A stretch of DNA of 64,000 nt from Sacculina carcini (lineage: Eukaryota > Arthropoda > Thecostraca > Sacculinidae). A program made the position numbers and the translations under genes. Within the stretch, counting starts at the first letter, position 1. Each line of letters begins with the position of its first letter. Under the pieces are notes generated by a model, which saw only the letters and a program-made list of their open reading frames with translations, had not been told where the DNA came from and did no database searches. The stretch lies in NCBI GenBank assembly GCA_916048095.2, contig OU696577.1:3699501-3763500 (forward strand). Direction: 5' to 3'. Below are positions 1-64,000 of this stretch, piece by piece.

Positions 1-1004
1 TCGCAGCAGCGAGAAATCATAGGCGGATGAAGTAAATATATATATTGGGGCTAAATATTATATATTGGTTTGTTGAAAATGTTTTTTAGAAGATATATCA
101 AAATTAGGGGTAAACATTGCATGCGAAGGACATTTTTAAAACGTATTTCAAAGAGGCTAAGCCCCCCTGCAAAATTCCTGGATCCGCCATTGTCTCTATT
201 GATCGCTGTGTTAAATCTATCAGTCGTCGGTGGAAATGACATGGTCTTGAATAAACGGTTATATCTTTTGGAATGTTGGCACTACATATTTTAAAAATAT
301 ATCATCTTGTAGAAAACAAAATTTCCAATCTGTGGATATAAAAAACTGTCAATTCTGTTGAGCAGTTTTCCTCAAACCCGACAGAATAAAGTTTTGATTA
401 TTATCGGGTTTATATGCTGGTTTACATGTTTATATGCAACAAAACCGTCGGTATTTTTGAGGTTGTAGGCGCTGCACGTTTACATATTTTACTTATTTGT
501 TCACGTGTCATGGTAATTAATGTATTGTGTTGTTTTAAAGGTGCACTGTTGTTTATGTTTATATGTGTGTTATGATGTTTTAATGTTATATTTATTATCG
601 CTGTATAAATGCACAAACATGCATGTCTATATTTGTGGCACGTATGTTATTGAATGTATATGTTATTGAGTGTGTTGTGTATTGTTTTATGTGTGCAATT
701 TTTGTCTCGCGTCGCGTGCCCTGTAAAATATCTCATTATGCGCATTGCGCAAGTAGACCCATGCAGCGCGGATTTATGTGAGTATCGGACAACTTCCGGT
801 GAGTGCGCTCATTGTCCGATACTGGCATACATCCGAAATACAGATCCCGCCCTATTCGACCCGCTCATTTTTGCCGTGTGTATCATCAACCTGTGTGTAT
901 CGTCGATCTGTGTGTGTCATCGTCGACCATTTGTATTGTTTGCGGACGGCGCCAATATAGTGTTCGAGAAAACTCGTGTTTTCTGCTAATCGACCAAATT
1001 CATC
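1..1004. other. AT-rich DNA, no gene recognised
   Basis: Only short, low-complexity ORFs are present on either strand and none shows a recognisable domain. The stretch before the palindrome cluster may be flanking DNA or the degraded 5' part of the Penelope-like element that follows; the sequence does not decide. Confidence 0.5.
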
Positions 1005-1009
1005 AAGCT

Positions 1010-1253
1010 GCTCTTTTAAGAGCATTTAATTAGCGAATCATTTACACCGCCCTTTTAAAGGCGAATTGTCAGTTGCGAATTCAACGCATAGTCCAGTCTT
1101 TTTTAAAGACTAAGCGAATTTAACGCAATAGACAGAGCGTTTCCGGTATCGTTGACAATCGCGAATTGTCAACTTTGGCGTAGCAATGTCTACCAACAAG
1201 GTCGCATCTCTTGTTGTGCGCAGGGTTTGTTTGGTTTAAACCATGGTTTAAAC
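1010..1253. repeat. Cluster of five short palindromes
   Basis: Five inverted repeats lie within 245 bp. GCTCTTTTAAGAGC is at 1010-1023, CGCC-cttttaaa-GGCG at 1048-1063, AGTCTTTTTTAAAGACT at 1095-1111, TTGACAAT-cgcga-ATTGTCAA at 1153-1173, and the perfect 20-mer GTTTAAACCATGGTTTAAAC at 1234-1253. The first three share a TTTTAA core but have different complementary arms, and two of them are followed by a GCGAATT motif. They lie just upstream of the Penelope-like ORF. A role as transcribed hairpins or terminal structures of that element is inference. Confidence 0.6.
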
Positions 1254-1329
1254 TGTAGTGTTGTCCAATAGGCACACAACAAGCCTACACACACAGCTAT
1301 CGTTCATCACCATATTTGGAAGTGTTCAT

Positions 1330-2121
1330 CGTGTCACCCAGTGTTCAGTGAAGCCTCACCACAGCGGCTCAATCACATCTTGGATGTCTTATGGTCCAAA
1401 AAGTGCTAAGTGTGCAATAGCATATGGGGAATTTGTGAGGGCTTCGAGAAGGGCCACTACACCGGCGACACTTCAGACTTCCATTAAGACCATTGAGAAC
1501 CGATTTAGACAAAATGGCTACCCCGACTATGTGATCAAAATGAGCAAGAACAAGGCAATTAGAGATATCAGAGTAGACAAGCAAGCTGAAAGTAAGGAAG
1601 ACAAATATTTCATCAAACTACCGTATCTGGGTGAGAGCAGTCGCCGACAATGTTATTCCCTCATCAAGAGAACAGGTCTCCAGGGGAAAATACGGGTGTG
1701 GTTCGACCCGGGTCGACGGCTGAAGCGGATTTTCGCTCCACCAAAAGAGCGTTTCAGGTGCGCACCACAATGTGATACCTGGGCCACATCCATGAGTCCC
1801 GACAGAAAACTATGTTGGAGGAAAAATGTCATATATATGATAGTGTACACGGTATGTGGAAAAATCTACATTGGTGAGACCTCGCGACCAGTACGTGTAA
1901 GGATCCTGGAACACTCCAACTATAAGCTGGGAGGTCCAATTATAAAGCATTTTATGGAAGAGCATAACAAAATGGAAGTATCGATAAAGTGGACAGTTAT
2001 ACACAGCGGAATATTAGACGATGCTACTAGAAGATATGCAGAGGCAGCATACATTCAAGAAAATGACTCCAGCTGCATCATGAACGGCTGCAAAGGAATT
2101 GAACTTAATTGCAAATTCTGA
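1330..2121 (+). pseudogene. Penelope-like element, C-terminal RT remnant plus GIY-YIG endonuclease
   Basis: The frame is open from 1258, but recognisable homology starts near 1330. The first part matches the end of a Penelope-type reverse transcriptase (segment around 1490-1530, ending FRQNGYPDYVI). A linker with Cys pairs near 1760-1815 follows, then a GIY-YIG nuclease at about 1829-2090. Its signature is VIYMIVYTVCGKIYIGE, with the conserved Arg and Glu-His in RVRILEH. In this family RT plus GIY-YIG performs target-primed insertion. The RT catalytic core with its Asp pair is absent, so this is a 5'-truncated copy. No frame break is seen in the retained part. The call is firm; the exact left edge is not. 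Confidence 0.85.
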
Positions 2122-2285
2122 TTTAATGCTAATATCTATTGCATGTAATTGTTGATTGTTAGTTTTATATCATTTACTTAAAAGTGTGTCAAAATCATAT
2201 ACGCGTGTCTTAATGTTTATATTCATTTATATCTACTGAATATGTTGTGTTCTTGGCTCGTCTTTTTGATGTATTTTATAAAACA

Positions 2286-2322
2286 GTACTTGATAAATCC
2301 TTGTTCAGGCGAAACGTCGTAC
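2286..2322 (+). ncRNA. Hammerhead-ribozyme-like motif (degenerate)
   Basis: The 3' region of the Penelope-like element contains TTGATAA (2290-2296), a CCT/AGG mini-stem (2299-2301 with 2307-2309) and CGAAAC (2310-2315), flanked by GTAC on both sides. This is the order of a hammerhead core (CUGAUGA, stem II, GAAA). Penelope-like elements are known to carry hammerhead motifs. Two core bases differ from consensus, so this copy is probably inactive. No cleavage-side stem was established. Confidence 0.3.
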
Positions 2323-2407
2323 TAATACATAAATAATTGTGCCCGATGAAGTATACTTTTTTCATCATATAACATTACCGGGTGCGTGAGTGCAACTTCT
2401 TTATGCG

Positions 2408-2457
<50 letters not shown>

Positions 2458-2465
2458 ATATATAC
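2408..2465. repeat. (TA)n microsatellite
   Basis: A run of alternating T and A about 45 bp long, ending in TATG/TATA variants, closes the 3' flank of the Penelope-like element. Confidence 0.9.
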
Positions 2466-2639
2466 ATTGTTTTGGTAGTGTTATTGGCTGCACGCAAACC
2501 CAACCCATCATTCACTACACAATTCATCATTCAAAACCGCACCAACAACCAATAAGCAACTACAGGCGTTCCTGCCCTGCCGATTGATACCGTCCCCCTC
2601 TGATTGTTTTATGAAGAACACACACAATCTTTTTCATAC

Positions 2640-2938
2640 TTAATTTTTCATCTATTGAATCACATTTATTGTTGATTGTTGTTATTTATTGAGTAGTATG
2701 GGCAGAGTGACATTATGGAGTGTTATCGGATGGATTGTTTATTTTTATGTATGTATTATTTTGTTTTCGAACTCTAGAATTCTTTAATTCAAGAAATCTT
2801 TCGCTAGAATTCTTTAATTTTTGATCTCTCTCTTTACACATTTGGGCGCTTACGATACATGGAACTACCGCTGGGTGTCGATAGTGCTTGCACGCTTGTC
2901 ATGCTACTGGATTTGCCTGTAATTAATAATAATAAATA
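2640..2938 (+). mobile_element. LINE 3' end, family C, copy 1 (TAA-tailed)
   Basis: The segment shares its last 300 bp with copies at 24,685-25,893 (+), 40,784-41,165 (-) and 47,983-48,225 (-). The shared marks are a GGGCGGAGTGACATTATGGA-type block, a 'cgcttccggtacatgg'-type block, then GCTACTGGATTTGCCTGTAA and a (TAA)n tail. A fixed 3' end with a variable 5' break and a short-repeat tail is the mark of target-primed LINE insertion. No coding part remains here. Confidence 0.7.
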
Positions 2939-3771
2939 TTAATGCAATAAATCGGCTTCTCATGAAAATATTTACACATGAAGCGCCGAGGAAATATAGA
3001 CAAACGCTAGTTATTAATGGACATACATTTCGGGGAATTGTCGTCAGGTGTGTGAACCTCGCACACAACCGTCAGTGATGAAATCAATGAGGATAAATTG
3101 AGGGAGACGAAGCAAGATAAGACCACAAAGACGTGGCCACGACTGGAGCACAGAACAACAGCGCCTGCGGTGGAGATAAATCTCGTCAAAGATCCAGCTC
3201 ACAATTGGGATTAGGCAGGCAAAAAGGAGACAACGCTGCCTCTAATCTCATTACCCGATTGCGGATCAGTGGTGGAACTTCACATTCCGTACGCTCGACC
3301 TTCAGCTGTCGGATCACTTGTCAAGAGGGTTTTATGGATTAAGCAAGTGGTCCTTTGGTTACGCCACACTTGCTGAGTATTGACCTGGCTGGTGTCAACA
3401 CTAGGTCTAGTAACCACACTGTCATCTCGTTAATCGTTCATATGACTTTCCTGATCTTGTAGATCTTGTCTTTTAGAGTATCAATATTTTGTGATATTGT
3501 TACATTCGCTAAACCGAGCGAAATAACGTAATTGGTTGTGCGATCACATATTCCAGCTGACAGCCGTAAAACATATAACCGAAAAAAACCAACAACCGCT
3601 AGAACTTAGTGCTAAAAGTTACTCGTCAATATTGAACAATAAAACTTGTGCAGACCTCCGTATAGAAAAAGTGATGCCACTGAACACGTGCGGCTTGAGT
3701 TTGTGTACCTTAATATTTCAGCTCAGTCACTCGTGTAACACATCATTCATCCAGCAGCAGTAACATATATG
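2939..3771. other. No recognisable gene
   Basis: There are only short ORFs without domain signatures. Two blocks (about 3010-3200 and 3250-3420) have higher GC and could be pieces of an unrecognised repeat, but nothing specific can be supported. Confidence 0.5.
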
Positions 3772-4062
3772 TAGGGTGACCTTTTGACCAACTTTTTCAT
3801 CATAGACTCTGTTCATCATAAGAAGTCCAAAAATCAACATTATATTGATCTGAGGTAAGTATTAAAGAAGTTATAAATGCAACTTTTTGCACCTTCATAT
3901 TTTTAGCGCAAATTTTGCTACATTTCATTATATAGAACAAGTATTTGGATTTAGGACAATTTTTGAATTTTTATAATGAATATTTCACACTATGAATTAA
4001 TTATTTTCAGTTGTGAAGTTGTGCACTGTAGCATATGTTCATGTATTGTCAACATAAACTCG
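3772..4062 (-). repeat. Interspersed repeat D, copy 1
   Basis: Reads on the minus strand like copies at 44,341-44,799 and 48,712-49,083 + 55,080-55,195. All share runs of AAAAAGTTGCAAAAGTTGC, the block TAATACTTACCTCAGATCAA and the terminal GGTCACCCTA. Class unknown. In the other copies the end is a TTGCA-TT-TGCAA hairpin, then CTAG followed by T, which resembles a Helitron 3' end. This copy supplies the empty-site sequence for the large insertion at 49 kb. Confidence 0.65.
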
Positions 4063-4084
4063 ATACGTTGTTGCTGTTCTTGTT

Positions 4085-4730
4085 GTTATACGTTTTAACT
4101 AGTCCCTTTCTTCCCCTCCGTTGCTTTCTGATAGTGTGCCTCAGGGCTCTATTCTTGGTTCTCTCCTTTTCAATCTGTATATGTCTTCTCTTTGCCCTAT
4201 TCTACGTAAATTCCCCAATTCATACTGTAATAGATTAGTGCAGGATATTGTGTATGAATGATTATTTTGTATGAGCGTGAGTGAAGGTGCTGTATGTGTA
4301 TATGAGCGTGCGTTTGATTGATGGATGGTCCGGTTTGCTGACTGGGCGTGCCACGTGGTGGCGTCATGTTTCGGCAGTCGTTGTGTGAGCGTCGTAGAGT
4401 GTTTGTCGGTGTGCGGTGTCTTGTGGGCGCGCGTGGGGCTTCAATGCCCCCGCGCGCCCGTCTTTTAATACATCTTGTTTATGTTCATTATGTTTGCTTT
4501 GACAAGTTAACCGGCCTGTAACACATACCATATCTACGCTGATGATCTGCAACTATACATTCCGTTATCAAAATTATCTTATAATCCGCTCTCAAAGTAA
4601 TTTTGCGGCATCACATCATGGGCATCATCCCACCAGCTCATCATCAACCACTCTAGAACCGAATACATGGTTTTCCATCCTCCAAGAATCTCTCCCCCGT
4701 CTCTCTCTGTCTCCCTATCAGCTTGTGATC
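4085..4730 (+). pseudogene. LINE reverse transcriptase fragment (CR1/L2-like), split by an LTR insertion
   Basis: Translated in shifting frames, 4130-4225 gives the RT motif VPQGSILGSLLFNLYMSSLC, and 4529-4560 gives YADDLQLYI, the catalytic YADD box. The text between them is an LTR-derived insertion with a CATAC duplication. The wording closely matches the LINE at 27,146-31,528 (same PQGSILG and YADDLQLY boxes), so both belong to one family. Only the middle of the RT is kept. Confidence 0.75.
4226..4523 (+). mobile_element. LTR plus primer-binding-site stub of a gypsy-type element
   Basis: The insertion is flanked by the 5-bp duplication CATAC (4221-4225 and 4524-4528). It starts TGTAATAG. 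A GC hairpin (GGGCGCGCGTGGGGC / GCCCCCGCGCGCCC, 4425-4459) matches the one in the LTR of the element at 5,686-8,157. The LTR seems to end at TTTGACA (4504). Next comes AGTTAACCGGCC (4505-4516), 11 of 12 bases identical to the primer site of element 3 (26,195-26,206), then TGTAACA directly before the TSD. So this is not a plain solo LTR but an LTR-PBS unit with nearly everything else missing. If TGTAACA is instead taken as the LTR end, it is a 298-bp solo LTR. Confidence 0.7.
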
Positions 4731-4948
4731 GCAATCCAGGGCAGCCCGGCAATCGTGGAGAGGTTGTGTTGTTGGTTGCGCGATGAGGATTGTGTTGTGA
4801 TTGTATTGTTCTAGTTGTTGTAAAAGATATTGTGATGTATGTAAATATTATGGTTTAACACAGAACTCACGTTGATATTTGTGTTTTATATTTGGGGAAC
4901 ACCTAAAACCTAAAAGAGACAAGGAAAATTATCAATCAAGTTCTAAAC

Positions 4949-5685
4949 ATGAAATGTCGAGAAAACGTAATGGATCTCAGAAACACCGACGATACGGTCA
5001 TGAACAACGAAATTGCTGCCGAAACGTTCAATTCTTTTTTCGCTAATGTAGGTCCTCATATAACTAAACTATTTTCTAAACAATCCTATGTGAATACTAT
5101 GTCGCGGTCACCCACAACTATGTTTCTCGCACCTACCAATCCACTTGAAGCTCAAAATATTATATCAACTCTAAAAAAATCTTCATCAAATGACAATATA
5201 GATACTCGATTACTTCATCTCACCTCACTTGAAATATCGTATTATCTATCGCACTTGAGCAATTTATGCTTTCAAACTTCAATTTTTCCTGATATTTTCA
5301 AAGTTGCCACAGTTATACCATTGTACAAATATGGAGATACGACCATTATCAGCAAGTACAGACCGATCTCTCTTTTATCCAACATTTCCAAAATAATAGA
5401 AAAGGATATTTACAAGATAATATACAGCTTCATTGAGAAGAAAAATCTCATCTCAAATTATCAATTCGGATTCCGCAAGAATCATTTAAGTGAACATGCT
5501 GTATTATATTTTGACGATACTGTTAAAGATGCAATGGATAAAGGCAAGTATTGTGTGACATCTATATTGACATATCAAAAGCGTTTAATGCAATGTGTTT
5601 ATCGTTGATGAGAACATTGCAAAATTACAGCACAAAATTAATAACTGCATGACAAAAATATCTAGCTGGTTCAATAACAATAAAC
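4949..5685 (+). pseudogene. LINE reverse transcriptase fragment, N-terminal half
   Basis: The ORF 4949-5608 reads as the region before and at the start of a Jockey/CR1-superfamily RT: FNSFFANVGPHI, then YRPISLLSNISKIIEK (5350-5400) and NYQFGFRKNHLSEHAVL (5457-5507). The part that should carry the first catalytic Asp and the YADD box is missing; the frame jumps near 5570 to text such as AKLQHKINN. The fragment breaks at 5685, where a non-autonomous LTR element is inserted, and resumes at 8158. Confidence 0.75.
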
Positions 5686-7076
<1,391 letters not shown>

Positions 7077-7745
7077 CCTCCACCTGTTTTTACAGAAACA
7101 TGAACTATAGAGCATACAATAAAAAAACGCATAACAAACAAACAAAAACAACCAAACCCGACGACGGCCTCCACCAGACGCACACACCTTGGCAGCGGCG
7201 AAGCGCAACACGGCAGGCCCCAGCATCCTCCACGCTCCCGCCTCCGCCCGTGCTCTTCAGTGCTCCGCCGCAGCCTGCCGTCCTCTTCATCACCGGCTGC
7301 CGCGACAGGGCACAACACCTTGACCCCAGCATCCACCATGCTTCCGTCGACACCGGTGCTCTTCAGCACCCTACCGCGACAGCCGTAACGTCGCCGCACA
7401 TGCAGGCCACGCCGTCGTCTCAACTCCTTCGTTTTCTCCTCCGGCTTTAGCAGCTCCTTTCTCTCACATGCCCTCCAGCACCAGCAGCCTCCACCAGCGA
7501 CCTTCTATCTGCCCGGCGACGAGTCCAACACCAGTGCAGGTGGGACGACGAGCAACCCTCGGCCACAGCTCCCCCGCAGCTTCCTGCCGGCACCATGCTC
7601 TCCTGCCGTCCCCCTGCACACCAACCTGACACGCCGCCGAGCACCTCCACCACGTCCTCCAGGCCGCTGCAAATACTGGAGGGTACTATCTCCGCTGCTG
7701 AAGCCGGGTCGCAGATAAACAATATTTCCAAATAAAAAACAAAAG

Positions 7746-7757
7746 GCCGAAATAGCT
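7746..7757 (-). promoter_or_regulatory. Primer-binding site complementary to the tRNA-Phe 5' end
   Basis: The minus strand reads AGCTATTTCGGC directly after the 5' LTR; the plus strand reads GCCGAAATAGCT. From memory, metazoan tRNA-Phe(GAA) begins GCCGAAATAGCTCAG, so the match is exactly nucleotides 1-12. There is no TGG (CCA-complement) site. Confidence 0.65.
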
Positions 7758-8065
7758 TGTAACAAAACCAGAAGCTAAAATATATTCCAGACAGGCGCAC
7801 GTGGGCATCACTGCCCCACGCGCGCCTACAAGACGTCACGCCACAACCACAGCTCAAACAGGACTGCTAGCTCACAGCGTGACACACGGGAGCACAAACG
7901 GACACACACTCACGCACAGTCCTCACGCACAGTCCTCACGCACACCGCCACAACCAATCAGCGGCGAGCCGGTCAATCGCTCGCCGCCGCGGGGCATGCA
8001 CACTTCATGAAACGCATACATACAAACACATCACCAAACAACGCAAACACGAGCGCAAACGCGAA

Positions 8066-8104
<39 letters not shown>

Positions 8105-8157
8105 CACAGACACTCCAACGCGCTCACACAATCTCTCTCGCTCACAATCACACCACA
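7758..8157 (-). repeat. LTR of the non-autonomous element (5' LTR on the minus strand)
   Basis: 400 bp, direct repeat of 5686-7076 with a 33-bp CA run and an additional copy of a 13-bp motif (about 7915-7940). Confidence 0.85.
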
Positions 8158-8765
8158 ATGTAATGAATGCCTGAATGTAAACAAATCAGTGTTTCAATTT
8201 TTCTCAAGAAAACATAGTATTGTTGATTCCTGTCAGTATCACATCAAGAATGCTACTCTGCCGTGCAAACGGACTGTAAAGTTCCGTGGAATTCATGTTG
8301 ACTCGGACTTGTCTTACAAATCACAAATTTCAAGCGTTTGCAACAAACTTGCTCAAATAAACGGTATGATAAGTCGAGCCCAACAGTTCCTGGATTCCAA
8401 ACAACTCTGCCTCCTTTACAAATCTCTTATATTAACGCATCTAAATTATTGAAATTTGGTCTGGGGAATAAATTACAAATCCAATCTTCTTCGTATTTTT
8501 TAATTACAAAAGTGGTCTTTAAGAATTATTCTTGGTGTTCGTAGATACGACAGGGCCACACATAAATTTTAATAACTAAGACTTCAATTTTTTTTGTCAA
8601 ATCATAAATGATATATTATTATTATTATTCGGTTTTAAACACAAAAATGAAAAGTTACCATTGTCATGTTGCGAGAAATTACAAAAATACTTTTGATACG
8701 AGACATAAAAATTACTTCAAAATTACTTTTTCCTTCAAAGTTTTTCGACTTAATTCCTTTACATA
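8158..8765 (+). pseudogene. LINE reverse transcriptase fragment, C-terminal part
   Basis: Continues the fragment that stops at 5685. ORF 8189-8452 gives VKFRGIHVDSDLSYKSQI and a thumb-like region (SRAQQFLDSKQLCLLYKSLI), typical of the Jockey/CR1 RT C-terminus. Decayed text up to about 8765 includes a TRHKNYFKI piece, as at the end of such ORFs. Frames change several times. Confidence 0.7.
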
Positions 8766-8820
8766 AGACTTTACAGGCGATTCACGGACTATTTACAGAC
8801 GATTACAGGCAGTACATTAC

Positions 8821-9284
8821 ATGAAACGCCTCCATTCGGTAGCGTCATTCTTGAACCCCATGGCTTCGACCAGGTATGCGACGTTGTTGCAGTATACCAG
8901 CGAAGATGCCTCATCAAACGAAAAGTACTTCCCGAACTATTTCTCATGGTTTCGATACCAAAAGTACGTTGTCTCAGGTGCCAGCAGACGCTTCTCACGG
9001 AGGCGAGAACCCAGACGCTGAGCGGACTCCTTGGACAGGTTCAAGTCTTGCGTCAGATCGTTTAGCTCAGCTTGGCTCAGTGGCACCGGCCGGTCCTGCT
9101 CTGGTGGCTGGAATGTACCAGATTCGTCGGCATCGGCATCATCTGCTGACTCTGGGTCGGACGACGACTCCATGTTGACGTCATGTTCCTGAATAGGGAA
9201 AAGAGTTCCGTGTGCTACTGGCTTAATTGCTGAAGGAACGTCGGGATACTGAACAGGTTGTTTGTTTTTTCGATAAAATACCAT
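8821..9284 (-). pseudogene. Frameshifted fragment of an invertebrate ORF family of unknown function
   Basis: From 9284 the minus strand encodes 115 residues: an acidic Ser/Asp/Glu segment, then LSQAELNDLTQDLNLSKESA, GSRLREKRLLAP and YFWYRNHEK. The reading continues in another frame from 8937 to 8821 (FDEASSLVYCNNVAYLVEAM, then EWRRFM). From memory, this order of motifs recurs in many uncharacterised arthropod and other invertebrate proteins, often in repeated genomic copies; its function is not known to me. One frameshift near 8940 separates the parts and the C-terminal remainder is absent. A repeat-borne pseudogene is the best reading. Confidence 0.55.
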
Positions 9285-9350
9285 GTAGATTCGTCATACA
9301 GAAGTAACATTTATTTACAGTCCGTTATTTATTTATTTCTAGCTATCCCT

Positions 9351-9356
9351 TTTATT
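9351..9356 (-). terminator. Candidate polyadenylation signal AATAAA
   Basis: It lies about 210 bases downstream of the stop of the RT-RNase H reading frame (minus strand), after the GC hairpin. Position fits; function is inferred. Confidence 0.35.
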
Positions 9357-9482
9357 TTGGACCAAAGTTACATAACACATACATCATCATCATCATCAAC
9401 ATGTATTTGTTACAAGCATATACACCAGGCAATGAACAGAACGCGCAGGCTCTGTGGTACATACATGGTTTATACAGTCCGG

Positions 9483-9523
9483 GGGCCGCCTGGTCCCGGA
9501 GGTGCCGTTGCTCCAGGCGGCCC
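9483..9523 (-). other. 11-bp GC-rich hairpin downstream of the RT-RNase H frame
   Basis: GGGCCGCCTGG (9483-9493) pairs perfectly with CCAGGCGGCCC (9513-9523), with a 19-nt loop. It lies 44 bases after the stop codon on the coding strand. It may be an RNA packaging or priming structure, or a chance GC-rich fold; only position and pairing support a role. Confidence 0.5.
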
Positions 9524-9566
9524 GTAATACCAGATTAAGACAGTGAAAACAATCACGACAATGTTG

Positions 9567-11665
9567 TTACGCCCAACCGCGAACAAGCGGTGTGGGTCTC
9601 CAAGCTTGATATGGCGTGTGCAGGCTGCTTGCAGTCTGCAGACCGTCCTCGAACACCTGTGAGACACGACTGACGGCCCTCCACTGCGGTAGCAGTGGCG
9701 GGAAACGGCCGTTAAGGGCGCTTCCACCGCATGGGCGTGATGGGCCGTCAGCCGGGTTGATCGTTGTCGGCACGTACATCACTCTGTACGGCGCCTGGTT
9801 AATGTGCCGCATAAATAGCGGCGTCCAAGACAGCGGTATACGCCGGCGCGCCAGATTGTATGCCACACCGATGTTGTCGGTGGCTACCATGGGGTAGAGA
9901 CCTTCGGCAAGGCGCGCCGCCACAAGGGCGATCAGCGCCGCTCGGAGCTCCGCCAGGTAGATCTGTCGCGCCGGCGCATGCAGGTCGATGGTGAATTTCT
10001 GTGTGGCCGTTGCAATGCCTGTAGCCTCCGTCACTGCGTCACTGGCGACGATCGCGTCCACGCGCGGCGGTAGACACAACGGCTACGCAGCGTCGACGAA
10101 GGTGGCCTGCTGTGCGGTCCGCTGTGGATGGTGTAGCGTTGTGGTGACAAGCGAGGTGGGCATTCTCAGCGTGCGGAGGACGAACGCGAGGTAGCCAGCC
10201 AAGCGTTGCCGCCACTCAGCCGGATGTTGCGGAGCCGCTTGCAAGGCCACCACGAGAGCTTGCTTCACGCCTGGTTGAAGTGCGACCCGTGGGGCCGCTC
10301 CCAGGTGCAGGCGGAATCCCAGGAAGGTGAGCGTCTTCGTTGGCGACCAATGGCATTTGCTGTTCTTGACTGCGATTCCCATGTTGTGGAGAAGTTCCGG
10401 CACCCGACGGAGTTGCTGAGCCAGTCCCACCACCAAAAAGTTGTCGAGATACGGCAGGACTTTGGCGGGGGCGCAGTGTGTCTCGATAGCCGCAGCGAGA
10501 AACCTGCTGACCGTCTGCATCAGCGCCGGCGCTGTGCTGAGGCCCATTGGTAGTCGGGTCCACTCATACACCTGTTATCGATAAGCGACCGCAGCAGAGC
10601 CCCCAACTCCGGGTGTACCGGGAGTTGGTAAAATCCGTGGCGCAAGTCAAACTCTACGGCGCGTCACGTGGGATGCTGCGCGACGATTGTCAGTGCGTCG
10701 GCTACGGCTGGCAGGCGCAGAGACATGCGCGGCAGGCTGGCAGTGAGGGGACTCAAGTCGTACAGCACTCTGGCCGTTCCGTCTCTCTTCGGAATAGTAA
10801 AGAGCCGGAACATCGGACCGTGACGAGTGGCCACAGGTCGCAGAATGCCGGCCGTTGTGAGCGCCTGTACGACCTGGTCCATTGAGGGTGAAGCGCGCGT
10901 TACATGCCAGTGGTGGCGTTGCGTGCGACTGATTCTTGTTCGCAGTCCGTCCGTGAGCATATTGCGCACCTGTGGTGTGTGGCCTTCGTCCGGCGGCATG
11001 ACTTGCAGATGGCCGAAGTCAGGCGCCTGCACTACGTGGTCGGTATCCGCGTTGTCAGACGAGGCCGAGTTGAGGAAGGCGAGCAGACTTGGTGCCTCGG
11101 CGTTGTCTCGTCTCGGCGAGGAGGCGTCGTCGCGGCGTTGACGCTGCTGTCGACGGCCTCGTCGCTCATTCTCGTCGTCCTCCGAGTCGCTTGCATGGTG
11201 AGACGTACTTGAGGGCTCGTCAGAGGGCTCATCCAGGATGTCACATGGCGCGGACATGTTTCGCCACCATGTCGGGTCATACTCTGTGTCCTCTGAGCCG
11301 GAGTCGGGCATGTCTAGCACCGAAAGTGCTTCCGCAGCCGCCGCAACATCCTCCAGGCCCAAGGGGTCGTCCACGATGGGGGCGACCCAATTGGGGACGT
11401 CGACGGACGGTGTTGGTGCGGTTGGCGGGTGCACGGTCGTCAGATTGGGTGAGCGGAGCAGCTCCACGTCGGGGAGCGCTGAGATTGGGACTTGCTCGGC
11501 TCGTTGGGCACCCGCCATGAGCAAGTGCCACACGCCGTCCTCACTTGCGAGGGCGCGCGCGAGAGCGTCGTCCTCGATTTTGGTTGCCCGATCCGCCGTT
11601 TCCGCGAGCCGCCACGCGGATTGGGCCGGCGGGGGCTCCAGCGGCAGTCGGACGGCGTGGCGCAT
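9567..11665 (-). pseudogene. RT-RNase H polyprotein, hepadnavirus-like, disrupted
   Basis: Frame 11665-10664 holds a Ser/Asp/Glu-rich then Arg-rich spacer (about 11,100-11,220), and a pre-RT region ending in the fingers motif (FTIPKRDGTARVLYDLSPL). After an in-frame TGA (10664-10666) the same frame gives motif A (FDLRHGFYQ, about 10,640). A 1-nt shift near 10,570 leads to motif B (LPMGLSTAP), motif C reading YLDN at about 10,445 instead of Y-x-DD, and motif E (FLGFRL). RNase H follows at 9567-10079 with SDA, AELRAAL, ATDN and NPADGPSR. The lost second Asp and the two breaks mean it cannot be active as written. Protease and integrase are absent from the flanks. Confidence 0.65.
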
Positions 11666-11960
11666 GCTGCTTCAAAACGTCTTGCGGGACGCGAAGTTGT
11701 AGGCCTGCGACTTCCTGGAGTTGAGAAGATTTCAGCGCTGCGTCCCAGCCCAGCAGCGATGCTGTCAGGACCGTCTCCAGGCGCCGCTTATACCAGTGCC
11801 TGTCACGGTCCGTGACAGTCCGTGGAGTGATCTTTACCTCCCCTCCAAACCATCGGAGCACCGAACGGCATACTGCTCTTCTGTTTGATTCTCCGATACC
11901 GTAGGTTTTGCGCACATGTTTTTCAACAGATATGGGGGTCGAAAGGCTTATCTTGGTCGC
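11541..11960 (-). pseudogene. Upstream ORF of the hepadnavirus-like element
   Basis: The frame is open from just after a TAG (11961-11963) to 11541 and overlaps the start of the polyprotein frame (11665) in another frame. The product is about 139 residues: a helical, Trp- and Arg-containing part (RRAVCRSVLRWFGGE, then DRDRHWYKRRLETVL), then a basic Arg/Gly/Pro tail ending RGRRSRARPRK. A basic tail suits a nucleic-acid-binding capsid-like protein or the N-terminal domain of the polymerase if a frameshift separates them. I do not recognise the family. Composition and GC content match the polyprotein, so it very likely belongs to the same element. Confidence 0.4.
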
Positions 11961-12641
11961 CTATATAGCAAAACCTATCAGGGTGATTCTTTCACTTCCG
12001 ATTCATTGCGGTAACAATCCAGACCTGAAATGACGAGAACAAGGTTATTTTAAGTAAGCTCACTCCGCACAATTCGAGGGAAAATATAAATCATGATCAC
12101 CAACTTTATTCTCAACCCTCACTTGCAATCGTCAGTCACCGAGGAAAACATTGTGGGCGAAACACCCAGACAACTGTGGCGCACCGACACGTGTTATAAA
12201 ATCTGATGATCAACGTCTGAGAATACCGACTGCGTAGAATACTGCTACAAGAATACTAGTGCAGCAACGTCCCAGCCAGTCCAAATCACGCCATAATCCC
12301 GTACAAACTCAATAGTATAATTTCAACCATGAATGCGTTTTTATTGTTGTTATTGGGTTTTGGATCACATTCACCCAAGTTAGGACTAATTAGTGCCAAT
12401 AGAAATAGGAGAGTGATGAGAAGGATAGCAAATGAAATGAGAGGATCGGTTGGGGTGAGCTGTGGTAACCCGGAGGTACGCAACTTACCCGACCAGCCGA
12501 GATTGGGGAACTGGCTGGCCCACGTGGGGTATTTTTTCCTAAATCCAGCATAGCACAAAAACTGACCTGATTGAGAAAAATGGATTGCATTTCTGAATTC
12601 AGCATGCGAAATTCACCCTAATTCAGCTGGAAGACATCTGA
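11961..12641. other. No gene recognised
   Basis: Mixed AT-rich DNA. On the minus strand, 12,320-12,420 looks like a LINE or SINE 3' tail ending in a TTATTGTTGT-type run, but no coding sequence accompanies it. The sequence up to 12,641 is the target flank of Ty3 element 1. Confidence 0.4.
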
Positions 12642-12646
12642 CCTTT

Positions 12647-13480
12647 TGTAGAGAAATGCATTCGGTAGGCGTGGGGCCTGGACAGTTATGACTTTAATTC
12701 TCGTGTTCATCGTCCTTTATCCTGTCCTCGCGCTATCAACGAGTCACCTTGGTCCGCAAAATCCTTTTCTTTCTATGCGCCTCGGGTCTACAATGATCTT
12801 CCTTCCTCAATCACTTCCTCTTCATCCTTTAGTAGGTTTTCCTCCTCACTTCGTAAATATCTTTTTGCTAAATCTTTTGATCCCACTTCTCGCACTCTTA
12901 CACCTTACGCTTCCCTATGACTCTAATTTACAATTACTTATGTTTTTACTTATTTTCATTTTATTTATCTCCATTATTATTGAAAGAAAAATTTCCTTTC
13001 TGTGAATTTTCTACTTCTTTTCTCACATCTTGATGTCGTGTACTGTTGTTTCTAATTGTTGTCTCTTTCGCGCTTGTTTCTGTGTGAGCGCTATAAAAAT
13101 ACATTGTTGTTGTTACAGTCACCACTCGTGAACCTGAACTTGAACCGACGCGACCTCTAGCGGCCGCTCAGTCAGTTATGGGTCAAGACGCTGTTTGCAC
13201 ACAGTCGTGTTCGTACATATCAAGTAAGTGTATTACTGTATGTCATTGTGGTATGTGTTATTACTGTATGCCATTGTGGTATGTGATATTAATGTATGTC
13301 AGTGTGTTGATGTTGATGTAATCAAGGCGTATTTATTTATCGAGTGGTGATCAATTATATGTTATTTATTGTTATTGCAACTGTTTATTTCATTTATGTT
13401 AATAGTTTCATTGTGTGTTCACAGTCAGAAACATTCGTTGTGTTAATATGACCGTTCACACGAATGTCGTTTTTTGATCA
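12647..13480 (+). repeat. 5' LTR of element 1, with LINE insertion
   Basis: It is about 401 bp long without the 428-bp insertion and its 5-bp TSD. It is 28 bp longer than the 3' LTR because of an additional copy of a 'gtatgtcattgtg'-type unit near 13,230-13,300. Confidence 0.95.
12687..13114 (+). mobile_element. LINE 3' fragment inserted in the LTR
   Basis: Flanked by the 5-bp duplication ACAGT (12682-12686 and 13115-13119). Frames near 12,800-12,920 give a Ser/Phe-rich end of a CR1/L2-like RT ORF (SSFSRFSSSLRKYLFAKSFD). A 3' UTR follows, ending in GCGCTATAAAAATACA and (TTG)n, the same 3' end type as the LINE at 27,146-31,528. Confidence 0.9.
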
Positions 13481-13578
13481 TGTTTCTGATTGGTTTCTGA
13501 ATTTTTGGAAGTTCGTCGCGTGTCAAACACTGTTGGTGATAGGAAAACTCTGAGAGTCGTTTCAACATTACTGTATCG

Positions 13579-14274
13579 TTGAAGTGCGAATCGGCCGGTT
13601 GTGGAGAGGTGAAGAGGGCAGACGATATGGCCACATGTATACAACTGATGACGCTTCATCAGAAGAATGTGCATGATGTCGCCGACAGTCGCCCAAAACC
13701 ACCGAAAATCAACCGACCCACTCTACAGCATGACATCGCTGAAGACGACTGGGCCGCCTTCACCCGGAGGTGGGAAATGTTCAGAAACAGCACCGACATT
13801 GCTGCGGATCAAGTGACTTCCCAGCTGTTAGCGTGCTGCGAGCCTGACGTCGAAGGAGCTCTCTTCAGACAGGATTCGTCTATCGCCGACAGGTCGACGG
13901 ATGAAGTTCTCACCGCAATGAAGAGACTGACAGTCATCAGTGAGCCGATGAGCGTGAGGCGATCTAAGCTCCTGCAGTCGACACAGCAGCCTGGCGAGCA
14001 CGTCAGACAATACGTCGCCCGCCTTCGTGGAGTCGCAAACGTCTGTCAGTGGACGAAGTCGACCAAATGTGTCAACACAGCCTGCTCCAGCACGGTCCAC
14101 ATTAATTACACCGACGATATGGTGAAAATGGTGCTGCTGAACGGCTTGTGCGAGGAGAACATCAGACGGGAAGTCCTTGGGTCGACAGGCTTAGACGACA
14201 TGACGCTTGGCGAGACAGTTGCTTTCATCGACGGCAAAGAAATCGCTGCAAGAGCGACGCTGAACGGCAACTAG
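13579..14274 (+). pseudogene. gag: gag of element 1
   Basis: 231 codons from 13579 to a TAG at 14272-14274. The product has the helical capsid-like layout of gypsy Gag (DDWAAFTRRWEMFRNSTDI near 13,745, then QQPGEHVRQYVARLRGVAN near 13,985). Downstream, in the same frame up to about 14,560, a degraded Cys/His region (KSCLECWRKKRSSTH) is the remnant of the zinc-knuckle part. So the original gag ran further than 14274 and the TAG is a lesion or a natural boundary; the former is more likely. The start at 13579 is not certain because the frame is open slightly upstream. Confidence 0.75.
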
Positions 14275-14388
14275 AAGATTGACGCCAGCGCATACCGGAG
14301 AGACCACCACAGAAGAGCGCGGCAGTCACTGCAGCAGTCACCCACCACACAAACACGATCGTGGGATGACAGCCAACTGCAAAGACAA

Positions 14389-16289
14389 ATGCGGTGCGAG
14401 AGTGGCAAGATAACTCCCCAGTTCGGTCGCGTACGGGGTAAGATTAAAGAGTTTAAGTCGTGTCTTGAGTGCTGGAGGAAAAAACGATCATCAACACACA
14501 GAGAGCAGACCGGTATCCCAGCAGGCGTCTGCTTCCAGCACGCAGATGGGTTCCATTCAGGTCCCACCTCGTTAAAGACTCGAAGGCGGACAAATAAATC
14601 AGCCCGGGCAACAGACTGCAGTGAAGCATCGGTCAGCGAGAATCGGCCTCAACCACAATTGATTGTGGATGTTTGCATTTACACAGAAACGTACACCAAA
14701 ATGCAAGTATCACCTCCACCAAAAAGGTCGGCAAGAATTACGGCCATAGCTGACTCTGGCGCACAAACGTGCCTGATGGGGCGGTGCCTGCTGTGGAGAT
14801 TCGGGTTAGGCCGCCATCAACTATCGCCAGCTGACAAGCGCATCGTGGCCGCCAACAACCAGGAGATCAACGTGCTCGGGTCACTTCACGTGAAAATTTC
14901 CGGGCAGAGCGCCAAGGGTCAACAGATGCATACATTCGCCACAGTGTATGTGACCAACACCACAGGGAGGTTCTACCTGAGCCGTGATGCGCTAGAAGGC
15001 CTTGGGGTCATCGCACACGATTTCCCTCGCATAAGTGCTGCTCCGATGATGTGCCAAAACAGCACAGTTTTTATCGAGCAGGCTACTACGGCACCATGCG
15101 GTTGCCCAAGACGTACACCACCACCAGAGCGGCCAGGGAAACTTCCCGTAACGCCCTCTCTCTCTCGCGAGTAGCGGACATGAAAGCGTGGTTGATGGAG
15201 CGGTACGCATCGTCAACGTTTAATGTCTGCCCGCATCAACCGCTTCCAGTCATGACAGGGCCGCCTATAGAAATACGGGTGGACCCTGACGCGAAGGCAG
15301 TGGTGACACGAAGACCACCAAGCGTGCCCGTACACTGGCAAAAGGAGGTCGCCGACCAGCTGGAGAGGGACGTGGCGCTGGGAGTCATCGAGCGTGTTCC
15401 ACCAAATACGCCTGTAACATGGCTGCATAACATGGTGCTGACGCCCAAAATGGACGGTACTCCCAGGAGGACGGTCGACCTGCAGCCCCTCAACAAACAT
15501 AGCGTGCGGGAGACTCATCACACGGTGCCACCAAGCAAACAAGCCAAGGCGGTGCCACCGATGACTATAAAATCAGTCACCGACGCGTGGAATGGCTTTC
15601 ATGCGATCGAGATAAGGCCCGAAGATCGCCACAAGACCACATTCCTCACGGAACAAGGAAGATTCCGGTACAGACCAGCACCAATGGGGTTCCTTGCGTC
15701 ACAAGATGCCTATACTCAGCGGTATGACACCATCATTACCGACGTCCCCAGAAAAACCAAATGCGTAGACGACACACTGCTTTGGGACATAGACTTGGCT
15801 ACACACTGGTGGCGGATTATCGACTATTTACACTTGACAGGAAAGAATGGTGTAATCCTGAACCCGAAAAAATTTCAATTTTCGGAAAAAGAAGTGGACT
15901 TCGCGGGGTTTCAGATCACATCCAGCCAGATAAAGCCACTTCCGAAGTATCTGAACGCGATCTCATCATTCCCGACACCGACTAACATCACTGACATCCG
16001 TTTCTGAGCCCCAGAGTGGCTTTCAGATGGGATGCCGACCTCGATAAAGCTTTCAATCAGTTCAAAGTGGCCATCATCAAGGAGATAGAGAACGGCGTGG
16101 AAATCTTTGATCCTCAGAGGACTACCTGCTTGAATCCAGATTGGTCGAAGACCGGAGTAGGGTACTGGTTGCGCCAAAAGTACTGCGCATGCAACTCGGA
16201 TGTTCCGGGGTGCTGTGAAAACGGATGGAGGATAGCAGTAACCGGCTCAAGATTTCTCAGAGATGCAAAAAAGGTACGCTCCCATTGAG
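14389..16289 (+). pseudogene. pol: pol part 1 of element 1: protease and reverse transcriptase
   Basis: The protease carries IADSGAQTCLMG (about 14,745-14,780), the D-S-G aspartyl site. A frameshift near 15,165 leads into RT in another frame (15,051-16,007). The RT has DLQPLNKHSVRETHHTVPPS, RYRPAPMGFLASQDAY and CVDDTLLWD (about 15,760), with the Asp pair kept. The family wording (FAGFQITSSQIKPLPKYL) is that of a widespread metazoan gypsy group. After NITDIR (16,003) the text jumps directly to LSPRVAFRWDADLDKAF, so roughly 30-40 residues of the connection are deleted and the frame is shifted. RNase H begins near 16,100. Confidence 0.85.
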
Positions 16290-18216
16290 GGTGAAGCGTT
16301 AGCTGTTGCATGGGCTCTGGAGCACACGCGTTTTTCACCATGGGTTGTCAGCGTTTGATAGTTACAACGGACCACAAACCACTTGTCAAAATTCTGGGAG
16401 ATAGAGCTCTTGATGACATAAATAATCCCCGACGGTTCCGCTTGAAGCAGAGAACACTAATGTGGCAATATCGAATCGTGCACGTCCCTGGAAAGTTAAT
16501 ACCGGCAGCAGATGCGACATCAAGAAACCCGTCGTCGGATTCTGACGAGACAATTGGTGTAAGTGGCCTCTCTGTCATACGCTGCCCGGTCAACAGGGAC
16601 GACGACATGGAGAAAACAGTTGTGGCAACGGCGAAACTTTTGTCACAGCCCCTTGGCGCCATCACCTGGGAGCAAGTGAAGAAGTGCACTGCTCAAGACA
16701 CAAATCTACAGGCACTCATGGACATGATAGAGCACGGATTCCCAGCATCACGCGATCACGTTTCTGAGACGTTGCAGCCGTACTGGCAGTACCGGAACGA
16801 CATGACCGTGGTCGACGACGTGGTCATGATAAACAACAGGATTATCATCCCAGCATTGCTGCAGAACGAAGTTCTGAAAATATTGCATGCTGCACATCAG
16901 GGCACAAGCCGCATGTTCAGCAGAGCGCACGACGTGGTCTTTTGGCCGGGGATGTCACGAGACATCGAGCACACTCGGACTAAATGCACCGACTGCTGGA
17001 GAATGTCCCCGTCACAGTCGAATCTGCCGCCTCGACAACCAAACGTGCCCACCAGGCCGTTTCAAGCCATCGCTGCTGATTTCGGTCTGCTGAAGGGAAT
17101 TGGATATCTGATTATAGTGGACAGATTCAGCGGATGGCCTCACATCGTGGCGGCAAAATCCGGTGCAAAGGTTTTCTGTCAGCTATCATTGCATATTTCT
17201 CGACATTCGGCGTAGCGGAGAAAATTAGCACCGACGGCGGCCCAGAATTCACAGCAAGAGAAACAGAGGATTTCTTCACGAGATGGGGCGTGAAACACCG
17301 CATCTCATCAGCATATTATCCTCAGTCAAATGGCAGAGCTGAAGTTGCTGTGAAGGCAATGAAGCGCTTGCTGACATCACACACCGACATGTATGGGAGT
17401 GTTGACACGGAAGCCGTGGCGGCTGGTCTGCTTCAATACCGCAACACGCCTGATCCGGAGACAAAAGTGTCGCCTGCGCAAGTGGTTTTCGGCCGGAGGA
17501 TGTCGGACATGCTCCCCATACCACCACATTCGTCTGTGTTCAAGGGCCCAGTGGTTCACCCGGTGTGGAGGGACGCATGGAATCATCAGGAGGACGCTCT
17601 CCGACTGCGCTTCATGAAGCAGATGGACATACAGCAGTGTAATCGTCCGTTACCACCACTACAGCCAGGGGACAAAGTGTTGCTGCAAAATCAGACAGGA
17701 CCACACTGCAAACGGTGGGATAGAACAGGAGTGGTGGTGGAAGCAAGACCGTTTGATCAATACCACGTCAAGATCCACGGGTCTGGGCGTCTCACAACCA
17801 GAAATCGCAAGTTTCTACGAAAGATAATGGAACTAAGCGACTCGTCACCTCTATCACCCGCACCAGAGCAGCTTGCACATCTACCGGAGACAAAGAACAT
17901 GGTCCACAAGGCAGAGTGTTCATCACCATCGATGGAGATGCCAAAGTGCGCGGATCGAGGGCCAACATCGCCAACTCCGTCGCAGCAGGAGGCAGTCACG
18001 CCACCGACGGATGACATCACGTCCAGTCAACCACCGACCACAACACTCACGCCGGACGAGTCGTGTCAAACAGAGAGACACCCAGAAAGTCATACCGAGT
18101 TACATCCACCAGCAGCGTCACGACCGCGCAGAAACCGACGCCCTCCTGCCTACCTGCAGGACTATGTCACCGGCGTGAAGTTTCGGGGTCGAAACTGGGG
18201 GGGGGGATGTAGATAA
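16290..18216 (+). pseudogene. pol: pol part 2 of element 1: RNase H and integrase
   Basis: RNase H shows EGEALAVAWALEHTRF and TTDHKPLVKILG (16,355-16,400), with the usual VPGKLIPAADATSR tail. Integrase has the zinc module (HAAHQGTSRM, then CTDC, 16,888-16,995) and the catalytic triad: AADFG (17,071), a frameshift near 17,165, STDGGPEFTA (17,228), and Glu in NGRAEVAVK (17,330-17,355). The C-terminus has a GPY/F-type module (WDRTGVVVEARPFDQYHVKI, 17,720-17,775). The frame ends at 18214-18216, a few bases inside the 3' LTR. Confidence 0.85.
18196..18207 (+). promoter_or_regulatory. Polypurine tract of element 1
   Basis: TGGGGGGGGGGA abuts the TGTAG start of the 3' LTR, the expected site for plus-strand priming. 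It overlaps the end of pol. Confidence 0.85.
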
Positions 18217-18580
18217 ATGCATTCGGTAGGCGTGGGGCCTGGACAGTCACCACTCGTGAACCTGAACTTGAACCAACGCGACCTCTAGCGGCCGCTCAGT
18301 CAGTTATGGGTCAAGACGCTGTTTGCACACAGTCGTGTTCGTACATATCAAGTAAGTGTATTACTGTATGTCATTGTGGTATGTGTTATTACTGTATGTC
18401 AGTGTGTTGATGTTGATGTAATCAAGGCGTATTTATTTATCAAGTGGTGATCAATTATATGTTATTAATTGTTATTGCAACTGTTTATTTCATTTATGTT
18501 AGTTGTTTCATTGAGTGTTCACAGTCAGAAACATTCGTTGTGTTAATATGACCGTTCACACGAATGTCGTTTTTTGATCA
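18208..18580 (+). repeat. 3' LTR of element 1
   Basis: 373 bp, ending TTTTTTGATCA, followed by the CCTTT target duplication. Confidence 0.95.
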
Positions 18581-18599
18581 CCTTTGAGAAAAAGATTTG

Positions 18600-19345
18600 A
18601 AACGCAGGCCAGTGTATGTGATTAGTGCACAATAGCTGTCAAATTGTCAACATGTCATTTTGACTTTAAACGCCGTAACGTCCTTTAGGAACCTTTTGAA
18701 AGATTAAAAATTATACCGTATCGCAGAAAAACAAAATTTCTAGCACGATGGTATAACCTATTTCAATGTGTGACAAATAGTTACTGAGAAATAAGGAGAA
18801 GAATGAATAAATTTTAGTCGCACGGTGTTAAGGTAAAATTTTGGATGTAGATTTGACTTTTGCCAATTTTACACATTTTGGGTACCATCTTTGGGCATTT
18901 ATTATAACCTACCTTGTAGAACACAACATTTTCTACACAGTGGTAAAATTGTTGTAGCTGTGCCATAGCTGGCTTATCAAGAGTAAATGGCAGAATATTG
19001 ACCAAAATATTCACGTTTTTCAGTGCCAATTTTGTCTTTTTGACTTTGTCATTTTGAATTTACACCGCCGTAACTTCCTTTAAATCTACTGCGGAAAATA
19101 AAAATTATACCGTGTTGTAGAACACAGGATGTCCAGCAGGATGGTATAATTTATTTTTATGTGTGATAATTAGTTGTTGAGAAATATATAAAGAGTAAAG
19201 AAAATCGGACGCCACAGGTTTTAATATAATTTTGAGTGTAGATTGAAATTTGATCAGTTTTACATGTTTTGTATTCAATTTTGGGTACAAATTATAACCT
19301 ATCTTGTAGAAAACAACATTTTCTACACAGTGGTAAAATTTGTAT
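18600..19345. repeat. Repeat P, two units of about 400 bp
   Basis: Marker sentences such as 'caccgccgtaacttcctt', 'attataccgt' with a one-turn 'ttctagcacgatggtata', and 'cttgtagaacacaa' recur with about 400-bp spacing (near 18,660 and 19,060, a weaker one near 19,495). The same unit occurs four to five times at 53,280-54,960 inside the Helitron-type block. Ty3 element 1 is inserted at the edge of this repeat. No coding potential. Confidence 0.75.
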
Positions 19346-19672
19346 ACCTGTACCGTTTTTGGTTTATGGGCTAATTAGTATTGTATTAGTATTTATAATT
19401 GGTTTATTAATTGGGTAAGTAATAATTATAATTGGGTTATAATTGGGTAAGTAATTAGTATTTATAATTGGGTTATAGGGCTAATTTTGTATTTACACCG
19501 CTATAATTTTTCTTAATTAGATTTTTAAAATTTAAAATTTAACCTATCGTGTAGATATATACGGTATATACTCGTATATCGTATATGATACACAGTCTTG
19601 ATTATCACTCCCAAAGTATTTGCAACATGTTTCCAGTCACTCTCTTTGTGGTATGCTTCTATAATTCGTTTT
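19346..19672. other. AT-rich DNA with short 'ataattgggtaagtaat' repeats
   Basis: Degenerate direct repeats at 19,395-19,475 continue the weak third P unit. Nothing else is seen before element 2. Confidence 0.5.
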
Positions 19673-19677
19673 CTATG

Positions 19678-19854
19678 TGTGGCATGTGTATAAGTGCTGT
19701 ACCTTATGGCGCCATGTCAGAGAGTGTAGAGTGTGACAGGCTTATTCACAGAACTCTGTTGCAGCCCGATCCTGTGCACCTGCAGCCATGTATGTCAGTA
19801 TTGTATGCATCAACACCAGTCATGTGTGTGCAATAAACCGGACAACACGTTACA
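19678..19854 (+). repeat. 5' LTR of element 2
   Basis: 177 bp with an AATAAA signal near the end (19,831). Confidence 0.97.
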
Positions 19855-19872
19855 TGGTGTCAGAAGTTTCGG
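19855..19872 (+). promoter_or_regulatory. Primer-binding site of element 2
   Basis: TGGTGTCAGAAG follows the LTR without a gap. The first nine bases fit a tRNA 3' end ...CTGACACCA (tRNA-Leu type, from memory). It is the conventional kind of site, in contrast to elements 3 and 4. Confidence 0.75.
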
Positions 19873-19923
19873 ACCTGCGTCCCATTATTATCGTTATTGT
19901 GTTGGTGGTATCGTGGAGTAACT

Positions 19924-20760
19924 ATGTCGTGCAGACAGCCGGATGAGCTAGATCTCAGCTCTCCAACGTTGGCGAATACGTGGCGCACCTGGAAAAGAGA
20001 TTGGACGTATTATGCGTCCGCTAGGGAGTTATCCAGCAAGCCAATGGCGATGCAAATTGACACTTTTTTTAATTGTGCCGGGAAAGCTGCACAAGCAGTG
20101 ACTTCTCATTTTTTGTGGTCGGAGGAGGACGGCACTCTCGACGAATTGATTGCCGAGTTCGAGAATTACTGTGCGCAACACAAGAACGTGATTATGGAGA
20201 GGTTCAAATTCTACAACCGTGCTCAACAGCCAGGGAAAGTGTCACGGCGTTCGTCGCTGCGTTGCGAAATCTCAGTGCTAGCTGTGAGTTCACTAACACT
20301 GATGAAATGATTCGCGACAGAATATGTATCGGTGTATACGACAAATCAGCGCAACAAACGCTGTTGAAAATATCGTCCCTGACGTTGGCCTCAGCTATTT
20401 CAACGGCGCTGACGGAGGAGGCGTCGTGTCAAGATCAACTGCTCATGACCAACGTGCATCCTCCAGTTTCAGGCGTGTGTGCTGCTGCTTCGTCATCATC
20501 ATCATCAACTGCAGCCGGTGGTCGTCCAACTGGTGGAAGTGAGTGCCGTTTTTGTATGCGCAGGCACGAAATGAGACGGTCCGAGTGTCCTGCGTGGAAC
20601 CGCCTCTGCCGAGTCTGCGGACGCCGTCACCATTTTGCAGACAGTATCGAGTGTCGCGCTGCACGTGCTGGCGAGAGCGGTGAGCGTCGCAGTGCACCCA
20701 ACAGGGAAAGAGCGGTCGCTCAGAGCGATAGCCCTGCAAAACGAGACAGTCGAGCGATGA
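19924..20760 (+). pseudogene. gag: gag of element 2
   Basis: Starts ATG at 19924 (SCRQPDELDLSSPTLANTWR). The capsid-like part runs to about 20,235, where one base is missing (text QQPGK instead of the expected QQPGES). It continues one frame over (VTAFVAALRNLSASCEF). Two zinc-binding repeats follow at about 20,543-20,655: C-x2-C-x3-H-x5-C in CRFCMRRHEMRRSEC and again in CRVCGRRHHFADSIEC. This knuckle form is typical of Mag-lineage gypsy elements. Gag packages the RNA. It is continuous in frame with the protease. Confidence 0.85.
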
Positions 20761-23700
20761 GTCATAGACGTGACGTGCAGACACTGCAGGACAATAAGCT
20801 GCAAGATTCGCTGTCAGTGGGTATGGAGAGTAGCAGTGTCGGTAGTAAAGTATTCAAAACATTGATCACGCAGAACGGTAAACTGATCAAGTTTCTCGTT
20901 GACTCAGGGTCTCAACTGAATGTAGTTTCTGTTGAGTCCTATAAACAATTTTCTGGTGATGTTGAAATGGTCAGTTTAAAACCGTCAAAAATGCTGCTTC
21001 GAATGTATAACGGTGCTCTCATATCCACTGTGGGTAAAATATCGGTCCCAGTTAAGAAACATGTAAATGATAATCTGCAAAATATGTTGTGTTATGTAGT
21101 GGACGCTGATGTTTTTCCGGTCCTCAGTCTGCAGACTTCGGTTAGCATGGGTATTATATCAGTGCTCGATTGTGACCCACTTGATTACGTGCCCGGGCCC
21201 AGCATGGTACATAACTCGCAGAATAATTCACCGTCTGCAACCACACTGTCAGGTTTGACACAATCGCCTATGACAGCCGGAAATAAGCAAGACGTAATGC
21301 ATAAATTCGCTCATGTTTTCGATGACGATACAGTTGGGCTGATTTGCCAGGACTTTGAAATTCAAGTAGACCCCACGGTTGTTCCTGTGGTTGAACCTCC
21401 TAGGCGTGTGCGTATACATGTGAGAGAAAAACTTCGAGATAGGCTGAATAGCCTCGAAAATCAGGGAATAATTGCCAAAGTGGTCGAGCCAACAGAATGG
21501 GTATCCAACATAGTAATTGTGCCCAAGGCTTCAGGCGATATCAGGTTGTGTCTTGATCCCTGATCTTTGAATAAGGCGATTCGCCGGGCTCATTACCCCA
21601 CAACAACGGTAGATGAGGTTGCGTATCGACTTTTAAAGGCGAAAGTTTTCTCTCTCATTGATGTACATTCAGCGTTTTTACATGTAGGATTGTCAGAACA
21701 ATCTTCCAGGTTATGCTGTTTTCACACACCGTTCGGTAGGTACAGGTGGTGTCGTCTGCCTTATGAAACATCTTGCGCACCCGAAATTTGGCAACGATTA
21801 ATGCACGAAATGATCACTGACTTGGCAGGTATAGCCGATGACTTTCTAGTCTCGGGAAAAGGGGACACATATGAGGAAGCAGTAGCAGACCACGATAAAA
21901 ACCTAGTTGCGTTTCTCCAGACAGTCCGTTCGCGAAATTTGAAACTGAATACAGCGAAATTCAGATACCAACTGAAGGAAGTAGAGTGGATGGGACATGT
22001 GTTTAATGATAGTGGCATGAGTCCGAGTCCAAGAAAGGTTGAAGCCGTTGCTAAATATCCGCAACCTACCTGTTTGGCAGAGTTGAAGCGATTTTTGGGA
22101 ATGGTAGCGTACCTCTCGAGATATATTCCTGACGTGTCGTCGGTGGTTGCTCCTCTTAGGCAGCTTACGAAAGCGAAATATGAGTGGTATTGGAGTACGG
22201 AGTGTGAGAAGTCATTTGACAAGATAAAACATATTTTGATCAGAGCCCCGGTGCTCACGTATTACCGACCCGAGCTTCCCGCTACTGTACAATGTGATGC
22301 TTCGAGCACAGGACTAGGGGGAGTACTACTACAGGAGGGACACCCCGTAAATTATTGCAGCAGATCACTGACGTCAGCTGAGCGTGCGTATTCACAAATA
22401 GAAAAAGAATTGCTGGCAGTTAGTTTTACAATGAACCGACTGGATCAATTTGTCTATGGCAGATCTGTTTTGGTGCAAACAGATCACAAACCGTTAGTTG
22501 CAATTCAACAAAAAGCGTTGTGTGACGCCCTACTCCGGCTCCAAAGAATGTTGTTATCGTTGCAACGCTATAATTTCACCTTGGTGTATTGTCCAGGTGC
22601 AAGTGTTCCAGTGGCTGATGCTTTGAGTCGCAGCACTAACGCGAGTGTTCAGAGCGTTGCAAGTGTTGAAGTTGAGAATATAAACTTGAGTTCAGGGCTA
22701 GCTGTTTCTCTAGAACGTAAACAGGTCTATCAGGAGGCAACGAACAATGATCATTCGCTCCGACAAGTAATTGAGTACACCAAATCGGGGTGGCCGTCTC
22801 GTAGATCCATGTTACCTGCTGATGTCGCTCAGTACTGGCCATTTCTCTTAGAAATGACGTCACAGGACGGATTAGTGTTCAAGTATGGTAAGCTAGTGGT
22901 TCCCAAGTCGCTACGGGCAGGTGTCCTCTCCAGGCTTCATCGCGCTCATATTGGCTTGGCGTCAATCATGAGGTATGCCAGAGAGAACGTGTTTTGGCCG
23001 GGCATGGCGTCTGAGGTTAGAGACATGATATTGAACAGCACTGTTTGCATGTCCTATAGACAGGAGCAACCATCTGAGCCCATGATGCCACACACTGTAG
23101 CGGAACGTCCGTGGCAAAAATTAGCGGCAGATCCCTTTGAATTGAGCGGAAAGTGTTATCTTGTAACCGTTTATTATTTTAGTAATTATGTAGAAGTCGA
23201 TATCCTTCATCGTGTGACAACTGCAGCAGTTGTCTCGTGTTTAACTATTCAGTTTGCTCGTCACGGGGTGCCAGAAGTATTGGTCACGGACAATGGTCCA
23301 CAGTTTTCGTCCCAGGAGTTCAAACAATTTATGCATAAAACAGACGTAGTATATATCACGTCAAGTCCGAGGTACCCCCAATCAAACGGGAAGGCTGAAA
23401 ATGCTGTAAAAACGGTAAAACAACTCTTCCGTAAAGCCAGCGCTTCTCATGAGAATCCATTTTGGGCATTGATGATCTGGCGTAACACACCCAGTGAGGG
23501 TACGAAATACTCGCCAAGTCAGATACTGTTCGGGCGTAGATGCAGAACGTTACTACCGACACATCGCGATTCTCTTTCACCTGAAACGGCAGTCGGTGTG
23601 CGAGAGAAGTTAGAAGAGCAGAAAGGGCGCCAACAGCAGGCGTACGACACTAGAGTGGGTCATCATCCGCTGGTACCACTGTCTATCGGCTCAGCAATAC

Positions 23701-23978
23701 GAATGAAATTGCCGGGTTTAACAACATGGTCTTCCGGTATTTGCCTACGTTATTTAGGACACCGTTCATATGAAGTCCTTGTGAATGGAGTAGGATACAG
23801 GCGGAATCGCAGGCAGCTGATGCTCGACAGTCAAACTCAGCCAGATTTGTACAATGGCGTCAGCTCTCCTGCTCAAGATATCAGTGAACCGAAGCTGAGT
23901 CCGGTTCTTCAACGACCTGTACGAAGATCGACGCGACAGACCAGGCGTCCAGCGTACCTTGATGATTATGTTTATTAA
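20761..23978 (+). pseudogene. pol: pol of element 2: protease, RT, RNase H, integrase
   Basis: The protease has FLVDSGSQLNVVS (about 20,895). RT starts near 21,420 and carries an in-frame TGA at 21561-21563 within the conserved LDP-x-x-LNKAIRR box. The active box reads ADDFLV (about 21,835). RNase H has QCDASSTGLGGVL (22,290), DHKPLVA and VADALSR. Integrase has the zinc module (HRAHIGLASIMRYAREN, 22,938 onward) but only one Cys of the CxxC pair (CMSY). The triad is AADPFE (23,130), TDNGPQFSS (23,285) and Glu in NGKAENAVKT (23,390). Apart from the stop codon, the 803 codons after 21,567 are open, so the copy is fairly recent. Confidence 0.9.
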
Positions 23979-24054
23979 ACCAATATGTGTGTGTGTGATT
24001 CATTATTTATATCAACTTGTCAATTGAAATGTTTTAAAACATATATGTTTTTTT

Positions 24055-24068
24055 GGGGGAAGAGGAGA
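24055..24068 (+). promoter_or_regulatory. Polypurine tract of element 2
   Basis: GGGGGAAGAGGAGA directly before the TGTGG of the 3' LTR. Confidence 0.85.
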
Positions 24069-24245
24069 TGTGGCATGTGTATAAGTGCTGTACCGTATGG
24101 CGTCATGTCAGAGAGTGTTGAGTGTGACAGGCTTATTCACAGAACTCTGTTGCAACCCGATCCTGTGCACCTGCAGCCATGTATGTCAGTATTGTATGCA
24201 TCAACACCAGTCATGTGTGTGCAATAAACCGGACAACACGTTACA
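24069..24245 (+). repeat. 3' LTR of element 2
   Basis: 177 bp, followed by the CTATG duplication. Confidence 0.97.
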
Positions 24246-24250
24246 CTATG

Positions 24251-24618
24251 ATTTTCACTCATTTCATTATACTTCATGATTAGATTTGTACTATTAACAC
24301 TAGCGAACTGATAAGTTGTATTAAGTACAATTGTCAAATAAAACATGGCGTGCCTCAGAAAATCTCTGCTCAATCGACATAAAGCTGCCAAATAGTCATA
24401 TTTTAATATAAATACGTTTGTTTTTAGTTATTTTTCATACAAAAACTTTCCCTTTTCATGTTTTTCAATTAACGTTCTGATTTTGTGAATAAGATATCAT
24501 TTGGATCAAATCAGATTTCATTTGGATCAAATCAAATTGCATATGGTAAAGATAAAATTTTATCAATAAAATTCATATGATTTTGTTGAATTCAAACGCA
24601 CAATGGGAATATTCCTAT
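24251..24618. other. AT-rich DNA, nothing recognised
   Basis: Short spacer between elements 2 and 3. It contains a partial direct repeat ('tttggatcaaatca', near 24,500) and no gene. Confidence 0.5.
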
Positions 24619-24623
24619 GATTC

Positions 24624-26194
24624 CGTGGTTTTGCCGTGTATAATAGACATTTATATGACTATTTGTGTTTATGTATAGAGTGATTCTGGAGTACTGCGCC
24701 AATTCTGGAGTACTGCGCCCCTGTGTGGTCTTCTGCTGCGGATCAACAGAGTTGTTAGAACTTGCAAGTTCCTCTGTGGTGACTTGGTTCTTGGTGATCT
24801 TTGCCATCGTCGAAAGGTTAGCAGCGTGTGCATGCTGTACAAGATCAAGCACAACGACCATCATCCGATGAGCAAGTCAATTCCTGATGATTTCGTGGCA
24901 GCAAGAAGCACACGGTTTTCATCCAAACAGCATTCCCAGTGCATGGCTCCAATTCGTTGTCGTACAAAACAATTCCAACGTTGCTTTCTTCCGGCCACTG
25001 TGTCTACTTGGAACACGTTGAAGGAGGAGGCTTTCTCGCAGAACAATTTGAACAAATTCAAGGCCAAAGTAAATGAAATGCTACTGAAAGAGCGGAATTG
25101 ACTGTTGAGTCTTATTAATTTTATATTTATTCATATTTATTGTTATTTATTCATGCTTATTGTTATTCATTTTCTATTTATTTATATTTATTCCTATTTT
25201 ACTCTCTATTTATTACTATTTATTATTTGTTGTTGTTATTTATTAAATTATACTTTTACTCAGTGTTGGCTGTTGTTGTTTATTGAATCATATTTATTGT
25301 TGTTGCTGTTTATTGAGTCATATTTATTGTTGTTGTTGTTTATTGAATCATATTTATTGTTGTTGCTGTTTATTGAATCATATTTATTGTTGTTGTTGCT
25401 TATTGAATCATATTTATTGTTGTTGCTGTTTATTGAATCATATTTATTGTTGTTGATGTTTATTGAATCATATTAATTTGTGTTGTTGTTACTTATTGAA
25501 TCATATATATATATATATATTTATTGTTGGATGTTTCTTATTGAATCATATGTATTGTTCTTGATTGTTATTTATTACTTATTTATTAATATTTATTCTT
25601 ATTTATTGATGGCTGTTATTTACTGAATCACATATTTTTTGTTGATTGTTATTATTCATTGAGGAGCGTGGGCGGAGTGACATTATGGATTGTTATCGGA
25701 TGATGGTTTATTATTTATTGTTATTTATTTATTATTTTCTTTCCAACTCTCTTTCTAGACTTATTTCTCTTCGAACTCTCTTTCTCTCTGAATCTTTTGG
25801 GCGCTTCCGGTACATGGGGCCACCTTAGGGTGGTAATAGTGCTTGCACTCTTCCCATGCTACTGGATTTGCCTGTAATTAATAATAATAATAATGATGAG
25901 GAGACACGTTGTTTGTGTATATTGTCGTTAGATGACGCTACCAGTGTGTTAGCTGATTATATGTATGTGATCAATGGGCGGGACTTAGAGGGTGCGAGAA
26001 GTAATGGGGCAGTGCGGTGGTGGAGTGTGTGGTGTTCGCGTGAGCGGTTATTGTTGCGAGCGTGGAGCGGTTTGAGCTGTTGAATTGTGAGAATTTGAAG
26101 GTGACGTTTTTATTGCATTTATTGTTTGTTTTCCATCTCATCGCATTGTTCAACCTCATTCGTATTCGGTCATCTAATACATCTCAAAACAACA
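24624..26194 (+). repeat. 5' LTR of element 3, split by a LINE 3' end
   Basis: About 358 bp of LTR without the insertion, versus 362 bp for the 3' LTR. The start has mutated from TGTGG to CGTGG and the end reads AACAACA. Confidence 0.9.
24685..25893 (+). mobile_element. LINE 3' end, family C, copy 2 (RT C-terminus plus UTR)
   Basis: It interrupts the 5' LTR with a 4-bp duplication TGAT (24681-24684 and 25894-25897). 24,690-25,101 encodes the C-terminal end of a non-LTR RT ORF in decayed frames: LGDLCHRRKVSSVCMLYKI near 24,790 and RCFLPATVSTWNTLKEEAF near 24,985. A long TTATTGTTGTTG-rich 3' UTR follows, with a tandem 'attgaatcatatttattg' unit (25,280-25,480) and a (TAA)n tail. A short direct duplication lies at 24,684-24,719 at the 5' junction. 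Confidence 0.9.
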
Positions 26195-26206
26195 AGCTAA
26201 CCGGCC
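26195..26206 (+). promoter_or_regulatory. Primer-binding site complementary to the tRNA-Ile 5' end
   Basis: AGCTAACCGGCC follows the 5' LTR without a gap. Its reverse complement GGCCGGTTAGCT equals, from memory, nucleotides 1-12 of metazoan tRNA-Ile(AAU), which begins GGCCGGTTAGCTCAG. No TGG site is present before the gag ATG at 26210. Confidence 0.65.
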
Positions 26207-26209
26207 AAA

Positions 26210-26950
26210 ATGGCAAAAATATCTCACGATATGATCAGGGCGTTTGCCGGCGATGGAGACGTTGTGGCGTGGTTAAAGAAAGCAACGTTGGTAGCAAAGC
26301 TGCAAGGTGTATCTGACCTAGCCAGCTTCATTCCGCTGTATCTTGAGAGGGATGCGTTAGCGCTATATTAAGAGCTGTCTGAAGAGGCCCAGGACAATGC
26401 TGATCAGATTCAGCAAATGCTGATTGGAGCATTCACGGATGATGCGTTCACGGCGCATAGAAAATTGTGTGAGAAAAGATGGAGTGGCGAATCAGTTGAT
26501 GTGTATGCCAATGAGATCAGAAGGTTGGCTGGACTGGCCAGTTTCGATAATGCGGGTGTTGAGCATGCAACGAGACTCGCGTTTGTAAATGCATTTCCTG
26601 CCGACATCAGAGTCACGCTTCAGTGTCTACCAAACGTTATAAAGATGAGGACCAGCGAGCTGATTGCCCATGCCAGTGTGTGGGCTGCTAATAGAGCCGT
26701 GAATGTGGTAGCCGCCGGTGAAGCGGCCAGTGGGAGCAGGGAAGCACAACAGCTGCGAGATAATGCTGCTCCGCGAAGATTCACCGGACGATGCTTTGTG
26801 TGTGGAGGGCATCACATGGCACGCTACTGTAGCAAACGTAAACGTGTGTTATCGGTGCGGAAAAGACGGACACAAGTCATTTGAATGCAAGTCGGAAAAC
26901 GGAAGTGGGGTGGCTTGTGCGCCAGCAGTCACTCCAATGAGCCAATAATG
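26210..26950 (+). pseudogene. gag: gag of element 3
   Basis: ATG at 26210, four bases after the primer site. It reads AKISHDMIRAFAGDGDVVAW, meets an in-frame TAA (26369-26371), then continues to a first zinc knuckle CFVCGGHHMARYC (about 26,794-26,832). One frame over it gives a second knuckle CYRCGKDGHKSFEC (26,847-26,888), ending in PMSQ. The frameshift between the knuckles is a lesion. The protease follows in the -1 frame relative to the second knuckle, as in element 4. At the aligned place the slippery heptamer reads GGAAAAC rather than GGGAAAC. Confidence 0.8.
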
Positions 26951-27145
26951 GCGCAATCGTCAGGCCTGCCAATTATTGACGTAACGATAGATGAGATGAA
27001 GGCGAAGGCATTAATTGATACTGGCTGTTCAGCTGTGGTCGTAAAAACGAGCTTTGTAAAAGATATTGACGGTGAATGTGTGATGCTCGCGTTTGATGGT
27101 AGACAAGTGCAGTGTAGAGGTGAAGCGTGGATTACAGTGGGAGTA
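26951..27145 (+). pseudogene. pro: Protease of element 3, first part
   Basis: GLPIIDVTIDEMKAKALIDT with the D-T-G active site (27,015-27,025), then SAVVVKTSFV and QCRGEAWITVG. It is cut at 27145 by a LINE insertion. The reading resumes at 31529-31566 (YVKVKAIVVDEL) and then at 36786 after a second insertion (VINIDIVVGMDLINHLGGV). Aspartyl proteases of this group cut Gag-Pol. Confidence 0.85.
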
Positions 27146-27355
27146 ACAACAACAACAACAACAACACATGTATTTCATATAGCGCTCTAATTATCATAGG
27201 CGCGAGGAACGGCTAGTTATAAAATGTATACAATGTGGAATTAACAAAACAGTATCGCATAAACAAAGATATAAGCAGCGATATACTATGAAGGAACAAT
27301 TGAAAATAACTATGGATAAAAAAAAAAAAATCAAACAGTTTTTCACACAATATAA

Positions 27356-30202
27356 TTATTCATCAGAGGAGACACCGAGAAGATATGTACAAAGAGAAGT
27401 GGAAAAAGACCTGTAAGAGAGAGAATATCGAATTTTAAGAGGAAGTTCATTGAACAAACGAGGTCCAGAGAAAAAAAGAGATTTCGAAGAACAGGTGGAG
27501 TCGTTGAGAGCACGGGGACAGAAGAGACTACGTGATAGTGAGCGGCCCGGACGATCAGAAACAGTAAGAAGAGAACGGAGATAAGGAGGAGCAGAGTCGG
27601 AGTGGATGATCTTGAAGATGATGCAGCAAACCTTGTGATGGATTCGCTGCCGTGCAGGAAGCCATCCAAGTTGGCGGATGAATTTCGAGGTGGGAGTTCT
27701 CGGTGGAAGAAGAAAAACAAAACGGCAAGATTGGTTTATAATTTTCTGAAGCGAGCGTATATTTTTACAAGAAACATGAAGATATAGAGAGTTACAATAG
27801 TCTAACCTGGAGAAAATTAAGGACTGTACAAGTGTGATTGCTGTAGCATTATCAAGGAATCGACGGATAGGATAAAGTTGGCGGAGAATAAGACGACAGG
27901 AGCGAGTCACACGTGATATGTTAATTGAGAAAGAGAGATTGTGATCAAAATGTACACCAAGATCACGAACACACTGAGATAGGGGTAATGGAATTATTGG
28001 AGGAGATAATTTGGGAGGATGAAACACAATATATTCAGACTTGGAATGGTTCAAAAGTAGGTGGCGTGATGAAGCCCAGGAAGTAATATTATTCAAAACC
28101 GCAGAAATGCAATTTTCAGAAAATTTTGAGATAGGAAAGTAAAGCTGTAGATCATCCGCATAAATGTGGTAAGAAATAGGAAAACGATGAAGAATTGGAC
28201 AGAGAGAAGACATATACAAATTGAACAATAACGGACCCAATATTGATCCCTGAGGTACTCCACTGGAAAGTTTTACAGAACTCGAAAAAGTGGAATTAGA
28301 GCGAACAGAATAAGAACGATTATAAAAGTATGACTTCATCAATGAAAGAGCCGTAGAAGAGAGTCCAATAGCGGCAAGGTCGTCACACAAAATTGCATGA
28401 TCGACGAGGTCCAATGCCGAAGAGAGATCCAGCAGAACAAGCAGAACAGAGTCACCAGAGGCAAAATGATTGAAGATATCGTTCAATAGGTGCAAAAGGA
28501 GAGATTCAGTGGAACGATTAGATACAAAGCCAGATTGAAAAGGATCGAGAACGGTGTTTATCAAAGGTGATAATTGCTCGTGTATGGCCGACTCCAGCAG
28601 CTTGGCAGTGAAGCTCAGAACGGAAACAGGGCGGTAATTACCAGGACAGTTAGGGTCAAGAGTGGGTTTTTTCAGTATTGGTGTGACAATAGCAGATTTA
28701 TCAGCAAAAAATAAACCATGTAGAAAAGAAGAATTGATGAGATGGGAAACAATGGGGGAAAGGAGGTGAATAGAGTCAGACAAAGCAGAGAAATTAATCG
28801 GATCGAGAGGACAACGAGAAATTTTAAGTTTTTTAATAAGGCGAGAAGTATGAGCTACCGAGATATGGGAGAAACTAGACAGAGTGGAGGATGAAGTAGT
28901 ATGAGTGATAACTGTAGTGGTTGTAGGAAGTAGGGCACGAACCGAATTTAGTTTTTGAGGGAAGAATTGAGCAAAAGTAGAAGCCGAAATAGGATTGGGA
29001 GAGGAGCTGCCAAATGTCAACTGTTTTAGAGTGGACCACTGACGCGAAGGAGAACGAGCACAGTCTGCAAGGCGTGACTGATAAAAATCAGCTTTGGCCG
29101 TGGTCAGTGCAGAAAGGAACTAATGTCGAGCAGAGCAAAAAGAGTCCCAGTCACTAGGCGACCGAGAGTGACGCCACCTACGCTCAAGACGGCGGGACGA
29201 AGTTCGCATATGAACTAAGTCCGACGAAAGCCACGGAGGGGGACGGGTCTGTGAGCGAACACGACGAGTGATCAGTGGAAATAATCGTTCATTGATCTCA
29301 CTGAGAGAAGATGACAGAAAATCAAACACACATTTGGGATGAATGCCGTGGTAGGTAATGGGAGGCAAAAGAGAGGAGATCAAAGATTGAAAAATGATAG
29401 GACACTACGACATGTAATCACGTGCGGAAAAGATGTAGGGGCCCTTGAATGGTGCGGGAGGAGAATAGTATAATTGGCAAGAAAGGAGAGAATGATCGGA
29501 AAAAGTATTGTCGGGAGGAAATGCGAGTGTATCATAAAGACGAAACTTGCTCAAAGTCGAAGGGTAAATGATAATGTCGAGAACATGGCCAGCTGTGTGA
29601 GTAGGAGTGGAATTTGATATCACCAAGTTATGAGAATTAAGAAGTGAAAGAAAATCGGACGCAAAAGGATTAGCCAGAGGATTGTCGAGCCAGAAATTAA
29701 AGTCGCCGACAACTATGAAGTTATCCAAAAAGAGTTGAGAGAATTTAAATATAAGAGAATCAAACTCGTCAAGAAACATGGGTGTAGTACCAGGGTGATT
29801 TGGGCGATATACAATTAAATTTCCCAATTTTGGCATGGAGGGTAAAGATAAAGATAGCGGCAAGAATTCAAAAGTTTGTGAAGTAAATTGAGCGACAGCA
29901 AGTATAGAGAATGAAAGAGTTGACTTATATACTATACTTAAACCGCCACCGGAGGATTTGACAGACCCGGAAGAAGAGCGAGGAGCATGCAGTACGCTGT
30001 AAGTAGCAGGGAGATTAGCTGAGAATGAACCGAAATCAGTATCCAAGAGCCATGTTTCGACCAGGCATAGAAAAGCAAGGTTATGAGACAGTAAAAGCTC
30101 GGAGATATATGGACACTTATTCCTAGCCGAGCGTATGTTGAGTAAGCCCAGCAGGCTGTTGTGCGAATAATCAGGATCACCAGACTTGCAGAACAGTTGC
30201 AC
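27356..30202 (-). pseudogene. ORF2 of the LINE: AP endonuclease and reverse transcriptase
   Basis: One frame of 949 codons broken only by two TAGs (29405-29407 and 29120-29122). The N-terminal endonuclease shows LLNIRSARNK (near 30,130), LVETWL (30,050), YRPNHPG (29,800), VVGDFNFWLDNP (29,705) and TFSDHSLLSCQ (29,490), i.e. the Asn, Glu, Asp-x-Asn and Ser-Asp-His residues of the family. The RT has NYRPVSVLSFTAKLLESA (28,630), DLSSALDLVDH (28,420), GVPQGSILGPLLFNLYMSSL (28,250) and YADDLQLYF (28,150). A thumb and C-terminal part end at 27356. It nicks target DNA and copies the LINE RNA in place. Confidence 0.92.
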
Positions 30203-30267
30203 AGGAAAACCATTTGATGTAAACCAGAAGATAACGGTGTGGTGGGAATATCAGCTGAAGACATTAG

Positions 30268-31413
30268 TCATTGGTCACATGACGAACGCAGTGGAGATAC
30301 GGAAACGGACTGATCAACGCTAAATTGCTCAGCTAACAGCGTCCGACTACGCAGGGCGTTTCGGACAGTGACGAGTGAGGGACACTGGGGCGAGAACGAT
30401 GAGTGATCATGCGGACGATTAGACTGACGACAGTTGACACAGCACACTGAGGACTTATCTGGACAATCCTTTGACAGATGAGACCCCGAGCAAATGCCAC
30501 AACACGTATGATTTCTTGGGGAGTAGCGGGATGACGTGTGTCCAAGACGAGCACAGCGGTGACATCGTGCCACCCAGAAGCGGTCATACACAGGGCATGA
30601 CGTCAGATCGACGAATAGACAATCACCAGCCCTCTTGATGGACTGGCGGACCGCCGGCGACACTGATAGAACTCCGAGACCAGCACCAGCGCGCGTCTTT
30701 GAAATGAAGAGTACCTTCAAGTCCGCTGGTGAGGCATCAGCTAAAACCGAATTTTTCAGCCGAATAGATGTTGCAAGACTCTCCGGCGTCGAGTCAAGTG
30801 GGATATTGACCACTGTGACTTTCGGCTGCAGCATAGGAGCAGGGATAGCGACCTTCACGTCATGCATGTTATTGCGAACAGATGCAGCCACCCGGTACAC
30901 CTGTTCCTGAGAGCCACACTTGAGCACGATTTTGTTGTCAGAAGATTTTGCTGCGAGAATAGGCTCAGTCTTCAGGACCGATCTGAGCTCGACCTGGTGA
31001 ATTTTGTGTTCGCCGGCACGCACGACTACGGTATACGATCGTTTCACGGGTGCGTGGGTGCGGTGTGGGGCGAGACACTCTGTTACGCTGGCTGGTTTAC
31101 CGCAGGTGTGTAGACCGATGGTCGTTTCCATGGTCGTCACTGACGTCTTTATGTCAGTGAGCTGGCTGCATATTTCAGACAATTTCTCCGCTGGAGGAGA
31201 CTGCTTAAATGAGCAAAACTCATCCTTGCAAGTTGGGCAGATCCAGAACAAGCGATGCTTTTTAATTGCATTCAATGCAGGGGTGGATAGAGCAGCGCAA
31301 GATGCGTGGAACGACTCACTACAATCCTGGCACTGTATATACGCCCCTGATTTGAGCGAGTCACCACAGTGACAAACACGGTCGGCAGAGGGAGGAGCAG
31401 CAGCAAAGGGCAT
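30268..31413 (-). CDS. ORF1 of the LINE: PHD-finger and zinc-knuckle protein
   Basis: 381 codons, intact, starting at the ATG 31413 and ending TGA at 30268, 66 bases before ORF2. Residues 12-65 form a PHD-like Cys4-His-Cys3 module (CHCGDSLKSGAYIQCQDC, FHASC, WICPTCKDEF). Residues 130-270 form a central region of unknown fold. Residues 288-345 carry Cys/His knuckles (CHRCARLGHTSSR, CGICSGSHLSKDC, CVNCRQSNRPHDH). PHD-bearing ORF1 proteins are typical of CR1-group LINEs and act as RNA-binding chaperones. The start is supported by the lack of an earlier in-frame ATG near it. Confidence 0.88.
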   Translation of the reverse strand: MPFAAAPPSADRVCHCGDSLKSGAYIQCQDCSESFHASCAALSTPALNAIKKHRLFWICPTCKDEFCSFKQSPPAEKLSEICSQLTDIKTSVTTMETTIGLHTCGKPASVTECLAPHRTHAPVKRSYTVVVRAGEHKIHQVELRSVLKTEPILAAKSSDNKIVLKCGSQEQVYRVAASVRNNMHDVKVAIPAPMLQPKVTVVNIPLDSTPESLATSIRLKNSVLADASPADLKVLFISKTRAGAGLGVLSVSPAVRQSIKRAGDCLFVDLTSCPVYDRFWVARCHRCARLGHTSSRYSPRNHTCCGICSGSHLSKDCPDKSSVCCVNCRQSNRPHDHSSFSPQCPSLVTVRNALRSRTLLAEQFSVDQSVSVSPLRSSCDQ

Positions 31414-31566
31414 GGCTAATCCCTTGTCCGAACAGGGGAAGCAAACACAAGATCAACACAAAGATAAGAGGACCCACGAAAACACAACCACACACGGCGA
31501 CGACTGAAACACGACTTCAGTACAGAATGAGTATGTGAAAGTGAAGGCCATAGTGGTTGATGAGCT

Positions 31567-31600
31567 TGTGGCGAATGGCCACCAGTTAAACACAAGATTA

Positions 31601-31639
<39 letters not shown>

Positions 31640-32090
31640 CTATTACAATCAATCACTAAACAATAGCAATCATAAACACCGCGAGAACAATGATGACAAG
31701 GCAGCCTGTGAACAACGATACAGGCAACAAGATTGTCAAGGCAAGAACGCAAGATGGGTACAAAAGAATAACGCGCGCGCAAAAAGCAAGAGTGAGCCAG
31801 CCACAGAGAGTAGCCCTGTCAAGACTGTCTAGCGACTATATAAAACATCGAGTTTATATATCAAATAAGCAATGTATGCAACAATTGGTGTGTGTGTGCG
31901 TGTGCGTTTCCAGCGGTTCACTATGTACAGTTGATGTATGTGCGTATGTCGCCTGGAGCGTTTGGCTGGTATGCTGGATTCGATTTGCACGAACACTGGC
32001 ACTTGCACGTGGTAGTGATGGCTTGCAATTTGATGCTTGTGGCGATATGCGCGTGTGCCGGGAACATGCACATCCGGTGCAGACGCCACA
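31567..32090 (-). repeat. 3' LTR (minus strand) of the CsRn1-like element
   Basis: 524 bp, containing a (CA)n run at 31,602-31,635 that is much shorter (about 10 bp) in the other LTR. Confidence 0.95.
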
Positions 32091-32105
32091 GGAGCCCCCT
32101 CCCCA
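32091..32105 (-). promoter_or_regulatory. Polypurine tract of the CsRn1-like element
   Basis: The minus strand reads TGGGGAGGGGGCTCC immediately before the LTR start TGTGGCG. Confidence 0.8.
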
Positions 32106-32230
32106 GATTAAGGTGAGAAACGCACCGGGGGGCGAACAACTCGCCCGGACCGTGTACGACGAACCGGAGTGTTTGTCACGGGCGATGCTTGAACCAGATG
32201 TTGGGTGGTGTCTGCAGGAAGACTGATTGT

Positions 32231-33757
32231 TTAGTTCTCCAAAAATGCTGGTTTCAGTCGGTCCACACAAATAGTGTCTTCAGCGTTACGTTCCACCGTG
32301 AAAGTCTTTGGGGTGCGCTTGATGACTCGATATGGGCCACTGTAGACTGGCTGCAGAGGACGGCGATGGCCGCCGTTGCGCACGAAGACGTACTCAGCTG
32401 AGTCGAGTGCTGGCAGAGTGAACGCGTCGGTCGAAGATTTTGGTCGGCTCTGTACAGGTCGGATCATTTTGAAATGCTGGGACAGCTCTTGCGCGACCTG
32501 GTAAGGTGGCACATCATGATGTTCACGAAACATCTCACCTGGTAGCCGTAATGCAGTGCCGAACACGAGCTGAGCTGATGAGCACTGCAGTGGCTCCTTG
32601 ATGCAGGAACGTATACCCATCAGCACGATGGGTAGTCGGTCGACCCAGTTCTGGCAGCCTCGCAGCGCTCCTTTTAATTGCCGATGTAGGCGTTCGATGA
32701 GTCCATTGGCGCCGGGGTTGTAGGCAGTTGTATGGAATGAGTCTGCGCCCAGTCGTGGTGTGAGATGGTGCCACAGCCGGCTGGTAAACTGCGAACCCCT
32801 GTCAGAGACGATAGTTTCCGGAACACCATACCTGGATATCCATGTGCTGATGAGACAACGAGCCACGGTATCTGCAGAAATATCTGGCATGGGACAAGCC
32901 TCTGGCCACCTGGTAAATCTATAGATGATTGTCAGTAGATAAGTTTGGCAGCAAGGCAAAGGTCGAACAATATCGATGTGTATCTTCTGAAACCTGCCAG
33001 ATGGTAGACTGAATTGACCAGGGGGCGAGTGATTGTGTCGCGAAATTTTGCATTTTTGGCAATGTATGCATTGTGAAACCCAGTGCGATATGTCGCGTCG
33101 CATAGAGGGCCACACGAACCGGTCAGATATGAGTTTCTGAGTGGCTCTCCTACCAGGGTGAGATAACCCGTGAAAAGCATTAAACACTTGCCGGCGTAAT
33201 GCTTTCGGCACGATGGGCCGGGCTGTACCTGTGGAATCGTCACAGATTATTCTGGCAGTGGCGTGTGTAGGCAGTGGTTTCATGACAATATTCAGGGATG
33301 TGTTGTTACCTCCTGTTAATTCTTGCAGTTCGGCGTCGCTTGATTGGTGTGTCGAAATTTCTAGGAGGTCGATTTGGCTGTGGACGCTAGCCACTCTGGA
33401 TAATGCGTCGGAAACGACGTTTTCTGTTCCCCTGATGTGCTGAACGTTGGTAGTAAACTGTAAAATATAATCGAGGTGGCGCTGCTCGCGTGGTGAATGA
33501 TTTGATGTTGTCGACCTGACAGCATGCACAAGTGGTTTATGGTCCGTGACAAGGACAAACTCGCGGCCTTCGACGAATGGTCGAAAATGGCGTACAGCCA
33601 TATATGCTGCCAATAATTCGCGACCAAATGCGCTGTATTTTTGTTGCGCTGTGGACAACTTTTGAGACCAGAATGCAAGCGGTTTCCACCTACCGCGCTG
33701 CAGTTGCTGTAGAACGCAACCAAATGCCGTAGTTGCTGACGTCGGCGAACACGCCAA
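32231..33757 (-). pseudogene. pol: RNase H and integrase of the CsRn1-like element
   Basis: An open frame of 508 codons in a different frame from the RT; a 1-nt shift near 33,740, in the DAS-type start of RNase H, separates them. RNase H: FGCVLQQLQRGRWKPLAFWS, GRELLAAYMAVRHF, TDHKPLVHAV, VVSDALSRVA. Integrase: zinc module (GLSHPGRRATQKL, then CIHCQKC), triad in IHIDIVRP, VSDRGSQFTS and Glu in NGLIERLHRQLK, and a C-terminal module ending VDRLKPAFLEN. All catalytic residues are kept, so only a few lesions inactivate this copy. Confidence 0.9.
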
Positions 33758-35205
33758 GCTGTGCGTGAGGATCTTGATGGCTCAGTACGGCGGTGTCGCA
33801 TACTTTCTTTTTGGCCGCGGCGAATGATTCGTCTGCCTCCTGCGTCCACTGGAGCGGCGCCTTCGAACGACGGTGCTTGTGATCGAGCAGGCGGTGCAGC
33901 GGCCCCAAGGTTTCAGCGACGTGGGGCAAAAATCGGTGGTAGAAATTGATCATCCCCAGGAAGCGTCGGAGTTGCTCCTGCGTCTGCGGTTTTTCAAAGT
34001 TATGAATGGCAACAACTTTCTCACTCAGTGGGTTGATTCCTTTGGCGGAGATGTTATGGCCAAGAAATTTGAGCTGTGTAGCACCAAACACACATTTCGT
34101 TGGATTTACGCGGATGCCAAATTGGTCCAAGCGTTGAAAAACTGTTTCGATGTGTTTTAGATGCTGATCAGGGTATTTACTGGCAATCAGTATGTCGTCA
34201 ATATATGTGAATACAAACGGCAAACCTCGTAGTACGGTGTCCATCAGTCGCTGCATGGTCTGAGCGCTGTTGCGCAGGCCGAACGGCATCCTCGTCATTT
34301 CAAACAGGCCGAACGGTGTGCTGATGGCCGTTTTATGCACATCGTCAGGATGCATCGGTACCTGAAAATACGCCTTCACCAGGTCTATCGTTGAAAATAT
34401 TGAAGTGTCATGTAATGCAGCGGAAAAGTCATGCAAGTAAGGCAGAGGGTATCGGTCCGCCACTGTGATCCTATTGAGTGCGCGGTAGTCGCCGCATGGA
34501 CGCCACTCGCCAGGGGCGGACTTAGGCACCATGTGTAGTGCACTTGCGTACTGACTCTGGCAGGGTCGAACGATACCATGTGTGAGCATGTTCTGAAACC
34601 CACGTTTTGCGATGTCCAGTCTGGCGGCATCAAGTCGGCGCGGTCGACAATACACTGGCTGGCCGGTGGTCTCAATGCGGTGGTACACACCATGACGCTG
34701 TTCACCGCCGATGATCGGCGAGGAAGTCAATCGGGGGTATTTAGCCAGCAACTGTTGAAATCGACAGTTTGAATTGGCGAGACAGAGCGATATTTGTGGA
34801 GATGCATGTGGCTTTTTGCTGCTCACCGTGAGATTGGTCTGATTGTCTATAATCTGCCGCAGACGAGGATTGACGCTGATTTTGTGGTACGCCAAAAAAT
34901 CGCACCCGATGATGGAGATATCTATATCTGCGAGAATGAACGACCACAAGAAATTGCGACGGAGGCCGAGAGACACGGTTATGTCTTTGATGCCGAAAGT
35001 ATTGACACGGCTATTGTTGACCGCCTGTAAAACCAGCGGGGGTGGCTGCTGCGACGAATTATACGATATCAAACTATATTGTGCGCCAGTATCGATTAAG
35101 AAACTGATACCGGTGTTATTGTCGCGTATGAAGAACGGCGTGTTTTTGTGGCCAGTATATGCAGCGGTGAGAAATGAACCTGGCTCTTCACTTCTCAGTG
35201 CTAGT
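33690..35205 (-). pseudogene. pol: Protease and reverse transcriptase of the CsRn1-like element
   Basis: The frame is entered from gag by a -1 shift at 35204-35210 (the open frame itself starts at 35273). Protease: SFLIDTGAQYSLIS (about 35,085-35,125). RT: HMVPKSAPGEWRPCGDYRAL (34,510), TIDLVKAYFQVPMHP (34,390), MPFGLRNSAQTMQRLMDTVL (34,270), YIDDILIASK (34,200) with the intact catalytic box, and LKFLGHNISAKGI (34,065). The RNase H start (GVFADVSN) is broken by a frameshift. Together with the RNase H-integrase frame this gives a standard Ty3/gypsy pol. Confidence 0.92.
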
Positions 35206-35210
35206 TTAAA
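35169..35210 (-). promoter_or_regulatory. -1 ribosomal frameshift signal at the gag-pol junction
   Basis: The slippery heptamer T TTA AAC (35204-35210) is in the gag frame and is followed at once by the gag stop TAG (35201-35203). After a 7-nt spacer, GAGAAGTGAA (35187-35196) pairs with TTCATTTCTC (35169-35178), ten pairs with one G-U and an 8-nt loop. Pol is in the -1 frame. All three classical parts are present; activity is inferred. Confidence 0.8.
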
Positions 35211-36026
35211 TGAAAACTGCATGGTTTGATACATGTTCTGGCTTTGTTCCCGAATTTCTCGTGGTACCAACACATACCTGCGGTGGAGTCTTGGCGCGAT
35301 GTGAGTTCTCGTGACTGGGAACGCCTCTGTTCACTTGAGACCGAACGAGAGCGGCGGTGTGGTTCGATCGAGAGCCGTCTTAGGTGGCGCTGAATGTCGT
35401 CCAGCTGAAGTTTCAAGGCCGCCAGTTCGTTCGCGGTGATCGTGCATTGTGTGCAGCTCTGATCTGAAATTGCATTCGAGCTGGTTGTGTTGCGTGGCCT
35501 TTCACTCACCGTGCTAATGATTGATCGTTCATGAGGGAGTGATGAAACTACTCGATCTGCGGTTTCTGCCAGTGTATCCAGGGGTGTGCTTGGAGGTAGA
35601 AACTGCAAGAAAGGTGTTGCTGACTCGGGCATTGCCTGCAAGAAAATCTGCCTTATGAGTACAGATTCACCGTCCTGCACGTATGGCGATGTTTGTTCTC
35701 GCAGATGCCTGTGACAACTGTGTTGGTTTACGGCCCCCGAGGGTGGCGAGCACTGACCTGAGCTTTTCCGCCACTGATTTGTCGAGTCGCGATTGCAGGG
35801 CTGCGCACAGCTGAGTGTAGCAGTCAGCTGGAGGATTGCGGATCAGATCAACAAACTCCATGACGTGATGGGCTGGCAGTAGAGATGCTGCTGTCTGGAA
35901 CATAGTCTCCTGGTCGATGATTTGTGCCCGTTTGAAATACAAGTCAAGTTAAATAATCCAGATGTTTGAATTATCCTCAACGAAGGGCGGAGGTGGGCCG
36001 ACAATAGCGGGTTTATCGGAAGACAT
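35201..36026 (-). pseudogene. gag: gag of the CsRn1-like element
   Basis: ATG at 36026 (SSDKPAIVGPPPPFVEDNSN), an in-frame TAA at 35949-35951, then LDLYFKRAQIIDQETMF and NPPADCYTQLCAALQSRL. A frameshift near 35,675 leads to QIFLQAMPESATPFLQFLPP and a basic Arg/Ser stretch. The terminal Cys/His module is CWYHEKFGNKARTCIKPC (about 35,210-35,265). This C-x2-H-x8-C-x3-C form replaces the CCHC knuckle in the CsRn1 lineage. The TAA is one C-to-T change from CAA. Confidence 0.85.
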
Positions 36027-36271
36027 TGTGTAAAACAAGACAAGGAAATTGAAATGACAATAACGAACAGCAAAAAAACAAAACCAAAAACTTGATAACG
36101 AAAGACTCTAACTACCAACGCAATTGAATGCGTCAAGTAAGCTGAAAATAAGTCAAACAACGAAATTTGCGAACAGCAAAGGTTAACAATCCTGTAAAGA
36201 ACAAGTTATCACTAGTCAAGAAAAAACCTGTGAAGAAATAAATTACAACAATAAACGTGTCCAAAAAACAA

Positions 36272-36281
36272 GGGGTCACCA
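36272..36281 (-). promoter_or_regulatory. Primer-binding site (tRNA-Trp type)
   Basis: The minus strand reads TGGTGACCCC two bases after the 5' LTR, complementary to a tRNA 3' end GGGGTCACCA, which is that of tRNA-Trp. CsRn1-group elements are known to use this primer. Confidence 0.8.
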
Positions 36282-36283
36282 CT

Positions 36284-36785
36284 TGTGGCGAATGGCTACC
36301 AGTTAAACACAAGATTAATACACACACACAAAATCTATTACAATCAATCACTAAACAATAGCAATCATAAACACCGCGAGAACAATGATGACAAGGCAGC
36401 CTGTGAACAAGGATACAGGCAACAAGATTGTCAAGGCAAGAACGCAAGATGGGTACAAAAGAATAACATGCGCGCAAAAAGCAAGAGTGAGCCAGCCACA
36501 GAGAGTAGCCCTGTCAAGACTGTCTAGCGACTATATATAACATCGAGTTAATATATCAAATAAGCAATGTATGCAACAATTGGTGTGTGTGTGCGTGTGC
36601 GTTTCCGGCGGTTCACTATGTACAGTTGATGTATGTGCGTATGTCGCCTGGAGCGTTTGGCTGGTATGCTGGATTCAATTTGCACGAACACTGTCACTTG
36701 CACGTGGTAGTGATGGCTTGCAATTTGATGCTTGTGGCGATATGCGCGTGTGCCGGGAACATGCACATCCGGTGCAGACGCCACA
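36284..36785 (-). repeat. 5' LTR (minus strand) of the CsRn1-like element
   Basis: 502 bp, followed on the plus strand by the AGCT target duplication and the resumed protease of element 3. Confidence 0.95.
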
Positions 36786-38281
36786 AGCTTGTTATCAACA
36801 TTGATATTGTGGTTGGAATGGATTTGATCAATCATTTGGGTGGAGTGACTGTGAGTAAGAAATCTGTTAGATTCGGACAACAGTCATGTTGTGCAATGGA
36901 GATGAAGTGTGACGGCGTGCCAGTACCAAATGTGCGTGAGAAAAACAGTAGAAATGATGGTCCGCGAAATCTTACCATCGAGGATCCTAATTTTCGTGCG
37001 TCGTTTGATGGTTAAAGGTGGGAAGTCGAATGGTTAACGAAATTGCAGAATCCGGTACTATCAAAGAAAATTGGTTGTTACGAGAGGACACTTGATGATG
37101 CTGTGAGGGAAGAATTTGATGCAGAGGTGCGTAGGTGGGTTGGCGAGAAGATTTTGGTGCCTTGGACGGGTACGCAAAATGTGGGTGTATTGCCATTGTT
37201 AGCGGTCGTTCAACCTACCAAGAACAAAGTTAGGCCAGTATTGGACTTCCGCGAGCTTAACTCTTTTTTGCACAGTCACACTGGAGATGATTTTATTGAT
37301 GTATGCGGGGAAAAGTTAAGAGAATGGAGACGTATTGAAGGACCAGTATCGATCGTGGATTTGAAGGCTGCGTATCTCCAGGTTCACGTAGCAGAAAAAT
37401 TGTGGAAACACCAATTAGTGAAATATGATGGAAATATCTACTGTCTGACTAGAATGGGGTTTGGGCTGTGTTCTGCATCTAAAGCCATGACCCGAATTGT
37501 GCGTACGTTCCTACAGCAAGCGTCACTGGTTGAAGAATCAACGGATTCGTATATAGACGATATCGTTGTCCGAGAGTCGATAGTGTCAGATGCAGCGGTA
37601 GTTGACCATCTAGCCAAGTATGGGCTGAAATCCAAAGAACCGGTGCCGATTGAGCAAAGTGCTGTTCTTGGGTTGCAACTGCAAAAGAGCGAGCAGGGGC
37701 ACTTGGTGTACCGCAGAGGGAACGTAGTACCTGCCGTACCGGACGATATGACAAAACGCCAATTGTTCTCACTTTGTGGCAAGTTGATCGGCCACTACCC
37801 CGTCGCCGGATGGCTGAAGCCCGCTTGCAGCTACCTCAAGCGTCATGCTGATTGTGTTGAGTGGGATGATGTTGTAGGGGATAACGTGCTGCGTATGACA
37901 AAAGATATGGTTGAGAGTGTGATAGCGAATGACCCAGTGTGGGGAACATGGCATGTTCGAAAAACTAATGACGGTGTTGTATGGTGTGACGCCAGCATGC
38001 TTGCCATTGGTGCAGCGACAGAAATTGACGGAAATATAGTCGAGGACGCATCGTGGCAGAGGAAAAAGGAAGATGTGCATCACATCAATGTTGCAGAATT
38101 AGAAGCTGTGTTGAAAGGAGTGAATCTGGCAGTGAAATGGAAGCTGGAGGAAATAGAGATTCGGATAGATTCCGCTACAGTAGCTGGGTGGGTCGGTATA
38201 CTGTTGACTAAAGAAAGAAGAGTTAGAGACCAAGGGTGCAGCCGAAATCCTCGTGAAACGACGGTTAGGTATACTGAGTGA
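36786..38281 (+). pseudogene. pol: pol of element 3: protease end, reverse transcriptase, RNase H
   Basis: Protease resumes with VINIDIVVGMDLINHLGGV. A TAA (37013-37015) interrupts the connector. RT: VRPVLDFRELNSFLHSHTG (37,220), VDLKAAYLQVHV (37,360), CLTRMGFGLCSASKAM (37,443) and YIDDIVV (37,549). RNase H: VVWCDASMLAIGAATE (37,980), INVAELEAVLKGVNLAV (38,085), IRIDSATVAGWVG (38,160). A 1-nt insertion near 38,225 ends the frame. The RNase H wording is the same as in element 4, fixing the relationship. Confidence 0.9.
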
Positions 38282-39407
38282 CTTGATTTCGGAGCTGGGA
38301 TTGAGAGTTAGTGTGACCAGTGTTCCAACGACAACAAATAAAGCGGATATACTAAGTCGCGTTAAAAAGCAGTGGCTAGGATTGCCGGCGGTGCTGTCGA
38401 GAAATACGTCGCGCTGTCCTGAAGCTAACGTGAATGTGTGCATGACATCTGTGAACGACGTGAGAGAAATGCACAACATGCATCACATGGGAGTTTACCG
38501 CACATTATTCTTGGCACGACAGGTGTATCGCGAGAAGTTGTCCGGCGGGTTGTGCGAGGGTGTCAACGATGCCAATCGATCGACCCAGCGCCCGCGGTTC
38601 ATACACCAGGCCATCTGAACCTAAGTGAGCCTTGGCGAAGATTGGCAATTGATGTGCCACACTATCGTGGCCGTGAATATTTGTCTATGGTGGTGCGGTC
38701 CTGGCATGTTCGCAGTCTGGCGTGAACTTCGTAATGACACAGCTGAACAGGTTTGCAAGAATATTGATGAAGTGTTTCGTGAGAGAGGACCCGTATGTGA
38801 ATTACTCATGGACAATAGCAGTGTGTTTCGGTCTCAACAAATTCAGCAGCTGATGAGGCGGTGGAAAATCATGCCATTTTATCGCGCTGCACACCGCCCA
38901 AGCGGCAATGGTATCGTCGAGCGCCACCACCGCACCATAAAAGCGCTTGCTGAGAGAGCACAGGTACCACCAACAACGGCCGAGTTTTGGTACAATGTGT
39001 CACCCAGAGTCGGTGTGGAGCCCACGTCTATTCCTCATCGTAATATGCATAACTATGAGTGGCGGCATCCATGCATAGAGACTACATCAGAGAGCAACCA
39101 AGAGAGATGTTCGGTGGAAATTGGTGAAGAAGTCTGGGTGAAGCCGGCGGACGGACGGTGCACTTCACAATGGAACAGGGGTACCGTGACTGGTGTTCAG
39201 TCGTGGAATAATGTGTCGGTTGATGGTATTCCACGTCATGTTTTGGATATACGTCCTGTTGTTGTTGAGTCGATCGGCGAAGCTGAAGACGAAGATCAAG
39301 GTGTCGGAGGTGAACAGGTTGACCATGAGCCGGGAAGTGATCGACTTCCTCGTCGGTCCGGAAGAGAAAGGCGGGCTCATGTGTGGATGTGCGACTACAC
39401 GGCGTAG
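38253..39407 (+). pseudogene. pol: Integrase of element 3
   Basis: RNase H tail (NKADILSRVKKQWLG), then the integrase zinc region (MHHMGVYRTLFLARQVYREK, RCQSIDPAP type) in shifting frames, and three further frame changes near 38,560-38,640 before the last open frame 38,625-39,407. Catalytic parts: IDVPHYRGREYL (38,655), MDNSSVFRSQ (38,808) and Glu in PSGNGIVERHHR (38,898-38,935). C-terminus: EEVWVKPADGRCTSQWNRG and VDGIPRHVLDIRP, as in element 4. The frame ends TAG just before the LTR. Confidence 0.85.
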
Positions 39408-39420
39408 TGATCTTTAGATC

Positions 39421-39429
39421 AAGGGGAGG
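39421..39429 (+). promoter_or_regulatory. Polypurine tract of element 3
   Basis: AAGGGGAGG immediately before the TGTGG of the 3' LTR. Confidence 0.8.
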
Positions 39430-39791
39430 TGTGGTTTTGCCGTGTAGACACTTTGTTTATATGACTATTTGTGTTTATGTATAGAGTGATGAGGAGACAC
39501 GTTGTTTGTGTATATTGTCGTTAGATGACGCTACCAGTGTGTTAGCTGATTATATGTATGTGATCAATGGGCGGGACTTAGAGGGTGCGAGGAGAAGTAA
39601 TGAGGCAGTGCGGTGGTGGAGTGTGTGGTGTGAGCGTGGAGCGGTTATTGTTGCGAGCGAGGAGCGGTTTGAGCTGTTGAATTGTGAGAATTTGCAGGTG
39701 ACGTTTTTATTGCATTTATTGTTTGTTTTCCATCGCATCGCATTGTTCAACCTCATTCGTATTCGGTCATCTAATATATCTCAAAACCACA
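39430..39791 (+). repeat. 3' LTR of element 3
   Basis: 362 bp, TGTGG...ACCACA, followed by the GATTC duplication. Confidence 0.95.
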
Positions 39792-40005
39792 GATTCATTA
39801 AGTGGTTATGCAGTGTTTAGTACCGTATATATCTCTCAGGATGTACCAATCGCGCCATCAGGACCAAAATAGATGGATTTTAATGAAAATGTAACTTTAA
39901 TGTAAACAGGCTGGAACAAGTTGAAAATTAAGAAATAAATAACATATGCCACCATTGTATCCGTTCCAATCGATTTGCTCGTATCGATTTGCTCGATTTG
40001 CTCTG

Positions 40006-40090
40006 CTCACTGTCGGCTTGCTCACTGTCGGCCTACTCACTGTCGGCTTGCTAACTGTCGGCCTACTCACTGTCGGCTTGCTCACTGTCA
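40006..40090 (+). repeat. 15-bp tandem repeat (CTCACTGTCGGCTTG)
   Basis: Five and a half units that alternate between endings CTTG and CCTA. The array runs directly into an integrase fragment and stays open in its frame. Confidence 0.9.
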
Positions 40091-40270
40091 AGGTGTCGAA
40101 TATCTGTTGATTGTCGATCGTTATTCCAACTGGACGTCTGTAATTCAAGTCAAACCGGGCGACGGCTCCCATGAACTAGTGGAGGATCTGAAAGCGTACT
40201 GTGCCACTTGTGGTATACCAGAAGAGCTCTCGACCGATGGTGGCTCAACGTATGTGTCGGCTATCACTAG
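40089..40270 (+). pseudogene. Ty3/gypsy integrase core fragment
   Basis: About 60 residues: GVEYLLIVDRYSNWTSVIQV (first catalytic Asp region), LVEDLKAYCATCGIPEEL and STDGGSTYVS (second Asp). This matches the integrase type of element 1. No RT, LTR or Glu part accompanies it. The frame is open from 39,975 through the tandem repeat. Confidence 0.8.
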
Positions 40271-40783
40271 AGGTCGCAAAAATATGGAGTTATTTTTCAA
40301 TGTTTATGTCATTTTTATGCGATAAATTTTTACGAAATATGTGATGAAAAAGCTAAAATGAGATTCAAGTTTTTCACCTATTTATTGTCAGATCATTAAA
40401 GCAAAACAAATAACAATAATAAGATATACAATATACATTGGTACACACAGTATGCAATGTATTTTATACAGTATATTTAATATGAAAATATGCAAATATG
40501 CAATGAAATATACATACATCTCGTATATTGAGGAAATGAGGACAAACTATTGTAGAAACAGTTGGTAAACATACTTTTTTAGATTTCCTTCCATTAGTAT
40601 TTGTCGTCTATTTTATAGTATACTTTCAACGTCAATGTTGGTAAATGGAGCGAATTTGAGAGTCGCTAGATGTTCTGGTAACAGAGGAATTTAAGAATTT
40701 CAATAACATCTATTATTTCTCCTTGCAATGTTTTTACACAGTACAGTAGGTCAAAATCAGAGTTTCTTGTCAGAATTTCTCAA
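40271..40783. other. AT-rich DNA, nothing recognised
   Basis: No ORF with a domain. Several 'tacaatatacattg' and 'tatgcaa' short repeats only. Confidence 0.5.
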
Positions 40784-41165
40784 AATTATTATTATTATTA
40801 TTATTATTAATTACAGGCAAATCCAGTAGCATGTACCTAAGGTGGCCCCATGTACCGGAAGCGTCCAAAAGATTCAGAGAGAAAGAGAGTTAGAAAAGAA
40901 AAATTATAGAAAGAGAGTTGGAAAAAATAAATACCAATAAATAATAAACCATCATCCGATAACACTTCATAATGTCACTCCGCCCACGTTCCTCAATAAA
41001 TAACAACAATCAACAATAAATATGTGATTCAATATATGACAATCATCAATAAATAAGAATACATAATAATAAGTAAGTAATATATAGCAATCAAGAACAA
41101 TAAATATGATTTAATAAGAAACAACCAACAATAAATAAAAATATGATTCAATAAGTAATAACAAC
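40784..41165 (-). mobile_element. LINE 3' end, family C, copy 3
   Basis: Minus-strand copy of the TAA-tailed 3' end, with (ATT)n at 40,784-40,808 on the plus strand, then the 'ctggatttgcctgtaat' and 'cgcttccggtacatgg' blocks reversed and the AT-rich UTR. Its UTR appears to resume near 42,893 ('caaataaatatgattcaata'), so the next LINE seems to have inserted into it. Confidence 0.75.
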
Positions 41166-42895
41166 AACAACAACAACATATATTTATTTTAGCGCACATA
41201 TTTATACACAGGCGCGAAAAAGACACAACCGACAGGAACATCACAGCGAGCAGGGAGTAGGCACACATAGCAAAAAGGAAAACACGTTTGCAAACTGAAA
41301 CATGCTAGATGGCCGTATGTCGGGTGTCTAGCCACTACCTCCTACAGAACAGTGGAGGAGCCGGTTTAGTCGCCGACGACTCCACCATGAATCTGGTTGT
41401 ACTCGATTTACACGGTTACCAGTAGCAGGGCGAAGCCTGACCAGGCAACGACGAATGCAAGAAATGCAAAAACGGGACGCAGCAACGAAAGCAGATAATT
41501 CACAGTGGTTAAAAAGACAAATATCAAGCAAGAACAACCAGGGTTCAACACAGGACGATCAGCACGAACAACACACATATAACCAAAGACAAATCATACA
41601 TTCAATCATCAAGGGAACGAGTGAGCAGATATTTATGAAGATCAGCAGAAAAGGATCGGAATGAAGACTTGTGGTGAAGGTAAGATGGAAGCGAGTTATA
41701 GATACGAGGAGCAGATGAATAAAGAAATTGGATGACCAAGAGGATTGATTAAGAGCAGGAGGACAGACTAATGGCACAGGAATGTGACAATAAGTACGAT
41801 TGTTGAGATTCAATAGGCAACGGAGATATGAAGGAGAAGCGGGAGAGTGGATAAGTTTGAAAACCAGACAACACACCTTATAGCGGATACGAAAAAGAGC
41901 AGGTAACCAACCGAGCTGCCGGATATGCACCAAAGTAGGGGTTTGCGTAGGAAGCCTCAGTACAAACCGACAAGCAAGGCTGATCACTGCTTGGAGTTGG
42001 AGGAGAGATTTCAAGGGAAGATGGAAGAAGAGCGAGTTGCAATAGTCGATTTAAGAAAAGATATAGGAGTTAACCAGAAGACTAGCGGATGAGACATCAA
42101 TCGACGAACGAATAGGATAAAATTGTCGGAGTAAAAGCGGCACGAGCGGGTAAGCTGAGAAAAATGAGTCGAGAAAGAAAGGTTAGGATCGAACAAGACA
42201 CCCGAATCGCGCATTTTATTGGCTAGCGGAAAGTTGATAGAGTGAGAAGAAATTCGAGGAGGGTGAAAGACTAGATATTCTGTTTTGTCAGGGTTGAGAA
42301 CAAGTTTACGTGAGGCAGCCCAAGAAGAAATCTGGGCGAGCAGCATAGAGACAAAATTTGAAGAATGAGGAGAAAGAGGAAAATATATTTGGATGTCGTC
42401 AGCGTATACGTGAAATGAAACTGGATAGCTGCGGAGAATAGGACAAAGGGATGATACGTATAAGTTAAAAATTAAAGGACCAATAAGTGAGCCTTGTGGA
42501 ACCCCAGAGGTGAGAGGGAAGTCGCACGATAAAGCCGCATTACTGCGAGCAGCATAGGAACGGTCTTTTAGATAAGAGGTTAGGAGAGAAAGTGCAGTAG
42601 ATGTGAGGCCTAGATGAGCAAGATCACAGCATAGAATTTCGCGGTCGACTAGATCTAAGGCAGCATAAAAATCTAAGGAAATCAGAAGAACGGAATTTCC
42701 AAATTAAAAATTGGAGAATAGATCATTGGCGAGGCAGAGAAGAAGTGTTTCGGTAGAGTGCTGGGATACAAAACCAGATTGGCAAGGATCGAGAACAGGC
42801 AAGATGATAGGCCGTAATTGAACAAGGATGGCAGATTCTAGAAGCTTGGAGGACAGAGATAGAATAAAACAAGAAATAGAACAAAAATAGAACAA
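41158..42895 (-). pseudogene. 5'-truncated CR1/L2-like LINE, family B, copy 1
   Basis: The 3' tail is (AAC)n on the plus strand at 41,158-41,178. Minus-strand text covers RT from LLESAILVQLRPIILPVLDP (near 42,820), then QSGFVSQHSTETLLLCL, YADDIQIYFPLS (about 42,395) and NPDKTEYLVFHPPR (42,260), to the C-terminus (CRFVLRLPTQTPTLVHIRQL near 41,920). Multiple frameshifts. There is no endonuclease or ORF1, so it is a typical 5'-truncated copy. The 3' UTR includes 'agcgcacatatttatacac', shared with copy 2. Confidence 0.85.
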
Positions 42896-43089
42896 CAACA
42901 CAAATAAATATGATTCAATATACAGAAATCAGAAATGTATTGCCACTTTATACAACAAATTACTGGCATGGATGAAGTTATACATACAAATCACACAACG
43001 TACACACAAATGAATGCATCATGAAAAACTTTGGCTCACAGCGGAATAAGACACACAAGATTCACACAAAAACACGTATACTACAGAAT

Positions 43090-44335
43090 AACAACAACAA
43101 GAACAACAACAACATATATTTAATATAGCGCACATATTTATACACAAGCGCGAAAAAGACACAACCGACAGCAACATCACAGCGAGCAGGGAGTAGGCAC
43201 AAACAGAAATATGAAAACACGTTTGCAAACTGGAACATGCTAGATGGAACGAGCTATCAGATAGCTCATCCGCCCTTGAAACAGGTTATTTTTCTCCTGT
43301 CGGGTGTCTAGCCACCCTCCTCACTGCAGATCAGTGGGGGAGCCGGCTTAGTCGCCGACGACTCGACCATGACTCTGATTGTACTGGAATTACACGGTTA
43401 TCAGTAGCAGGGCGAAGCCTGACCAGACAACGACGAATGCAAGAAATGCAAAGACGGGCAGCAACGAAAGCAGATAATTCACAGTGATTATAAAGACAAA
43501 TATCAAGCAAGAACAACGAGGGTACAACACAGGACGATCAGCACGAACAACAACGACAACGACAACGTGTATTTGCTATGACGCCGGTAAAACACAAGCG
43601 CGAAAAACGGAAAATATCAATTGATATAAAACGACAATTGTAAAGAATATGGGAGAAATGAGCAGGTAAAAGAGAGTGAGAAGTCACAAAACAACCAAAA
43701 TGGGTAAATAGCAAGCACAAGCACAAAGAGCACAGTTCCAAAAAATCAAGTGGTATGTTCGAACAATACAATCGACAGAGAATTTTTACAGGGAACATTC
43801 ACAATAGAATAAATAAAGCAGCAAGGAAGGAAAGGAAGCAGTAACTGTGCTCAAGACAGGGAAAAATAAGACAACGAGGAGAATTGATACATTCATGAAA
43901 CGGAGAAATAGTTGAAACAATATCACAGAGAGGCGAAAGGAGAGAGAGAGTGAGAGACGGGATCAAATGAAATGTCAAAAAGGTACAAGCGAAGCCGATG
44001 GCGGAAAGACCGAAATGAAGAGGCGCGGGTGATATGAGAGGGAAGAGAATTATACAAGCGAGGGGCGTAAAAGAAGAACGATTTAGAGGACCAGGAAGAT
44101 TCGTTAGATGCACGAGGACAAGCGAGAGAAAGAGGGCGACGAGAAGAGTGTGAGTCAGAGGGAGACACACATATATCCAAAGACAAATCGCACATTCAAT
44201 CATCAAGAGAACGAGTGAGCAGATATTTATGAAGATCAGCAGAAAAGGATCGGAATGAAGACTTGTGGTGAACGTAAGATGGAAGCGAGTTATAGATACG
44301 AGGAGCAGAGAAATAAAAAGATTTGGATGAAAAGT
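43090..44335 (-). pseudogene. 5'-truncated LINE, family B, copy 2, split by another LINE end
   Basis: The 3' tail is (AAC)n at 43,090-43,113. The sequence to 43,548 and from about 44,165 to 44,335 is collinear with 41,170-41,720 of copy 1. Between them lies a foreign segment. It retains only the UTR and the last codons of the RT ORF. Confidence 0.8.
43549..44165 (-). mobile_element. LINE 3' end nested in copy 2
   Basis: Starts on the plus strand with an (AACGAC)-like tail and has its own 3' UTR. ORF 43,923-44,195 (minus) encodes an RT C-terminus (RACPRASNESSWSSKSFFFY, then YNSLPSHITRASSFRSF). The flanks join seamlessly when it is removed by comparison with 41,560-41,600. Edges are accurate to a few bases. 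Confidence 0.8.
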
Positions 44336-44340
44336 ATACA

Positions 44341-44799
44341 AATTAAGGTTTAATTTTATTGCAAAAATGCACCTGTCTATATCATAGTGTTATGTCTATA
44401 TTATATTGTATATGTCTATATTGTCTATGGGAATGTACATAAGCAGGATGTCTAGCACCACACACGGACACAATGTTCACACACTTCCAGATCCATTTTG
44501 ATCGAATTTAGGTTGGTATATGCTGCATTGTACAACTTTACAACCGAATTTTTTTCCCGATAATGTACAATAATTGTTCTAAGAGTTCGAGAATTGTCCT
44601 AAATCAAAATAATTGTATTTAAAAATGAAAAAGTTGCAAAAGTTGCGCTAAAACAAAAAGTTGCAAAAAGTTGCAAAAAGTTGCATATAAAACTTCTTTA
44701 ATATGCACCTCATATCAATAAAATATTGATTTTTGGGCTCCTCAGAATGAACAGAGTATATGATGAAAAAATTGCATTTGCAACAAAAGGTCACCCTAG
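44341..44799 (+). repeat. Interspersed repeat D, copy 2 (uninterrupted)
   Basis: The reference copy. It contains 'ggatgtctagcaccacac', the AAAAAGTTGC runs and 'atcaataaaatattgatt'. The 3' end has the hairpin TTGCA-TT-TGCAA 11 bases before CTAG, followed by T. Confidence 0.75.
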
Positions 44800-45639
44800 T
44801 TATCAGCAAGCAATGAATGAATTATCTTGTACTAATTGTATTTTCCTTGTTTATTTGCTTTTTTTGTTAAGGTTGTTATGACGTCACAGATTAAAATATA
44901 TTGCGCCAATTTTATCATGATTCAATATTGGTATGTAAATGTTGATATTTGTAAATTTGCGAAAATTCGTGTTTGCACAACCGATAGGAAAATTTGTGAT
45001 CACACCTAAAAGAAACGGTTTCAAACGAGTGAATCTACATGCCATCTTCCATTTTATTTCGTGTGCGTTTGTGCGTTTGTGCGTTTGTGCGCGTGTGTGT
45101 TTGCTGTTTGACGCTGAAAGGCGTAGCGTCATTTGTGGTTTGACAGTCAAACAAAGTAGATAGGAAAACAAACTGGAAACCAGCGGCGCGAGACGATGGC
45201 GAAAAGACAGTGGCAGGATAGACACGCAAAAACGGCAGGCAGTTTTACTTGGCGAGCATGAACGTCTCGCTGCGTCGAATTCGGACACAAATGTTTCACA
45301 AGCCAACTTTTAATGTTGTTTGTGGGCACACTGCGATAGAAAAAGTGCACACAAGCACACATACACACGCATATATATAAGAGGCACTGGATATATCGAG
45401 TAGATTCCGACACGATTGTTTCACATACTCACACAGCCAGAAACTTGAACCCGTTCGTCCGATAGAGCGTGAACATCTGCAGAAAAGAAAAGAATTATAA
45501 AACAGAAAGAGACAATAATAACTGCAATAATTTGAGGAATTCAACGTTCCTTTCAGAAAGGAAAAAATTTATTAACATACACATTAAATGACACACATAC
45601 ATATACGCAGTGATTTCAGCGATAATCTTTTTCAATTTG
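44800..45639. other. No gene recognised; GTGCGTTT microsatellite
   Basis: A (GTGCGTTT)n stretch lies at about 45,060-45,100. Two related segments near 45,270-45,300 and 45,405-45,430 share a 'ggacacaaatgtttcaca'-like motif. ORFs here lack domains. Confidence 0.5.
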
Positions 45640-45790
45640 TGATAACGATAAACGATAATTTTCCCCACCCTGCCAAAAACGATAAACGATAAAAAAACAT
45701 CAAAACCCAGCCTGCGGTAGGTGATAAACGATAGCGATAAAAATGTTAACTTGATATATCAAATGCGATAAATGATAAGTACCTATATTT
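45640..45790. repeat. (CGATAAA)n-like degenerate repeat with a CAGGGTGGGG end motif
   Basis: The plus strand reads CCCCACCCTG at about 45,664-45,675 within 'acgataaacgataa' repeats. On the minus strand, CAGGGTGGGG followed by ATTATCGTTTATCG resembles a hAT-type terminal repeat. Its orientation does not fit the hAT transposase remnant at 45,942-46,480 in a simple way. Confidence 0.45.
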
Positions 45791-45941
45791 AGTTGAAATA
45801 TTTAACAAAAAACATACAAACTATTTTCCCACAGTGAAAATGAATTAAACTAGACAAAAACTGTCACTGGAACCAGTCTATGGCCTACAAGTTATATTCG
45901 GCATTAGTCTCTTTTTCTGATTCAGACTCTCCCTCCCTCCT

Positions 45942-46480
45942 CTACCTCCTTAAGAAAGCATCCAGGAGCTGCATGCTTCCCTTGGTGAAGACCAGCTTCT
46001 CAAACTTGTCGCTGGTCATGCTTGCACGCTTGGGCCTGATGACATCGCCAGCAGTGCTAACATGTGCTCCACGGCAGCAGAGCTGGGTAAGTCCGTGTTG
46101 TACTTGATGAACAGCGAGATCCAATTCTCCCTGTACATGCTGTGGAATTGCACAGGCTTCACCTCTGCCACCTTGCTCCTGCCCCAGGTGTCCACCTCAT
46201 TTTTGATGAGCCCTTCAATGTTGGGCCCGTCCTCCTCCATGACAGTGGGGCTCTCCAGGAAGAAGAAATGGGTCGTCGCTGGCTTCCTTAGACGTTTCTG
46301 TAACCGTGTCCTGGCTCTGGCTGGAGGAGAGAGGGTCAGAGGGTCAGTGAATGTAATGGAATTAACGATCTCCCTGATGAGCCTCTCCTTGATGTCTTTT
46401 TCAAGGGCAGTGGTCACATACTTCAACATGAAGTGGCCATGGTAGGGGTGGGTCAGGCTGCATAGGAGAGAGCGGCACAC
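45942..46480 (-). pseudogene. hAT transposase C-terminal fragment
   Basis: Two minus-strand frames join near 46,065. The first ends ENWISLFIKYNTDLPSSAAV (46,080-46,140). The second continues STAGDVIRPKRASMTSDKFE and LVFTKGSMQLLDAF. This is the dimerisation region of hAT transposases (the LPSSAAVER, then PKRxxMTDxxFE pattern). The catalytic Asp residues and the BED finger are missing, and one frameshift is present. Confidence 0.8.
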
Positions 46481-47049
46481 ACCTTCCTAACTCGAGAACT
46501 CCAGCGAGACTGGCGCACTGCAGCTTTGAATAATAATGTGATTAGCCAGCTACACACACATACACTTGACAGCTCTCATATGAGATATTTCAGGATTCAA
46601 TTGCAAGCCAGTGTTGCTCCCTCTAGTCTCTACCCTATATATACTCTCAGCTTGAACTGGTCTGAAAACGTCAGGCGGGCTGTTGTGACTATTGTCGCCG
46701 TGCACATTTTTTTATTTTTAGAAAAGTCTTTTGAATTCATAGTTTATCATTCCTCATTTTTTGGACTAGCAGTAAGTGAATGAGCGATACAAGGGGTCAG
46801 CGATATTCGATCGTTCACAATTCGATATTTCGCGAATTCGATAACTCCTTATTTTTACCTCAAGCCTCATGGTTCGACAGAAAAACTCGCGAATTCGACA
46901 TTCAAGTTTCGCGTGCCAGCATCCCGATTCAAACATCGTGCGCCATCCTCCCGACATTGTCCTGCCCACCGCCGCCACACATCGCGCCTCAATCTCGCAC
47001 CATCTGTCGGCGTGGTAAGGCCCTCAGCTGCTCCACCATCATGCAGCGC
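46481..47049. other. No gene recognised
   Basis: Non-coding DNA between the hAT and pogo-type remnants. Reads such as 'attcgatatttcgcgaattcgat' (46,815-46,840) may be the terminal region of the pogo-type element, but no clear matching inverted repeat was found. Confidence 0.45.
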
Positions 47050-47650
47050 TGTTCTACCTCCGCCCCCACGCCTAATAAATACATTTATTTGCCTCTCAAA
47101 GATAAGCTAGAGTTTACAAGGAAATCTGGGGCAGGTATAACTCACTCAGCCATAACAGCGGGGATGGGTGTCCCAAGGTCTACAGTGTCAACAATTTGGA
47201 ATAACAGGGACAATTATCGCCAGGCAGTTACTTCAACATCATCTACAACTTTTGTCCTTTGTACCGCAAGGGACTCCCGTCTCAACACGATGGAAGACAT
47301 GTTGATCAAGTGGATGGAGGATAGAGCACAACGCAAGATGCCCATTAGCCTGGGACTTGTGGGAGAACGTGCCTTGTCACTGTGGGAAGACTAGCAGGCA
47401 ACAACATCCTAAAACAGCAGGCCACAGGAATCATTCACGGCAAGTAGGGGCTGGTTCAACCGATTCAGGGGCGATCAGTGATATTTTTTAGTGATATTAT
47501 GGGAATCTGGGCTGGAGGTCGGTCCATATCCCACTATTTATAATATATTCCTATGGGAAAACAGTTTCACGATTCGACCAAATGTAGTTTCGACCAATGA
47601 TAGACCGCCACATCCCCGTCGAATTGCGGGGATCTCCTGTATTTATGATA
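47050..47650 (+). pseudogene. pogo/Tigger-type transposase fragment (CENP-B-like HTH region)
   Basis: The frame from about 47,080 reads LPLKDKLEFTRKSGAGITHS, then GVPRSTVSTIWNNRD (HTH). After a variable stretch come MLIKWMEDRAQRKMPISLGL, ERALSLWED and, in a shifted frame near 47,430-47,455, SRGWFNRFRG. This is the order of the two CENP-B-type helix-turn-helix domains of Tigger elements. The DDE catalytic domain is absent. A Tigger-like terminal sequence in reverse (GGGGATCTCCTGTA) lies near 47,628-47,641. Confidence 0.8.
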
Positions 47651-47700
47651 TATCCTTCTTCATCACGGAAAACCACACTAAAACCAAAGTAAAACCGTGA

Positions 47701-47982
47701 TATTATTAGAAATGTAGGCTATGTTTACAGTTATCCCTAAAATTACCACCTATCTATTTTTGAATGCATTGTTGGTTGACAAAATCGGAAGATACGGTTT
47801 GTAGGTAGGTGTGCATGAAATATTTCTATATAATTTGTGGTTTCTGTAAGTTTCGGTTTGGATACCCTGCTTTGGTCATTCACTGAACCTGGTTGGAAAA
47901 GCTGGTTGGAAAAGCTTTACATTCGTGTATTTGACGTCTGCGGATAATTGCTTTTCCGTATTCAAGTGTGTTGAGCGGCAAG
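47701..47982. other. No gene recognised
   Basis: Non-coding spacer with one 18-bp direct duplication ('gctggttggaaaa', 47,890-47,915). Confidence 0.5.
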
Positions 47983-48225
47983 TTATTATTATTATTATTA
48001 TTAATTACAGAAAAATTCACTAGCATGGGAAGAGTGCAAGCACTATTATCACCATGCGGTGGCCCCATGCACCGGAAGCGCCCAAAAGACTCAGAGAGAG
48101 AGTTCGAAAAATAAATATTTCTAGAAAGAGTTGTATTTTTTATATATAGCAATAAAATATTAAATATTTATAATAATAAATAATAAATCAATAACCGATA
48201 ACACTCCATAATGTCACTCCAATAA
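47983..48225 (-). mobile_element. LINE 3' end, family C, copy 4
   Basis: (TTA)n at 47,983-48,002 on the plus strand, followed by the reversed family-C blocks ('tgcaccggaagcgcccaaaa' and 'ataatgtcactcc'). No coding part. Confidence 0.75.
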
Positions 48226-48237
48226 AATGATAAAATG

Positions 48238-48534
48238 ATTCTAGCAAATTACATAAGTCAATCTGATGCTCAAGGAAAGAAAAAGGGAATTCGTGAAGTA
48301 TTCAATAGAGGCGGAGAGTGGAGGGAATTTGCGAGAAATCTGGGAGTGAAGCAGTCTATCGCCTATGACCGGATCAACAGCCAGTCTGATCACTCCACAC
48401 AAAAAGGAGGCTGCACAAGGAAGAAGATACAACCATTACACATAGCCTTCATGAAGTCCACAGTGGAGAGCAATCCAAGAATTAAATTATGTAAATTATG
48501 CAAGCACGTGAATGTAAATTATGTAAGCACATGA
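48238..48534 (+). pseudogene. DNA transposase N-terminal helix-turn-helix fragment
   Basis: ORF of 99 codons with GIREVFNRGGEWREFARNLG, KQSIAYDRINSQ and RKKIQPLHIAFMKSTVESNP. The layout (helical repeat, then an 'ExNPxIKL' type second HTH) is like the N-terminus of Tc1/IS630-type transposases. The catalytic domain does not follow. The family assignment is tentative. Confidence 0.45.
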
Positions 48535-48569
48535 ATACTGTATACTAAGCGTATTCCGACGAAACAATC

Positions 48570-48678
48570 AATATTCCGAAATTGAAGTTGATTATTCCGA
48601 AATTGAAGTTGATTATTCCGAAATTGAAGTTGATTATTCCGAAATTGAAATTGTTGATTCCGAAATTGAAGTTGTAAA
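48570..48678 (+). repeat. 21-bp tandem repeat (ATTCCGAAATTGAAGTTGATT)-like
   Basis: Five units with few changes, the last two diverging (AAATTGTTG, GTTGTAA). Confidence 0.9.
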
Positions 48679-48711
48679 CGTATAGTTGCTCTAAGGTTGC
48701 TCGATAATTAT

Positions 48712-49083
48712 ACAAATTAATGTTTAATTCTATTGCACAAATTCACGTGTCTATATCAGAGTTTTATGTCGATATTATATTGTATATGCCTGTATTGTAT
48801 CCAATCATATATGTATCCGCATGTGGTGCTATACACACGCAGGATGTCTAGCACCACACACGGACACAATATCCACACGCCTTCCAGATACATATTTATC
48901 GAGTTTATGTTGACAATATATGAACATATGCTGCATTGTACACCTGTACAACTGACAATTATTCTTGATAGTGTGGAGTAATAGTTATAAAAGTTCAAAA
49001 TTGACCTAAATCTAAATAGCTGCTCTAAAAAATGAAAAAGTTGCAAAAGTTGCGCAAAAAACAAAAAGTTGCATTTATAACTT
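48712..49083 (+). repeat. Interspersed repeat D, copy 3, left part
   Basis: Collinear with 44,341-44,690, then interrupted at 49084 by the 6-kb Helitron-type insertion. It resumes at 55080. Confidence 0.85.
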
Positions 49084-49084
49084 A

Positions 49085-52000
49085 CTAGCATTAAAACCCG
49101 CCCGTTGTGCGGAGGAATTCATAAAATGGAATTAATATTCATAATAATTCATATTCATAAAAATATTCCAAATTAAAAAAGAAAATGAAAACTCATCAGT
49201 GTCTTACTCAATAGAAAAGTCCAAGTGTGAATATTTTTATTTTTATTTTGACATAATATTCTCCCTCAACCCGCCTCATATATAAACCAACCCATTGTGC
49301 GGAATAATTCAGAACACAAACACGTAACAAACAATGAAAATCCTAGCATGTAAACCCGCCCGTCGTGCGAAACAGTTCATACTATTAAATTTGTATTCAA
49401 TTCATGAGAGAAAAGGAATATGAATTAAAAAAGAGTTGAGTAAACCCATACAAAAGTCTAAATTTCTATATTTTCATATATATTTTCACAAAATAGTTTG
49501 CCTAAACCGCCTCATATTTATACATGCCCGTCGTGCTGAATAATTCAGAACTCAGACACGAAACAATGAAAAATGACTACACTTTTTCATCATAATGTTT
49601 CCAAAATATTTGAATAACTTAATATCACCGTCTAGCATTGAAACCCGCCAGTTGTGCGGAGCAATTCATAAGATGAAATTCATATTTAATTCATAAACAT
49701 ATTGCAAATTAAAAAAGAAAACAGATATACTCATTAAAATCTTACTCAATTGAAAAGTCTAAATTCAATTATATTTTTTGACAACATATTTTCCTTCATC
49801 CCGTCTCATATTTAAACCCGCCCGTCGTGCTGAACAATTTATAAAATAAAATGCATATTCAATCCATAAAATAAAATGCATATTCAATCCATAAAATAAA
49901 CTAAATACAAATTAAAAAGCAAAACATTTAACATTTTCCCTCGAACAGCCTCATATTTAAACCCGCCCGTCGTGCGGAACAATTAAGCCCCAACACCAAT
50001 GGTTCTTTATATATAAACCAACTAATGACAACTAACTAACTAATATTCAAATGGTTCTTTATTATATAATAATGGTTTTTTATTTAATGGTTCTATATGG
50101 TACAATAATTCATTAGTTTACTTTGTTCCCAGTAGCATTTTACCCGCCCGTCGTGCGGAACAATTAAGCCCCTGATCTATACCATTGAACCCGCGCAATT
50201 ATGTCACCTCATTCAAGCATACACACACAGACAGACAGATAATTTCTTCTTTATGTATATATATACCATTGAACCTGCGCAATTATGTCACCTCATATTC
50301 AAGCATACATACACAGACAGACAGATAATTTCTTCTTTATGTATATATATGGCATTAATACCCGCCCGTTGTGCGGAGCAATTCATACAATCAAGCAAAT
50401 CATGAACCATTTGAAAAAATGAACTAAAAACACTTTTTTAAACCCACCCGTCGTGCGGAACAATTCATACAATAAAATTCATATCAAATCCATAAAATAT
50501 AATGAATACAAATTGAAAAGCAAAAAATGTAAGCTATAAATATCTTGACCAATAGAAAAGTCTAAATGCCCGCGGGACATTTTTATTTCATAAAAATGAG
50601 CCATTGCTTCGTTTGCGTTTGAAGCCCCTGGTCATTGAACCAGCGCAATTATGTCACCTCATATTCAAGCATACATACACAGACAGACAGATAATTTCTT
50701 CTTTATGTATATATATATAGCATTAAAACCGCATTAAAACCCGCCCGTTGTGCGGAACAATTCATAAAAATATTGCAAATTAAAAATAAATAAGGCAAAC
50801 TCATGAAGACCTTAATTAATTAAAAAGTCTAAATTTCATTTTTTTTAATTTTATTTTGACAACATATTTTCACTCAGCCCGCCTCATATTTAAACCCGCC
50901 CGACGTGAGGAATAATTCAGAACTCGAACACCATCCGTTCTGGTTCTTGAAGTCAAATCCATTAGTTTTGTATATGAATTCATTCTATACGGTGAAATTG
51001 AACGTTTTATTGCTACTCGCGGGACATTTTTATTGCATAAAAATGAGCCATCGCTTCGTTTGCGTTTGAAGCCCCTGATCATTGAACCAGCGAACCATGA
51101 ACCAGCGCAATTATGTCACCTCATATTCAAGCATACATACACAGACAGACAGATAATTTCTTCTTTATGTATATATATAGCATTAAAACCCGCCCGTTGT
51201 GCGGAGCAATTCATAACATGAAATTCATATTCAATTCGTAAAAAAATATGGAAAAATAAAAATGAAATAGGGTACACTCATAAAAATATTAATCAATTGA
51301 AAATTATAAGTTTAATTATTTTTATTTCGACAAAATATTTCCCCTCAGTCCGCCTGAGTCATTTTTATACCCGCCCGTCGTGCTGAATAATTCAGAAATC
51401 GAACACGATCCGTTCTGGATCTTGAAGTCAAATCCATTGGTTTTGTGTATGGATTTATTCTACAGGGTAAATTGAACGTTCTATTGTCTATAGTTGCTGC
51501 CCGCGGAGCATTTTTATTTGTAAAAAAATACCTTTTTTAAATGAACCATTTGAAAAAATGAACTAAAAAATGAAAACACCTTTTTTAAACCCGCCCGTCG
51601 TGGGGAACAATTCATACAATAAAATTCATATAAGAAGTCAAATCCATTGGTTTTGTGTATGGATTAATTCTACAGGAAAATTGAACGTTCTATTGTCTAT
51701 AGTTGCTGCCCGCGGAACATTTTTATTTTAAAAAAAAAACCTTTTTTTAAATGAACCATTTGAAAAAATGATCTAAAAACACTTTTTTAAACCCACCCGT
51801 CGTGCGGAACAATTCATACAATAAAATTCATATCAAATCCATAAAATATAATGAATACAAATTGAAAAGCAAAAAATGTAACCTATAAATATCTTAACCA
51901 ATAGAAAAGTCTAAATGTGAATATTTTTGTTCTTATTTTGACAAATATTATCCCTCAACCCGCCTGATATATAAATCTGCCCGTCGTGTGGTATAATTCA

Positions 52001-53160
52001 GAACACAAACACGAAACAAACAATGAAAGATGATGAAATCTTTTCATCAGACTGTTTGCAAACTATATTTATTACTTAACATCATTCCCCAATATCATTT
52101 GCTTAAGTACTATTTCACTTTTACCGCTATAATATTTATTGTTAAAATTTATATATTTTCCGCTATCATTAAAACCCAATATAACCTGAGTCAAACCTAC
52201 CCAACCCAACCCAACCATTCAATCTTGACCGCTCTCAGCCTAGTCTGAGGTGATTTAACTTATTAGTTTGTGATCACAAAATATACTGATGCGATCATAA
52301 TTTGTAATCAGAAGACTGAGATTATCTACCCCAGGGGTCCCAAACACGCGGCCCACCAATACTTTTCTCTCAACCCGCCAATATAGTATCGGGACCAAAC
52401 TGTAAGGTAGCTAAATTCACATTTGTTGCATAATGCGATATAATTTTACACCATTATCATATTATCTCATAATTCCCGGTTAATGCTTCCACTAATGCAT
52501 CATATTCATACAGTTGTTATTTTTTGGATTACATCGATAATGCAGCCCTTGATATTACAGCCGATATTATATTATGCAATCTATATTCTGCTACGTATTA
52601 TTCCTAATACATATATCATCAGATCGCAAAATATATTTAAAGGTTCACATCATTCTCCAAAATCATTTGCTTAAGAGCTATTCTACTTTTATCGCTGGAA
52701 TATTTACTGCTAGCAAAATATCATATACCTCTCTATCATTTAAACCCACTCTTTATAGATACATTTAATTCGCCCGTCGTGCGGAACAGTTCATAAAATA
52801 TAATTAATATTCAATTCATAAAAAATTAGTGCAAATTGAAAAAGAAAAACAAACCCACAGGAAAGTTATAGCTAATCTAAAAGTCTAAATGTGAAATTTA
52901 TGTTTCAATTTAGAAAACATGTTTTTCCACAACACTATCAAAACAATGCAACCTTCTGTCATCTCTATAATTCCAGGTTAATGCTTCCGCTAAAACAGCA
53001 TAAGTTGGCATTACATGATATTGCAACCCATATCCTTATGCAACTTATGCTTATGCAACTTGAAATTAAACCAATTAAATTACTCAGTTAAATTCAGTAG
53101 TTTACTTTGTTCCCAATAGCATTTTACCCGCCCGTCGTGCGGAACGTTATTGAGGACAAT
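49085..53160 (-). repeat. Array of about nineteen Helitron 3'-end hairpin motifs
   Basis: The plus-strand motif ACCCGCCCGTCGTGCGGAAC (variants CGTTG, GGAGC) recurs near 49,097, 49,290, 49,357, 49,525, 49,645, 49,817, 49,965, 50,142, 50,361, 50,443, 50,740, 50,895, 51,189, 51,371, 51,590, 51,792, 51,975, 52,771 and 53,129, at irregular 70-800 bp spacing. Most are followed by 'aattcata'. Four copies of a 5'-end-like block ('agataatttcttctttatg', near 50,238, 50,322, 50,688 and 51,150) precede such motifs, three of them directly. Confidence 0.85.
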
Positions 53161-53279
53161 AAAGCCTTTATATTCAGTAGAGTGTAGCATTAATTAAACT
53201 GTACGCAATAAAACCACACCATCCATGCTTGGAGATAATATGATGCATTCTTAATTGTGATTGGGCTTCAGTGAAATTT

Positions 53280-54960
53280 AATCGGTGTATATTCCTGTGT
53301 AATCGCAAGTGCGCATAATAGCTGTCAAATTGGCAATATGTCCTTTTGACTTTACACCGCCATAACTTCCTTCAGATACCCTTTGGAAAATTACAAATTA
53401 TACCGTATTGTAGAAGAAAAGATTTCTAGAACGATGGTATAATTTATTTTTATGTGTAACAAATAGTTACTGAGAAATAGTAGAAAAATGAATTGATTTT
53501 AGTCGCCCGGTGTTCAAGTGTAATTTTGGATGTATTTGAGAATTTTGCCAATTTTACACGTTTTTTGTATCATTTGTGGGTATAAATTATAGCTTATCTT
53601 GTAGAACACAAAATTCTCTACACAGTAGTATATTCCTGTGTAATCGCAAGTGCGTAAATTGTGATTGGACTTCAGTGAAATTTCATCGGTGTATATTCCT
53701 GTGTAATCGCAAGTGCGCATAATAGCTGTCAAATTGGCAACATGACATTTTGACTTTACACCGGCGTAACTTCCTTCAGATACACTTTGGAAAATTAATA
53801 ATTATACCGTACTGTAGGAAACAAAATTTCTAGCACGATGGTATAATTAATTTTAATGTATGACAAATAGTTCCTGAGAAATGGGTATAAAAATGAATAA
53901 ATTGTAGTCACCCGGTGTTCAAGTGTAATTTTGGATGTATTTGAGAATTTTGCCAATTTTACACGTTTTTTGTATCATTTGTGGGTATAAATTACACCTT
54001 TTCTTGTAGAACACAAAATTCTCTACACAGTAGTATATTCCTGTGTAATCGCAAGTGCGCATAATAGCTGTCAAATTGGCAATATGTTCTTTTGACTTTA
54101 CACCGCCGTCACTTCCTTCAGATACACTTTGGAAAATTAAGAATTATACCGCATTTAAACAAATACAATTTCCAGCACGATGATATAATTTATTTTAATG
54201 TGTGACAAATAGTTCCTGAGAAATAGGTAGAAATATGAATTAATTTAGGCGCCCGGTGATCAAGTGTAATTTTGGATGTATTTGACAATTTTGCCAATTT
54301 TACACATTTTTTGTATCATTTGTGGGTATAAATTATAACTTTTCTTGTAGAACAAAAAATTATCTACACAATAGTATAATTTTTATAGCTGTACCATTGC
54401 TGGTTTATGAGGAATAGATAGGGGAATATTTACCAAAACATTCACGGTTTCCAGTGCTAATTTTGCATTTTTGACTTTGTCATTTTGACTTCACACCGCC
54501 GTAACTTTTTTTAATACACTTTGGAAAATTAAAAATTATACCGTGTTGTAGCAAACAAAATTCCCAGCATGATGGTATTATTTATTTAGTTGTGTGATAA
54601 TTAGTTTTTGATACATAGAGAAAAAAGTATAGAAAATCGGACGCGTGGAGTATAAATATAATTTTGAATATAGATTGAAATTTTGTCATGTTTACATCTT
54701 TTATGTTCTATTTTTGGATATGAATTATAACCTATCTTGTAGAACAGAAAATTCTCTACACAGTGGTATAATCTGTTTGGCTGTACCATTTCTGGTTTAT
54801 GAGGAGTAGATGGCAGAGCATTGACCACAATTTTCGCATTTTTCAGGGTTCATTTTGTCTTTTCACCGCTATAACTTTTTTTGATTTCATTTTTGAAATT
54901 TAAAATTTAATCTAAAGTGTAGACAAGAAAATTTCCAACGTGATGGTATAAATTGTTAGC
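53280..54960. repeat. Repeat P tandem block, about 4-5 units of 350-400 bp
   Basis: The marker 'tttacaccgcc' recurs near 53,352, 53,751, 54,099, 54,491 and (weak) 54,863. Each unit also has 'attataccg', a 'cacgatggtataat' piece and 'cttgtagaacacaaaat'. It is the same family as 18,600-19,345. It lies within the Helitron-type insertion near its 5' end. Confidence 0.85.
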
Positions 54961-55079
54961 GGGTAGGCTGAGTGGTGGCCGAATAATAGCTGATAGAAAA
55001 TGGACCAAGGAGGGTCGAACACACACACAGACACACACACACACACACACACACAGAGGATCTCTTTTATATATATAGA

Positions 55080-55195
55080 TTTAATACTTACCTCAGATCA
55101 ATAAAATATTGATTTTGGGCTGAACTGATTGATTTCGAAATGAACATATTCTATGATAAAAAATTGCATTTGCAACAAAAAGGTCACCCTAGTGA
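55080..55195 (+). repeat. Interspersed repeat D, copy 3, right part
   Basis: Resumes TTTAATACTTACCTCAG and ends GGTCACCCTAG followed by T, as in copy 2. Confidence 0.85.
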
Positions 55196-55198
55196 TTA

Positions 55199-56194
55199 GG
55201 AATTATTACTCATACTCAGTGCCGCCAATCATAAAATCAAATCCAAATTTTCTTCGTAGAATAAAAACAACTATAGCGGTAACTGTATTTACAGACCAGA
55301 CACTTTACGAGACTTGGCCCTTGCAAATTTGGTGATCAATTTGTCAAAGTCGCTGATTGGTTTTACTGTAGTTTACCGTGATGAAGAAATATGTAATATA
55401 TATATCATACTTTTTTTGTTTTATACCTGACTCAAAAAACTTATATTCCTTATATATTCACCGAAATTATTCAAGCCTGGGCCCTTTTTTGAGGCGCCCT
55501 AAAATGCGGAGAGCCCTGGGCAGGTGCCCTCTTTGCCCCCCCCCCCCCCTAAATCCGGCCCTGTCTTCAGCGTAAAGTCGATTCGCTTGCGCATCTGATC
55601 TGACATTGTATTTAGTTTCTGTATTGCGTTTTCAACTTGTGAACAAACCGATAGTGATGTGTGGTGTGCTCGTGCCAAGCGACAAAAAAAGATAACTGAA
55701 CACGATAAAGTCTCTGCAACCGAGCACAACGCCTGGAACACCAACGCAGAAAGATGCTCCATACAATCGTTTCATCGCACTAACACTTGAAACATTCCAC
55801 TGTCTAAGTTTACCAACAACAAATTTGCAGTTGAGGAGCTTTGCAACTTTGCAGTTCTTCTGCTTATTCTGGGGGACCTGTCGATTATACCTTTATATCA
55901 ACACTTATCCGATAGGTCACCTGACCTGTCATAGTAGCGAGACTGTGTTTTTATGATTATACAACATTTTTCTTGTGTGTATCCTCTGAAGCAATTGCAA
56001 ATAAGCAATTGCAATCCGTCGCAGACAAACAACAGCTGACGACCTTAAGACACCATAAACTCACTTCCAGAAAGACGAATTGCTAATTTGATTTCCGAAC
56101 CGAATCAAACAATTTCCCAAACGGCCCATGTTGAAGTCAGTAGAATTCACGTACAATCGCAAATAAATGTGTCTACTCAAGAATTGCACACACT
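55199..56194. other. Mostly unrecognised DNA with one hAT-like terminal repeat
   Basis: On the minus strand from 55,563, CAGGGCCGGATTTAGGGGG followed by a G run resembles a hAT terminal inverted repeat; its partner was not found. A minus-strand ORF 55,499-55,762 (start MEHLSALVFQALCSV, later SDQMRKRIDFTLKT) runs into this repeat. It has no recognised domain and could be a short exon or chance. Confidence 0.4.
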
Positions 56195-56580
56195 GTATAT
56201 ACAGCCGAAATGTACAATATGTACAGTATACTGTAATGTACAGCCGAAATGTACAATATGTACAATATAATTTAATGTACAGCCGAAATGTACAATATGT
56301 ACAATATACTGTAATGTACAGCCGAAATGTACAATATGTACAATATACTGTAATGTACAGCCGAAATGTACAATATGTACAATATACTGTAATGTACAGC
56401 CGAAATGTACAATATGTACAATATACTGTAATGTACAGCCGAAATGTACAATATGTACAATACACCGTAATGTAAAGCCGAAATGTACAATATGTACAAT
56501 ATACTGTAATGTACAGCCGAAATGTACAATATGTACAATATACTGTAATGTACAGCCAAATGTACAATATGTACAATATA
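56195..56580. repeat. 39-bp tandem repeat array, first part
   Basis: About ten units of TGTACAGCCGAAATGTACAA followed by TATGTACAATATACTGTAA, period 39 bp, rich in TGTACA palindromes. The open frames in all phases (CTYCTFRLYITVY and the like) are by-products of a period divisible by three. Confidence 0.95.
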
Positions 56581-57270
56581 ACAAAGTTATAATCAGACTA
56601 GTTTTCTATCTATCAGTTCACTCGGTTTTCTTTCTCTTTGTCAGTTTACGTTCGCGTTCTTTCGCGGCTTGCTTGTGCAGCTGTCGTTAGGCTAATTTAT
56701 GTGTTAGGGCGACGCCAGTATTACACGGCGTCTGATATGTTTGGCAACGTGTGAAGTATGTGTGACAGTAATTAATGACCCTTTTTTGTACGTCTGACTT
56801 GGCTGATCATCTCGAGGCAGCACGCCTGTGTACTGTCAGATCGCGTTTAGAAATAGCTTGTGTCCCGGTTGTGTAGTTCGAGCAGTTTGGCCAGTTGGCA
56901 ATTGCTTGCGAAATATGGTGCCAACGACGTGTGTTCGTAGGTATATAAACCGGGCTTTACTAAGAATAGGGGGCTTGGTGGCTGTGCTTGGTGGCGGTGC
57001 TTGGTGGTTGTTTTAGTTTGACTTGCGACGTAGGACTTGCCACTCACCCAGGCAGACAGTTTTGAAGTCGTCATTAGAGGATTAGGTTCATGACTTATTA
57101 TGTTATATGAGTAGATTTGACTGGTTGCCCTGAATACACAATTCAACTTCGACTGGGTGACTATTACTTGTTATCGCGGAACACAACATCAAGAGGAACT
57201 ATCAAGACATCACGATCAGCCGAACGAAGATCAACATAACAACATATTATTATTATTAACATCGTTACAT
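56581..57270. mobile_element. 690-bp insertion inside the 39-bp array (class unknown)
   Basis: Flanked on both sides by ACAATATA (56573-56580 and 57271-57278), which fits an 8-bp target duplication, though the array itself repeats this word. It starts ACAAAGTTATAATCAG and ends ATCGTTACAT. It contains promoter-like and LTR-like text but no ORF with a domain. The ends are not clear TIRs or TG...CA. Confidence 0.5.
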
Positions 57271-57455
57271 ACAATATACTGTAATGTACAGCCGAAATGT
57301 ACAATATGTACAGTATACTGTAATGTACAGCCGAAATGTACAATATGTACAATATACCGTAATGTACAGCCGAAATGTACAATATGTACAATATACTGTA
57401 ATGTACAGCCGAAATGTACAATATGTAAAGTATACTGTAATGTACAGCCGAAAGT
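57271..57455. repeat. 39-bp tandem repeat array, second part
   Basis: Five further units, continuing the array after the insertion. Confidence 0.95.
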
Positions 57456-57700
57456 GTGCAAATTGAGATACAAATGTTAATACCATCTCAACAGAGTTCA
57501 GAATTCCTCAAATAACAAAATCTAATCAACGGTAATGCCACTTGAACACTTGGTATATGAGCACAAACAGTAAAAATCAGCATATTAGATTCTTACGGAA
57601 AGTAAAAGCTTGCTTCTTCATGGAAGACTCGATATGAAGGTAAAAAGTGCAATAACAAAACCAGTTGTCATTGATAAATCATGTTGTTTAATTATATATT
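57456..57700. other. Spacer, nothing recognised
   Basis: AT-rich. The last five bases ATATT are the target duplication of element 4. Confidence 0.6.
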
Positions 57701-58000
57701 TGTAGTATGTGTATGCATGTGTGTGTGTGTGTGTGCATTGGTGCATGCATGGTGTGTGTGCATCATCTGGCTGTGCAACATGAGCTCACTGTTGCTGGGA
57801 TGTATGTGCGCGTGCAGCAGTTGACTGGTGTATAATTCCAGGTATGTCCTGTCCTTGCAAGTGTGATCGGTGATGACGCATGGTTCGTTGCTGGTGTGTA
57901 ATGTCGTGTGAGTGTGGGTGAGTTGGTTGTAGGTTGTCGTTGTGTGTGGTCGTTGTGTCTGAATAAAGTGTTTTTGCGTTGTGCTCGTGCGTCTTTTACA
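57701..58000 (+). repeat. 5' LTR of element 4
   Basis: TGTAGTATG...CTTTTACA, with a short GT run at 57,719-57,735 and an AATAAA signal at 57962-57967. Confidence 0.98.
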
Positions 58001-58012
58001 AGCTATTTCGGC
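58001..58012 (+). promoter_or_regulatory. Primer-binding site complementary to the tRNA-Phe 5' end
   Basis: AGCTATTTCGGC directly after the LTR. The reverse complement GCCGAAATAGCT equals nucleotides 1-12 of metazoan tRNA-Phe (from memory). The match stops exactly at the LTR edge. No TGG site exists before the gag ATG at 58029. Confidence 0.7.
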
Positions 58013-58028
58013 TTCAAGTATTTTTGAG

Positions 58029-58769
58029 ATGCTCTCTTCAGCTGCAGTGAAGTGCGATGGGGCACATTTTGATGCCCGGTTGGTAGAGGAGTTTAACGGC
58101 ACCAGTGATGTGGTGGAGTGGTTCACCAGAGCCGAGAAATTGTGTGAAATGAGGGGTGTGTCAGTCTTGTCAATTGTGCCGCTGCGACTTACTGGCGGTG
58201 CTTTCGCTGTGTGGTCGCAGCTTCCTCAAGAGAAGCGGAGCGACCTTGCTGCTTTCAGAAGGGCATTGTATGATGCGTTTGCTCTGGATGAACACGCTGC
58301 CTACGAAGTCTTCACGAAGCGGAAGTTGAAGTGTGGCGAAGTACCGGATGTGTTCCTCGCAGATCTGCGAAGGCTGGCTGCTTTGTTTGGCGGTGTACCA
58401 GATCGAACCTTGTTGTGTGCTTTTGTCGCGGGCTTGCCAGATTCCGTTAGGCAAACGATCCGCGCGGGTGCCAGAGCTGAGTGTCTATCTGTTGAAGACG
58501 TCCTCGTTAGAGCTCGTATGGTCCTGAGCGACCAGAAAGTCACAGAGACAGCTGCCAGAATATGCTGTGGCGCTGCTGTTGTCAGGGACAATGAGAGAAG
58601 TGATACAGCTGCTGTCCGAGCGTCACGGACCTTGGGACAGCGAGAGCAGCGTAGACCCATATATTGTTGGAGTTGCGGAGCACGAGGACACATTGCCAGG
58701 CTGTGCCCGGTTCAGGGAAACGGATTGGGGAGCGGTGCGTCGGCACCGGCATCCGCTCCCAGACACTGA
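58029..58769 (+). CDS. gag: Gag of element 4
   Basis: 246 residues. The ATG at 58029 is the first after the primer site. The capsid-like region has DVVEWFTRAEKLCEMRGV (residues 25-42) and RALYDAFALDEHAAYEVFTK (near 80-100). The C-terminal nucleocapsid part has one CCHC knuckle, CWSCGARGHIARLC (residues 213-226). It is the structural protein that assembles the particle and binds the RNA. The last 55 bases overlap pol in the -1 frame, with the slippery site 49 bases before the stop. Intact, unlike gag of element 3. The single knuckle differs from the two in element 3. Confidence 0.9.
   Translation: MLSSAAVKCDGAHFDARLVEEFNGTSDVVEWFTRAEKLCEMRGVSVLSIVPLRLTGGAFAVWSQLPQEKRSDLAAFRRALYDAFALDEHAAYEVFTKRKLKCGEVPDVFLADLRRLAALFGGVPDRTLLCAFVAGLPDSVRQTIRAGARAECLSVEDVLVRARMVLSDQKVTETAARICCGAAVVRDNERSDTAAVRASRTLGQREQRRPIYCWSCGARGHIARLCPVQGNGLGSGASAPASAPRH
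58715..58760 (+). promoter_or_regulatory. -1 ribosomal frameshift signal of element 4
   Basis: The heptamer G GGA AAC (58715-58721) is in the gag frame. After a 6-nt spacer (58722-58727), GGGAGCGG (58728-58735) pairs with CCGCTCCC (58753-58760). TGC/GCA extends the stem across one bulged T, leaving a 10-nt loop. Pol is open in the -1 frame. GGGAAAC is a known retroviral slippery type. All parts are seen; function is inferred. Confidence 0.85.
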
Positions 58770-61700
58770 ATATATGCACAGGTGCACTGCCAATTGTGAA
58801 GCTCCGCGTCAACGGTCGAATGTGTCAGTGTCTTGTCGACACAGGTTGCACTGACACTTTGGTGTGTCGAAGTCGATGTCGGCGATGGAAGCCTGAACGT
58901 GTCAGTTTGACAACATTGAGCGGCAGCAAATTTGTGTGTGAAGGCACTGGTTTAATTGAAGTGTGTTCAAGTGATGGCGGTAAGGTGCGATTGAAAGCGT
59001 TGGTGGTTTCTAGACCGTTGTTAGGCGTCGATGTCATCCTTGGAATGTCTGGCATTTCGGCTTTGGGCGGAGTTATCGTGACTTCGAATCATGATATCAC
59101 TTTAGGTGGAACACTTGGATGTGCCATGACTAATGATGCTTCCGACAGTTTGGTGGAAGGAGAAAAGCACCGAAGTCAGAAGGTTGTTGGCGATGTGAGA
59201 CAGGATCGTTGTGAATCTGGAACGCTGCCGGATGTTGAGACGGCTGACTTCAGAGTCCACTTTAATTCCTCGAAGGCGAAATGGACCGTTGGTTGGAAGT
59301 GGGCAAATGATGTTGTGCCAGTGGTCCTGAAGAACACCACGGATATGTACGGAATGAGTGCTCCCGTCCACGAAAAATTCAACTCTGAATTGAACACGTG
59401 GATAGACCGAGGCTGGCTCATTCCACATGATCGTGTCAAGCATGGCGATCCCCGTGGCTTGGTGCCGTTGATGGCAGTTGAGCAACGTGATGGTACACGG
59501 GTTCGTCCCGTGCTGGATTTCAGAGAGCTGAATGGCTACCTCTCTCCACACACTGCGGACGCAGAAGTGTGCGCGGATCAAACAAGGAAATGGCGGCGCC
59601 ACGGAAGCAACGTTGCAGTTGTGGACCTGAAGAGCGCTTATTTGCAAGTGCACGTGGAACCGCGCCTGTGGACCTATCAGACCGTTGAAGTGAATGGCTG
59701 TAGGTATTGTCTGACCAGGCTCGGCTTTGGTCTCAGCATCGCTCCATTAGTGATGAAGTTGATCGTCCAAACTGTTCTGGAGCGCAACGCCACAATGAAA
59801 GGAGCCGTTTTGCCGTATGTGGACGACCTGCTGGTTGATGAGAACAGAGTCAAAGCGGAGCAAGTTGTCGAGCATTCCCGTCGTCATGGGCTCGAATGTA
59901 AGTCGCCTCAGAGAGTTGCTGACGGCGCTAGGCTCCTCGGGCTGAAGGTGCAATCATGTAAGGGCGTTGCACAATGGAAACGCGATGCTGCCATCCCAGC
60001 TGTTCCGAGCAGAATCACGAGACGAGCTGTGTTCTCTTGGTGTGGACGCCTCATTGCTCACTTACCCGTTTGCGGGTGGATGCGTCCAGCTGCAGCCTGG
60101 CTGAAAAGGCGCGCCAATGAGCTCTCTAGAGCATGGGATGATGTCATTCAGGATGATTCCTTGGCTGCTCAGCTGGCATGGACTCATGATCGCGCTGTGA
60201 GCGATGACCCCGCTCATGGAGAGTGGTCCGTTGACGGTGATAAAGCAGTTGTTTGGACTGATGCCAGCTCTTTGGCCACAGGTGTAGTGCTACAGTCTCT
60301 CAACGGCACGACAATCGAAGATGCCAGCTGGCTGCGCCGTGACGAATCAGCACACATCAACCTGGCGGAGCTGGACGCAGTTGTGCGAGGTCTGAACATG
60401 GCTGTCGTCTGGGATTTCAAATGCATCGAACTGAAGACCGACTCGGCTACTGTGTATAGCTGGGTGTCGGATGCACTATGTGGTAAGGCTCGCCTCCGAA
60501 CAAAAGCCAACGGTGAGATGCTGATTCGCCGTCGCGTGGACCTAATATTTCAGCTCAAACGAGAGCTGTCCTTGGATTTGACAGTGAGCTTGGTGCGATC
60601 GCATGATAACATTGCTGATCTGGTGACCAGAGTGCCGCAGAGTTGGCTTCGTGGTGCAAATGCGAGAATCCAAGCTGTTTGCGCGGCCGGTGCTCGTGGC
60701 GCCTGCAATCGCGCCTTTCTTCTAAACGAATGTGTAGAAGATGCTATCACGAATGTTCATGTGGAAGCAGGACACCCTGGAGTCCGGCGAACGTTGTATT
60801 TCTCAAAGCGTCGCCGCTTGAACGTGACAAGGCGCCAAGTGCAGCAGGTTGTTTCTGCGTGTCAGATTTGTCAGTCGATCGACCCGGCCCCAGTCAAATG
60901 GAGACGCGGCGATTTGAGTGTGTCAGAACTGTGGCAGAGAGTCGCTGTTGACGTGACGCATTTCAAGGGACACGTGTATCTCACCATCATTGACTGTGGA
61001 CCATCGAGATTTGCGTTGTGGCGACACCTGCCTGCTGAGTCGACCAATCACGTTGTTCGAGAATTGGACGCAGTCTTCTTCGAACGCGGTGCTCCACGTG
61101 AAATACTTTCAGACAACGGCACGGTTTTCCGCAGTCGCGAGTTCGCTGCGTTCGCTGCCAGGTGGAGCGTTCCTCTGAGGTATCGTTGTGCCTATCAACC
61201 ATCTGGCAATGGTATCGTGGAGCGGTGTCACCGCAGCATAAAAACCACAGCAGCGAGAAAGCAATGTTCGGTGCAGGAGGCTGTGTACATTTATAACATC
61301 TCACCAAAAGATGATGTTAGATCCACCACAGCTCCGGCTAACATCATTCATGGCTACACAGTACGTGTGAGGAACATTGACCCTGAGCCCGATGTGGAAG
61401 CGAACGAGGTGAGGTGTCGCTACCAAGTGGGTGATGAGGTGTGGGTAAAACCCGCCGACGCGCGCTGCGCCAGCAGGTATTCACAAGGAGTTGTCACGGC
61501 AATCATCTCTGAACAAGCTGTGGATGTTGACGGCATGACGAGACACGTTCGGGATCTACGATTTAGAGGTCGCCCAGGTGTTCGCAGAGTTGCCAACAAC
61601 TTAGCTGTTCAAGAGGAGCTGACAGTGCCGTCGCAGAATCCAGCTCAGGCGAGTGACGAACTGATGGTTTGTTCTGTTGCGGATCAGCGACTTCAGCGTG

Positions 61701-61843
61701 ATGATACGTCGCCGCCAGCATCAGATGAACAGCAGGAGGCTGTCGTGGACGGACTCATCGGGAGTGAGATCAACGAGGGCGGCCCAAGAACATCGATCCG
61801 GACTCGCAGGCCACCTGCGTGGTTGAGCAGTTATGAGCAGTGA
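58721..61843 (+). CDS. pol: Pol of element 4: protease, RT, RNase H, integrase
   Basis: The frame is open from 58664 (1,059 codons) and is reached from gag by the -1 shift. With residues counted from 58664: protease LVDTGCTDTLV (57-67); RT RPVLDFRELNGYL, VDLKSAYLQVHV, CLTRLGFGLSIAP and YVDDLLV (385-391); RNase H VVWTDASSLATG (about 528), LAELDAVVRG, KTDSATVYSW and HDNIADLVTR; integrase zinc module (HVEAGHPGVRRTLYF, then CQICQ, about 698-742), triad in VDVTHFKG (about 762), SDNGTVFRS (about 815) and Glu in NGIVERCHRS (about 850-860). The C-terminal module EVWVKPADARCASRYSQG is shared with element 3. No stop or frameshift is seen, and every catalytic residue is present. Confidence 0.95.
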   Translation, partial: RIGERCVGTGIRSQTLNICTGALPIVKLRVNGRMCQCLVDTGCTDTLVCRSRCRRWKPERVSLTTLSGSKFVCEGTGLIEVCSSDGGKVRLKALVVSRPLLGVDVILGMSGISALGGVIVTSNHDITLGGTLGCAMTNDASDSLVEGEKHRSQKVVGDVRQDRCESGTLPDVETADFRVHFNSSKAKWTVGWKWANDVVPVVLKNTTDMYGMSAPVHEKFNSELNTWIDRGWLIPHDRVKHGDPRGLVPLMAVEQRDGTRVRPVLDFRELNGYLSPHTADAEVCADQTRKWRRHGSNVAVVDLKSAYLQVHVEPRLWTYQTVEVNGCRYCLTRLGFGLSIAPLVMKLIVQTVLERNATMKGAVLPYVDDLLVDENRVKAEQVVEHSRRHGLECKSPQRVADGARLLGLKVQSCKGVAQWKRDAAIPAVPSRITRRAVFSWCGRLIAHLPVCGWMRPAAAWLKRRANELSRAWDDVIQDDSLAAQLAWTHDRAVSDDPAHGEWSVDGDKAVVWTDASSLATGVVLQSLNGTTIEDASWLRRDESAHINLAELDAVVRGLNMAVVWDFKCIELKTDSATVYSWVSDALCGKARLRTKANGEMLIRRRVDLIFQLKRELSLDLTVSLVRSHDNIADLVTRVPQSWLRGANARIQAVCAAGARGACNRAFLLNECVEDAITNVHVEAGHPGVRRTLYFSKRRRLNVTRRQVQQVVSACQICQSIDPAPVKWRRGDLSVSELWQRVAVDVTHFKGHVYLTIIDCGPSRFALWRHLPAESTNHVVRELDAVFFERGAPREILSDNGTVFRSREFAAFAARWSVPLRYRCAYQPSGNGIVERCHRSIKTTAARKQCSVQEAVYIYNISPKDDVRSTTAPANIIHGYTVRVRNIDPEPDVEANEVRCRYQVGDEVWVKPADARCASRYSQGVVTAIISEQAVDVDGMTRHVRDLRFRGRPGVRRVANNLAVQEELTVPSQNPAQASDELMVCSVADQRLQRDDTSPPASDEQQEAVVDGLIGSEINEGGPRTSIRTRRPPAWLSSYEQ

Positions 61844-61882
61844 TGTGTGTTACGGCGTGTGCATGTATGATCCTTGAAGATC

Positions 61883-61891
61883 AGGGGGAAG
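61883..61891 (+). promoter_or_regulatory. Polypurine tract of element 4
   Basis: AGGGGGAAG directly before the TGTAG of the 3' LTR. Confidence 0.85.
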
Positions 61892-62191
61892 TGTAGTATG
61901 TGTATGCATGTGTGTGTGTGTGTGTGCATTGGTGCATGCATGGTGTGTGTGCATCATCTGGCTGTGCAACATGAGCTCACTGTTGCTGGGATGTATGTGC
62001 GCGTGCAGCAGTTGACTGGTGTATAATTCCAGGTATGTCCTGTCCATGCAAGGGTGATCGGTGATGACGCATGGTTCGTTGCTGGTGTGTAATGTCGTGT
62101 GAGTGTGGGTGAGTTGGTTGTAGGTTGTCGTTGTGTGTGGTCGTTGTGTCTGAATAAAGTGTTTTTGCGTTGTGCTCGTGCGTCTTTTACA
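61892..62191 (+). repeat. 3' LTR of element 4
   Basis: 300 bp, two substitutions relative to the 5' LTR (in the block after 'atgtcctgtcc'). Confidence 0.98.
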
Positions 62192-62640
62192 ATATTGTTA
62201 TCGGTATTTGAATGTGACGTGCAACACTTTTTGAGCTGATGCTCTGCATATTTGAGCCGATGATATTTGCTATTCATAAATAGACAGCATATACTACAAT
62301 TAGATTACTTATTAAGATATACTACAATTAGATTACAGAGCATATACTACAATTAGATTTTCCTTCAATTGAATATAGTTATTGCTGTTTTGTCTGCGCA
62401 TTTCATTACATTGCATTTTATTTTAGAGGCATGAAAATCTTATGCGTGTGAGTTTTCAATTTTCAATGTTAAGCTGGATGAAAATCGCCTCTAAAAACCA
62501 TAGACTGCCATGAAAAGGAGTATGGATCAATGACTACGACTAAAAGACATTAATTTCGCCGATGTTCACGGCGTCCTGTCGCGAATAGACGCGCAAATAA
62601 TACGCTACAACCTAAAAAGCCTCTGGCGTATTTGCATATA
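62192..62640. other. Non-coding DNA with a short tandem repeat
   Basis: Three copies of 'atatactacaattagatt' at 62,288-62,358 (spacing about 28 bp). Nothing else recognised. Confidence 0.6.
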
Positions 62641-62693
62641 GATGACACACCCGCACACCCACACACACATACACACACATGTATGTACATCCC

Positions 62694-62838
62694 ACTTCAC
62701 CAACGCCATTTGGAATGCATATTTGTCAGGGTTCAGAGGCACACCCAGCTTGTTACCAAGCGAGGCTGCAATGGTTTGGCAAAGGATGTCTACCTGTGTG
62801 TCAATGATTGTGTCAGTCGTCTGTGATATTCGTCCAAG
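62694..62838 (-). other. Candidate coding exon, unknown product
   Basis: The minus-strand frame is open from just after a TAG (62839-62841). It reads ISQTTDTIIDTQVDILCQTI, then AASLGNKLGVPL and NPDKYAFQMALVK, and then runs into CA-rich low-complexity text. The peptide has balanced, globular composition unlike the surrounding sequence. AG at the left end ('tatcacag') and GT after 'caaatggcgttg' could be splice sites. I do not recognise the protein, and it may also be a fragment of an unrecognised element. Confidence 0.35.
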
Positions 62839-64000
62839 CTACCTCATTACTTGCACACCTCTCACACACCCCACCAAAATATCAACTACCACCACGCCTG
62901 CAAGTATGTTCGTGTGTCCGTGTACGTGTTCATGTTTATTAGTATTCATCGCTCGGCGCCCAACAATAATGCTGTTTCAGTCAGAGGTGAAACTTTTCCC
63001 ACACAGAATATGGTCAATACATTACGAGTACCACAGCAGATGTACGCCTGTGTGGAAGCGTGCGTCTAATCTCGAGATGCGACCAAAAAACTGCAAAAAA
63101 CGGTTTTTTGTATCTCTAGTTTTATCTGCATACGAACGTGTTATCACACCGATCAGAACTGACTTATTTCTTCACTTGCTGCTCATCGCTCGCAACGCGA
63201 CACCGGTTCTCATCTAACTATGCCATCATTAGTGGCTCCCACACTGGAGCCTTATCATCAGCACGTCAGCGGACGACAGTTATGTCTGAAAGTGTCACGT
63301 GCACATCGGCCAATCAGTGTTTCCCGAGCTTTTTGGGGAGAGGTTCCGCTGATTGATTGATTACCTTCCTGCTCCCCACCACAACGTCACACACACAATG
63401 ATGACAAATTCTGTCACACGCAACCAATGTGAATTGCAGTGTTAAATCAATATTGCCAAACTTGAAAAATTGCAACGATAAATTATATCAATCTTGAGAA
63501 ATTAGCTTTTCAGGATAAGCAAAGCCAAGGTTAACGAATACTTTCTCCTATATGAAATGTATCATTATACAATAATTTTTTTTATACAAATATCATTATA
63601 CTTTATCATATAATTAACAATATAATGTATATTCATATATAAGTCACAACCGTTTATAATTCAAGTCACTTTATTAAATAAAATTATATTATATATTATA
63701 TAATAAAGTAATTGTTAGTAACAGTAAATACTAGGTGGATTTACAGGTATTCGAAAACATTTACACGACTGTGACTTATATATGAACTTATCATCATTCA
63801 GTTCATACAGGAGACATTTTTCGTTAATATATAACTTATAAAGAATAATTTGATTTTACAAAAAAGATATCGCACATAGTAGCGGATCCAGAATGCAACT
63901 GGGGGGGGGGGGGGGCTGAATATTTTCTCAATGATATCTACATACATTTACAAAGGCATTATGCACGAATATGCTTTGCGATAATGCTTATATCAACGAA
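62839..64000. other. No gene recognised; G-run near a hAT-like motif at 63.9 kb
   Basis: CA-rich then AT-rich DNA. 63,878-63,915 reads 'tagtagcggatccagaatg' followed by a run of about 15 G. This resembles the start of hAT-type terminal repeats (CAG..GCGGATCCAG), but the element would extend beyond the window. Confidence 0.45.

Follow-up and report, generated by a model that had tools for sequence, protein, structure and literature searches.

Short 5'-terminal fragments of host tRNAs, cut in the D-arm, probably prime the DUF7047-type LTR retrotransposons described here. The first 12 nucleotides of mature tRNA-Phe, or of tRNA-Ile(AAT) in other members, would pair with a 12-base site that touches the 5' LTR. 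If the tRNA were cut in the D-arm, at U12 or beside it, a 3' end would be left that could be extended into U5, giving the start of the minus strand, and plus-strand synthesis would then copy the fragment up to the natural 5' end of the tRNA. Because copying would run to the tRNA 5' end, the site would be fixed at 12 bases and could be switched between tRNAs. From the comparisons below we infer that an RNA acts as the primer, that the cut lies in the D-arm and that tRNA-Phe is the second tRNA used in this species.

Element 4 and its family

The window, which is the whole stretch of DNA analysed (G000:C9:3699501-3763500, 64 kb), belongs to a genome of 264 Mb in 43 contigs, whose tRNA genes, where read, look like those of animals. 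It contains element 4, a complete and recent LTR retrotransposon with an LTR pair, a target site duplication, a polypurine tract and pol domains:

57696..57700, no strand: target site duplication ATATT, left copy (flank comparison)
57701..58000, + strand: 5' LTR, TGTAGT...TTTACA, 300 bp (LTR pair comparison)
58001..58012, + strand: putative primer-binding site AGCTATTTCGGC, the complement of animal tRNA-Phe nucleotides 1-12, adjoining the 5' LTR
58029..58769, + strand: gag-like frame that matches a CCHC zinc knuckle (first ATG chosen by eye)
58664..61843, + strand: pol frame (Pfam profile matches)
61883..61891, + strand: polypurine tract AGGGGGAAG adjoining the 3' LTR (by eye)
61892..62191, + strand: 3' LTR (LTR pair comparison)
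62192..62196, no strand: target site duplication ATATT, right copy (flank comparison)

The two LTRs are identical at 298 of 300 positions, with 2 differences. The CCHC match in the gag-like frame, around which the mechanical ORF spans 57981-58769, lies below the Pfam cut-off (19.2 bits against 20.8, E 0.0013). In pol, the RT, DUF7047, RNase H (RVT_3), H2C2 and rve matches exceed their Pfam cut-offs and the protease matches fall below theirs. To the left of the element, arrays of a 39-bp repeat with GCCGAAAT, at 56192-56580 and 57270-57461, flank about 700 bp of other DNA.

The original prediction read the 12 bases correctly, as they directly adjoin the 300-bp LTR, and it was also right that no TGG site follows, TGG being absent from the LTR end and from the following bases up to 58036. 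The leader has a predicted stability lower than that of all 200 shuffles; an unstable leader would suit an open site, and proves nothing.

Further members of the family were collected by LTR and not by site. The query, consisting of the element 4 LTR and 116 bases, gave at least 45 genome matches (40 of 116 candidates scored), from which 30 loci were cut out. With identical contexts counted once, these yielded 26 distinct LTR-end contexts. The 12-mer is exact in 13 of the 16 contexts of 5' LTRs and carries one change in the other three. It follows none of the 10 3' LTRs, where the adjacent bases show 8-11 mismatches to it. Two loci, L021 and L028, are shortened copies of element 4 in which, by eye, the internal bases end right after the 12-base site and are followed by bases from further downstream.

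Sites matching two tRNA 5' ends

The site had been described for a single element. Instead, exact sites of two types total 2212 in the genome and occur in many LTR families. The Phe-type 15-mer ACAAGCTATTTCGGC has 924 + 920 = 1844 genome matches, with a chance expectation of about 0.5 (arithmetic, at equal base frequencies), and ACAAGCTAACCGGCC, which is ACA plus the Ile-type site, has 368. The reversed controls gave 0 in both cases, and a chance origin of the sites is rejected on these counts.

A second exact Phe-type site lies in the window itself, in a small element (5686-8113) that has no large coding frame of its own and an LTR with no match to the element 4 LTR:

7746..7757, - strand: second exact Phe-type site of the window, adjoining the small element's 5' LTR (sequence match)
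7758..8113, - strand: 5' LTR of the small element, with an approximate outer end
5686..6028, - strand: 3' LTR of the small element, its inner end continuing into a repeat

Self-matches offset in steps of 8 mark an array in its interior, about 1.1 kb long, whose period is 8 bases or a multiple's fraction.

From the 1844 matches, 30 loci were cut out. Fifty exact Phe-type sites with enough flank, drawn from both locus sets and the window (some being counted twice, in the window and in a locus), form 12 clusters on the LTR side and 15 on the internal side. Few elements showed both LTRs, and the LTR status of the upstream side is otherwise judged from its ACA ending and its position.

The Ile-type site was found in a second large element of the window, and in a one-off form elsewhere:

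25894..26194, + strand: 5' LTR of the second large element (Ile-type), 96% identical to its partner LTR
26195..26206, + strand: putative primer-binding site AGCTAACCGGCC, the complement of nucleotides 1-12 of the genome's tRNA-Ile(AAT)
37043..38281, + strand: RT-DUF7047-RNase H frame of the Ile-type element (profile matches)
38625..39407, + strand: integrase piece of the Ile-type element (rve, below the Pfam cut-off)
39487..39791, + strand: 3' LTR of the Ile-type element (LTR pair comparison)
4505..4516, + strand: Ile-type site with one change, AGTTAACCGGCC, preceded by the LTR-like end TTTGACA

No matching pair of target duplications was seen for the Ile-type element (25894-39791), and a Gypsy element (LTRs 31625-32090 and 36320-36785) sits between its LTRs.

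The identity of the second tRNA comes from the genome. The sequence GGCCGGTTAGCTC occurs at 14 places, against 18 for the reversed control, and all 14 were read. Ten are intact, identical tRNA-Ile(AAT) genes that start at the G of that sequence, and four are LTR-like ends in ACG followed by the Ile-type site. The Ile-type site is therefore the exact complement of nucleotides 1-12 of the genome's own tRNA-Ile(AAT). Since the site changes with the tRNA whilst keeping the same length and the same tRNA position, the unforeseen Ile case lends the strongest support to the earlier view that the site complements a tRNA 5' end and not a 3' end. By eye, at least five different LTR ends precede the Ile-type site in the window, in L082 and in the eight loci cut out of the 368 matches.

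The Phe assignment is less direct. The 12-mer complements nucleotides 1-12 of animal tRNA-Phe, and the assignment rests on the known animal sequence, since searches of the assembly with patterns and with a whole-tRNA query yielded no complete tRNA-Phe gene; the Ile assignment is free of this weakness. The original identification of tRNA-Phe thus stands as a fit to the known animal sequence, whereas a tRNA-Phe of this genome starting GCCGAAATAGCT was not confirmed. In the genome, the 5' part of tRNA-Phe had 0 matches, both as a gapped pattern and with up to 3 mismatches, as did the D-arm-to-anticodon pattern with up to 3 mismatches. The 3' end pattern with up to 3 mismatches matched one place, a piece in L061, and the whole 73-base query matched two 3' pieces only, in L061 and L062, both from nucleotide 38. 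One of these pieces is found immediately beyond an LTR that bears a Phe-type site, and the other is enclosed by the two arms of an inverted repeat of 174 bp. There are 15 genome places with GCCGAAATAGCTC, with 0 tRNA genes among them. The tRNA family search scored 63 of 15013 candidates and is not a census, and the missing complete gene may be unassembled or truly different. By text search, the 12-mer occurs in two Drosophila papers; the passages seen from one of them concern tRNA-Phe and do not include the 12-mer.

An information profile was drawn from representatives of the 12 Phe-type LTR-side clusters and seven Ile-type loci, L123 and L128 being excluded as near repeats. After base 12 the information declines from 2 bits, with maxima of 0.5 (Phe) and 0.4 (Ile) in the next two positions and of 0.7 and 1.0 bits, respectively, in later single columns. 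The 12-mer plus ACA was the search key for nearly all profiled sites, and the flanks were not part of the key. Because the bases past position 12 are unrelated between representatives, the conserved unit ends at the base that would pair with tRNA nucleotide 1. All carriers beyond the element-4 family and the window were gathered through the exact site itself, so that the rarity of site-less members is not demonstrated by them. Among the cases not selected by site, the 12-mer is exact in 13/16 of the element-4 family and in 2/2 of the DUF7047 elements of the window.

Putative priming from the site and its alternatives

The position of the site relative to the LTR bears on its function. Both LTRs could be seen next to the site in four elements, three of them in the window (element 4, the small one and the Ile-type one) and the fourth being the small element in L062; in all four the repeat stops at the base that precedes the 12-mer. 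A further locus, L081, combines a U3 (190 bases, 97%) and an internal part (998 bases, 98.7%) matching L068 with 103 bases, ending exactly at the site, that match the small-element family best (92% to L066). It is a natural recombinant that switched family exactly at the site, as transferred strong-stop DNA would leave it; it is a single recombinant locus of 30, and further similarity exists between the two parent LTRs (85% over 87 bases). These observations weigh against the 12-mer being a tRNA-binding or packaging element with priming achieved otherwise, for example by an undetected RNA. For Phe, some other small RNA ending in the 12 bases is conceivable, but the start of the minus strand sets the LTR end, the repeat stops just before the 12-mer in the four elements, and the two site types fit two tRNA 5' ends exactly, in addition to the switch in L081. 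Such a role is therefore regarded as improbable.

That ordinary priming from a tRNA 3' end was overlooked can hardly be credited. A Gypsy element of the window (19678-24245) does have an ordinary TGG site, TGGTGTCAGAAG, after 19854, and TGG triplets occur further downstream in several representatives of the site carriers, mostly within a start ATGG. At the LTR end itself, however, TGG is present in 0/12 Phe-type and 0/7 Ile-type representatives, and nothing is conserved past base 12. Most Ty3/gypsy elements and retroviruses likewise have a site after the 5' LTR, use a host tRNA and can switch primers, but they use the CCA end, whereas the sites here complement nucleotides 1-12. Nor were sites found that complement a tRNA stretch ending at the anticodon: the Ile-type site corresponds to nucleotides 1-12, and the Phe-type site does likewise by the known animal tRNA-Phe sequence.

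Self-priming of the Tf1 type, in which the site would pair with the element's own 5' end, is very improbable. In the available passages on Tf1 and sushi, the primer is very short (11 bases, close to the length of the present site) and ends at the end of the duplex, where RNase H cuts the site-paired RNA (PMC7175516); it derives from the element's own transcript, whereas the putative primer here is a host tRNA and the LTR ends tested contain no complement. When the 300 bases upstream of the site were examined at 13 Phe-type ends, the best complement covered 6-8 of the 12 bases, against shuffled means of 7.0-7.6, and self-priming is rejected for this interval, the complements being no better than shuffles. 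In the Ile-type LTR the best self-complement is 8, a value without a shuffle of its own. Moreover, one 12-mer is common to families with different LTRs.

Many integrases trim two bases from the ends of the DNA. The primer might accordingly end at G10, with AG as a two-base spacer that integrase removes and everything else as in the D-arm model, and AG does stand directly before the TG of the 3' LTR in both large elements. This variant is rated unlikely, as AG also complements C11 U12 of both tRNAs and so needs no separate reason. Because both tRNAs have C11 U12, primer ends at U12 and at G10 look the same at the level of sequence.

Also on the unlikely side is a ready-made 5' tRNA fragment of 12 (or 10) nucleotides supplied by a host nuclease, for instance by RNase P cutting inside the tRNA. 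There is precedent in copia and Ty5, for which the accessible passages describe 5' tRNA fragments that arise from a cut in the anticodon region (PMC5371799, PMC10886601), with internal cleavage by RNase P stated for Ty5 (PMC5371799). In these elements, as in the plant elements Osser and Bianca and in fungal Copia lineages, the primer is likewise a 3'-truncated 5' fragment of a host tRNA, and the tRNA can change between families, as with the Phe and Ile sites here. They are, however, Ty1/copia elements with cuts in the anticodon stem or loop, whereas in the present elements the putative cut is in the D-arm and RT precedes integrase as in Gypsy. The equal length of 12 bases from two tRNAs fits a cut measured from the paired end better than a ready-made fragment; this argument is not decisive, as both tRNAs also share AGCU/CAG around nucleotide 12.

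By analogy with these systems, the simplest form of the D-arm fragment model would be a cross of Tf1-type cutting and the copia/Ty5 use of tRNA fragments, with the cut placed where the duplex ends. The chances are about even that the paired tRNA is cut by the RNase H which the element itself encodes, much as Tf1 cuts its own transcript; otherwise, a host nuclease leaving a 3'-OH would make the cut. More tentatively, a fourth priming mode can be proposed, in which the RT/RNase H of the element would invade the host tRNA from its 5' end, open the acceptor stem and cut at the end of the 12-base duplex. Any tRNA with a suitable 5' end would then be recruitable, and tRNA priming would be joined to primer cutting of the Tf1 type.

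Three types of primer are distinguished in a survey of plant elements, namely a complete tRNA, a half tRNA cut in the anticodon stem and a self-primer (PMC6317226), and a primer formed by the first 12 nucleotides of a tRNA fits none of the three as they are given in its accessible text. The original prediction suggested that priming from a D-arm cut could be new, and in the passages seen from open-access papers no description of such 5'-terminal priming was found. We call the priming novel within the tRNA-fragment type, and not the kind of element. Two reported cases come near it. The biv-TRIMs of bivalves are small LTR elements without a canonical site, and in two species the bases directly after the repeat resemble the central part of tRNA-Tyr; unlike here, the passages available do not describe a 5'-end site. 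For the Gypsy-type Tcn2-Tcn5 of Cryptococcus, possibly novel priming has been proposed, and the likeness lies in that mention alone (PMC7175516). If D-arm fragments are indeed the primers, either the host makes a D-arm cut in tRNAs or an enzyme of the element does, and copia-type and Tf1-type priming would be linked. Site finders limited to tRNA 3' ends, anticodon sites and self-primers would presumably label such elements as site-less.

Carrier proteins and further site types

The domains of element 4 follow the order RT-RNase H-integrase, which is that of Ty3/gypsy. The usual Gypsy RNase H models RT_RNaseH and RT_RNaseH_2, present in the other Gypsy elements of the window, are not matched by element 4, which has DUF7047 and RVT_3 instead. 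Compared with the RT of one of the window's Gypsy elements, its RT shows 27% identity over 169 positions, and its RT region is 42% identical over 386 aligned positions to that of the Ile-type element. In both large elements DUF7047 lies between RT and RNase H (frames 58664-61843 and 37043-38281). These are the two DUF7047 frames found when 13 of the 22 listed ORFs of at least 250 aa in the window were scanned, and both sit in site-bearing elements, one Phe and one Ile. A search for DUF7047 by name found nothing in the open-access literature. Among the best 60 of 186 solved structures, those nearest to the RT by sequence are HIV-1 RTs, a weak match (best 24.9 bits, E 7.9e-5), and 0/10 pattern matches in viral_contigs were confirmed as RT relatives.

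Open frames downstream of the site were compared between 13 locus representatives and two window elements. A Gag-like part relates seven of them to each other and a protease-like part another four, with pairs 22-51% identical, and the two sets are tied together because the RT match joins the Ile-type element of the window, in one set, to element 4, in the other. The frames of L063, L090, L066 and L062 have no relative among those compared. Between the Ile-type element and the Phe carrier L065, the Gag-like parts are 40.6% identical. On this evidence, the putative priming sites are common to widely diverged members.

Other tRNAs were sought as complements of nucleotides 1-12 of 27 tRNA 5' ends, following CA and with at most one mismatch, in the loci and the window (about 361 kb, with many loci chosen by the Phe site). 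Phe gave 37 exact and 3 one-off sites, Ile 2 exact and 1 one-off and Val 1 one-off, against 0 exact and 2-8 one-off sites in each of five shuffled libraries. In the whole genome, a pattern with the start TACAAGCTA and an end of G/C plus C matched 1847 places (reversed control, 127). Among the 100 matches listed, a hand tally of the 92 with letters comprised 66 exact and 8 one-off Phe sites, 11 exact and 1 one-off Ile sites, 3 with AGCTATCGCTGC and 3 others. The 33 matches in viral_contigs are probably due to chance, as estimated from the size of that collection.

Two loci carry both site types in tandem. In L113 (G000:C18:5588035-5588140) and L130 (G000:C6:6861186-6861266) an Ile-type site is followed by TGTAACA and then by a Phe-type site, which reads AGCCATTTCGGC in L130 and within which L113 ends. 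It is as if an old Phe site had stayed behind a newly gained Ile site. Finally, TACAAGCTATCGCTGC was seen three times among the listed pattern matches, on G000:C1 near 2.02, 2.16 and 2.18 Mb, and is possibly a third site type.
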